NCBI GenBank assembly: GCA_013151865.1
Contig: JAADHN010000136.1
Span: 1-39,158, forward strand
Origin: Kiritimatiellota bacterium
GTDB taxonomy: Bacteria; Verrucomicrobiota; Lentisphaeria; Oligosphaerales; JAADHN01
DNA: 39,158 nucleotides
Direction of reading: 5' to 3'
Of this stretch, positions 1 through 39,158 are shown piece after piece (within the stretch, counting starts at the first letter, position 1; each line of letters begins with the position of its first letter). The position numbers and the translations under genes were made by a program. Below the pieces are notes generated by a model. The model did not search any database and was not told the DNA's origin. It worked only from the letters and a program-made list of their open reading frames with translations.

Positions 1-726
1 TGTCAGGCTCGGCGGTGGGGGGGGCGGGGGCGGGGGCCAGACCGGTTTTGCCGTCGCGGGCGGCCCGAGTTCGACGGCAAGGTCGTCGATCCGCAAGACT
101 TGTCCCGACTCGGCGGCGTCTCCGAAGAACACCACCCCGACGAACCCCTCGAGTCCCGTCTTGTTCCAGAGGAACAGATTGCGGTGCGCGTTTATGTCTT
201 TGCCGTCGTGTAGAATGCGCAGTCCTTTATTCGGATCGAAATCGAACATCCAGGAATGCCAACCCGGGGTCCTTTTCACGGCCAGATATTGGACCTCCTG
301 CCAAGGGCGTTGATTTGTGCCCGGACGGAAGGCCGCTGCGGCATACGTGGCGGCGCCGTTGAGGTACGGAGCGTAGATCGCCCCCACGGTCACGAGCAGC
401 CCGTCCGCCTGCATCACTCCCCACATTGCGCCCGCAGCGCGTTTTTTCGGTGCCGTGGGTGCGGCGCCGTCCTCGTACACCCACATTTCGACTCGACCGC
501 TGCCGTTCCGGTCCCGCAATCTCAGGACGGCTTGCCCGCCCGGACCGATCCGCAGTGCGCCCCTCCCCGATCGTTTCAAGGTTGGATCGATGGACACGGC
601 GCCGGCGGTCGTCAATCCGGCCAACGATGCCGGGGTGTCGAAGTCGAGCTTTTTGTTCGTGACTGCCATGCTGTCGACCATGCTTGCCAGGGCGCCGAAC
701 AGGGCGATTCCGAAACGGATGTTCAT
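1..726 (-). CDS. Secreted protein with proline-rich linker, C-terminus cut by window edge
   Basis: The first 242 codons are present and the frame is still open at base 1. An ATG at 726 is preceded by GGAGGT with a 9-base spacer, which fixes the start. Residues 1-21 form a signal peptide (short basic start, hydrophobic core, small residues before VTNKK), so the product is exported. The rest reads as a beta-rich lectin-like or LamG-like fold (for example GRVEMWVYEDG and a late DDLAVELG strand), as in many PVC carbohydrate-active proteins. The visible part ends in a run of nine prolines after PVW, a linker to a further domain outside the window. The heparinase-like gene just upstream has a similar proline linker before a propeller, so the missing part may also be a propeller; this is a guess. 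It is the last visible gene of the left operon, 171 bases after the previous stop. The function is unknown. Confidence 0.8.
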   Translation of the reverse strand, partial: MNIRFGIALFGALASMVDSMAVTNKKLDFDTPASLAGLTTAGAVSIDPTLKRSGRGALRIGPGGQAVLRLRDRNGSGRVEMWVYEDGAAPTAPKKRAAGAMWGVMQADGLLVTVGAIYAPYLNGAATYAAAAFRPGTNQRPWQEVQYLAVKRTPGWHSWMFDFDPNKGLRILHDGKDINAHRNLFLWNKTGLEGFVGVVFFGDAAESGQVLRIDDLAVELGPPATAKPVWPPPPPPPPPSLT

Positions 727-897
727 GTGGACCACACCTCCAACGTTCCAACGAGTTCAAGGCACGAATAAAACTACCGGTCTTCAAGGCCCCGGGCCAC
801 CGCATGTCGTGCGAGGCGACGATTCCAGACCCGCTTGTCGGGAAAGGACCCCGTTTCGATCCCACACCTCTCCACAACCCGGACGATACCGGAAAGC

Positions 898-3800
898 TCA
901 GAGCCCGGGTGGGACCGGGAGAAGAATCACCCGGTCCCCCGCGGCCGCCGCGAGCATGTTGTCGGGCAGGCGGCAGAGGCGTGCGGGAGGTGCGCTGCAT
1001 TGGGCGCTGGCCCTGAGCTTCCCCTGGGGCGTCAGCAGATAAACGGCGCCGTCGTCGCAGCCTACGGCCAGGGCCTTGTCCATGGCGGCCGCGCACAGCG
1101 TGCTGTCCGGCATACGTGTCCGCCACAGCACTTGTCCGGTGCCCTTCACGGCGGTCACGTACAGAGACACCGAACTGCAAAACAAACCGGTTGCCCCGTC
1201 CTTGGCGGTGAACGGCGCGATCTCGGTGATTGTGCCTCCGCAGTTCGTTTGCCAGGCGAAGCCCGTCTTCGGATCGACGCGTCGCAGGAAAGCGTCTTCC
1301 ATGGCAAGATAGGGTTCCGGACGGTCGTCGCCGTCCGCGTCGCACATGGTTGCCGCACTGGTAACCGGGCCGCCGTAAAGGTTGCGGATACTCTTTCCGT
1401 TTGCGTCGAGAAGTCGGGGCCAGCCGTACTCCGTGCCGGCCAGGATTTCGTCCTTTCCGTCCCCGTCGATATCCCCTGCGGCGCCGACGGTCGCGGCGTG
1501 GGTGGTCTCGCGTCGCCAGATTCGGGTGCCGCCTGCGGACAATGCAAGATAGTGCCAGTTGTCGGAACCGGCCACAATTTCCTGTTTGCCGTCGCCGTCC
1601 AGATCTGCGCCGAAGACGGTTGCCACGGACCCGGTTCGGCCGTGATACGGCCTGCAAGTGTAGCGCCAGACCTCCCGGCCGGTCGCGGCATCGAGCGCCA
1701 CCACATGCGCCGTTTCCGTTCCGGCGATCACAAACAGTCCCTTTGCGGTGTCCGCAAAGGCCAAAGTGCGCACGCGACCGTCCAGGGATGCGTGCCAGCG
1801 TTCGTCCCCCCCGGCGTCGCGTGCCGAAACAAGTCCGGTGCGTGTCGCGCAGACAAGCGTGCCTCCGCGGTAGGTCATGGCGGAGACTTCATCGGGCAGT
1901 TCGATGACGCGTCGGGGTTTGATGCGGGGCAGTTTCGGAGCAGGTGGCGGGACGGGTTTGGGGGGCGGGGCCGCTGAGGCGGCCAGGGCTGCGAGAACAC
2001 GGGGAAGGTTCGTCGGTACGCTGTGCTTCGACTCTTCGGCGTCGGGGGCCGCGGCAACCAGGAACTCGTCCTCGGAAAGCAGGAACGGTCCCGCCGGAAT
2101 AGAGATGCCGCCGAAGGTCACGGGACCGAAGCCCACGAGAAAGGGGCTCGGGCCGGTCGCCAACCAGCAGCGCTCGGCCACGTTGCGGAGTTCGCGCCGG
2201 GGGGCATCGGCCGCCGTCTCGGTGTAAAACAGGTTGTGAAAGACCAGTTCCTCGCCGACGTCGAGGTCGGCTTCGCGCGTCTGCGTGAGCACGCGCGTGA
2301 GCTTGTCGGCGTAAGGATAGGCGGCGTAATAGCCATCCCTGCCGCCGTGGCCGTAATCGAACGTCTGGCGCAACTTGCGGCGGGCGCCATCGGCGTTGAC
2401 AATGTGGAAAAAGCGGTCGCTTCCCGGGGGCGGGGGCGGGGTCACGCCAATCAGGTTTGCGGCCCGGAGCGCGATCTCCCGGCCCGCGGCGTCGCGGATG
2501 AGGATACGGTCCAGCTTTGGTCCCGGCCCCTCACGCAACCAGACGCGCAGGTATCGGCGCCCCTTTCGGGAAACCGCCAGGGGCACCCCCTGTGTCGTTT
2601 TTTCCCAGGTCGGCGAGCTGTCGGCGTATCGGTCGCACGGGATGTGGTGCGCGACCTTTTTGCCCTCACCGTACTGGACCCAGAATGAGTCGGAACCGCT
2701 GTCCACTCCCTTGGCCGCCAATCGGACGACATACCTTCCCGGCGCCAGGGACAAGGGCGCGTAAAGGCAGGCGCCCATGCCGAATTCGACCACTTTCCGT
2801 CCGTTATCGTCGATCATTCGGAGAGCGGACCCATCTTGCTTGAGTGCAGGTGACTGCCGCATCCGGAGACGGTCCCCGTCCAACGTCGCCTCGCCCAGCG
2901 TGCGCCAGAACAGTTGGACTGCGTAGTGTCCCGCCGCACGCGCTCGCAGACGGTCCACCACGACAAAGCCGGAGCCGGCCTTCCAAAAGATGGCGCGCTC
3001 CCAGTCCGCGCCGCCATAGTCGTTCAAGCGGCTGACGGTGACCGCGGCGGAGCGCGTCGCGGCCGATGCGACCCACTCGGCGGCGACGGCCGAGGTCGTG
3101 ACGGATTGCACTCCGTTCCTGGTGATGGAACGGAAATCGGGGCAGACGCCGTCGCGTGTGAACATCAGGCTGTTGTGGTGCCGCGGTTCGGAGCGGATGT
3201 AATCCATGTCCACGAGCCAGTACCGGTCGCCTTTCGAATAGCGGATGATGGCGTTTCCGTCCACATGTTTGTGCATCCCCACCTGGCAGCCGTCGAGCAT
3301 CATGTATTCGGCCTGCGCATCCCAGCCGCTGCGGAAGACGATTTTGTCCACGGCGCGCCCCGGTGGAAGATTGTCGGCGGAAAAGGCCTTCTGTCGGAGC
3401 GGATCCAGGGCAATGATGCGCAGCCCCACGTGGTCGGCCGGGACGCGGGGTGTGCAGGAAGGGGCATACCCGAACAACCCCGGCGGCGTCGGCCGGATGC
3501 GCTTGAGCAGCCACATGCAACGACCGTCGTTTCTCAAGGCAGCTCCCAGGCGCAAGAGTTTGGCGGCGGCGCTGCCGAAAGGCATCCAGGCGTCTCCGTG
3601 CGTGGCCTCGTTCCCCGCAGCATCGTGCGAGGCGATGGCATAGTCCAGGCATTTTTCGAACGAGCCGTTGCTGAAATAGGCTTCCAATTTGCCTGTGCTG
3701 AGGATGTACCGGACCAGGTGCGAAGGCACGGTCCACTGGTAGTTGGCGGAATCCTCGAGCGGTTCCGGGCTCCGAACCTGCCCGGCAAAGTGGTTTTCGA

Positions 3801-4848
3801 CCACGGCAGCCCAGTAATCGGCTGCGGCGAGGTTGTAGTGCGCCTTCATAAATTGCGCCGCCAATCCGACTCCGAGCGCGGGATAGGTCTCGTGGTTCCA
3901 AACCAGTCCTTGCTCTCGGGCGGCATAGCGGTGTACGGGGTTCCGCATCTCCCAAAACCCCATTGCGTCCTCGACGATGCGGCGCAAGAGTTCCGCGCCG
4001 CGCAGTCGGTCCGCATCGGTCATGCCGGGGTTTTCCTCGCACTGATCCAGGGCAATGACGAGCTGAGGCAGTGTGAAGGTGGGGGGCTGAGCGAGGCGTG
4101 CGTAGTTGTCCGAGAGGAAGCGGATATACGCGGCGCAGAGTTTTCCATAGGAAGGCGTGCCGTAGATTTGAGCGGTTTGGGCCGCGGCCTGAAACTTGCC
4201 GCATACGCCGCGATAGAGATCCACGATGCCCGTGGTCCCGGAATCGAGGCGTTTGCGAGCTTCGGCGAGGCGGGCGGCAATGGTCGCGCCGGCCAAGCGC
4301 GCAGGCGGCCCGTCGCCGTCACGCCAAACGGCCAATTGGGGGACGCCGTCCTCGACCCGGCCCACGAGTTCTTTGACCGCCGCGTCCAGGCCGGCAGGTG
4401 TGGTCCCCCCGAGAAAGAGCACGTGATTTCCGGTATCGAGGGCGTCCGGGATCGTGCGGAGTTCGAAGCCATTCTTGCCCGGGTGCAATCCGTCGGAGGC
4501 GACCAGATGGTTGGCATAGAGTCTTTGCGTCAGAGGACCGGCCCCCAAATTGCCGCACAGTATCACCACCTTGTTCTTGCCGTTCAACGAGCGGTAGTCC
4601 GCTTCCGGCACGCGCTCGAACGTCACCTTCAGCACTGCCTCGATCCGGGGCAGCACACGCCCGAATGCGTCGGCCCAGCGCGAGTCGGTCGGAACGAGCG
4701 CCACGGCCCGGGGTTCGTTCGCCCGCGCCAAAATGAACTGCGTTGGAGGCTGGTACGCCCTGCGGAGCGGCGCGGATGTTGTCGGCGGCACGGCCGCGGC
4801 CAGGCAGGCGCCCGTGACCCAGCCAAGTACGGCCAAGCTTCTCGTCAT
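898..4848 (-). CDS. Secreted heparinase II/III-like protein with C-terminal FG-GAP/PQQ-like propeller
   Basis: 1316 residues from the ATG at 4848, chosen over one 7 codons upstream because GGAGA lies 6 bases before it and a signal peptide follows (MTRSLAVLGW, hydrophobic to about residue 20). Residues about 45-180 resemble the N-terminal domain of alpha-glucuronidases and similar secreted enzymes (KVVILCGN, HVLFLGGTT). Residues about 200-900 are alpha-helical, then beta-sandwich, with the block GMHKHVDGNAIIRYSKGDRY near residue 520, like the His/Asp-containing core of heparinase II/III-type lyases. A linker PPPKPVPPPAPKLP follows. From about 980 to the end is a beta-propeller with calcium-loop repeats DLDGDGKQEIVAG and DIDGDGKDEILAG and PQQ-like blades (ATGREVWRY). 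The likely role is eliminative cleavage of uronic-acid polysaccharide outside the cytoplasm. The lyase assignment rests on motif resemblance only. It lies 66 bases downstream of the symporter gene in the same operon. Confidence 0.82.
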   Translation of the reverse strand: MTRSLAVLGWVTGACLAAAVPPTTSAPLRRAYQPPTQFILARANEPRAVALVPTDSRWADAFGRVLPRIEAVLKVTFERVPEADYRSLNGKNKVVILCGNLGAGPLTQRLYANHLVASDGLHPGKNGFELRTIPDALDTGNHVLFLGGTTPAGLDAAVKELVGRVEDGVPQLAVWRDGDGPPARLAGATIAARLAEARKRLDSGTTGIVDLYRGVCGKFQAAAQTAQIYGTPSYGKLCAAYIRFLSDNYARLAQPPTFTLPQLVIALDQCEENPGMTDADRLRGAELLRRIVEDAMGFWEMRNPVHRYAAREQGLVWNHETYPALGVGLAAQFMKAHYNLAAADYWAAVVENHFAGQVRSPEPLEDSANYQWTVPSHLVRYILSTGKLEAYFSNGSFEKCLDYAIASHDAAGNEATHGDAWMPFGSAAAKLLRLGAALRNDGRCMWLLKRIRPTPPGLFGYAPSCTPRVPADHVGLRIIALDPLRQKAFSADNLPPGRAVDKIVFRSGWDAQAEYMMLDGCQVGMHKHVDGNAIIRYSKGDRYWLVDMDYIRSEPRHHNSLMFTRDGVCPDFRSITRNGVQSVTTSAVAAEWVASAATRSAAVTVSRLNDYGGADWERAIFWKAGSGFVVVDRLRARAAGHYAVQLFWRTLGEATLDGDRLRMRQSPALKQDGSALRMIDDNGRKVVEFGMGACLYAPLSLAPGRYVVRLAAKGVDSGSDSFWVQYGEGKKVAHHIPCDRYADSSPTWEKTTQGVPLAVSRKGRRYLRVWLREGPGPKLDRILIRDAAGREIALRAANLIGVTPPPPPGSDRFFHIVNADGARRKLRQTFDYGHGGRDGYYAAYPYADKLTRVLTQTREADLDVGEELVFHNLFYTETAADAPRRELRNVAERCWLATGPSPFLVGFGPVTFGGISIPAGPFLLSEDEFLVAAAPDAEESKHSVPTNLPRVLAALAASAAPPPKPVPPPAPKLPRIKPRRVIELPDEVSAMTYRGGTLVCATRTGLVSARDAGGDERWHASLDGRVRTLAFADTAKGLFVIAGTETAHVVALDAATGREVWRYTCRPYHGRTGSVATVFGADLDGDGKQEIVAGSDNWHYLALSAGGTRIWRRETTHAATVGAAGDIDGDGKDEILAGTEYGWPRLLDANGKSIRNLYGGPVTSAATMCDADGDDRPEPYLAMEDAFLRRVDPKTGFAWQTNCGGTITEIAPFTAKDGATGLFCSSVSLYVTAVKGTGQVLWRTRMPDSTLCAAAMDKALAVGCDDGAVYLLTPQGKLRASAQCSAPPARLCRLPDNMLAAAAGDRVILLPVPPGL

Positions 4849-4914
4849 GTTTTGTCTCCACTGTTCCACTGCCGGGGGTTCCGTATCGTCGACCGCCGGT
4901 CGCCGATGTGTCCG

Positions 4915-7368
4915 CTATCGGCTTGCCGGAGGCCCGCCGGGTGTGCGGCCTCGAGACAGCAGGCTCGCGGTGGGGCCGACCACCGCCCCGGCCAACAGCG
5001 ACAGCGGCATGATCCAGAGAAAACTCAGGCCGAACCAGTGGAAGAACGCAATGCCGATCGCCACTGTCGTACTGGCCGCCGCCGCGGCCCAAGTCCCGGC
5101 CGTGGTGGCCCATGGGACGAACAGGGCCATGAAAAACAGGATGAAAAGGGGCGTCACCAGCAGGTTGACAAGCTTGTAAGTGACCTCGAGCAGGTTGCCC
5201 GAGACCAAGCCTACCGTCGAGCTGAGCAGCACCACGATCATGCCCACCATCCACGAAACGGTCCGGGCCACCCGTACCGAGTCCACCGCCCCCGCCTTAT
5301 CGCGTCGGAAACGTTCGACAAAGTCCACGGCGACCACCGACCCGGCGGAATTCACCCCGGACGACAGGCTGGACATGGCCGCGGCCAGCAGCCCGGCAAT
5401 GATCAGCCCGCTGATCCCCGGGGGCAGGCCGGACACGATGAAGCGGGTGAACAGACGGTCCGCACTCGACGAAATAGTCTGTCCGTCCGGCACCAGTTGC
5501 GGGAATGCCTGAAAATAGGCCAGCAAGGCGCACCCGAGAATGGCCAGGAAGACCATGACCAGGGCGTTCGCGGCCATCGAGGTGGTGAACATCCGGCGTG
5601 CGGCTCTGGTGTCCCGGGTCGCCAGGTAGCGCTGGATCGCCATCTGATCCGAACCGGCGGTGCACACGTACCAGACAAAGGCGGAAAGACAGGCCGAGGC
5701 AAAGGTCACGCGTGCTTTGGCGTCGAACCAGAACACAGGTTTGTCCCAGGTCGGCGCCCAGTGGGTGGGCCACCAGGCCGCGACCCCGCCGAGGCGGCCC
5801 GTAATCAGGAGAATCGCCAGAACGGCGCCGCCGAACAGGATGAATGTTTGGGCCACGTCGGTGAAAACTACCGCGCGCAGCCCTCCCATCGAGGTGTAAA
5901 CCACCGTGATGAGCCCCAGCACGGCACACACGTAGGGTGTTGCCGCTTCACTCCACCCGAGCAGGGGAATCAGGACTTTGCTGGTCGTGGCGTAGATGAT
6001 GACCGCCATCCACAACAATCGCAGCGCCAGGAAGAACATTGAAGCCAGCACCCGTACGCTGACCCCGAACCGCAACTCGAGGACCTCGTAGGCCGTGGTG
6101 ACCCTGAGTTTCATGAAATGCGGGATCAGGAACCAGCCGACCACGATGACGATCACCGGCAGCACCGCGACCTGGGCGATGATCATGGGGCCGTGCTTAA
6201 TCATTTCGCCGGGGACCGCCAGATACGAAATCGTGCTGAGCAATGTGGCGAAAAGCGACAGGCCCACGGCCCACGGTTTCATCGAACGCCCGCCGAGAAG
6301 ATAGTCGTCCTGGGTTTTTGTCCGTCGGGCGTAATACCAGCCCACGAGCAGCATCCCGGCGGCATAGAGTGCGATCACCGCCCAGTCCAGCCCCGCCAAC
6401 CTTCGCGGGGTTCGGCGGTCGATACGGAGAATGGCGGTTGCGGCTCCGACGCGTGTGTCCGGCCCCGAACCGGCGAGCAGCCCAATCAGGAGCGGCAAGT
6501 CCCGGGGACCGCCGTGCTCGGCCAGGGCCAGGCAGGCCTGGTAGCGTTGGCCGTCATTCCCGTTCCGGGCGGCTTCGACGATTTCCGGCTTGAAAGCGTC
6601 CCGCGTCTCAGGAGCAGCGAGACAGTACGCCGCGGCAGCCAGATGAATCCGGGCCGGCGAGCCGTGGGGTTCTTTCTCGAGGGCGGCCACAATCTTCCGG
6701 TGTACTTCGGGACCGACCCGGGCCTGGTGCCGGAGTGCATAGGACGCGGCGGCCCGCACGCCGGCCTCCGGGGCCCCGAGTAAAGCAGCCAGACGCTGCA
6801 CACCTTTTTCCGGTGCGGAGTTCGCAACCACCCAGGCGGCATAGGCGGCCAGGCGGGACTCATCGGCAAAGGCCGCCTTCTCGAACACGTCGTCCCCGTC
6901 GGAGCGCAGGATGTATCCCAGCTTGCCGAGCGTTTCCGCCGCATGCAGGCGGTCCGGACTGCCGGGGTCCAGGAACGCCTGGCGGATTTCCTCGATCCAG
7001 CGCCGGCGCGCCTCGAGGTCGGCGGCCGCTCGGATCAGGACGCGGCGGATGCCGATGCGGTACTCGGGGGTGTCACCGTCGCGTTCCAGCTCGGCTGCGA
7101 ACTCCGCACGGACTTTCTCGACGTCGTGGTCGAGCGACACGAGGGCTTCGGCCGCATGGACCTTTTTCCAGCGTTGCTGGGTGCGAAACGCCTGCCGCAG
7201 CACATTCACGGCGCGTTCGCGAAGTTCCGGAGTGACTTTCCGCTCACTGCCGGCCGCCGGACGCGCCACGCCGGACAGGCAGGCGAGGAAGAGCAGGGCG
7301 CCTGCGGCAGCCGAGACCGTGCGGGCGTAGCAGACGTCATGGGCCTGCCGGGAAGCACGCAGAATCAT
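4915..7368 (-). CDS. Sodium:solute symporter with N-terminal periplasmic HEAT-repeat domain
   Basis: 817 residues from the ATG at 7368, preferred because a signal sequence follows at once (hydrophobic AAAGALLFLACLSGVA). Upstream in-frame ATGs at 7422 and 7443 give a hydrophilic extension and no better ribosome site; the site for 7368 is itself weak. Residues about 43-310 are HEAT-like helical pairs (AAETLGKLGY, VRAAASYALRH). From about 325 on there are some 13 membrane helices of the SSS family, with its signature YLLGGRSMKPWAVGLSLFAT and STISYLAVPGEM. SSS proteins have an extracellular N-terminus, which agrees with a signal peptide and a HEAT domain on the outer face. The role is sodium-driven uptake of a sugar or sugar acid. 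With a sialidase-like gene just upstream, sialic acid or another monosaccharide acid is possible but unproven. The HEAT part may bind glycan or an enzyme partner. Confidence 0.88.
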   Translation of the reverse strand: MILRASRQAHDVCYARTVSAAAGALLFLACLSGVARPAAGSERKVTPELRERAVNVLRQAFRTQQRWKKVHAAEALVSLDHDVEKVRAEFAAELERDGDTPEYRIGIRRVLIRAAADLEARRRWIEEIRQAFLDPGSPDRLHAAETLGKLGYILRSDGDDVFEKAAFADESRLAAYAAWVVANSAPEKGVQRLAALLGAPEAGVRAAASYALRHQARVGPEVHRKIVAALEKEPHGSPARIHLAAAAYCLAAPETRDAFKPEIVEAARNGNDGQRYQACLALAEHGGPRDLPLLIGLLAGSGPDTRVGAATAILRIDRRTPRRLAGLDWAVIALYAAGMLLVGWYYARRTKTQDDYLLGGRSMKPWAVGLSLFATLLSTISYLAVPGEMIKHGPMIIAQVAVLPVIVIVVGWFLIPHFMKLRVTTAYEVLELRFGVSVRVLASMFFLALRLLWMAVIIYATTSKVLIPLLGWSEAATPYVCAVLGLITVVYTSMGGLRAVVFTDVAQTFILFGGAVLAILLITGRLGGVAAWWPTHWAPTWDKPVFWFDAKARVTFASACLSAFVWYVCTAGSDQMAIQRYLATRDTRAARRMFTTSMAANALVMVFLAILGCALLAYFQAFPQLVPDGQTISSSADRLFTRFIVSGLPPGISGLIIAGLLAAAMSSLSSGVNSAGSVVAVDFVERFRRDKAGAVDSVRVARTVSWMVGMIVVLLSSTVGLVSGNLLEVTYKLVNLLVTPLFILFFMALFVPWATTAGTWAAAAASTTVAIGIAFFHWFGLSFLWIMPLSLLAGAVVGPTASLLSRGRTPGGPPASR

Positions 7369-7455
7369 TTCATGTCTCTGAGGGATACGAACGTTATGTG
7401 ACGTTTGTTGAAGTTGATCCATTGGACGGTGTTCTTGAACCACGTTGGGTTGAAT

Positions 7456-9108
7456 TCATTTCCAGTCCAGGCGTTCGAAACCGTCCGGTGTGAGACGGAT
7501 TCGCTGGACGCGCACGGCGCTGCCGGCGCCTTCCTCGTAATAGACCACCAGCAGGCTGCCGTCTTTCAATTCGACCGTGGCGGGATAGGCTCCGCCCACG
7601 GTGTCGATGCGGAACGGCCCGGCCCAGGTGCGGCATTCGTCCCGGCTGACGTGCATTGCGGTGGCGGGGACCCGGTGTGTCAGCACGATTTCACCGGTGC
7701 TCACCCGGTACAGGTGAGGTGCGTGGCCCTTGAACCCGATGTCTTTGACCTTGCTCCAGGTCAGCCCCTCGTCCGTACTGGTCGCATAGTGCATGTCGAC
7801 GCGGCTGCTGCGCAAGGCGGCATAGAGCGTGCCGTCCTTGAGGCGGATGACATCGGTCTCGGCGTCCAGGTAAATGCCCGAACCTTTGCCGATGGGGATG
7901 GGGCGGCTCCAGGTCTTGCCGCGGTCCGTGGAGCGGATGACGCCACCATAGTGGTGAGCTGCCGAATACACACCCAGAATGTATGTGCCGTCCGGGAGTT
8001 CCCGGACCGGGGCGGAACAGACCCAATCATCCGGGCACAGGGACCGGGCTTTGGTTTCCCAGGTCTTCCCTCCGTCCGTCGAGCGGACCATTCGGGCGCT
8101 GTGGACGTTCCATCGGCCGGTCTTGGGATTGGGCGTCAACGAGAAAAACGTGCAGATCACCGCGCCGTCGCTCATCTGTGCCACGTGCGGGTCGCGGTTG
8201 TCCATTTCGTCGTCAAAGAGGATTACCGGTTCACTCCAGGTTCGGCCGTCGTCACTGGAGCGCACCATACAGATACGTCCGCCTTTCGGGTATTCGGCGT
8301 TGGGCAGCGAGACGTGCCCGTACCCCGCATAGAACACGGCGAGGATATCGCCGTCGGCGAGTCGGCACGCGTCCGGGAACGCCTGGTACGTCCCGGCCGC
8401 GGCGCCTCTTGAAATTACGCGATACGGCGGTTCTTCTTCGACCAATGGTGCGGCGTTTTCCATGACGTCACCCTCCAACTTGAGGTTTCGAAACACGACC
8501 CGTCCCTGGCTCGATCCGAGCCCGATGCGCCCGGCCGCCGGTTTGGGGAGCGTGGTCTCGAGGACTGTTTTCCCGTTGACCTCCACCCGGACCCGTTTCC
8601 CCCGGCACTCGACACGTACGGGGACCCACGCATCGTCATCGAGCCGGCAATGCCGTCGCATGATCTCGCCCCAACTGTTGCCGGGAGTGCTGCGGACCAG
8701 GATGACATTGTTGTTGCGGGTATCCAGGTGCAACCAGTAATAGGTGAGCGTTCCGGAGGCGCCGAAGCACAGCGCCGCGGCCCGGACCCCGCGGCCGACG
8801 GGCCGGACGTTGAATTCCACGCTCAAAGTCACGTCCCGGAACGCCGGTGTTTTCAATAACGCACAGCTCAGGCGGTCGGGAATGGTCTGTTCGAATTCCC
8901 CGGCGCGCATTGTCCATTTGCCCCGGGCCATGCGCCAGTCGCTCTCGGCCCCGGGTTTCAAAATGGGGGTGAAGACGGCGGAATAGACTGGCGAGGCGAG
9001 GACGACCGCCCCGAGCGCAAAGGCCACGGTACGCCACGCCGGACAGCGGCAAACAGGAAGACGCCTGTCCCCGGCAGACGGGCTTGGTGCGAGAGATCGG
9101 TCCGTCAT
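7456..9108 (-). CDS. Exported BNR-repeat sialidase-like protein with N-terminal LamG/DUF1080-type domain
   Basis: 550 residues from the ATG at 9108. This start is fixed by the ATGA overlap with the stop of the preceding gene and by GGAG 8 bases upstream; the frame stays open 38 codons further but that part lies inside the preceding gene. A basic N-terminus and hydrophobic stretch (VAFALGAVVLASPVYS, about 28-43) indicate export. Residues about 50-210 look like a concanavalin/DUF1080-type fold (VRVECRGKRVRVEVNGKTV). Residues about 215-550 are a sialidase-type propeller with five Asp boxes near 283, 344, 391, 445 and 489: SSDDGRTW, STDGGKTW, STDRGKTW, STDEGLTW and a degenerate SRDECRTW. I do not see the FRIP motif of classical GH33 sialidases, so release of sialic acid is not certain. 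It is translationally coupled to the GH32-like gene and followed 87 bases later by the symporter. Confidence 0.87.
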   Translation of the reverse strand: MTDRSLAPSPSAGDRRLPVCRCPAWRTVAFALGAVVLASPVYSAVFTPILKPGAESDWRMARGKWTMRAGEFEQTIPDRLSCALLKTPAFRDVTLSVEFNVRPVGRGVRAAALCFGASGTLTYYWLHLDTRNNNVILVRSTPGNSWGEIMRRHCRLDDDAWVPVRVECRGKRVRVEVNGKTVLETTLPKPAAGRIGLGSSQGRVVFRNLKLEGDVMENAAPLVEEEPPYRVISRGAAAGTYQAFPDACRLADGDILAVFYAGYGHVSLPNAEYPKGGRICMVRSSDDGRTWSEPVILFDDEMDNRDPHVAQMSDGAVICTFFSLTPNPKTGRWNVHSARMVRSTDGGKTWETKARSLCPDDWVCSAPVRELPDGTYILGVYSAAHHYGGVIRSTDRGKTWSRPIPIGKGSGIYLDAETDVIRLKDGTLYAALRSSRVDMHYATSTDEGLTWSKVKDIGFKGHAPHLYRVSTGEIVLTHRVPATAMHVSRDECRTWAGPFRIDTVGGAYPATVELKDGSLLVVYYEEGAGSAVRVQRIRLTPDGFERLDWK

Positions 9109-11336
9109 CGGGTCGGCTCCGGTTGTCCGAATCGAATCGCGTAGAGGTCGGCGTCTTTCAGTTCGAATCGGAGTTTGATCGGCTGTCCGGCGAGCTGTTT
9201 CAGTTCGGCGCGGCCCCGCCACGAAACGGCGCGTTCAATACTGTCCCCGTAGATCAGATCGCACTCTTCCAATGAAAAGCCCGGCAGCGGCTTGCCGGCG
9301 GCGTCCTGGATTTCGCAGCGGAGACTGCCGGCTGCGGACGTCGAGAAATTGACCAGCAGCATTACATCGGCCCAGGGCGCGCCGGGGCGGCCGATTCGGA
9401 CATCGCCGGCGCCGCCCTTCGGGAGCCGGTTGCGCAGGACGTCGGGCTCGTCGCTTTCCATGGTATAGAGCGCGCCCTCGTCCACTGCCGGGTCCACCAC
9501 GGCTTCCGCACCTTCCCGGGCCAGGCGCGCGATCTCCTCAGCCGTCAGCACCCGGCGCAGCACGAGGATATCGTCCGCGTCTCCCAGGAACGGTTCATTG
9601 GCCAGCGAAGTCGGCGGGTAGTCCTCGCCGAAGCGCAGGTCTCCCAGACGGAAGCGAAGCGGGCCCGCGCCGGGTTTTCCGCCGCGCGCCATCTCTTTAC
9701 CGTCGAGGTAGATGACGACCGCACCGTCATCCCAAGTGGCCGCCAGGTGATGGACAGTGTCGGCGTCTTCGCCCCGGCCCCACGCCCCGAGCTTGTCGGC
9801 CGGGACAAAAACGTAAACGCCGGAGTATTTGAACCGGACAGCCGACCCGTCGGGGTGTGCGCCCCCGAGAAAGATGTCGAACACCAATTCCCCACCGCCC
9901 GGCTCGATCGGGCCGCCGTTGTACGCAGAGAAGATTCGCCTGAAACCGGCCGGGATGCCCCGGACGTGCACCGCCAGGGTGACGGCTTTTCCCAGGTCCC
10001 GGGTACCGGGGATCGAGAAGACCGTCGGTTCCCGCACGCGCAGCGACCGGCTCCCGATCAGCGGGGCCTGGGGAGACTTGGCCGCCGGCAGGGGGGTCGG
10101 CGGCCGGGGGCGGGGTGCGGAGTTCGCATCCGGGCGGAAGATCAGCGGGCGGGTGATCAGTTCGCCGCCGAGCGTGGGGGCCTGTATGGAAACGAATCCG
10201 TCCAGGCGCAGAGTGAAGCGTCGCAACCGGCAGGCCGGGGTCTCGTAATAGGCCTCTGTCGAATAAAGCGACAGCTCCGTGGGGCACCCGGGTATGTCCG
10301 TGGCCGTCTCGACGAGGCCCCAGGCCGTCATGTTGTTCCGGTTGAACCAGCGTTCCCGGTTCAGTCCCGGTCTGATGAAGGCCTCGAGCCAACGGTGAAA
10401 ACGTCGGCCGTCGCGACTGCTCATAAACACGCCGTCGGAAAGTCCCGGCATCCGATTGCCGGCGAGTCGGCGATCCGGCATGAAGCGCTTGGGGAAGCCG
10501 AGGAAAAGATGCGGCGCCCGGTGGTAGGCCACGATCTGATTGGTGTAAAGCTGCTCGGCAGGGGCGTCCCCGTACTCGAGCCAGACCGGGTCGGTCCAGT
10601 TGACGAAATCCTTTGACGTGCATGTCATAATGTCGCGAACCCCATTATGGAAACCGCGGTGAAAGTCCACGTATCGGTCCCGGGCAACATCCCAAAACGC
10701 CAAGTTTTGGGAGTCGAACGCGCCCTTGGTGATCACGGGCTTGTCGGCAAGTAAAGTCCAGTGGATGCCGTCCGGGGACTTGAAGGCCAACAGCCCGCCT
10801 TTTCCCGAGGCAAGCGCTTTATAACGGGCGTCTTCCGGGCAGTCCGGTTTGAGGTCGCGGAACGGGGCGAAGTTGTGCGTGCCGGCGCCGGCCAGGATGA
10901 TGTTGTTGTGTTTCGACCCGTTGAATTCGACCAAGCCCAAGTCGGGTCTTGTCCAGCTCACGCCGTCCCGACTTTCCGCGTAACAGGTGAACTGGGGATG
11001 GTCCTTGATTTCGTTGAACCGTCCGCCGGCTACGTGGGAACCGCGGTAGTAGAGGCGATAGCGGTCGCCGTCTTTGAATACCGTGTGATAGCCGCTGGTG
11101 TTGCCCTCCCACGGTTTGTCATGGACGATGGCCACTTCTCGCGGGACCGGGTGATGCAGTACCTGACGGGCGTTGGTCAGGCGCTCGATCAGCCGACCGT
11201 CCACGAACAGCTCGCGCTGGGAGCCGATGTCCACGGGGCCGTTGCCCGGGGCTGTGGCCGAGAGACCGCCGGCCAGCAGAATGGGAAATGCGCCGGCAAC
11301 TCCGAGGGCCGCCGTTCCGTTTGGCTGGAACGCCAT
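9105..11336 (-). CDS. Secreted GH32-like five-bladed propeller protein with inserted LamG domain
   Basis: 743 residues. The ATG at 11336 follows AGGAGGTGAACC, an excellent ribosome site. The N-terminus is a signal peptide (GVAGAFPILLAGGLSATA). Residues about 35-390 resemble the GH32/GH43-like propeller family common in PVC genomes (QRELFVDGRLIERL, WEGNTSGYHTVFKDGDRYRLYYRG, ESRDGVSWTRPDLGLVEFNG). The family's C-terminal jelly roll begins at about 393 (GGELITRPLIF) but is interrupted by about 255 residues with LamG features (LAATWDDGAVVIYLDGKEMA, DADDILVLRRVLTAEEIARL). It resumes at about 657 (LLVNFSTSAAGSLRCEIQDA to LKDADLYAIRF). It is first in the left operon, with a 506-base untranslated region upstream, and overlaps the next gene by ATGA. 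The substrate is unknown; a beta-fructosidase or related glycosidase activity should not be assumed. Confidence 0.87.
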   Translation of the reverse strand: MAFQPNGTAALGVAGAFPILLAGGLSATAPGNGPVDIGSQRELFVDGRLIERLTNARQVLHHPVPREVAIVHDKPWEGNTSGYHTVFKDGDRYRLYYRGSHVAGGRFNEIKDHPQFTCYAESRDGVSWTRPDLGLVEFNGSKHNNIILAGAGTHNFAPFRDLKPDCPEDARYKALASGKGGLLAFKSPDGIHWTLLADKPVITKGAFDSQNLAFWDVARDRYVDFHRGFHNGVRDIMTCTSKDFVNWTDPVWLEYGDAPAEQLYTNQIVAYHRAPHLFLGFPKRFMPDRRLAGNRMPGLSDGVFMSSRDGRRFHRWLEAFIRPGLNRERWFNRNNMTAWGLVETATDIPGCPTELSLYSTEAYYETPACRLRRFTLRLDGFVSIQAPTLGGELITRPLIFRPDANSAPRPRPPTPLPAAKSPQAPLIGSRSLRVREPTVFSIPGTRDLGKAVTLAVHVRGIPAGFRRIFSAYNGGPIEPGGGELVFDIFLGGAHPDGSAVRFKYSGVYVFVPADKLGAWGRGEDADTVHHLAATWDDGAVVIYLDGKEMARGGKPGAGPLRFRLGDLRFGEDYPPTSLANEPFLGDADDILVLRRVLTAEEIARLAREGAEAVVDPAVDEGALYTMESDEPDVLRNRLPKGGAGDVRIGRPGAPWADVMLLVNFSTSAAGSLRCEIQDAAGKPLPGFSLEECDLIYGDSIERAVSWRGRAELKQLAGQPIKLRFELKDADLYAIRFGQPEPTR

Positions 11337-11842
11337 GGTTCACCTCCTGTCCCGTGTGGTTGCGCCCTTCGCCCTCGACGATGTGGACTTGCGTGCTCGA
11401 AGCCGGTCGCCATCCGAGGCCGTGCAGTGTGGTCGTTCTCGGTCGAGTCGGAGGCGTTGAGCAGATCCTCGGCGTCCCCGGGCAGGGCCCGCCTGTCCGC
11501 CGGGGCGGTTGCAAAGTCGCGTCTCGCCCGAACGCGCCGACGGTCGTTTCCCCGTCAGCCTGATTAATTCATGAACTTCGTCGCGAGAGGGCGCAGTTTG
11601 TACGGATTCAAGTCATTGCGTCGAACGCTGGCCGAGGCCGTGCTGAAACACCGCCTTGGTCGGTGGGCGGCGGCAATATTTTGAAAGCGTGCGAGATGCG
11701 TCATCGCAGCAGATGGCTCATGCATTATCCAGGTCAAGTGTTTGGATCACGCGCTCCTCGAAACCGGCATCGTTTCCCCGAGGACGGACGGGGTTCGCTG
11801 CGACTGAGCGGAATTGCTTCCCGTCCGGCGTTTACTCGGGAC
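11337..11842. other. Intergenic region upstream of the left operon
   Basis: 506 bases between the stop of yggS and the start of the left operon, both on the minus strand. No credible coding frame. It should carry the operon promoter, but I cannot pick one with confidence. There is an AT-rich patch at 11570-11580 that includes the 8-base palindrome TTCATGAA, and a GC-rich two-step hairpin at 11476-11505 (arms CCCCGG and CCGGGG enclosing CAGG and CCTG) with no U-run on the minus strand. A second AT-rich patch lies at about 11675-11735. Confidence 0.5.
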
Positions 11843-12556
11843 TCAACATGACGGTCGTCCGCCGGTCATCGCCGGCCGAGCACCGAAGATGGCTGTCCCG
11901 ATGCGAACCATGGTGGCGCCTTCGGCCACGGCAATGGGGAAATCTCCGCTCATCCCCATGGAAAGTTCGGGCAGCGGGATATCGAAGTCCGCCGACAACC
12001 GGTCTCGCAGCTCGCGCAATGCGGCGAATACGCGGTGGAGTTCGGCCTCGTCCGCCCCGAATGGTGCGATGGTCATCAAGCCTCGGCAGTCCACGTTCCC
12101 GCAGCCATAGGTCGCTTCCGCCAGCGGAGGCAGATCCTCCGGGGGCGCCCCCCCTTTGGAACTCTCGCCGGAGATGTTGACCTCGAAAAGGACGTTGGGC
12201 CGGCGTTCTTCCTCCCCCGCGATTCGGTCGACGCGTCTCAACAACGCCGGAGAATCCACCGAGTGAATCCAAGCGGCGGAGCGCACGACCGTTCGGACTT
12301 TGTTTCGTTGCAGGCGTCCGATGAAGTGCCACTCGATGTTTCCGGGCAGTTCGGGCGCTTTGCGAGTGAGTTCCTGGGCGCGGTTTTCCCCGAAGCACCT
12401 CTGCCCGGACTCGTAGGCGGCCAGCACCGTATCGGCGCTCACCGTCTTGCTGACGGCCACCAACTTGACAGTGCCCGGGGCGCGCCCGGCCGCGACTGCA
12501 GCCGCCTCGAGGCGCGAGCGGACTGCGGCCAGATTGCCGGCGATGTCGACACTCAT
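11843..12556 (-). CDS. yggS: YggS-family pyridoxal 5'-phosphate homeostasis protein (PLPBP)
   Basis: 237 residues from the ATG at 12556, the usual length of the family (about 230). The frame is open further upstream but that extension is arginine-rich and unlike the family. It is a TIM-barrel PLP-binding protein that buffers free pyridoxal phosphate in the cytoplasm and has no known catalytic reaction. Visible signatures are VKLVAVSKT, containing the PLP lysine (about residue 36), CFGENRAQEL, EWHFIGRLQRNKVR, IHSVDS, LFEVNISGESSKGG, GLMTIAP and SMGMSGDFPIAVAEGATMVR before RIGTAIFGAR. All are family hallmarks. The ribosome site is weak (GAAGAG). It is transcribed away from gap and is a housekeeping gene unrelated to the neighbouring glycan genes. 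The extra GGRPSC tail is unremarkable. Confidence 0.96.
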   Translation of the reverse strand: MSVDIAGNLAAVRSRLEAAAVAAGRAPGTVKLVAVSKTVSADTVLAAYESGQRCFGENRAQELTRKAPELPGNIEWHFIGRLQRNKVRTVVRSAAWIHSVDSPALLRRVDRIAGEEERRPNVLFEVNISGESSKGGAPPEDLPPLAEATYGCGNVDCRGLMTIAPFGADEAELHRVFAALRELRDRLSADFDIPLPELSMGMSGDFPIAVAEGATMVRIGTAIFGARPAMTGGRPSC

Positions 12557-13960
<1,404 letters not shown>

Positions 13961-14336
13961 GCGTGACTGCGTTGCCGACGACGCGAAGGTTCGTGCCCAC
14001 GGCGTGGTGAACGAACGACCGGCGCCGAACGGCGTGTCGGTCCGCCCGACGGCATGGGGCCCCGGTTCGCGTCCCGCGCGGCCGGGGTTTCTTTTGCCTG
14101 CCTTGCCGGGACAGCTCCGGCGCAAGCGACCGTCTGTTCGCTGCCCGCCGACGAACGGACGCGGGCAGTCTGTGCAGTTGATTCGCCCATCGGGTAATGC
14201 GATGGGAAGCCAAAAAGATCGAACTCATGCCCCCCGTTTTGCTGGACGGCCCGGTTTCCCCGTCGGACAAACCGGCCGCCGCCGGGCGGAGGTCCGGGGC
14301 GGCAAGGCACATCGACCCAGGACATGGGAGGCGTTG
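13961..14336. other. Intergenic region between gap and the sulfatase gene
   Basis: 376 bases. It contains the gap terminator at 14060-14095. The remaining 240 bases hold no coding frame or clear promoter; the sulfatase ribosome site GGGAGG is at the far end (about 14326-14331). Confidence 0.5.
14060..14095 (+). terminator. Intrinsic terminator of gap
   Basis: Outer stem CCCCGG (14060-14065) with CCGGGG (14082-14087), and inner stem CGCG (14068-14071) with CGCG (14075-14078) around TCC, followed directly by TTTCTTTT (14088-14095). Hairpin plus U-run, 100 bases after the gap stop codon. Confidence 0.65.
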
Positions 14337-15743
14337 ATGCGCAGGCCGAATATCCTGATCCTGCATACGGACCAGCAACGGTGGGATGCTCTCGGTGCGG
14401 CGGGCAATCCGGACATCCGGACCCCAAACCTCGACCGGCTGGCGTCCCGGGGCGCCTGCTTCGATCACCATTTCGTGCAGAACCCCGTCTGCATGCCGAG
14501 CCGCGTCAGTTTTCTCACAGGACAATACCCGTCCACGTTGCGGATCACGCATATGGGGGTGCCGGTCCCCGAGGACACCGTGACTTTGCCCCGACTGCTT
14601 CGGAACTACGGTTACCGGAGCGCGAATATCGGCAAGTTGCATTTTCTGCCTCACGCCAATCGCGACCATCGGGACGCACACCCGGACTACGGGTTCGACC
14701 ACCTCGAAATCTCCGATGAACCCGGCTGCTACGAAGACGCCTACTATGCATGGGTGGCGCGGAAAGCCCCGGATCAGCTCGACAGGATCAGTGTGGGATT
14801 GCCGCCCGCAACGGAAAAATGGCAGCAGATCATGGGGCTCCCCGACCCTGTGGTTCACCCCGAAGAGCGTTTTCCGAAACGTGCCATACCGGCGCGCTGT
14901 CGAAGCGACCTGACCCACACCGCGTTCGTTGCCGAGCAGACCGTCGAGTTCCTGAAAGCTTGCGGCGACCGGCCGTTCTGCTGCATCTCCGGCTTCTACT
15001 CCCCGCACTCCCCGTGGGTCGCCCCCCGGGAATGGCTGGAACTCTACGACCCCGGTCGGATGCACCTTCCCGAGTTTCCGCCTGAAATGGACGCCCGGCG
15101 GCGCGAAGGGTATTTCTCCGACGATGAATTGCGGGTGGCGCGGCAGGGGTATTACGGCATGGTCAGCGAGGTGGACCACCACGTGGGCCGGATCCTCGAT
15201 GCGCTCGAGCGCCTGGGATTGGCCGAGAACACGCTCGTGGTGTTCACCTCCGATCATGGCGAATGGCTGGGGGAGCATCTGAAGTACGGTAAAGGATATC
15301 CGGCCCTGGACTGCATCAGCCGCGTCCCGCTCTTGGTGCGTTGGCCCGCCGGGTTCGGGACCGAGGGTCGCGTCGTACACCGGATCGTCGAGCAGATCGA
15401 CGTGGTCCCCACCCTGCTCGATTGCGCCGGTATACCGCTGCCCGGACACCTGCAGGGGCGCTCGCTGGCGCCCCTCTGTGCGGGAAATGAGCGGGACGCA
15501 CCCGGCGAAGGACTCGGTATTACCGAACACCGCGGTTGGAAGAGCGTTCGTGCGGCCGGGTTCCGCTACGTGTGCGAAACCGGCGGCAAAGAAAGCTTGT
15601 ACGACCTCGATGCCGACCCCGGGGCCTATCGAAACGTTGTCGATGATTCCCGATACTTCCAGACCCTCGCGGATCTGCGCAAACGTCTCATGGTGCGCCT
15701 GCTTGAGGCGGAGCGTCCGTTGCCGCGCATTTGGCCGTATTGA
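14337..15743 (+). CDS. Family S1 sulfatase (formylglycine type), no signal peptide
   Basis: 468 residues. The ATG at 14337 has GGGAGG upstream and begins exactly at the sulfatase core (RRPNILILHTDQQRWD). Sulfatases of this alkaline-phosphatase-like fold hydrolyse sulfate esters using a formylglycine made from cysteine. The consensus C-x-P-S-R is present as Cys52-Met-Pro-Ser-Arg in VCMPSRVSFLTGQYPS. The metal-site Asp12/Gln13 lie in HTDQQ and Asp306-His307 in FTSDHGEWLGEH. The C-terminal region (ESLYDLDADPGAYRNVVDD) is also typical. No export signal is seen, so it probably removes sulfate from imported oligosaccharides or monosaccharides in the cytoplasm, unless the true start was misjudged. 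The formylglycine-generating enzyme is not in the window. It leads the plus-strand block; an exported CBM-like gene follows 97 bases later. The exact substrate cannot be read from the sequence. Confidence 0.94.
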   Translation: MRRPNILILHTDQQRWDALGAAGNPDIRTPNLDRLASRGACFDHHFVQNPVCMPSRVSFLTGQYPSTLRITHMGVPVPEDTVTLPRLLRNYGYRSANIGKLHFLPHANRDHRDAHPDYGFDHLEISDEPGCYEDAYYAWVARKAPDQLDRISVGLPPATEKWQQIMGLPDPVVHPEERFPKRAIPARCRSDLTHTAFVAEQTVEFLKACGDRPFCCISGFYSPHSPWVAPREWLELYDPGRMHLPEFPPEMDARRREGYFSDDELRVARQGYYGMVSEVDHHVGRILDALERLGLAENTLVVFTSDHGEWLGEHLKYGKGYPALDCISRVPLLVRWPAGFGTEGRVVHRIVEQIDVVPTLLDCAGIPLPGHLQGRSLAPLCAGNERDAPGEGLGITEHRGWKSVRAAGFRYVCETGGKESLYDLDADPGAYRNVVDDSRYFQTLADLRKRLMVRLLEAERPLPRIWPY

Positions 15744-15754
15744 CCGGCCGGCGC

Positions 15755-15781
15755 CGGCTGCGGGAGCCGGACCGTGTTTTG
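15755..15781 (+). terminator. Possible terminator after the sulfatase gene
   Basis: CCGGCT (15755-15760), a 5-base loop, then AGCCGG (15766-15771): a perfect 6-bp stem 12 bases after the stop codon. A short GTGTTTT tract starts four bases later. The U-run is short and displaced, so partial termination or an RNA-end stabiliser is equally possible. Confidence 0.35.
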
Positions 15782-15840
15782 CCGGTCGCCCTCGACGGGT
15801 GCCGCCGTCCCTGCCTGCTTCGATCAAAGAGGTCCAACCC

Positions 15841-16671
15841 ATGCGTGCCCTTGTTGTGACGCTGCTCCTGGTTGCGCGCTCGCTTCCGGCGCTCGAACTT
15901 CGGATCACGGCCACGCCGGCGGTCCAGAACCTGGCGCCCAATCCGTGTTTCGAGTTGGGGCGCGACGACCGGCCGGCGGGCTGGAGTTTCGGCACGGCCG
16001 TTCCGGATATCTTCCAGTCCGCCTGGACCGACGGCGGACGCACGGGCAAATGTCTGAGAGTGCAGGCGACAAGCGGCAAGATGTCCGGGTACTGGAATGC
16101 CCCCGTGCCCCTCGTCTCCGGTCGACGCTATCGCTTCAGCGGTTGGTACCGAATCAAGGGTGGGCGTATTCTCTGCTATGTCCACGCCCGAAAACGGTTG
16201 CCCAAAGAATACAAAACCGTCACGCTCGATGAGCGTTTCTATGCCGGCTCGTTTCGGCAGCACTGGTTGGTGCCGGTCTTCATCCCTCCCGACGCACTCC
16301 CGGGGCCGAAGCCCGATCAATGGTATCGGTTCGATATCGTGTTCACCGCCCCCGCCCCGTTGACCGGCGCATCGATCAGTCTCGGTATGTACTTTACACC
16401 CGGTTTGGCCTTCTTCGACGATGTGTTCTTCGGGCCCGCGGAGACCACGCTCGACATTTCGGCGACGACCGATGCAACGGACCGTGTCCGTCGCATCGTC
16501 GTCATGGCCCCCGGACACTCCAAACCCCTCGCGGACACCGGTGGACTCGAGCCGTTCCAGACAGAATGCGAACTCCGCGTGCCGCACGTCCCGACCGACA
16601 CGCCGATCACCGTCCGCGTCACGCTCGAATCGGGGCGGACCGTCACGCGGATTTGGGGAGAAAGAAACTGA
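15841..16671 (+). CDS. Small secreted protein with CBM4/9-like domain
   Basis: 276 residues from the ATG at 15841, with AGAGGT about 7 bases upstream. The N-terminus MRALVVTLLLVARSLPALEL is a signal peptide. Residues about 30-195 look like a jelly-roll carbohydrate-binding module of the CBM4/9 type: it opens with NLAPNPCFELG and PAGWSF, continues with RYRFSGWYRIKGG, and ends with the strand GLAFFDDVFFG. The remaining 80 residues are a second small beta domain (TTLDISATTDATDRVRRIVV to GRTVTRIWGERN). There is no catalytic domain, so it may bind glycan at the surface or act as a subunit for the large secreted protein encoded next. It sits between the sulfatase and that protein, all on the plus strand. 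No closer assignment is possible. Confidence 0.85.
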   Translation: MRALVVTLLLVARSLPALELRITATPAVQNLAPNPCFELGRDDRPAGWSFGTAVPDIFQSAWTDGGRTGKCLRVQATSGKMSGYWNAPVPLVSGRRYRFSGWYRIKGGRILCYVHARKRLPKEYKTVTLDERFYAGSFRQHWLVPVFIPPDALPGPKPDQWYRFDIVFTAPAPLTGASISLGMYFTPGLAFFDDVFFGPAETTLDISATTDATDRVRRIVVMAPGHSKPLADTGGLEPFQTECELRVPHVPTDTPITVRVTLESGRTVTRIWGERN

Positions 16672-16734
16672 GAGGGAAGTCTTCCGGACCGCCGTTGCCG
16701 GAGGTCATTTGATCTGACGGACCAGGCGGATCGG

Positions 16735-16748
16735 TTTGACCAGTCAAA
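16735..16748. promoter_or_regulatory. Perfect palindrome, candidate operator
   Basis: TTTGAC and GTCAAA flank a central CA at 16735-16748, 84 bases upstream of the start of the large secreted protein. The flanks extend the symmetry imperfectly (GG on the left, ACC on the right). No transcription factor that would bind it is encoded nearby. Confidence 0.25.
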
Positions 16749-16831
16749 ACCCGGGACGTAGGGGAGCATGAAGAACTCCCGGTTTCCGGCGCCGCTTGGA
16801 TTGGGGAACAGCTTCTCGGAAAGGGTTGGCC

Positions 16832-19675
16832 ATGAAGGAGCGTCCCGTTGTCTCGAAACACCGTGCCGGTCGGCAGCGGCGTCGCATTGCGGCCGCGCTC
16901 CTTACCGCGGCCGCGCTGTTGCTCGGCCCGGCCGTCGCGTCGGTCCGGGCGGCCCCGAGGGTTCGTGCGGGCGCCCTCGAGTTGCGCTTCGTGCCTCCGG
17001 ACCGGATCGCGGCCGGGGTGTCGTCCGATCCGTCTCTAATCGACCGGGTGCGCCTGCGGCTGGAACTCGGACCGAAACACGTCCCCCTCGCCCTCGGGGA
17101 CATCCATGCCGAAAAGACCCTTCCCGGCTTCACCGTGTTCGGACGCATCGCAGAGCCGCTCATGGACGTGGCTGTCGCGTTTACCCCAAGAGGGGAGAGT
17201 CTGCTTTGGACGGTGAAGCTTCGCAACCGGGCGCCGAAGGTCGTGCGGCTCGAATTGGGACCCGAGGTGGTGTTTGGACGCACCACGCGTCCCACAGTCT
17301 TTGACGGATTCAACGAGGACGCGGTCGCTCCGAAAACGCCGGCGCTCATGCACAATTTTCGGATGATGACCCCCTACGCTGCGGCCTGGACCCCACACGG
17401 CAGCGTGGGGACCGCCATTTCGCCCTTGGAACTGCCCTCCTGGCTCCAGCACGCGTATCGGCCCGGCCCGCCCGCGACTTTGACCACGACGACCCGCATT
17501 GTCCTCGCCTCGGGCGAGGAACGTTCCGTCCGGTTCGTGACCGTCGGCGCCCGCGGAGACTGGGGCAAATACGAGATCATGCAGGCGTACTTCGATGCCT
17601 ATCCGAAATGCTTCCTCCCGTTTCCGGGTGTGGACGAGCGCGTGTGGCTCGGCGGTGCGGAGTACCGTGCCTTTCCGGTCCGCGAATGGTCCCCCGAAAT
17701 CTGCCGACGGCTCGGGGCCGGATGGGAATGGTGCTACGCGCCGTTCCGGCGCACCGGCGATATCGTGGGCCGTCCCGAGTTCTGGGATTACACGCCGGTG
17801 CGTCCCTTCAGCAAACGACGCGCCTTGCCCATCGACGCTTTTCACGCTTGGCGCAAGAAAGCGTTTCGGGACGGTGACCGGAAATGCAACGTGATGATGG
17901 CCTTTTACGTCCCGGCCCAAATCTGGTGCGAGGAACGATTGGCCCATCAACGTTACGCCGACGCCCTCACGCTCGACCCCGACTCCCGCATCCGATTCGA
18001 TACGCCCTGGGTCACCGGGAACGACAACGAAGTGAGAGTGTTTCCATTCCGTACTTCGTGGGGCCGGCAGAGTCGGAAGGACATGGGCGAGGTCGCCCAC
18101 CGATTGAACTTGCGGGGCTTTGCCTTCGATACCGCCGATGGCGTCGCCCGCTACCGCGGACCGGCCCTCGCAAACCTCCCGAACAAATACCTCGCCTGGG
18201 ATAAAGACGGCGTGTTCTGCAACGAGAGCGTCGCCGTGGCCAAACTCATGGATTTTGTCCACACATTGCGGACTTCGGACGGCAAGCCGCTGGCCGTGAT
18301 CGGCAACATCGGCACCGGCGTTTATACCTCCGATATTCACTGCGACGCGGCCATGTTCGAAGGCGAGCCGTGGAAACTGTTCCGAACTTATCCGGACCGG
18401 CTTCGCTGGAAACTCGGGCGCAAGGCCGCCGTGTGGTGGGAAGGATACGGCATCGAGCGTTTCATCCGCGACGGCAATGACCCGACTCAGAAGCAGATCG
18501 CGGCGATCATGCGCGGGCTGGCGGATTTCACCTTGCTGCAAAGCCTGCGTCTGGGGTATATCCCGCCGCCCAACTACACTCAAGGCGTCGCCCGTCTCGC
18601 CCGGTGGCTCCCCCGCATTATCGACTGCATACGCCGTGGCTGGCAGCCCGTGCCCGGCGTGCGCGTCCCCGAGCCGCTGTGGGCGGCCCGGTACGGTGTG
18701 GGGCTCGACACCGTCCTGGTCGTGGCGCACGAGACGGGACAACCAGTGAAGGCCGACCTGCGGATCGAGAATTCGCGGTTCGGAGTGGACGGGCGGCTCA
18801 TGGTGGCCGACGCCCGTGGCCGACCGTTGCGCAATGCGTTTCCCTCGGACACCAACACGACGATGATTTCTGCGAATGTGCCGGTGCGGACCCCCAGACT
18901 ATTCGAGGCCGTGGCCGAATTGCTGCCGGCCGACCGGGGTCCGTTTCCATTGAAACAGGGCGAGGTCGCCGTCACACAAGGAGTGGCCCGCCGTCTCGTA
19001 CGCATCCTCATGCAGCCACGCCGCGCCGGCCGCGAGGTTGTCCTCCGCCTGGGCCGGCCGCGAGGTATGCATCTCGTCGCGGCGACTCTCGATGGGCGTA
19101 CTCTCGGGGTGGATGCCGAAGCTCGGTTCTCTTTCCGCCTGACCGCCCCTGCCGCACTCGTTGCGGAGTTCGCATCGGACACGTTCCAAGGCACCGATGC
19201 CGCGCTCTTCGACTTCCCGTTCGTGCGCGACGGCAAGCCCGCCTGCACTATCTTCGTGCCGGAGAAGGTCGGCCCGCGTGTCCGCCGGTCGGCATTCCGC
19301 ATCCAGGAGTACTGGCGCTACTGGTACGGGCGTGCTCTGAAACCCGGACATGATGTCCGCATTCCCATCCGAACCGGTGACCCGACGCCCGCCGGGGACG
19401 CCGCCGCCGTTGTCCTTCGGCTCGATGCAGCCATGCCCACATCCGGTGCAGTGGCGATCCAGGGCAACCGACTGTTGGTCCGGGCGCCGAATGAACTCAT
19501 GTTGGAAAGAACGGTTTCGCACTTGCTCGCGGCATTGGACCACCGCTTTTTCTTCCCGGACCGGATTCTCGGGTCGGCGCTGAACAATAAGGTTGGACTC
19601 GCCGGAAAGGTCCTGACTCCCGCCGGCGCAGCGGACTCCGCAAGCGAATTGGCGGAATTCCCGTTGCTTCCGTGA
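16832..19675 (+). CDS. Large secreted protein of unknown function, possible TIM-barrel glycosidase
   Basis: 947 residues. The ATG at 16832 follows GGAAAGGG and precedes a long signal peptide (arginine-rich, then AAALLTAAALLLGPAVASV, cleavage near residue 40). An upstream ATG at 16796 would weaken the signal. After a beta-rich N-terminal part (about 45-260) comes a segment of about 400 residues rich in Trp, Tyr and Asp (YRAFPVREWSPEI, FAFDTADGVARYRG near 430, AVWWEGYGIERF). It has the look of a TIM-barrel glycosidase, but I recognise no family or catalytic pair. The C-terminus has a stretch QGNRLLVRAPNELMLERTV near 880, similar to the N-terminal domain of alpha-glucuronidases and other secreted PVC enzymes, here in an unusual C-terminal place. 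It is the third gene of the sulfatase/CBM block. Function is not assigned. Confidence 0.85.
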   Translation: MKERPVVSKHRAGRQRRRIAAALLTAAALLLGPAVASVRAAPRVRAGALELRFVPPDRIAAGVSSDPSLIDRVRLRLELGPKHVPLALGDIHAEKTLPGFTVFGRIAEPLMDVAVAFTPRGESLLWTVKLRNRAPKVVRLELGPEVVFGRTTRPTVFDGFNEDAVAPKTPALMHNFRMMTPYAAAWTPHGSVGTAISPLELPSWLQHAYRPGPPATLTTTTRIVLASGEERSVRFVTVGARGDWGKYEIMQAYFDAYPKCFLPFPGVDERVWLGGAEYRAFPVREWSPEICRRLGAGWEWCYAPFRRTGDIVGRPEFWDYTPVRPFSKRRALPIDAFHAWRKKAFRDGDRKCNVMMAFYVPAQIWCEERLAHQRYADALTLDPDSRIRFDTPWVTGNDNEVRVFPFRTSWGRQSRKDMGEVAHRLNLRGFAFDTADGVARYRGPALANLPNKYLAWDKDGVFCNESVAVAKLMDFVHTLRTSDGKPLAVIGNIGTGVYTSDIHCDAAMFEGEPWKLFRTYPDRLRWKLGRKAAVWWEGYGIERFIRDGNDPTQKQIAAIMRGLADFTLLQSLRLGYIPPPNYTQGVARLARWLPRIIDCIRRGWQPVPGVRVPEPLWAARYGVGLDTVLVVAHETGQPVKADLRIENSRFGVDGRLMVADARGRPLRNAFPSDTNTTMISANVPVRTPRLFEAVAELLPADRGPFPLKQGEVAVTQGVARRLVRILMQPRRAGREVVLRLGRPRGMHLVAATLDGRTLGVDAEARFSFRLTAPAALVAEFASDTFQGTDAALFDFPFVRDGKPACTIFVPEKVGPRVRRSAFRIQEYWRYWYGRALKPGHDVRIPIRTGDPTPAGDAAAVVLRLDAAMPTSGAVAIQGNRLLVRAPNELMLERTVSHLLAALDHRFFFPDRILGSALNNKVGLAGKVLTPAGAADSASELAEFPLLP

Positions 19676-20053
19676 AAAAAACGACCGAGGGGACAAAGGG
19701 AGCGGCGTGCGATGACAGGGGCCGCGCCTCGGATCCCCGAATGCTCGAGCGGGATTCCCGGTCCGGGTCAGTCCGGCCGGGCGACATTCGATCCCCAACA
19801 CCATGCCCGCACTCGAGACACCCGTGCTGGGTTCCGTCGTGTCGGCGGCCGACGCGAAGAGCCGGTAGAACCGCCGGATTAGTGTCGGCCCGCACCTTGC
19901 CCTGTGTGCAAGCAAGCAGAGGGTGGCGACTTCCAAGGGCCTCGGCACCGTCCTGAGGAGTTGTGGCGACTGGGAATTCTTTCCTGGCTCGGCCTGTTTC
20001 CAGAGTACCGGCGAGTCGCCGACTCCACGGCGTCGCCACGCACGGTTTTTCAT
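19676..20053. other. Intergenic region before the regulatory block
   Basis: 378 bases between the large secreted protein and the promoter at 20054. Only short frames with composition like background are present. No terminator with a U-run is seen on the plus strand. Confidence 0.45.
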
Positions 20054-20082
20054 TTGACCCGAGGCGGTCGAAGGGCTATAAT
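20054..20082 (+). promoter_or_regulatory. Near-consensus sigma-70 promoter of the regulatory block
   Basis: TTGACC at 20054-20059 (5 of 6 bases) and a perfect TATAAT at 20077-20082, with a 17-base spacer. This is by far the best promoter in the window. Transcription would start near 20089, giving a leader of about 265 bases before the ketosynthase-like gene. That leader contains a short ORF and an imperfect inverted repeat (about 20254-20264 with 20293-20302). Confidence 0.7.
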
Positions 20083-20110
20083 CCGTTCAAGAGATTCAGG
20101 ATCGACGTGC

Positions 20111-20212
20111 GTGAACATCCGACGCCGCTCCGAGAAGGTCTTGCAAGCCGTCGACCCGTTTCCGCCGCCCAAGAAGGCCGGACCCCGGAAGGTGCGACCG
20201 TTGCTCGAATAA
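20111..20212 (+). CDS. Candidate 33-residue basic leader protein
   Basis: GTG at 20111 to TAA at 20212, 33 residues. AGGA at 20098-20101 lies 9 bases before the GTG, and the predicted transcription start is only about 20 bases upstream, so translation is plausible. The product is basic and proline-rich, with a helix-like N-terminal half (NIRRRSEKVLQAVD) and a tail FPPPKKAGPRK ending in PLLE. I recognise no family. It could be a real small protein, a leader peptide that controls the genes downstream, or chance; the frame is also open further upstream. It ends 142 bases before the ketosynthase-like gene. Confidence 0.35.
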   Translation: MNIRRRSEKVLQAVDPFPPPKKAGPRKVRPLLE

Positions 20213-20354
20213 GACCACACATCGGGACGGCACGTACTGAACGACTCGGCATCGATTCGGATCGCTTTGAAGCGCGGGCGGTTTCAGGGACTCGATCGAA
20301 TCGTTCGGACCGCTTGGAGACGTATCGCACACTACACGTGGGGGTTCGGTTCTC

Positions 20355-21593
20355 ATGGCACGACGCGTCGTCATCACGGGAATGGGGGCGGTCACGCCGA
20401 TCGGCATCGGGTTGCGGGAGTACTGGGAGGGGCTGCTCGAGGGCCGGAACGGTGTGGGGCCCATCACGCTCTTTGATCCGAGCGACTATCCCACCCGGAT
20501 CGCGGCCGAGGTTAAAGAGTGGGACCCCGCTCGGTTCATAGATCGGAAGCGTGCCCGACTCATGGCCCGCGGCACCCACGGGGTCGCGGCTGCTCTCATG
20601 GCTCTCGAGGACGCCCAGTGGGATGAGCACCCCGGCGACGGACGACTCGGGGTGGTCGGGGGGGTTGCAACTTCGCCTCAAGATGCGATCGAAGACGCCG
20701 TTGAAACTCTCCAAGATAAGGGGTATGGCAGATCCAGTCCGTTTACGCTACTGAAATGCTTTGCCAATTCTGCAGCATCCGAAACTGGGTTCGCGACCGG
20801 CTTCCAGGAGAAAGTCCTCACAATTTCTACCGCCTGTACGTCTGGACTCAATGCAGTTGGTGAAGCCTTTGCGGAAATTCGAGCCGGTAAGGTCGATGCG
20901 ATGCTGTGTGTTGGTACCGATTCTTTATTGTCCAAATATGTATATGCGTATTTCTGCCGAGCCGGTTTGCTTTCTATGAACAATGAAGATCCCGAGCATG
21001 CAAGCCGGCCGTTCGATGCTAAACGCGATGGCGGCGTGCTGGGGGAAGGTGGCGGCTGTCTCATGATTGAATCCCTCGATCATGCAAAACGCCGTGGGGC
21101 GAGAATCCGTGCTGAAATACTTGGATTCGGGTCGACAGCAATAGGAAACACACGTACGCCGGAATATGACACTGTCCGTGGGATTTCCAATGCAATGCGG
21201 GAAGCTTTTGCAGTCGCAAACGTCAGTCCATTTCACATTGATTATGTTGGCTGCCATGGCTGTTCTGATCCACGTATTGACATTTGGGAAACGCAAGCAC
21301 TCAAACACGTTTTTGGTGACCATGCTTTCCGAGTTTCTATTAGTTCAGTTAAATCAATGATCGGAATACCAACCTGCGCTGCTGGAACGCTCCAGTTGAT
21401 AGCGACTGTATTGGGAATGGAAAAGGGTATCGTAGCCCCAACCACTAATTATGAGTATCCAGATCCGGAATGTGACTTGGATTACGTGCCGAATGTGCCC
21501 AGGCACATCTTGATTCGGAGGGCGCTGGTGTATGCTCACGGTCTCGGCGGCAATGACTCTTCTGTAGTTCTGAAACGAGGATCGGCCATTTGA
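20355..21593 (+). CDS. FabF-like ketosynthase-fold protein lacking one active-site histidine
   Basis: 412 residues, the length of FabF (about 413), from the ATG at 20355 with GGGGGT upstream. The thiolase fold of type II beta-ketoacyl-ACP synthases is clear from MARRVVITGMGAVTPIG onward. The nucleophile is Cys161 (ISTACTSGLNA), the first histidine is His301 (VGCHGCSDPRID) and the lysine is Lys333 (SSVKSMIGIPTCAAG). The second histidine, His340 in E. coli FabF (KSMTGH), is Ile338 here. The gatekeeper Phe400 motif GFGGTN reads GLGGND. Normal decarboxylative condensation is therefore doubtful; acyl transfer, non-elongating condensation or a binding role may be retained. No acyl carrier protein gene is nearby. 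Its stop overlaps the TTG start of the membrane histidine kinase, so the two are coupled. From about residue 116 onward the gene is AT-rich, unlike its first third. Confidence 0.92.
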   Translation: MARRVVITGMGAVTPIGIGLREYWEGLLEGRNGVGPITLFDPSDYPTRIAAEVKEWDPARFIDRKRARLMARGTHGVAAALMALEDAQWDEHPGDGRLGVVGGVATSPQDAIEDAVETLQDKGYGRSSPFTLLKCFANSAASETGFATGFQEKVLTISTACTSGLNAVGEAFAEIRAGKVDAMLCVGTDSLLSKYVYAYFCRAGLLSMNNEDPEHASRPFDAKRDGGVLGEGGGCLMIESLDHAKRRGARIRAEILGFGSTAIGNTRTPEYDTVRGISNAMREAFAVANVSPFHIDYVGCHGCSDPRIDIWETQALKHVFGDHAFRVSISSVKSMIGIPTCAAGTLQLIATVLGMEKGIVAPTTNYEYPDPECDLDYVPNVPRHILIRRALVYAHGLGGNDSSVVLKRGSAI

Positions 21594-24079
21594 CTTTTGT
21601 CAGCACGGTCCTACTGCTTTGCACTATGATAAGCGCCGCGTTCTTGGCGTATGTCTTTTGGCGACGACACACGCGTGCTGTACACTTTGCATTCGCTTTT
21701 CTTATCAGTGCAATAACTGCTTGGGTATTTTGCTGTTTTTTGGTGAGTTTCTTTGTTGATAAGAAACACATAGAATACGCCGGGAGATTTACATTTAGTT
21801 CTTCTGCTTTTATTGCCGGAAGTTATGTTGTTTTTTCTTGGTTTTTTCCTGAATCAGTCTCCCGTAAACCATCCAAAAGAACTGTCATTCTGGTGGGCAT
21901 TTCTACTCTGCTATTCGCGGGCATATCTCTTACTGATCTTGTGCAAAAATCAATTGTACTTGCAGACCATGGACGTGCTCCTGTTTTTGGTCCACTTCAT
22001 TGGCTTTTTATAGTTTATATGTTCTCGATGTTTATTATGGGAACCATAAATCTCTTGTGTTCGTGGAAGTATTCATCTAATGGAAGAGAACGTCTGCAGA
22101 TTAAATATAGTTTCATCGGGTTCTTAATTTCCTTTACTCTGGGTTATGGGGCGGCATTTGCCTTACCTCACTTCACGAGTTTCAGCGACTATTTCCTTTT
22201 GGGCGCGGCCAGTCCTCTGGTTTGGATCGGGTTCACCTCTTATGCCATTTTCCGGCATCGGTTGCTGGATATCGGCGTCGCCATGCGGAACCTGCTGATT
22301 TTCGGGACCACGACCTTGGTGTTGTGCCTGGCTTTCCTGGTTCTCTTCAAGCTGCACTCGTTCTTTCGGGCCACGACTCCCCGGGGCACCTATTGGTTGG
22401 TCGCCGTTTTGCTGTCCATGGCGCTGGCGGCAGTGATCGGCCCTCTCGAACGGCGTGTAACCCTCCTTGTGGACCGCTTCATCTTTCGCCATCGGCACGA
22501 TCAGCAGCAGGCCCTGATCGCTTTCAACGACGGACTGGGACGGACCTTTGGAAGATTCGGCATCGCCGCCTTTGCGGCGGACCAGGTCGCGGTCATTTTC
22601 GCGGCGGAGAGCAGTGCGCTCTACCTGCCTGCGGCGGGCGATGACGATGCCTTGCGCCTGGCCGCCCGCCACGGGACCGGCGACCTGCCGGCGACCCTCG
22701 AAGCCGGGCATGCGTTGGTCGACTGTGCCAGGCGCCACGAGGATGCCGTGTTGCGCGAGGAACTCCTCTACGGTCCCGAAGCCTCGACGGCCACGGCGCG
22801 CGAGGCCGCCGCCGTGCTCGAAGCCGCGGGTGCGGAACTCGCTTCGACGCTCGAATGCCAAGGGCGACTGTTGGGTTTGCTCCTTCTCGGACCGCGACGG
22901 GAGGAGAACACTTACACGTCGGCCGACCTCAAACTCCTCCATGCCCTGGCCGGGCAAACCGCGGTCGCTCTGGACAATGCCCGACTGTACGATGCCATGG
23001 TTTCGTCACGCCGTCATTACGAGGCCATTCTCCAGCATATGCAGCGCGGGGTGCTCACTGTGGATGCGGAACTGCGCATCGTCATGCTCAACCGTGCGGC
23101 GAGTACGTTGTTCAATGTGGACCCCGTCGCCTGGCGGCGTCGCCCGGTCGTGGACTTGGCGCCCGAGTTCGAGGCGCCGCTGCGTGCCGTCCTCCGCCGG
23201 GGAGGGGAGCGCGCCCTGGAAGAGATCACGGTGCGGATCGGCGGGCGGGAACTCCCTCTCGGGTACGAAGTTTCCCGGCTCCCGAGCCTCACCGGACACC
23301 CAACCGGAGCGCTGATCGTCTTCGAGGACCTCACCGAGAGAAGAAAACTCGAAGCCGAAGTGCGCCGAATGGATCGGCTTGCTTCCGCCGGTACGCTTGC
23401 CGCCGGGGTGGCCCATGAGATCAAGAACCCTCTGGTCTCGATTCACACCTTCGCCCAGCTCCTGCCCGAGCGCGGTGATGAGCCGGAATTCCGCGCCGAA
23501 TTCTCGCGCGTGGTCACTTCGGAGGTGGACCGGATCAATCACATGGTGCAGAACCTGCTCCACTTGGCCCATCCCCGAGGGACACGTACCGGCTGCGTCG
23601 ATATGTGCGCGGTGTTGAATGATGCCTTTGTCCTGCTCGATCAACAGTTTCAGAAACACGACATTAACGTGCGGCGGCACGTCCATTGCGGCGACGCTCT
23701 TGTCAGCGGCGACCGCGAGCAATTGTACCAGGTGTTGCTCAATCTCTTTCAGAATGCGCTCGACGCTCTGATCGGTCGGCCCACACGTATTTTGCGTGTT
23801 TCTCTCGAAAAAGGCATGGGACGGCTTGGCAACGAGCCCAAAAAGGTGGTAGTAGTACGCGTCGGCGACAACGGTCCGGGCATCGAGTCTGTCCACTTGG
23901 CGCACATCTTCGATCCGTTTTACACGACCAAGCCGTCGGGGCATGGTCTGGGCCTCTCGATCTGCCACGGGATCATCCGTGACCACGGCGGCGTGATCCG
24001 AGCCCGCAGCGAGGTTGGCAAAGGAACGGAATTCACGATAGAACTTCCCCTTTTCGACCAGGCCGGACGGGGAAAGTGA
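21590..24079 (+). CDS. Membrane histidine kinase (7TM-type sensor, GAF, PAS, HisKA, HATPase)
   Basis: 829 residues. The start is TTG at 21590, overlapping the ketosynthase stop (TTGA); GAGG lies about 9 bases upstream, and the next ATG (21626) would cut into the first helix. Residues about 1-275 contain eight or nine hydrophobic helices, resembling the 7TM sensor module of some histidine kinases. A GAF domain follows at about 297-466 (VAVIFAAESSALYLP to QTAVALDNARLYD), then PAS at about 475-590 (LTVDAELRIVMLNRAAS). The H-box AAGVAHEIKNPL places the phosphorylated His at 609. The ATPase domain has the N-box NLFQNALDAL, GDNGPGIE and GHGLGLSICHGI. All kinase motifs are intact. The signal is probably sensed in or near the membrane, and the likely phosphoacceptor is the NtrC-type regulator downstream. 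Codons 1 to about 203 are AT-rich and the rest is GC-rich. Confidence 0.93.
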   Translation: MTFVSTVLLLCTMISAAFLAYVFWRRHTRAVHFAFAFLISAITAWVFCCFLVSFFVDKKHIEYAGRFTFSSSAFIAGSYVVFSWFFPESVSRKPSKRTVILVGISTLLFAGISLTDLVQKSIVLADHGRAPVFGPLHWLFIVYMFSMFIMGTINLLCSWKYSSNGRERLQIKYSFIGFLISFTLGYGAAFALPHFTSFSDYFLLGAASPLVWIGFTSYAIFRHRLLDIGVAMRNLLIFGTTTLVLCLAFLVLFKLHSFFRATTPRGTYWLVAVLLSMALAAVIGPLERRVTLLVDRFIFRHRHDQQQALIAFNDGLGRTFGRFGIAAFAADQVAVIFAAESSALYLPAAGDDDALRLAARHGTGDLPATLEAGHALVDCARRHEDAVLREELLYGPEASTATAREAAAVLEAAGAELASTLECQGRLLGLLLLGPRREENTYTSADLKLLHALAGQTAVALDNARLYDAMVSSRRHYEAILQHMQRGVLTVDAELRIVMLNRAASTLFNVDPVAWRRRPVVDLAPEFEAPLRAVLRRGGERALEEITVRIGGRELPLGYEVSRLPSLTGHPTGALIVFEDLTERRKLEAEVRRMDRLASAGTLAAGVAHEIKNPLVSIHTFAQLLPERGDEPEFRAEFSRVVTSEVDRINHMVQNLLHLAHPRGTRTGCVDMCAVLNDAFVLLDQQFQKHDINVRRHVHCGDALVSGDREQLYQVLLNLFQNALDALIGRPTRILRVSLEKGMGRLGNEPKKVVVVRVGDNGPGIESVHLAHIFDPFYTTKPSGHGLGLSICHGIIRDHGGVIRARSEVGKGTEFTIELPLFDQAGRGK

Positions 24080-24121
24080 TGAAATACCGAAAGCGAACCG
24101 CACGGGAGGATAGGAGGAACC

Positions 24122-26155
24122 ATGCAGGGCGTGTTGATCGTTTCCGCGGACCCCGCCGTTCGAACGTCGCTCCGAGTCATTCTCCAGCACGGCCGGACGG
24201 TGCACGAACGAATGACTGCCGCGGATGCCCTCGCTCTGGCCGCGACTCAGCGGATGGATGTGATCTTCGTGGACGATGTCTTCCCGGACGCCGGTGCGGC
24301 GGACTTGGTCCGCGAACTCAGTCGGCTCGGTTACGGGCCGCAGATCGTGCCCCTGCTCCTCTCTCTGGATCCGCCTTGCACGGAGCCGTTTCAGCCATAC
24401 GGAGTGCGGCATTTCGTGGCCAAGCCCTTTCAAGTGGCGCGGATTCGCGAGATCGTCGGCATCATCGAGTACCCATCCCCGCAACAGCAGAACCCTTTGC
24501 CGACCGAGACCTGGCATGACGCCCACCCTGCTCCCGCCATGATCGGTGGTCCCGTTTCCGCCTTGGGAGGGGGGGCGCATGACGGTGCGCTACCGGTGAG
24601 CATTCGGGAAGTGGCCCAGCGGCTCCAAAGACTGCTCTCGCGCTCCCTGAAGCGGGCCGACCTGTTCCGGGCCTTCGCCGAAGCCTTGGAAGAACAGTTC
24701 GACGTGGACAACGTGGTCATCCTGCTGCCGGCCGATGACACACCCGAATTCCGCGTCTTTTCCGGCAATGTGGTGGACGAGGTTCGCGAACAGTTTTTCA
24801 TCCCCTTCGGCCAACCTCTTCTGGCCGCATTGGCGCGTCTCGGCGAGCCTTTCGATCTGCGTGCCGACCACCGGCTTGAGCGGACTCAAGCGGACGGGGC
24901 GCGGCTCTATGCGGAACGACTCGGCATCCGGTTGCTCTGCCCCGTGCTGTCCCGGGGACGTCTCCTGGCCCTGGTCGGTCTGAGCCGGTCCCACCGGTAC
25001 GAGGAGGGGGCCGCTTTCCGCGACCTGCTCCGTGTTTTCCTCTCGTTCTTTGCGCGGGCCCTCGAACACGCTACCGAGCATGAACACCTCTCTGCCGGAG
25101 AAGCCCGGTACCGCATGATCGTCGACGCCCTGCCGGCCGGGGCTGTCCTGGCCTCGACAGACGGGACGTGCCTCGAAATCAATCGGGCTGCCGCGGCATT
25201 GCTCCGGATCGACCGGGAACGGTTCATCGGCCTCCCGGTCGAGAAGCTCGATTCACGCCTGGCAGGGCTGGTCCGGGAAACGTTGGCAACAGACCGTTGT
25301 CCCGCTCCCCGGCTCGTCCCTCTGCCGGCCGGCCCGGTGGAAGTCAGTACCGCCGCGGCGTTCGACCGGACTTTTCCCGGCGGCGTCGTTCTCATGCTGC
25401 GCCGCGGCGCCGTCGAGGCGGCGGGGGGGGACGGGGATGCTTCGGCCCAAACGCCCAACAACTGGCAGCGCCTCGCCGATGCCCTGGCCCACAACTTCAA
25501 GAACGCGCTGGTGCCGGTGAAGACTTGCGCCGAACTCCTCCCCGAACGCCACGACGATGAGGAATTCCGGCAGTCGTTTTTCCAAGTCACGCGCGATGGA
25601 CTTGACCGTGTCGACGCCTGGATCGAACAGCTTTCCCGTTTTGCCCAGATCGAGGCCGTCGGACGGCGACTCACGACATTTTCCCTCCACGACGCACTCG
25701 AAGGCGCCCTGGAAAAAGCGGTGGCCGAATTCCCGGAGATGAGCGTCGACGTGGCCCGCGATTACAGCGGCAAAGACAAGCTCCGGGCGGCGCGTGGCGT
25801 AATCGAACAGGCCTTCGTCGAACTCATCCGAAACGCCCTGACCGCCATGAAAGAGAACGGCGAACCGCGGCTTCGATTGTGCACGCAGGTGTTCGCTGCC
25901 GCGGTCCAGGCCACGATCATCGACAATGGTCCGGGCGTCCCGCCCGAACATGTGCAAACTGTGTTCGAACCGTTCCATACCAATGGCATTTCCGGTTTGG
26001 GGCTCGGGCTCAGTTACGTTCGGAACGCCGTCCGGATCCATCGGGGCAAGGTCAAACTCGTGCCCGCCATCGGCGCCGGGGCGTGCTTCCAGGTCGTCCT
26101 TCCCACGAACCTGACGGCGGAAAAAGCCGCCGTCGGGTTGGATGCGGCAGGCTGA
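24122..26155 (+). CDS. Degenerate receiver-GAF-PAS-kinase protein, probable pseudokinase
   Basis: 677 residues. The ATG at 24122 follows TAGGAGGAACC, an excellent site, 42 bases after the kinase gene. Residues 1-125 are a receiver domain: Asp51 (FVDD) and Lys101 (FVAKPF) are kept, but the acidic pair that binds magnesium is Ser8-Ala9 (IVSADP, against VVDDEP in the neighbouring regulator). GAF-like residues about 165-325 and a PAS domain about 330-430 follow. The kinase core parallels that of the upstream kinase (LLPERHDDEEFRQSF against LLPERGDEPEFRAEF), but the H-box is LAHNFKNALVP, with His457 followed by Asn instead of the conserved Glu. The ATPase domain looks usable (ELIRNALTAM, DNGPGVP, GLGLGLSYV). 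It may therefore be a scaffold, phosphatase or titration partner rather than a kinase. That is inference. Confidence 0.9.
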   Translation: MQGVLIVSADPAVRTSLRVILQHGRTVHERMTAADALALAATQRMDVIFVDDVFPDAGAADLVRELSRLGYGPQIVPLLLSLDPPCTEPFQPYGVRHFVAKPFQVARIREIVGIIEYPSPQQQNPLPTETWHDAHPAPAMIGGPVSALGGGAHDGALPVSIREVAQRLQRLLSRSLKRADLFRAFAEALEEQFDVDNVVILLPADDTPEFRVFSGNVVDEVREQFFIPFGQPLLAALARLGEPFDLRADHRLERTQADGARLYAERLGIRLLCPVLSRGRLLALVGLSRSHRYEEGAAFRDLLRVFLSFFARALEHATEHEHLSAGEARYRMIVDALPAGAVLASTDGTCLEINRAAAALLRIDRERFIGLPVEKLDSRLAGLVRETLATDRCPAPRLVPLPAGPVEVSTAAAFDRTFPGGVVLMLRRGAVEAAGGDGDASAQTPNNWQRLADALAHNFKNALVPVKTCAELLPERHDDEEFRQSFFQVTRDGLDRVDAWIEQLSRFAQIEAVGRRLTTFSLHDALEGALEKAVAEFPEMSVDVARDYSGKDKLRAARGVIEQAFVELIRNALTAMKENGEPRLRLCTQVFAAAVQATIIDNGPGVPPEHVQTVFEPFHTNGISGLGLGLSYVRNAVRIHRGKVKLVPAIGAGACFQVVLPTNLTAEKAAVGLDAAG

Positions 26156-26520
26156 GACGATGGATCGGCGGTGCGGTCCCGGGGCATGCCGGCGTCGTGG
26201 GACGCGCCCGCACCTCCACCGAACCCACTCGGGACAGGCGCCCCTCTCCCGCCCCTCTCCGGCCTGTCCCAAGCAGCGAGACAGGAATCGTCGGGGTGTG
26301 CAAGCGGAACATGCGCATGGGGCGACTCGCGAGCAGCGGCCCGGTCCGTACGGCCGCCGGGATCGCCCTCCAGGGGGAATCGCCGGGAGTGTGCTTTCGT
26401 GCAATTTGGGCGTCGCCAGGTTTGCGTGGGTGCGAGTACTGGTGCAAACAAGTAAACCGGGCACTTTGACCCGTGACAACGGCGGTCGCCGGCCCGGGCG
26501 CCACAGGGAGTTCCATCTCC
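26156..26520. other. Intergenic region between pseudokinase and NtrC-type regulator
   Basis: 365 bases, an unusually wide gap inside an apparent operon. It contains the hairpin with a duplicated 11-base loop motif (26231-26270). No convincing coding frame. A GTG at 26473 would extend the regulator by 16 residues. No -24/-12 sigma-54 promoter (TGGC-N8-TTGC pattern) was found here. Confidence 0.5.
26231..26270. repeat. 9-bp hairpin enclosing a tandem 11-bp pyrimidine repeat
   Basis: GGGACAGGC (26231-26239) pairs perfectly with GCCTGTCCC (26262-26270). The loop region holds two exact adjacent copies of CGCCCCTCTCC (26239-26249 and 26250-26260). On the opposite strand the loop has G-runs (GGGG, GGG, GGGG). 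It may be an RNA processing or attenuation element between the two coding regions. Confidence 0.5.
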
Positions 26521-27888
26521 GTGAAGACACTTTTGGTCGTAGACGACGAGCCCGGCGTGCGGTTCTCCCTCGAAACCGTGTTCCAGCGCCAGTATCGCGT
26601 GGTCGCAGTGGAAAACGGCGAGCAGGCCGTCGAAGCCCTGCGCACGGAAAGCCCGGACTTGGCCATCGTCGATATTCTCATGCCCGACATGTCCGGTCTG
26701 GACTTGCTGCCCCTCCTCAAGCAGGAAGATCCCCAACTGCCCGTGATCATGCTCTCCGCGCTCAAAGACGTGTCGAAAGTCGTGGACGCGATCCAACGCG
26801 GCGCCGCGCAGTATTTGACAAAACCCTTCGATGTGGACGAACTCCGCCTGGCCGTGCGTATGGCCCTGAGAAACGCGGGACGCCTCAATGAATTGACCGC
26901 ACTCGAAAGCGAAATGACCCGGTGGTACGATACATCGAGCATCGTCGGCGAATCCCGGGCCTGGCGCGAAACCTTGGCTGTGGCCCAACGGGCCGCGGCT
27001 TCACCGGACACCACTATCATGCTGTACGGCGAGAGCGGGACGGGCAAGGAACTCCTCGCCCGCCTGATTCACGCCCGGAGTCCTCGACGCAACGCACCCA
27101 TGATGCCCATTCATTGCGCCGCAGTCCCCGAAGCCCTGATGGAAAGTGAACTGTTCGGCCATGAAAAGGGCAGTTTCACCGGGGCCATGGAACGCCGTCG
27201 GGGGTGCGTCGAACTGGCCGATACGGGCACCCTGTTCCTGGACGAAATCGGTGAAATGCCTGCTGCCATGCAGAGCAAGCTGCTTCGCTTTCTCCAGGAT
27301 CACGAGTTCATGCGAGTGGGGGGCAGCGCCATCCTGCACGCCAATGTCCGCGTCATCGCCGCCACGAACCGAGATCTGAAAAAAGGGGTGAGCGAAGGCT
27401 GGTTCCGGGAAGACCTTTTCTACCGTCTGAACGTTGTGCCGATTACCATTCCGCCTCTGCGGGATCGTCCGGAAGACATCCCCTTGCTCGTGAATCATTA
27501 CGTGTCGCATTTCGCCCGGGAATGCCGGGGCGCTATGGAGAGTGTGCACGCCGCCGCCATGGAAATCCTCTGCAACTATCCTTGGCCCGGCAACATCCGT
27601 GAACTCCGCAACGTGATCGAGCGGGCCATCGTCCTCAACGGTGCGGCCCGAGAACTCACCCCGGCCCATCTTCCCGCCGAACTCGAGGGGGGCGCGGCTG
27701 GGACTTCGGCCGGCCCATCGCCCGCCTCGTTTCCCGTATCCCTGCAACAGGAGGTTCGGGAACTCGAAACCCGCCTGATCCGGGCCGCGCTCATTGAAGC
27801 CGGCGGCAACCTCTCCCAGGCCGCCGTGCTCCTCCAAACCACGCGCCGAATCCTCAAGTACAAGATCGACCAGCTCGGCTTGGATTGA
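26521..27888 (+). CDS. NtrC-family sigma-54-dependent response regulator
   Basis: 455 residues from the GTG at 26521, with AGGGAG 10 bases upstream, which starts directly at the receiver domain ([12 protein letters not shown]). GTG at 26473 is an alternative giving 471 residues. The receiver (1-115) is intact: Asp8, Asp9, phosphoacceptor Asp51 ([11 protein letters not shown]) and Lys101. The AAA+ sigma-54 interaction domain (about 133-370) has Walker A GESGTGKE, the sigma-54 contact loop as GSFTGA (a common variant of GAFTGA), Walker [11 protein letters not shown], and [15 protein letters not shown]. The C-terminus is a Fis-type helix-turn-helix ([20 protein letters not shown]). Once phosphorylated it should activate sigma-54 promoters. 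It is the likely output of the upstream kinase pair. A secreted polysaccharide lyase gene lies 214 bases downstream, but no sigma-54 site is visible before it, so the target genes are unknown. Confidence 0.96.
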
Positions 27889-28102
27889 TTCCGGGCTTGG
27901 GGTGCGTGCAAATCGAACGAATGCACGAATCGGGCCGATGCCTGGCGGAGGACGATCCCGACGGACGGGAGAGCTGTGGGGAACGGCAACGCCTGCGGTT
28001 CGCGTGGCGTCTTGCAAGGGCTTCGGCTGTGAGGTCGCAAGGGCGCGGAGGCCAATACGTCCCCGAGTCGCCCCGTTCTCACAGAGAACGAAGGAACGCG
28101 TC

Positions 28103-30811
28103 ATGTCCTTTTGCCACATGTTCCGCGGCCCCCTCGAACACTGCCTCGCCGGCCCGCTCCGGATTCCGATCTCTTGCTTGGCAGTGCTCGCACTCGCAGG
28201 CGACGGCGCTCCACTTCGGGGCGCTTCCAACGCCACGCTCCGGGCGGCGGACAAGGCGCCCCGTCGGATCGACTTCCCGAACTCGGGATTCGAACAGGGC
28301 GCGACAGGGTGGACTATCCCAAAACAGTCCACGTTGGCGACTGTATCCGCCGAACAGGCGGCCACCGGGCGATATTCCCTGAGAATCACCGATACCTCGA
28401 AACGGGGCGGGTCGAATGTCAGTGGCCCCAGGGTCCTGCTGCCCGGCGAAGGGTTCTATCGCATTCGCGGCAAAGTGTATCCTGTTTCGGGAAGCGGCCT
28501 GGGAATCTATGTCCGTCGGTTCGACAAAAACGGGAAAGCCCTCGGAGACGCCACGCACCTCCTGGGACTCGGAGGCGCAGAACGGGCTTGGCGGACCTTC
28601 GAGACCTCGCTGATGGTCTCATCGGAAGTCCGGTCCCTCCAGTTCTGGATCCACAGTTACGACAAGGCAGTGGTCACCGCGTACCTGGACGACTTCGAAA
28701 TCGACGCCATTGCTTTGCGCAGCGACGGCACAAACGAACGTTCCATAAAGGACCTGACCGTCATTCGCGAGCGCCTGACTCGGGCGGCCCTCGGATCGGC
28801 CGGCGCTTTCGACGATGTGCGTCGCTACATGGCCGAACAGCAATCGGATGGCAGCTGGACGGACATCGACTACGAGAATCGCAACCGCACCTCTTGGGCG
28901 CCCACGCGGCACGTGAGCCGAATCTACCGGATGGCCCGGGCCTGGCGTCATCCGGATTCCCCGCTCCACAACGACCCCGAACTTCGCGGGGCCATCCTCC
29001 GCGCCTGGGATTCGTGGACACGCCAAGACCTCAAGTGCCCGAACTGGTGGTACAATGTCATCGGCGTGCCCCGCATCGTCTATCGCGCCATGCTTCTCAT
29101 GGGGTCGGAACTGACTTCCGAACAGTTCAAGGCCGGGATTCGCATTCTCCGGAATGCCAAACTGGGAATGACGGGTCAGAACTTGGTTTGGGTCGCGGAA
29201 GTGACCGTGGCCCGAGGCTGTCTGGAACAAGATCCATGGACCGTTCAACTGGCCTTTCGGCGTATGGCGGACGAGATCCAGGTGGGCCTCGGGGAAGGCA
29301 TTCAACCGGACTACAGTTTCTACCAACATGGAACGCAGCTCTACAACGGCGGGTACGGAAAAGGTTTTTCTCGGGACTGCGCCTACTTTGCCGCCCTTGG
29401 CCGCGGAACGTGTTTCGCCTTTGGCAAAGACCGGATCGAGACCCTCGTCGCCTACCTGCTCGACGGCCAGCAATGGATGGTCCGCGGGCCCGTTTTCGAT
29501 TATAGCGCCTGCGGCCGCGAAATCGCCCGCAAAGGGGGCGGTAAGGCGGCCGGCCTGGCAGACGCCTGCCGCTCCCTGCTCGAACTCGACGCCGCCGCTC
29601 TCCCGCGGCGTGACGAACTCGAACGCTTCCGGGAACGCCTCGAACACCCCACCCCAGAAAACGCTCTGCGCGGAAACCGCCATTTCTGGCGGGCCGACTA
29701 CATGACTCACCACCGGGCCGCTTTCATGGTCTCGGTCCGAATGACCTCCCCCCGCACCCTCCAGACCGAGACCTGCAACGCCGAAAACCTCCTTGGGCGA
29801 CATCTCTCGGACGGAGTGATGTACCTGTATCGGCGCGGCGACGAGTACAAGAACGTTTTTCCGCTCTGGGACTGGAAGCGGCTGCCCGGCATCACGGTCG
29901 AACTCACGCCCGACCCCCCGGCGACCCGCAACGGTCAACGCGGGAAACGGGACTTTGTCGGTGGCGTGTCCGACGGCGTTTATGGACTGGCCGCCATGGA
30001 TTTCGCCCGGGGCCGATTGACCGCCCGCAAGAGCTGGTTCTTCTTCGACCGGGAAATCGTTTGCCTCGGGGCCGGTATCACGTGCCCCACCGATTTCCCT
30101 GTGGTCACTTCGCTCAATCAGTGTCGGCTCAAGGGGAAAGTGACCGTCGCAGACACGACCGGGAACGCGCGTCCCTCGAGCCGCGGGGAACACCGCCTGC
30201 AGGCGCCCGGTTGGGTCCTGCACGACGGCGTGGCTTATGTTTTCCCGGAAAGTGCGAGAGTGACGGTTCGGAACGCGTCGCAATCCGGCAACTGGCGACG
30301 GATCAACCATGTCTACCCGAAGACCGAACTTTCGATGGGCGTCTTCAGCCTCTGGATCGACCACGGAAAGCAGGTTGAAAACGGCGCCTACCGATACGTG
30401 GTCGTGCCGGAGGTCACACCGGCCACGGCGGCGGCCATCGCGGCCCGGTCGCCCGTGACCGTGCTCTCCAATACGGCGCAGAGGCAAGCTGTTCGGCACA
30501 ATGAGTCAGGCGTCTTGGGAATCGTCTTCTGGACGCCCGGCAGTCAATCCCTCCCGGACGGATCCCGAATCGGCGTGGATCGAGCCTGCCTGCTCTTGCT
30601 CCGACCGGACGGGAAACGGGGGATGAGGCTCGCCGTCGCCAATCCCGAGAATCGCCCCCTCGACCTCACCGTCACTTTGAAGGCCCGGTTCGAAGGCGAG
30701 GGGTGCGTGTGGTCCGCCGCAGACGGGGTGACCCGGGTCCGTTTTGCCCTTCCCGACGGGCCCCTTGCCGGCAGCAGCGTGGTCCGGCGCCTCTCGCGCC
30801 CCGGGCCGTGA
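28103..30811 (+). CDS. Secreted family 8 polysaccharide lyase with N-terminal CBM
   Basis: 902 residues from the ATG at 28103, with AAGGAA 8 bases upstream. A signal peptide (about 1-38, PISCLAVLALAGDGA) is followed by a CBM4/9-like jelly roll at about 50-205 (FPNSGFEQGATGWTIP, YLDDFEIDAI). The lyase is the PL8 fold of hyaluronate, chondroitin AC and xanthan lyases: an (alpha/alpha) toroid at about 215-560 followed by beta-sandwich domains. Conserved residues can be placed: Trp315/Trp316 in NWWYNVIGVP, Asn360 in TGQNLVW, His409 in SFYQHGTQLYNGGYG and Tyr418 nine residues later, the spacing seen in known PL8 enzymes. FPLWDWKRLPGIT is also typical. It cleaves uronic-acid polysaccharide by beta-elimination outside the cytoplasm; whether the substrate is hyaluronan, chondroitin or another polymer cannot be told. 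It is convergent with the mannosidase gene. Confidence 0.94.
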   Translation: MSFCHMFRGPLEHCLAGPLRIPISCLAVLALAGDGAPLRGASNATLRAADKAPRRIDFPNSGFEQGATGWTIPKQSTLATVSAEQAATGRYSLRITDTSKRGGSNVSGPRVLLPGEGFYRIRGKVYPVSGSGLGIYVRRFDKNGKALGDATHLLGLGGAERAWRTFETSLMVSSEVRSLQFWIHSYDKAVVTAYLDDFEIDAIALRSDGTNERSIKDLTVIRERLTRAALGSAGAFDDVRRYMAEQQSDGSWTDIDYENRNRTSWAPTRHVSRIYRMARAWRHPDSPLHNDPELRGAILRAWDSWTRQDLKCPNWWYNVIGVPRIVYRAMLLMGSELTSEQFKAGIRILRNAKLGMTGQNLVWVAEVTVARGCLEQDPWTVQLAFRRMADEIQVGLGEGIQPDYSFYQHGTQLYNGGYGKGFSRDCAYFAALGRGTCFAFGKDRIETLVAYLLDGQQWMVRGPVFDYSACGREIARKGGGKAAGLADACRSLLELDAAALPRRDELERFRERLEHPTPENALRGNRHFWRADYMTHHRAAFMVSVRMTSPRTLQTETCNAENLLGRHLSDGVMYLYRRGDEYKNVFPLWDWKRLPGITVELTPDPPATRNGQRGKRDFVGGVSDGVYGLAAMDFARGRLTARKSWFFFDREIVCLGAGITCPTDFPVVTSLNQCRLKGKVTVADTTGNARPSSRGEHRLQAPGWVLHDGVAYVFPESARVTVRNASQSGNWRRINHVYPKTELSMGVFSLWIDHGKQVENGAYRYVVVPEVTPATAAAIAARSPVTVLSNTAQRQAVRHNESGVLGIVFWTPGSQSLPDGSRIGVDRACLLLLRPDGKRGMRLAVANPENRPLDLTVTLKARFEGEGCVWSAADGVTRVRFALPDGPLAGSSVVRRLSRPGP

Positions 30812-30896
30812 GCCCCGGAACTCACCCGCGCAGCGTTGGGGGCGCCCAGAATCGAGCGGTCGCACGGTTCGGCCGAGAACTTGCGGGGCGGGGTCC

Positions 30897-33800
30897 TCAC
30901 ATCCGAATCCGAAACGTGCGCACCTGGAACGGCTCGATCCGGAACTGGAACGCCCCGTCCGTGAGAGGCAGAGCAGGACCCGGGTCTTCTTCGATGAAGT
31001 TGCAGGGGACCACGGTGCTCGGTGCGGGATCGAAGGCTGCGCGAACCGGCGTCCGGCCCCCATGCGCCTCGTAGAACCGGGCGATCCAGCCATCTCCGTC
31101 TTGGGCGGGCTTGAGCGTGTCGAGCACGACCCCCGCGCCTTCGATACGGCAGAAAGAGCGCGAGCGGTCGGACGGCGGACCTGCCGAGGGCAACCCGGGC
31201 ACGGCGCGGAGCGGTGCGTTCAGTTCCGCGGCGGCGCGGACCGTCCCGCCTTCGGTCCAGCCGCCGAGGTGCGGCAGCAGGGCGTAGACAAAGCGATGGC
31301 GTCCCAAGTCGGCCTTCGGGTCGGGGTACTCGGGGCCCCGCAACAGGGTCAGGCGCAGCACATTCCCTCTCACATCGCAACCGTACCGAGAATCGTTCAA
31401 GAGGCTGACCCCGTATCCGGCTTCGGACAAGTCCATCCAGCGTTGGGCCGCCACCTCGAACTTCTGCTCTTCCCAGCTCGTGTTCCGGTGTGTGGGCCGC
31501 TCGACCGCACCGAACTGCACCTCGAAGGTTGCGTGCGGACTCCGCACCGCCACAGGAAACGCCACTTTAAGCATTGTCTGACGCTCGCGCCAATCCACCA
31601 CCGCACTGAAATCGATGCGCGGCGTCTGCCGGTAGATCCGAATGTCGCACGTGATCCGCGTCTTGCGATACTTGCGGCTCACACGCACCGTCGCCCGCAC
31701 GGGACCGGTCTCGACCACCTCGATCCGGGCGGCCCCCTCGAATCGGTATCGCTTCCTGTCAAAGGTGTCGTGGACGTTCCAAGCGGCCTCCCGCTCCGGG
31801 CCGTCCTGGAAAAGCTGCCAGTCATTAGCCCGGGCGCCGTCGGAAAGCACTTCACGTCCGTTGCGTTTGTCCAACAGACGGATGATCGCCCCCTCTTTGT
31901 CAAGCTCGATTCGGAAAAACTGGTTTTCGAGGCAGTCCCTGTCAGCAACAAGCGCCGCGTCGGTTTCCGGTGCGTGGCCTCGGCGCACCAGAAAGCCTTC
32001 GATGCCCATAGCCGGCGCCGACGCCGGTTCGAAAACCACTCGGGCCGCCCCGGACGGCCCCCGCTCGACGACCTGCGCCGGACAGGCGCAACCGTTCGAG
32101 TCGATCAATTGCACCGGATCGTCGCCGGGAAGCTCGATGACCGCCTCGACCGGGTCCGAACGCTCCCAGGAAAGGGCGTTGAGCACTGTCAAATCGCCCC
32201 CGACAGCCGCGATTTCCGCCAGGGCCGCGGCCGCCCGGTCCCGGACCGTCTTGGCGGTTTTGGCGGCCCGGGCATGGTCGGCGGCGGCATCGACATATAC
32301 CTCGCCGATCGAACTGCCCGGCAGGATGTCGTGAAACTGCTGCAACAAAACGCGCCGCCAGGCGTCGTGCAGCAAAGCGGGCTCCAGCGATGTGCCGGAC
32401 ATCTGAGCGAGTGAAGCCCAAACTTCCGCTTCCCGCAACAGTAGTTCCGTGCGCCGGTTGGCCTGTTTCGTCCGACTCTGGCTGGTGTACGTACCCCGGT
32501 GCGTCTCGAGGTAGAGTTCGCCTTCCCATACCGGCAGGTCGCGGGCCGTTTTCGCCGCGCGGTCGTAGAACTCTTCTTCCCCGGCAATGCGTGTGGCCGG
32601 CAGGCCGGGAAAGGTCCGGGCCCGTTCGGCGAATTCGAGCATCTGGGCTGTGGGGCCCCCGCCGCCGTCGCCGTATCCGAAGGGCAGCAGCAACTCGTCG
32701 TAGACTCCCTTTTCCCGGAAGTTCTCCCAACCCGCCGCCAGTTGTTCCGGGCGCGGAGCGCCGTTGTACCCGGACGGAAGCTTCGGGATGTGCGCCAGGA
32801 CGCGACTGCCGTCGATTCCTTGCCAGTGGAACAGGTGGTGCGGAAACGGGTTCGTGCTTTGCCAGTGCAGCTTGCATGTGAAGAAATAGTCGATCCCGCA
32901 TCCCTTGAGGATTTGGGGCAGGTTGCCGGGATAACCGAACACATCGGGCAGCCAGCACGTCCGGGGCCGCGTGCCGAACTCCGCGGCAAAAAACTCGAGT
33001 CCGTACAGGATTTGGCGAATCAGCGATTCGCCCGAGGGTACATTGCAGTCCGATTCCACCCACAGCGCCCCCGTAGTATGCCAGCGCCCGGCTTTCGCCC
33101 ACTTGCGGATTTCGGCATACAGGTCCGGGTATACCTCCCGCACATAGGCATAAAGTTGGGCTTGGCTGCAGGAAAAATGGAACTCCGGGTACTGCTCGAG
33201 CAGGCGTACGGCGGTAGAAAAAGTCCGCGCACATTTCCGGATGGTCTCGCGGACGGGCCAGAGCCAGGCGGTGTCGATATGCGTGTGCCCCGCCAGAAGG
33301 ATTCGCCCGCCTTCGGGGTCCGGCGCGATGTCGCCGACGCGCTCGTGGAGCAGGGCGCGCGCCGATTCGGCGTCGCGACGGAGACGTTCCGACTCGACCG
33401 TCAGGTCGATCTCGAGCAGCGCTGCCTCCAGGGCCGCCGCGAGCCGGTCGCGCCGGCGTGGGTCGCGCACGGCGCGCACGGCCTCCCAAGTGAAAAGCAA
33501 ATCGAGCCACGCCGCTTCCATCACGCGGTCCACAAGGACCAACGCGGCGCCGTCGAATCGCCCGAACCCCCGGCGCAGGCCCGGCTCGCGCCACGCCCGG
33601 GCCAGGGACATGGCCTCGATCGTCAGTTCGTGCGGACCTGCCGCCGGCAAGGGGACCCGTGTGTGGTTCGCGTCGACTCCCGCCCAGGGGCGACCGTCCA
33701 CCGACAGCAACGATTCCAGGTCGCTGAAGCCGAAATCGAGGAGCATGGCCGTTCCGGGGTCGGCCGACGGCGCCGGAACTTCGAACCGGGTCCGCAGAAA

Positions 33801-33983
33801 AGCGGTCCGAAGTGCGGGCACGGACAGAGCGCCGTCCACGGGGCTCCAGTCGCCGTCGAACTCGTATCGATTCGGCCCGACGTGTCGGGCGATGCGTGCC
33901 TCCCACGGTCCCAGCGGGGTCCGGGAAAGGACCATTCGATCTCGGAGAATGTCCAGCTTTTTCGAAATGATGCGTTCGTCCAT
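30897..33983 (-). CDS. GH38 alpha-mannosidase
   Basis: 1028 residues, the normal size of bacterial GH38 enzymes, from the ATG at 33983 with GGGAG 8 bases upstream. The frame is open further upstream but that extension is unlike the family. There is no signal peptide, so it is cytosolic. An N-terminal beta domain (1-225) is followed by the catalytic (beta/alpha)7 barrel. AGHTHIDTAWLWPVRET carries zinc ligands His235 and Asp237; the nucleophile is Asp347 in CWLPDVFGYPGNLPQIL. The middle three-helix bundle has the family motif ETHRGTYTSQSRTKQANRR, and beta-sandwich domains finish the protein. It removes alpha-linked mannose from oligosaccharides, probably after uptake of N-glycan or mannan fragments. 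It is preceded 248 bases upstream by the giant secreted protein gene on the same strand and faces the PL8 gene across an 85-base gap. Confidence 0.96.
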   Translation of the reverse strand: MDERIISKKLDILRDRMVLSRTPLGPWEARIARHVGPNRYEFDGDWSPVDGALSVPALRTAFLRTRFEVPAPSADPGTAMLLDFGFSDLESLLSVDGRPWAGVDANHTRVPLPAAGPHELTIEAMSLARAWREPGLRRGFGRFDGAALVLVDRVMEAAWLDLLFTWEAVRAVRDPRRRDRLAAALEAALLEIDLTVESERLRRDAESARALLHERVGDIAPDPEGGRILLAGHTHIDTAWLWPVRETIRKCARTFSTAVRLLEQYPEFHFSCSQAQLYAYVREVYPDLYAEIRKWAKAGRWHTTGALWVESDCNVPSGESLIRQILYGLEFFAAEFGTRPRTCWLPDVFGYPGNLPQILKGCGIDYFFTCKLHWQSTNPFPHHLFHWQGIDGSRVLAHIPKLPSGYNGAPRPEQLAAGWENFREKGVYDELLLPFGYGDGGGGPTAQMLEFAERARTFPGLPATRIAGEEEFYDRAAKTARDLPVWEGELYLETHRGTYTSQSRTKQANRRTELLLREAEVWASLAQMSGTSLEPALLHDAWRRVLLQQFHDILPGSSIGEVYVDAAADHARAAKTAKTVRDRAAAALAEIAAVGGDLTVLNALSWERSDPVEAVIELPGDDPVQLIDSNGCACPAQVVERGPSGAARVVFEPASAPAMGIEGFLVRRGHAPETDAALVADRDCLENQFFRIELDKEGAIIRLLDKRNGREVLSDGARANDWQLFQDGPEREAAWNVHDTFDRKRYRFEGAARIEVVETGPVRATVRVSRKYRKTRITCDIRIYRQTPRIDFSAVVDWRERQTMLKVAFPVAVRSPHATFEVQFGAVERPTHRNTSWEEQKFEVAAQRWMDLSEAGYGVSLLNDSRYGCDVRGNVLRLTLLRGPEYPDPKADLGRHRFVYALLPHLGGWTEGGTVRAAAELNAPLRAVPGLPSAGPPSDRSRSFCRIEGAGVVLDTLKPAQDGDGWIARFYEAHGGRTPVRAAFDPAPSTVVPCNFIEEDPGPALPLTDGAFQFRIEPFQVRTFRIRM

Positions 33984-34168
33984 TGTACGTTCTCCCGAAT
34001 CTGCGTGTCCCCACCGGATTGTCGTGTCCCGCTCAGGGGCGATTCGCCTCGGCGGGAGAGCCGTTCGTCCCAGGCGTCGGGTTGTGCCTTCGGTCCCGCG
34101 GAGCATCGCCCACGATGCCGGCATCCTCCGGACGAAACGATCCGGGGGAGGTGCGCCGTCGTCCCGGT

Positions 34169-34195
34169 GGGCTCGCCGCAGATGCAGGCGAGCCC
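34169..34195 (-). terminator. Perfect 9-bp hairpin after the giant secreted protein gene
   Basis: GGGCTCGCC (34169-34177) and GGCGAGCCC (34187-34195) around a 9-base loop, 36 bases past the stop codon of the gene ending at 34232. On the minus strand no U-run follows; on the plus strand GTTTT follows, but no plus-strand gene ends here. It may be a terminator without U-run, an mRNA end-stabiliser between this gene and the mannosidase, or a barrier to antisense transcripts. Confidence 0.4.
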
Positions 34196-34231
34196 GTTTT
34201 CCATGGCGCACCCAGCCCATGAACCGGGCTA

Positions 34232-37200
34232 TTATTGCCGGTCCCGGCCCGACGGCACGGCAAGGGTGACGCCGGCGAGGCCGATGAAGGTCTCCGTGGC
34301 GATGCTGCGAACTTCGAGTGTCTCGACGGTGCGCGTGGGGTCGCAGGCAACATCCGTCATGGTCAGGTGATGCTGCGCCAAGTCCACTCCGCCGTACGTG
34401 ACCCACCGGTCCATGCCGTACGCCGGCTCGACGGGAAGCGGCAGGGCGGCGGTGTCGATGCCGAAATCCTGGAAGAACGCATCGAAATTGAGCGGCGGGA
34501 TCAATTGCGTCACCACGGTCGAACCGTCGGTATAGCGCACACGCACTTCGGCGGCCGGCACATAACACTTTTGCGGCAGAATCATGTTCAAGGACAACAG
34601 ATAGATACGGCGACAACGGCGGCCGATCCGCAGGCGGACGCCGCTCGGCAGTTCGCGCGGCGGGGTGTTCGCGAGCATGACAAGGTCATTGGTTTTCTCG
34701 GCCGGTCCCGGTCCCATGGGGCCGAGCAGGAACGGCACGGGCCCGACCCGGACGCGCCGGGGGATCGGCTGCGTCAGTCGGAACAGGGGCATGGTCCAAT
34801 AGCGGATCATGCTGCCGGGACTGTCCTGATGGTCCCACTGCCAGCGATGGCGGAAACAGCGCTGGATGTCGTCGTTGTAAACACCGGCCAGATCCAGCGG
34901 TACGAAGCGTGCGTTCGCCGGCAGCGGATCGACCACGGTGCGTCGGCGTGTTTGTTTTGCGGACTCCGCACCGGTCCGGCATGCCACAGTCTCGGACCAT
35001 TCGAGGTCCCCTTTGCGGCAATCGAGGAAGAACACGGCCCGCCCGGCCCCGGCGCGTTTCAGTCGCACCCGAACGCGTTGCGGCGTTTGTTCGAGCACGT
35101 CGCAGAAACCGAACGGGTCGCGTATCCGGGTCGTATCGAGGCCGTCGCAGCGGATTTCGCAGACTTCGCCCGGGCGCACGGCGACCGGAGCGTGCACGGC
35201 CCAAGACGCGCCGGTTGTCCGGACCTCGACGGCGGCGCCGCCCGGCGGGGTCCGGACCACGACCCACGGCATCCCGAGGCCGGGCTCGGTCCGGATCGGA
35301 ACAGCGCGTCCGTCCACGGAAACGCTCGCAACCGGGCTGTGGACGGGCAATCGGACCTCCACTCGGACGCCGGGGCGGGTTCGGACTTGGACGGTTTGCG
35401 CGCCGCCGGGAGTGCGTTTCCAGCGCAGGTCCAGACCGGGGCGTGCGAACTCCGCAAATTGCCACGACGTCGGGAATCGCGGTTGCACCCGAATCACTCC
35501 TTGGTCCAACGCGGGGCTCACTCCGAAGACGCCCTCGATCAGGCAGCGGAAGAACGCGCCCTGGGCGGTGGCGGGGTCGTTGCCTCCCTGGACACCGCGG
35601 CGGTCGAAGGTGTAGGAGAAACCGGGAGAAGCGGCGCGGAAACTGCCGGCTGCGACGGTTTCGAGCACGCGACAGCCGGCCTCGAAGTTGCCGGCGAGCA
35701 AGAGCGCCCAGGCCACCATCGTCTCATCGCCGGGCGACCCCATGTGCTGGCTCCAGACTACGGGCCACCAGTCGTTGTCGTACATCCACAGGCCGCCGGC
35801 GGGACCTTGGAATGCCACGTTGCGCAGGTACCAGTCGGTAACGGCGGCAGTTTGATCGGGGGACAGGAGGCCGGTCCAGGCGGGTATCTCGACTTCGAGC
35901 GATTGGGGATGAAGTCGCAACATGCCCAGGGGGCCTTTCGAACCGAACATGGCCTCGGTGTCCGACCACAGTTCCCGTTGTGCCGCGGCCCGGATGCGGG
36001 CGGCTTTTTTTCCATATCGGGCGGCGTCTTCGGTTTTTCCGAGTGCGTCTGCGAACTCCGCAAGGTCGCGGTAGGCGCGCCACACGATGGCGGTCTGGTA
36101 GGCGGAACTCGGGCCGCGACTGTCGTAGTCGCTCTTCCACTGGTGGATGACATCGCGGTAGAGCCCGTCGCCGTCCGGATCGAGCGACGCGTCCACGTAC
36201 CCGGCAGCTCGGACGCATGTCGACCAGAGTTGACGCACCGCTTCGAGGTCCCCGGTCCATTTCCAGTAATGATGCAGGGCATCGATGTACGAGGCGTTGA
36301 ACCGCGTGCCGTGGCCCGGGCTCAGGAAATTTTGGCGGACCGAGCGAATCCAGCCATTCTCGGTCCGGTTTTCCGAGAGCAGACGCAAGTAGTTCAGCGC
36401 CTGCTTCTCGAACCCGATATCCGACGCGGCGTGGACGTGTCGGTAGCAAAAAATGAAGTTCCAGGTGTCGCCGTACTTCGCGTCATGCACCAGTCCCGGC
36501 GGCTGCACGATGCCGGGGAAGAGATCGTTGGCGACCAAGTTGGCGAGGGCCGTCAACTTCGCATCGGGCAGGCGGAAGCGGACCGGACCGTCGCGGTAGA
36601 CGCCGCGGTCCCAGGCGCGCCCGGAGGCTTCGAACGCGGCTTCGGGCGCCGGACGGACCCGGGCGAAGGTGCGGTCGCCTTGGACCGGGATTTCCACAAA
36701 CGTTTGCAGCGCTTGAGCGATCAGGTCACGACGTACGTCCGGGGGGAGGTCGGCGTTCCGTCCGAAATACTCTTCGAGTCGCCGATTCACCGCGACTTCA
36801 TCGTATCCCGGGGAATCGAGAAACACAGTCAGGTACGCCGTGGTCCGTGCGTCCGCTTCGAGGCGGACCGTGGCGTGCAGGGCGGTCATTGGCGGGACTG
36901 TGGCGGCGTTTCCGCCGTTCCAGCCTATCAGTACACGGTAGTCGGTGTCGTGCAGCAACAACGGCGGCGATGCGGGCCGGCGCGAATCAGCCGAAAGGTT
37001 CTTTTGCGGGGTCCGCAGTTCGAGAGAAGCAGGGCCGGCGGTCTTGCCGGGCGCCTTCATGGTCTCGGGCGGCGTCGGCGCGTTCTTGCCGGGGACGGCC
37101 AGTGCCGCCGGCGTCACGGTGCGCGTGTTCTCGGCGCGGTTGTGCAGTTTGACGCGCAAGATCATGCCGTAGGCAGGCACGGTCACAGGGGCCACGGCCT

Positions 37201-39001
37201 CGAGGTCCGCCTCCAATTGGAGTGCGTCGTCGGATAGGTGGTAGCGCACGCGGCCGGGCAACACCTCGAACCGACACTGAGCAAACGCCGAGAATGGCAC
37301 GAATCGTCCGTCGAGGCGGACGCCCGGAACGACGGTCGCCAGGAAAGGGAATTTTTCCATGCGGAGTCGGAATACCGGGCGGCCATCGCAACGCATTCCG
37401 GCCCGGCGATGATGGATTTCGAAGGACCCGCCCGATCCGGGTTTGAATCGGATCCCGTCGGGGAGCGGTCCCTGACGGTCGGGCGCGAGTTCGGTGACGC
37501 CCTGGACGCGGTCGCGCGTCCGCGGCTTCAATCGTGCCGGGAAGGGCGCGAACTTTTGCGACGGAACGTAGGGAAGGGGCGGGGCCGGGTTCGCGCCGTG
37601 CAACAGTTCGGCCGGCAGGCGTACCGCCTCCGGAATGAGACGGTCGCTTGTGGGCAATGGAAACTCCCAGCCGGTGGACGGGCCGGTTTCGGTGGTCTCG
37701 AACACGGCCGGCAGCGTGCCGGCGGCCGCGACCAACTCGACGCCGCACAACAACGCCGGACGCGGGGTTCGGGAAAGGAACTCGATCCGGACCCGCCCAT
37801 CCGGACAGATCACGCCGCGGCATTCTTTAACCACCGGCCGGTCCGGGCGGGCGTTTTCCCCGAAGGGGTCGAATCTCCTGGCGATCCGTCGGCCGTTGAC
37901 CGCGGCGTCGAACACCCGGACTCCGACCCGGCGCACGTCGGGGGCGAGTTCCGCAAAGATCAGGCGCACGTCGTAGACGCCGGGAACGGTGCGCAGTTCG
38001 CAGGCCGTCAAGCCTTCGAGCCCAGTGGCGGCGACCGGGATCGAGTTGGGGTCGATCGGCTTGCGTGCGGCCGCGGTCACTGCATGGGGACGGCCTTCGA
38101 TGTGCACGTCCGGAGAAGTGGCGGCCTTTTCCCATCCGGGCGTGATTGGGGCGGCTGCCGGGCCGAAATCGAACCGGCGCATGATCCCGCCGGGACGGGA
38201 GAACAACAGAAACTCGTTGGGTTTCAGGGCGCGGCGACAGATGCGGACTTCGTCCAAGCGCGCCCCATCGGGCAGCCAATGGCCGCCGAAAGCACGGCTG
38301 CCGATGCCGAGCGTTCCGAGGAACCAGTCGCCTTTGCCGGCGATCGTCGCAGGTGACGAGGCCTGCCCGCGCAGGCGCCCATTCATAAACAGCCGGTAGC
38401 GCGTGCCCTCCCGGGTGAGGGCGAGATGCACCGTGCGATTGGGGTAGAGGGCGTCGGGGACGTGGATCAAGTAGATCAGGCCGTCGCGACGTGTGTAGAT
38501 CCGGAAATGCAGCGGCGCGCCCGGACCGCCGCCGCGCCCGGGGATGGTCAAGAAATCGAACCCGAAAGCACGAGTGCCGGGCGCATCGGGGTCCTCGGCC
38601 ACTTTGGAGGCGATGACGCTGACCCCGATTCGGGGTCCGGTGCGGAGCCAGCACTCGAACGTGAAGTCCTGCCCTTCCGGCAAGGCCTGGGGGGCCTTGC
38701 TGTTCTCCACCGGCAGGCGTAGCGCACCGTTCCCCGGGAAACGTATGGCGCCGCGGTTCGGGAGGCCCGTGGCCGGCACCGGGTCGGGCGCGACCGGAGG
38801 GCTTTGGCGGAGGGCATTGCCGACCCGGACCGGCCGCCAGCCGTTTCCGCTGGCGTCTGCGTAGTCCGCGCCCGGTTCGAAACGCCAATACCCGAGTACA
38901 TCCGCCGGTGCGACCGCGGCGCGGAGGTCCGCCGGGGGCGCGACGGACGCCCACAATGCCATCAATATCGGTATCGGAGATGGGCGGGGGGGGTGCGTCA
39001 C
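34232..39001 (-). CDS. Giant secreted protein: LamG, malectin-like, (alpha/alpha)6 glycosidase-like and beta domains
   Basis: 1589 residues. The start is GTG at 39001, with GGAGG 7 bases upstream, and a signal peptide follows (PIPILMALWASVAPPADLRA). Residues about 35-290 are a LamG fold (VLGYWRFEPGADYADASGNG, FTFECWLRTG, RLDEVRICRRALKPNEF). About 295-455 look malectin-like (MRRFDFGPAAAPITPGWEKA, VRVFDAAVNGRRIA). About 460-790 is a beta supersandwich. About 800-1165 form a six-hairpin barrel as in GH78/GH95-type enzymes (DPDGDGLYRDVIHQWKSDYD near 940, WSQHMGSPGDETMVAWALLL near 1085). The last 420 residues are beta-rich and unassigned. It is probably an exo-acting glycoside hydrolase or an oligosaccharide-processing enzyme outside the cytoplasm; the catalytic acid and base cannot be named. 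It lies upstream of the GH38 gene and may share its transcript. Confidence 0.88.
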   Translation of the reverse strand: MTHPPRPSPIPILMALWASVAPPADLRAAVAPADVLGYWRFEPGADYADASGNGWRPVRVGNALRQSPPVAPDPVPATGLPNRGAIRFPGNGALRLPVENSKAPQALPEGQDFTFECWLRTGPRIGVSVIASKVAEDPDAPGTRAFGFDFLTIPGRGGGPGAPLHFRIYTRRDGLIYLIHVPDALYPNRTVHLALTREGTRYRLFMNGRLRGQASSPATIAGKGDWFLGTLGIGSRAFGGHWLPDGARLDEVRICRRALKPNEFLLFSRPGGIMRRFDFGPAAAPITPGWEKAATSPDVHIEGRPHAVTAAARKPIDPNSIPVAATGLEGLTACELRTVPGVYDVRLIFAELAPDVRRVGVRVFDAAVNGRRIARRFDPFGENARPDRPVVKECRGVICPDGRVRIEFLSRTPRPALLCGVELVAAAGTLPAVFETTETGPSTGWEFPLPTSDRLIPEAVRLPAELLHGANPAPPLPYVPSQKFAPFPARLKPRTRDRVQGVTELAPDRQGPLPDGIRFKPGSGGSFEIHHRRAGMRCDGRPVFRLRMEKFPFLATVVPGVRLDGRFVPFSAFAQCRFEVLPGRVRYHLSDDALQLEADLEAVAPVTVPAYGMILRVKLHNRAENTRTVTPAALAVPGKNAPTPPETMKAPGKTAGPASLELRTPQKNLSADSRRPASPPLLLHDTDYRVLIGWNGGNAATVPPMTALHATVRLEADARTTAYLTVFLDSPGYDEVAVNRRLEEYFGRNADLPPDVRRDLIAQALQTFVEIPVQGDRTFARVRPAPEAAFEASGRAWDRGVYRDGPVRFRLPDAKLTALANLVANDLFPGIVQPPGLVHDAKYGDTWNFIFCYRHVHAASDIGFEKQALNYLRLLSENRTENGWIRSVRQNFLSPGHGTRFNASYIDALHHYWKWTGDLEAVRQLWSTCVRAAGYVDASLDPDGDGLYRDVIHQWKSDYDSRGPSSAYQTAIVWRAYRDLAEFADALGKTEDAARYGKKAARIRAAAQRELWSDTEAMFGSKGPLGMLRLHPQSLEVEIPAWTGLLSPDQTAAVTDWYLRNVAFQGPAGGLWMYDNDWWPVVWSQHMGSPGDETMVAWALLLAGNFEAGCRVLETVAAGSFRAASPGFSYTFDRRGVQGGNDPATAQGAFFRCLIEGVFGVSPALDQGVIRVQPRFPTSWQFAEFARPGLDLRWKRTPGGAQTVQVRTRPGVRVEVRLPVHSPVASVSVDGRAVPIRTEPGLGMPWVVVRTPPGGAAVEVRTTGASWAVHAPVAVRPGEVCEIRCDGLDTTRIRDPFGFCDVLEQTPQRVRVRLKRAGAGRAVFFLDCRKGDLEWSETVACRTGAESAKQTRRRTVVDPLPANARFVPLDLAGVYNDDIQRCFRHRWQWDHQDSPGSMIRYWTMPLFRLTQPIPRRVRVGPVPFLLGPMGPGPAEKTNDLVMLANTPPRELPSGVRLRIGRRCRRIYLLSLNMILPQKCYVPAAEVRVRYTDGSTVVTQLIPPLNFDAFFQDFGIDTAALPLPVEPAYGMDRWVTYGGVDLAQHHLTMTDVACDPTRTVETLEVRSIATETFIGLAGVTLAVPSGRDRQ

Positions 39002-39095
39002 GTGATTTCCTCCGTAGTCGAGCCGTGGTGTCGGGCCTGTCGCTTTATTATTGTGCGTGTCCCCAGGCGGCCTGAAGGGCCGACTTTACCGTAGC

Positions 39096-39150
39096 CTTGG
39101 GCAACGCCCAAGATTGGTCGGCGCCGTACCGATGTACGCTGAAGGCGTAC
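39096..39150. repeat. Two perfect inverted repeats at the right edge, likely part of a dispersed repeat
   Basis: CTTGGGC-AAC-GCCCAAG at 39096-39112 and GTACGC-TGAAG-GCGTAC at 39134-39150. They lie in the untranslated region upstream of the giant secreted protein gene. The translated minus strand (NLGRCPRLR, YAFSV) recalls spurious short ORFs produced by high-copy intergenic repeats in PVC and Bacteroidetes genomes; that link is from memory. The element probably runs past the window end. Confidence 0.45.
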
Positions 39151-39158
39151 TTCAACCT

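Follow-up and report, generated by a model that had tools for sequence, protein, structure and literature searches.

A KAS II-like ketosynthase lacking a catalytic histidine belongs to a conserved two-component gene module with a likely FadL output

The window (the whole stretch of DNA analysed, 39,158 nucleotides of contig JAADHN010000136.1 from a Kiritimatiellota bacterium) contains four consecutive genes on the forward strand that encode a KAS II-like ketosynthase (KS), a 7TM sensor kinase (HK1), a second kinase-like protein (HK2), and an NtrC-type activator (Table 1). These genes had been described in a first-pass annotation made from the sequence, and open frames with strong Pfam matches are present at the places that it gave. 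The TTGA overlap between the KS stop and the HK1 start, taken there as translational coupling, is confirmed at 4 bases, and the same 4-base overlap occurs in six related loci (L054, L074, L103, L106, L119, and L122), which with the window makes seven. The claim that one strong promoter precedes the genes is only partly sustained. The sigma-70-like match at 20054 agrees with the hexamers at 11 of 12 bases and lies ~270 nt upstream of the KS start, but sites of at least 9/12 are not more numerous in the region (2) than in shuffled sequence (mean 1.6). It is plausible that this element is the operon promoter. Homologues of the activator start at a position equivalent to GTG 26521, and this codon is more likely to be the real start than 26473. 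Depending on the start used, HK2 and the activator are separated by 317 to 365 nt, and consequently a single transcript of all four window genes is only putative; in several relatives the kinase and activator genes abut or overlap.

Table 1. Features of the ketosynthase-kinase locus, in window positions
Feature	Positions	Strand	Evidence
KAS II-like ketosynthase (KS)	20355-21593	+	open frame; Pfam PF00109 2e-43, PF02801 5.8e-25
HK1, HisKA_7TM-GAF-PAS-HisKA-HATPase sensor kinase	21590-24079	+	open frame; strong Pfam matches
HK2, pseudo-receiver-GAF-PAS-HisKA-HATPase kinase-like protein	24122-26155	+	open frame; Pfam matches
NtrC-type sigma-54 activator, REC-AAA+-Fis HTH, GSFTGA loop	26473-27888	+	open frame; strong Pfam matches
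Sigma-70-like promoter match TTGACC-17-TATAAT	20054-20082	+	11/12 hexamer bases

Both the N- and C-terminal ketoacyl synthase domains of the window KS (PF00109 and PF02801) score over the Pfam cut-offs, and KAS III families are not among its Pfam matches. The best NCBIfam model is fabF, at 392 bits, which is below the cut-off of 493.75. Cys161, His301, and Lys333 are present, while alignment to the KAS II chain 1e5m places Ile338 at the second catalytic His (the His of KSMTGHLLG), leaving the Cys-His-His triad incomplete. The second His is kept in all three of the other KS proteins of the same genome that were compared (contigs C56, C66, and C169).

The arrangement of KS and kinase genes is not peculiar to the window. 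The nearest KS homologue among 288 sampled genomes of the phylum (G182, 56%) also precedes a 7TM kinase. A scan of named genomes returned 79 KS loci, and these together with the phylum matches include 14 distinct KS genes followed by a kinase gene, 13 of which encode proteins without the second His; the exception, L064, has the order KS-HK-HK with the His kept. A profile search covered 387 genomes of the window's phylum, from which the best 30 loci were inspected. Among these, 24 lack the second His and all 24 are followed by a 7TM kinase, and none of the six that keep the His is followed by one. Going by their assigned taxonomic labels, the 24 genomes span 18 families of the phylum, and module loci are also found in Omnitrophota records (L048, L103, and L106), with further clade loci from other records (L054, L074, and L039). 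One of the latter, L039, is recorded as Paceibacterota; this label is probably wrong, because KS and FadL lie at almost identical coordinates in a genome placed in the window's own order (G390). A tree built from 134 KS sequences groups 30 of the 31 kinase-linked KS in one clade (SH-aLRT 99), L064 again being the exception. The first-pass suggestion of a conserved system, in which a KS with the same lost His is followed by a 7TM kinase, is therefore borne out across these families and the Omnitrophota records, and the case that it named as a refutation (KS genes that have the His and are not near kinases) fits the outgroup and not the kinase-linked clade.

Across the 30 clade loci, HK1 is present in 28, HK2 in 27, and an NtrC-type activator in 17, counts that are lowered by contig ends cutting several loci (in L048 and L118 the contig ends inside HK1). 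By the fixed BLAST score limits used for comparison, HK1, HK2, NtrC, and the REC-kinase hybrid described below are near none of 54 ordinary KS loci (minimum length 9 kb). Pairwise distances are correlated between KS and HK1 (r 0.87, n = 28), HK1 and HK2 (r 0.94, n = 27), HK1 and NtrC (r 0.91, n = 17), and KS and FadL (r 0.55, n = 18), each with a Mantel p of 0.001; common descent alone can explain this divergence in step, and contact between the proteins is unproven by it. Results from these comparisons provide good support for KS, HK1, HK2, and the activator as a conserved module. An ordinary KAS II gene lying beside a kinase by chance, for which the nearest NCBIfam model, fabF, might speak, has next to no probability: the score falls short of the fabF cut-off, the same genome has, on C169, another KS gene whose product keeps the usual residues, and the conserved synteny, the single clade, the loss of the His, and the comparison with ordinary KS loci argue against a chance neighbor.

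The pattern of retained and lost residues in the clade is informative with respect to KS function. Cys and Lys are each kept in 30/30 clade loci and the first His in 26/30, and the second His, the key residue reported as lost in the first-pass annotation, is kept in 0/30, its replacements being Asn (23), Ile (3), Cys (3), and Gln (1). In the outgroup (n = 100, excluding the own-genome KS on C56, C66, and C169 and both KS of L064), Cys, Lys, and both His are each present in 100/100; all counts per column rest on aligned rows. Clade and outgroup switch at 10 KS positions, of which three (105, 107, and 108) are in a loop that we take to be the acyl-pocket loop and several are next to catalytic residues. 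The gating loop 2 stretch is 4 residues shorter in 24/30 clade KS and of full length in 99/100 of the outgroup, and since its Asp is still aligned in 21/30, loop 2 is shortened, not destroyed; in the window KS this stretch has normal length and a changed sequence. In the helix that presumably docks ACP, position 68 is basic in 28 of the 30, and Arg is found at position 69 in 25 and at position 72 in 29, while Lys at position 65 is present in only 10/30. Chain-length factors have lost the active-site Cys, and this identity for the KS is ruled out by the Cys in 30/30. In the C16AcpP-FabF complex, H303 and H340 of FabF both contact the acyl carbonyl mimic (PMC7138838). Elongation is probably beyond the KS, given the lost second His, the changed pocket loop, and a loop 2 that is either shorter or different in sequence, and even acyl loading is only putative since the first His is changed in 4/30.

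These losses would also suit a scaffold, with the KS a pseudoenzyme that keeps the kinases assembled and has no ligand, as the second catalytic His is gone, loop 2 is altered, and the KS diverges in step with both HK1 and HK2. The invariant Cys and Lys (30/30) and the clade-wide switches, most of which affect the active site and the pocket loop, instead indicate a retained small-molecule function, and such a scaffold is considered very unlikely.

The catalytic motifs of HK1 are well conserved. Its phospho-His, Glu, Asn, and ATP-site residues are intact in 28/28 sequences (a set that includes L064), with the HisKA Lys replaced by Arg in 3/28, and its best NCBIfam match is AtoS (284.3 bits against a cut-off of 646). 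A structure model of the 7TM region of fair quality (pLDDT 82.5, pTM 0.56) gave GAF- or phytochrome-type proteins as the first 50 Foldseek matches, which offer no ligand clue. HK2 is more degenerate, and in the window its HisKA domain is weak and below the Pfam cut-off. The first-pass annotation held that this middle protein has lost key residues in two domains, and both losses are seen: the acidic pair of the receiver is Ser-Ala, with the Asp kept, and the HisKA Glu is Asn, with the HisKA His kept. Only the former is general. The receiver Asp is kept and the acid pair lost in 27/27 HK2 sequences (L064 included; the second position is Glu in 3), but the HisKA Glu is lost only in the window and L039. 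Elsewhere, the HATPase domain lacks its N and G1 residues in three loci (L054, L074, and L103), and the HisKA His is missing from L064. The window activator has the REC Asp and Lys, the Walker motifs, the GSFTGA loop, and a Fis-type HTH; its best NCBIfam match is AtoC (457.1 bits, cut-off 714). Receiver and Walker A residues are kept in 17/17 activators, and the fifth position of the GAFTGA motif is Gly in 10 and Asn or His in 6, the motif being lost in L119.

A FadL-family outer-membrane channel is encoded near the KS in 19/30 clade loci, and in 19/19 of these a REC-HisKA-HATPase hybrid adjoins it. In 18 loci FadL and the KS operon point away from each other, and in L123 FadL follows the KS operon on its strand. 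In the comparison set of 54 ordinary loci described above, FadL is near 2. Eleven of the 30 clade loci have no FadL; the upstream flank of the KS is short in six of these (L054, L074, L118 on a 4.5 kb contig, L167, L174, and L177), so that absence there is largely uninformative, and FadL was not found near the KS despite more flank in the window, L048, L165, L173, and L179, the last three of which have the REC-kinase hybrid with FadL not detected. The first-pass annotation missed this FadL/REC-kinase unit, along with the sigma-54-like promoters and palindromic sites that make it the probable output of the circuit.

In the window genome, the FadL/REC-kinase pair lies away from the KS contig, on C91. 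Compared with their L039 counterparts, the C91 FadL shows 50% identity (441 residues) and the C91 hybrid 51% (387 residues). Assignment to the family follows from PF03349 (232.2 bits for the C91 copy, cut-off 29.7; the L120 copy is also over the cut-off), while the best NCBIfam match of the L039 protein is FadL at 105.5 against an equivalog cut-off of 585. FadL-family genes on C14 and C99 of the window genome are not of the C91 type. Of 40 genomes of the same order, five have the clade KS at E < 1e-110, and this FadL reaches E < 1e-110 in exactly those genomes (its next match is at 2.8e-53), although the relatedness of the genomes and their incompleteness limit how far this co-occurrence can be tested formally. 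Three families (f3, f64, and f4) each have one genome with both KS and FadL and other sampled genomes with neither. KS and FadL are on separate contigs in G000, G182, G387, and G311 and on one contig in G390, and in the four genomes with FadL on another contig the KS stays with HK1. Because FadL is the partner, a hydrophobic or acyl ligand is likely for the circuit, a prediction drawn from FadL only and in line with the acyl ligand suggested in the first-pass annotation, of which the KS would be a putative maker, binder, or presenter. Control of FadL by the circuit is likely. Proximity to FadL, the retained Cys, and the FAD-binding oxidoreductase-like genes of 7 loci could alternatively point to an acyltransferase or acyl-thioester hydrolase that acts on FadL-imported fatty acids and is co-regulated while remaining outside sensing. 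This explanation is unlikely, as the KS belongs to the kinase operon (4-base HK1 overlap in seven loci) and not to the FadL operon, and it is the KS that stays with HK1 where KS and FadL are on separate contigs (4/5 genomes).

Control of FadL by sigma-54 has been probed by scoring the 480 nt before each FadL gene against a sigma-54 consensus (maximum 27, threshold at least 22). Sites reaching the threshold precede 12/19 FadL genes, compared with 0.67 expected (0.035 each), and are lacking before 7/19; L166 is excluded from this count as its FadL frame was cut short in ORF calling. Both strands of all these loci together contain 13 sites with a score of 24 or more, and 8 of them precede FadL. 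The FadL start codons are uncertain, and in 11/12 promoter-bearing loci the site is followed after 16 to 81 nt by an in-frame start codon, that of L120 coming directly after the site. Upstream of the promoters, a Gibbs search identified the palindrome [CG]TGTNC-N6-GNACA[CG], with a total score of 156.4 compared with 94-103 in four single-base shuffles that were run with fewer seeds. This search forced one site per sequence, and the sites of L122, L164, and L127 fit the consensus poorly. When a scan built from nine of the sites was applied, a palindrome scoring at least 15 was found within 450 nt upstream in 12/20 FadL loci and not in the remaining 8/20; L106, L119, and L166 have the palindrome and were not used to build the scan, although L106 is close kin of L103. 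Paired palindromes 30 nt apart are present in L166 and L178.

The window genome encodes sigma-54 (rpoN is present), and its own FadL promoter is weak (TTGGCATGGAACTCGCG, 22/27). The main-clade palindrome was not found by the scan upstream of this FadL, and its 24 occurrences in the genome, as opposed to 18 for the reversed control, are not a clear enrichment, so that it is rejected as an own-genome regulon. A related form, TGACA-N4-TGTCA, appears to serve the clade to which the window belongs; it was recognised by eye, in part from the window genome's own FadL locus. It is exact upstream of FadL in the window genome (88 nt before the promoter element) and in L192, has two mismatches in L039 and L191, and is absent from L193; the FadL of the latter (G182) has neither site, and the L192 promoter is without the -12 GC. 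This form occurs once in the 6.2 Mb window genome compared with 3 times for the reversed control, and consequently it is not enriched and its position, not its frequency, is the point. Before the window KS, the sigma-54-like sites are moderate only (21.5/27 at 19885 and 20.5/27 at 20189) and scanning found no palindrome; sigma-54 or palindrome control of the window KS operon is rejected on these grounds. A palindrome is close to the KS start in L122, L167, and L169.

It is proposed, with about an even chance of being correct, that these genes form a lipid-responsive sigma-54 circuit that controls FadL and in which the KS is a non-elongating acyl-binding partner of the kinase. In this circuit HK1, with its catalytic motifs intact, would phosphorylate the NtrC-type activator, and the phosphorylated activator would bind the palindromes and open the FadL promoter. 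HK2 may tune HK1 or the activator via its receiver, which is without the metal-binding acids. The KS would take an acyl chain from acyl-ACP (or acyl-CoA) onto the retained Cys, a loading step proposed from the conservation of Cys, Lys, and most of the docking-helix basic residues, and the membrane kinase HK1 would read acylated versus free KS. Import through FadL of long-chain fatty acids, or of other hydrophobic compounds, would be adjusted accordingly, with the C91 FadL/REC-kinase pair of the window genome controlled in trans. We infer the identity of the ligand, the direction of control, phosphotransfer, and palindrome binding from sequence. The role of the KS as an acyl-loaded partner of HK1 may or may not be right in roughly equal measure, and is preferred to the alternatives because the KS accompanies HK1 even where FadL is elsewhere, always has the Cys and Lys, and lacks the second His. 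A more specific form of this proposal is that the KS is a covalent acyl-thioester sensor, in which the Cys is charged by acyl-ACP and a long-lived acyl-enzyme reports acyl supply. The loss of the second His would block condensation, and the 7TM kinase would set lipid uptake through FadL and the sigma-54 promoters. This reading is tentative and less likely than not.

The main rival to an acyl-loaded KS is a signal synthase paired with its receptor, wherein the KS together with locus-specific tailoring enzymes would make a lipid-derived extracellular signal sensed by HK1, and FadL would pass the signal or a precursor over the outer membrane. Several clade loci do contain candidate tailoring genes near the KS: an ICMT/PEMT-type methyltransferase (L039, L048, L118, L171, L172, and L175), a B12 radical SAM gene (L054, L103, L106, L122, and L168), an ACP gene (L048), FAD-binding oxidoreductase-like genes (7 loci), and, in some loci, ThiF genes. 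Such genes fit signal making, as do the invariant Cys and Lys and the first His in 26/30. Furthermore, KAS III enzymes use a Cys-His-Asn triad, which leaves room for activity in the 23 Asn forms. Yet no tailoring gene is common to all 30 clade loci, and none of the sampled types (1-3 query examples per type) was found in the window. The first His is lost in 4/30, the second is Ile, Cys, or Gln and not Asn in 7/30, and loop 2 is altered. On balance, a signal-making KS is doubtful, though conceivable.

If the acyl-loaded KS or its signal-making rival is correct, bacteria would be reading their own acyl-carrier pool, or making a dedicated lipid signal, by means of the KS and adjusting lipid uptake, and a retired fatty-acid enzyme would be tied directly to gene control. 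To our knowledge, a covalent sensor, if true, would be the first fatty-acid synthase enzyme turned into a two-component signalling subunit. The findings described here supply a likely output (FadL), DNA sites, and two residues (Cys161 and Ile338) for further study in poorly studied lineages.

Comparison with known systems places each component in a familiar family. The KS shares with KAS II (FabF, 1e5m) its full-length homology, Cys, Lys, first His, and most basic residues of the docking helix, and differs in the lost second His, the changed pocket loop and loop 2, and its location in a signalling operon. The KS0 domains of trans-AT polyketide synthases are non-elongating and likewise keep the Cys while losing a condensation His; in KS0 it is the HGTGT His that is lost, whereas here that His is mostly kept and the other lost, and KS0 is a domain of a polyketide synthase while the KS is a stand-alone protein. 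AtoS/AtoC and NtrB/NtrC have the same PAS-HisKA-HATPase kinase and REC-AAA+-Fis activator, to which the present module adds a 7TM sensor, a pseudo-receiver kinase, a KS partner, and a likely FadL output. PhcB/PhcS and CqsA/CqsS are pairs of a signal synthase and a sensing kinase, and PhcBSR, CqsA/CqsS, and Rpf/DSF all resemble the module in having a lipid enzyme gene beside a membrane kinase, here without a shared tailoring enzyme; we know of no KAS II-type enzyme and no NtrC/FadL output in these three. The channel is a FadL by PF03349 (L120 and C91 copies over the cut-off) and is unusual in its pairing with a REC-kinase hybrid, apparently under sigma-54. The closest parallel to the FadL control proposed here is in E. 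coli, where, by genomic SELEX, the fadL promoter region is among the targets of RpoN holoenzyme and NtrC and RpoN is reported to repress fadL (PMC8743547); as described there, neither a KS nor a dedicated kinase module is involved. The first-pass annotation knew of no described system with this make-up, and in the part of the openly licensed literature covered, no description of a system of KS, kinase, FadL, and sigma-54/NtrC was found. The parts are of known kinds; what appears to be new is their combination and the regular presence of a KAS II relative in a two-component module.

The genes around the module in the window include those for a sulfatase, a polysaccharide lyase and an alpha-mannosidase, indicating that its surroundings are a polysaccharide-degrading neighbourhood. 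The GC content of one stretch there is 0.38-0.53, compared with approximately 0.63 in its surroundings; the drop is abrupt and lies within the ketosynthase-like gene, while the return occurs within the membrane part of the 7TM sensor kinase gene. This stretch is possibly a recombined segment.

Positions of features in the window and in loci of relatives (L numbers)
Feature	Locus	Position
Sulfatase gene	window	13842-15743
Polysaccharide lyase family 8 gene	window	27794-30811
GH38 alpha-mannosidase gene	window	30897-34616
Low-GC stretch	window	20700-22250
REC-HD regulator, MreB and MreC genes	L054	7357-10507
REC-HD regulator, MreB and MreC genes	L074	7048-10213
FAD-binding (PF01565) oxidoreductase gene	L120	15119-16726
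Further copies of the oxidoreductase gene	L122, L123, L164, L169, L176, L180	
Palindrome	L122	9812-9829
NtrC-type protein	L119	5797-7173
Module	L064	15397-21131

Other genes lie near the module in some relatives. In two loci the activator is followed by a REC-HD regulator and then by MreB and MreC genes (identified by Pfam in L054 and by homologues in L074), as if the module were tied to cell-shape genes. In seven loci the oxidoreductase gene follows the pair of FadL channel and REC-kinase genes. A perfect palindrome, GTGTACAAAATTGTACAC, at the start of the L122 ketosynthase frame hints at autoregulation at that locus. The L039 record is labelled Candidatus Paceibacterota; this label is suggested to be wrong by the nearly identical ketosynthase and FadL coordinates in G390, a genome placed in the window's order.

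In L119 the GAFTGA loop of the NtrC-type protein is gone and Asp stands in place of the Walker B Glu, so that this protein may be unable to activate sigma-54. The L064 module, ordered ketosynthase, sensor kinase, pseudo-receiver kinase, retains the ketosynthase catalytic His, and Gln replaces the phospho-His of the pseudo-receiver kinase. Its ketosynthase falls outside the main clade, and this module is an independent or ancestral version.

Follow-up and report, generated by a model that had tools for sequence, protein, structure and literature searches.

A tract of low GC content that begins inside a gene for a ketosynthase (KS) and ends inside the adjoining gene for a membrane sensor kinase is probably one allele of an exchangeable specificity cassette, carried by a signalling operon of lipid type. 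It lies in a contig of a Kiritimatiellota MAG (JAADHN010000136.1), here called the window, meaning the whole stretch of 39,158 nucleotides that was analysed. In relatives, the KS-plus-sensor block has evidently, from comparison of their genomes, been swapped as a unit at homologous positions, with the kinase core, a second kinase and the neighbouring genes staying in place. The composition and position of the window's own tract suggest that it is likewise a swapped allele, derived from a donor of lower GC content.

An AT-rich tract inside two genes

The tract covers the core of the KS and the seven-helix (7TM) sensor of the kinase, from 20,664 to 22,200 on the forward strand. An earlier note on this DNA had placed an abrupt drop in GC near 20,700 and a return near 22,200, and a likelihood fit of two change points to the full length of the window recovered exactly 20,701-22,200, with a GC content of 0.460 inside and 0.649 outside. 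Third-codon positions, proposed there as a check, gave a sharp change as well: the GC3 segment runs from 20,664 to 22,168, at 0.39 inside against 0.75 outside (2 delta lnL 154), with 3-lnL intervals of 20,637-20,700 on the left (~60 bases) and 22,109-22,247 on the right (~140 bases). These edges fall at KS codons ~104-116 and at codons ~173-220 of the kinase, and the tract does start and end inside the two genes with both reading frames intact, as had been claimed. Before the left junction stands a GC-normal N-terminal part of the KS (codons 1 to ~103; 20,355-20,663, forward strand), which we take to be the native side, while the right junction zone (22,109-22,247, forward strand) is also where two alleles of a relative, described below, converge.

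Segment by segment, GC3 is 0.77 over KS codons 1-115, 0.46 and 0.43 in the KS core, 0.37 and 0.38 over codons 1-203 of the kinase, and 0.77 over its codons 204-300. Amino-acid content is thus not the cause of the AT-richness: the KS is a soluble protein, and the long helices that the structural model shows at kinase residues 204-300 have a GC3 of 0.77; the earlier argument, which set AT-richness in the soluble KS part against its absence from the later membrane helices of the kinase, was sound. Within a comparison sample of ~1.05 Mb from this MAG, the tract is the lowest-GC 1.5 kb, the next-lowest contig minimum being 0.503. Tetranucleotides, suggested as a further check, bore out the anomaly in one respect and dissolved it in another: the raw profile of the tract is more extreme than that of any of the 616 genome chunks, whereas the profile corrected for base composition is unremarkable, with 107 of the 616 more deviant. 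The oddity of the tract therefore lies in its GC content, with no exotic oligonucleotide signature.

The ketosynthase and its kinase

The KS (20,355-21,593, forward strand) is a FabF-like beta-ketoacyl synthase of 412 aa that matches Pfam PF00109 and PF02801 above their cut-offs, which makes it a member of the ketosynthase superfamily. Its closest relatives in the PDB are KAS II enzymes and its AlphaFold model is confident (pLDDT 93, pTM 0.94), yet it scores 392 bits against the FabF equivalog model of NCBIfam (TIGR03150), below the cut-off of 493.75. The active-site residues Cys161, His301 and Lys333 are present, and the equivalent of FabF His340 is Ile338, so that the Cys-His-His triad of FabF and KAS II is broken at its third position. 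Among 37 KS homologues that position is held by N in 22, H in 5, C in 4, I in 4 and S in 2, and the nucleophilic Cys is kept in every one. We rejected a paralogous source for the KS within the window's genome, where the next-best KS is 39% identical. In one relative (locus L027, G017:C56) the KS frame shifts at about codon 327 (7054-7059), through either an assembly error or a real disruption.

Kinase 1 (21,590-24,079, forward strand) starts at a TTG that overlaps the KS stop codon. Its Pfam domains are HisKA_7TM (residues 8-228), GAF_3 (325-463), PAS (476-580), HisKA (601-661) and HATPase (707-821); the match to PF16927 reaches 44.6 bits against a cut-off of 28.6 and, with HisKA and HATPase also matched, identifies a HisKA_7TM sensor kinase. 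The model for PrsK, the PEP-CTERM kinase of the XrtA system (TIGR02916), gives 107.5 bits, below its cut-off of 300. In the AlphaFold model (pLDDT 86) the membrane sensor (21,596-22,252, forward strand) has seven helices, at residues 3-25, 30-54, 58-85, 96-113, 137-161, 165-195 and 201-221, and compared with the PDB it finds weak matches to GPCR-like folds (best E 2e-3).

The operon and its surroundings

An operon of KS, 7TM-GAF-PAS kinase 1, kinase 2 and usually an NtrC regulator is distributed across the window's phylum. Kinase similarity detected it in 54 of 388 genomes, in a sample that had one genome per species, included several genera with many species and contained MAGs of varying quality. 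Eight phylum members have ACTCCTACGGGAGGCTGC at the 16S probe-338 site, which we take to be the Lentisphaerae/Opitutae type (EUB338-IV); on this basis the phylum may tentatively be assigned to Verrucomicrobiota, broadly understood. The unit conserved in relatives, both in the window's order and in the phylum, is KS, kinase 1 and kinase 2, and in nearly all complete loci the KS lies directly 5' of kinase 1, often overlapping its start. Kinase 2 (24,122-26,155, forward strand) has a receiver-GAF-PAS-HisKA-HATPase architecture by Pfam and is kept downstream of kinase 1 in relatives; it belongs to the backbone, as does the NtrC-type sigma-54 response regulator, also assigned by Pfam (26,473-27,888, forward strand; 59-60% identical in G001 and G012). 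In some genera a short receiver protein takes the place of the NtrC-type gene, or none is detected. Scanned for sigma-54 sites, the region upstream of the KS showed nothing consistent.

A gene for a FadL-like outer-membrane protein (Pfam PF03349) lies near the KS, usually divergent, in ~28 loci, and the FadL genes of the window's genome are unlinked to the operon, on other contigs. On one of these a FadL-like gene adjoins a kinase (G000:C91, 35,740-36,867 and 34,208-34,945), a pair that is possibly an unlinked half of the same system. Upstream of the intergenic region before the KS, the window encodes a predicted protein of 959 aa with no Pfam match (16,796-19,675). The operon is flanked by genes for a sulfatase (13,842-15,743), a family 8 polysaccharide lyase (27,794-30,811) and a family 38 mannosidase (30,897-34,616), a set like that of polysaccharide degraders. 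Omnitrophota MAGs (L101, L104) and loci L052 and L072 likewise have a KS followed by a 7TM kinase resembling kinase 1 and then by another kinase.

Exchange of the cassette in relatives

Close congeners in two other genera are 78-85% identical in DNA outside the block and have no detectable DNA similarity within it. Two genomes of genus g100, G220 and G451, align at 81% identity through the upstream genes as far as KS codon ~36, cannot be aligned between that point and kinase codon ~440, and agree again at 85% over the 5.1 kb that follow; G199 and G216 repeat the pattern at 78-80% DNA identity. The edges recur in about 30 pairs, nearly all of them in g100 and g88, and mostly at KS codons 34-43 and kinase codons 436-451. 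Protein identities of G220 and G451 follow suit, at 0.89 in the kinase core and 0.94 in kinase 2, with 0.41 in the KS core and 0.28 in the sensor.

Within the block, KS and sensor vary together. Given the backbone, KS-core and sensor distances correlate with a partial Mantel r of 0.63 (p 0.009) in one genus, where neither correlates positively with kinase 2, and with a partial r of 0.62 (p 0.0005) over 35 loci. In AU tests, the grouping of G220 with G451 is supported by the kinase core and kinase 2 and rejected by the KS core (5e-5) and the sensor (1e-42), while that of G220 with G361 has the support of the KS core at 100/100 and is rejected by kinase 2 (1.6e-5). The KS core of G199 nests among alleles of g100, which belongs to another family (support 99/97), and G303 and G398 carry the same class of allele along 91% of the cassette, with backbones among the more distant of their genus. 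G281 (L241) is a natural reassortant, with the KS of one group and the sensor of another, so KS and sensor are separable by recombination and their matching is not absolute. Cassette GC3 is below that of the backbone in 30 of 35 loci, which are not mutually independent, and strongly so in g100 and g88. In relatives of these two genera, then, KS and sensor co-vary and the downstream backbone follows the genome, as at an agr- or comQXP-type locus, of which the KS would be the synthase.

The receptor is at times kept without its enzyme. In G376 (L257) the KS is absent upstream of the kinase (oriented position 6676), which abuts the FadL-like gene, and in G279 (L276, 216-551) the KS is cut to ~100 residues; both keep the receptor and resemble the receiver-only strains of other signalling systems.

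A putative lipid-type signalling system

The arrangement may be explained as follows. The KS would make a signal derived from a fatty acyl chain, which the FadL-like outer-membrane protein, encoded next to the operon in most relatives, could pass across the outer membrane; a precedent for such help is the reported role of FadL in the uptake of long-chain AHLs by Sinorhizobium (PMC9938287). In kinase 1, the 7TM domain would recognise the matching signal together with GAF, and kinase 2 and the sigma-54 regulator would relay it, the regulator forming the end of the phosphorelay. Recombination would swap the matched pair of KS and sensor, as in agr and comQXP, and by keeping synthase and receptor matched such exchange might leave groups deaf to each other. 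Our belief is evenly divided over the larger claim, namely that this is a new class of small-molecule quorum sensing, in which a modified ketosynthase of FabF fold and a receptor kinase of 7TM-GAF type make up a linked specificity cassette that recombination moves between species and families, creating non-peptide pherotypes across a largely uncultured phylum.

The exchange might instead be real and have nothing to do with quorum sensing, an account that we regard as unlikely and yet to be taken seriously. The KS would modify a membrane lipid, or sense acyl-ACP as a co-receptor, the kinase would monitor the lipid state of its own cell, and diversity would reflect lipid chemistry or predation. 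Loss of the FabF His340 equivalent in 32 of the 37 homologues makes normal chain elongation doubtful, and this consideration joins the closeness of the KS sequence to housekeeping FabF and the lack of any identified target gene of the operon on the side of the lipid account. A diffusible product nevertheless fits better than the sensing of lipid state with the near-constant adjacency and co-inheritance of KS and membrane sensor, with the divergent gene for an outer-membrane FadL-like protein, and with the loss of KS but not receptor in G376 and G279; nor is there an obvious reason why a kinase that watches an internal lipid state should have many parallel allele groups.

Origin of the tract in the window

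The earlier note had offered two explanations for the tract: recombination had brought in a core-plus-sensor cassette, or assembly had joined two strains. As a property of the operon in relatives, the former now has strong support, through sharp DNA boundaries in the same two genes, co-inherited alleles and the rejection of tree congruence, and from its composition and position the window's tract may be read in the same way. That tract is shorter than the cassette of the two well-sampled genera. The genomes compared include none of the window's own genus. The window's nearest relatives have a KS 55-60% identical to its own, a distance at which separate trees, another check that had been suggested, are without power at the window's own junctions. 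A search for a donor among relatives in the window's order found segment identities that single out none, and yielded neither a donor nor a same-species allele for the tract. The earlier concern that close relatives might carry uniformly AT-rich versions of the genes proved unfounded: a comparable dip is absent from the four nearest relatives, as expected if the tract came from a lower-GC donor. In the window's order, the MAG G002 has two contigs (C121 and C3) with different sensor halves: between codons 107 and 200 their residues agree at 53%, and from the point of the window's GC recovery onwards the identity rises to 97-100%. One of the two contigs ends in ~75 bases that the other matches exactly, like a branch in an assembly graph, and a second copy of the gene is possible.

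Drift without transfer, by which a native tract would have moved towards AT through relaxed selection, local codon choice or local mutational bias, is highly improbable. It would sit well with a tetranucleotide profile that is ordinary for the genome once base composition is corrected, but poorly with abrupt third-codon edges inside two genes, with a dip missing from the nearest relatives, and with the exchange of the same block in other genera, accompanied by tree conflict that drift cannot produce. Slightly less probable still is a chimera of two strains joined at 20,700 and 22,200, for although the window's MAG consists of 176 contigs and assemblers struggle at this locus (contig ends of relatives fall 11 times inside the KS or sensor half and once in kinase 2; binomial p 0.01, a post hoc count), both frames are intact, both joins lie at homologous positions, the KS folds confidently as one protein, and AT-rich KS-plus-sensor blocks of the same mosaic kind are present in the single-contig genomes G451 and G251.

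Comparison with known systems

The pherotype loci known to us in which synthase and receptor parts are swapped belong to peptide systems of Gram-positive bacteria, and we are aware of no such system described from the window's phylum. A literature search of open-access text found no match for a signal system of ketosynthase and kinase. A lipid-type counterpart, if true, would provide candidate signal synthases and matched receptors, would offer natural allele groups in which specificity and social conflict could be tested, and would explain why assemblies tend to break at the operon.

CqsA is a PLP enzyme and not a ketosynthase, and we know of no exchange cassette across the CqsA/CqsS genes. 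In Vibrio, the membrane histidine kinase CqsS reads a hydroxyketone signal and its relay ends in LuxO (PMC3310172). A lipid-like signal, a membrane histidine kinase and a sigma-54 regulator at the end of the relay are points of likeness to the putative system here, in which the enzyme that adjoins the receptor is a ketosynthase instead of the PLP-dependent CqsA. PpyS, the photopyrone synthase, is a ketosynthase with a Cys-His-Asn triad that makes a quorum-sensing signal (PMC4578411), and that triad is the commonest combination among the KS homologues described above; PpyS, however, is derived from FabH-type enzymes and has a LuxR solo as receptor, whereas this KS is of FabF type and paired with a kinase.

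In the agr locus of Staphylococcus, SNPs of the variable region of agrBDC show linkage among themselves but none with agrA, itself linked to the flanks (PMC8768832). A linked synthase part and receptor-kinase sensor thus vary together there, as KS and sensor do here, but the agr signal is a processed peptide; in the present operon a ketosynthase of FabF fold is the putative synthase, and KS and kinase 1 have no peptide gene between them. ComX, too, is a modified peptide. The comQXP locus of Bacillus is polymorphic in synthase, signal and receptor, and its communication groups coexist in one place (PMC4408185). It resembles the present operon as a polymorphic synthase/receptor locus that defines groups, and differs in its enzymes and its Gram-positive hosts. 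Given this difference in chemistry from agr and comQXP, the KS-sensor operon would work like both and be a member of neither.
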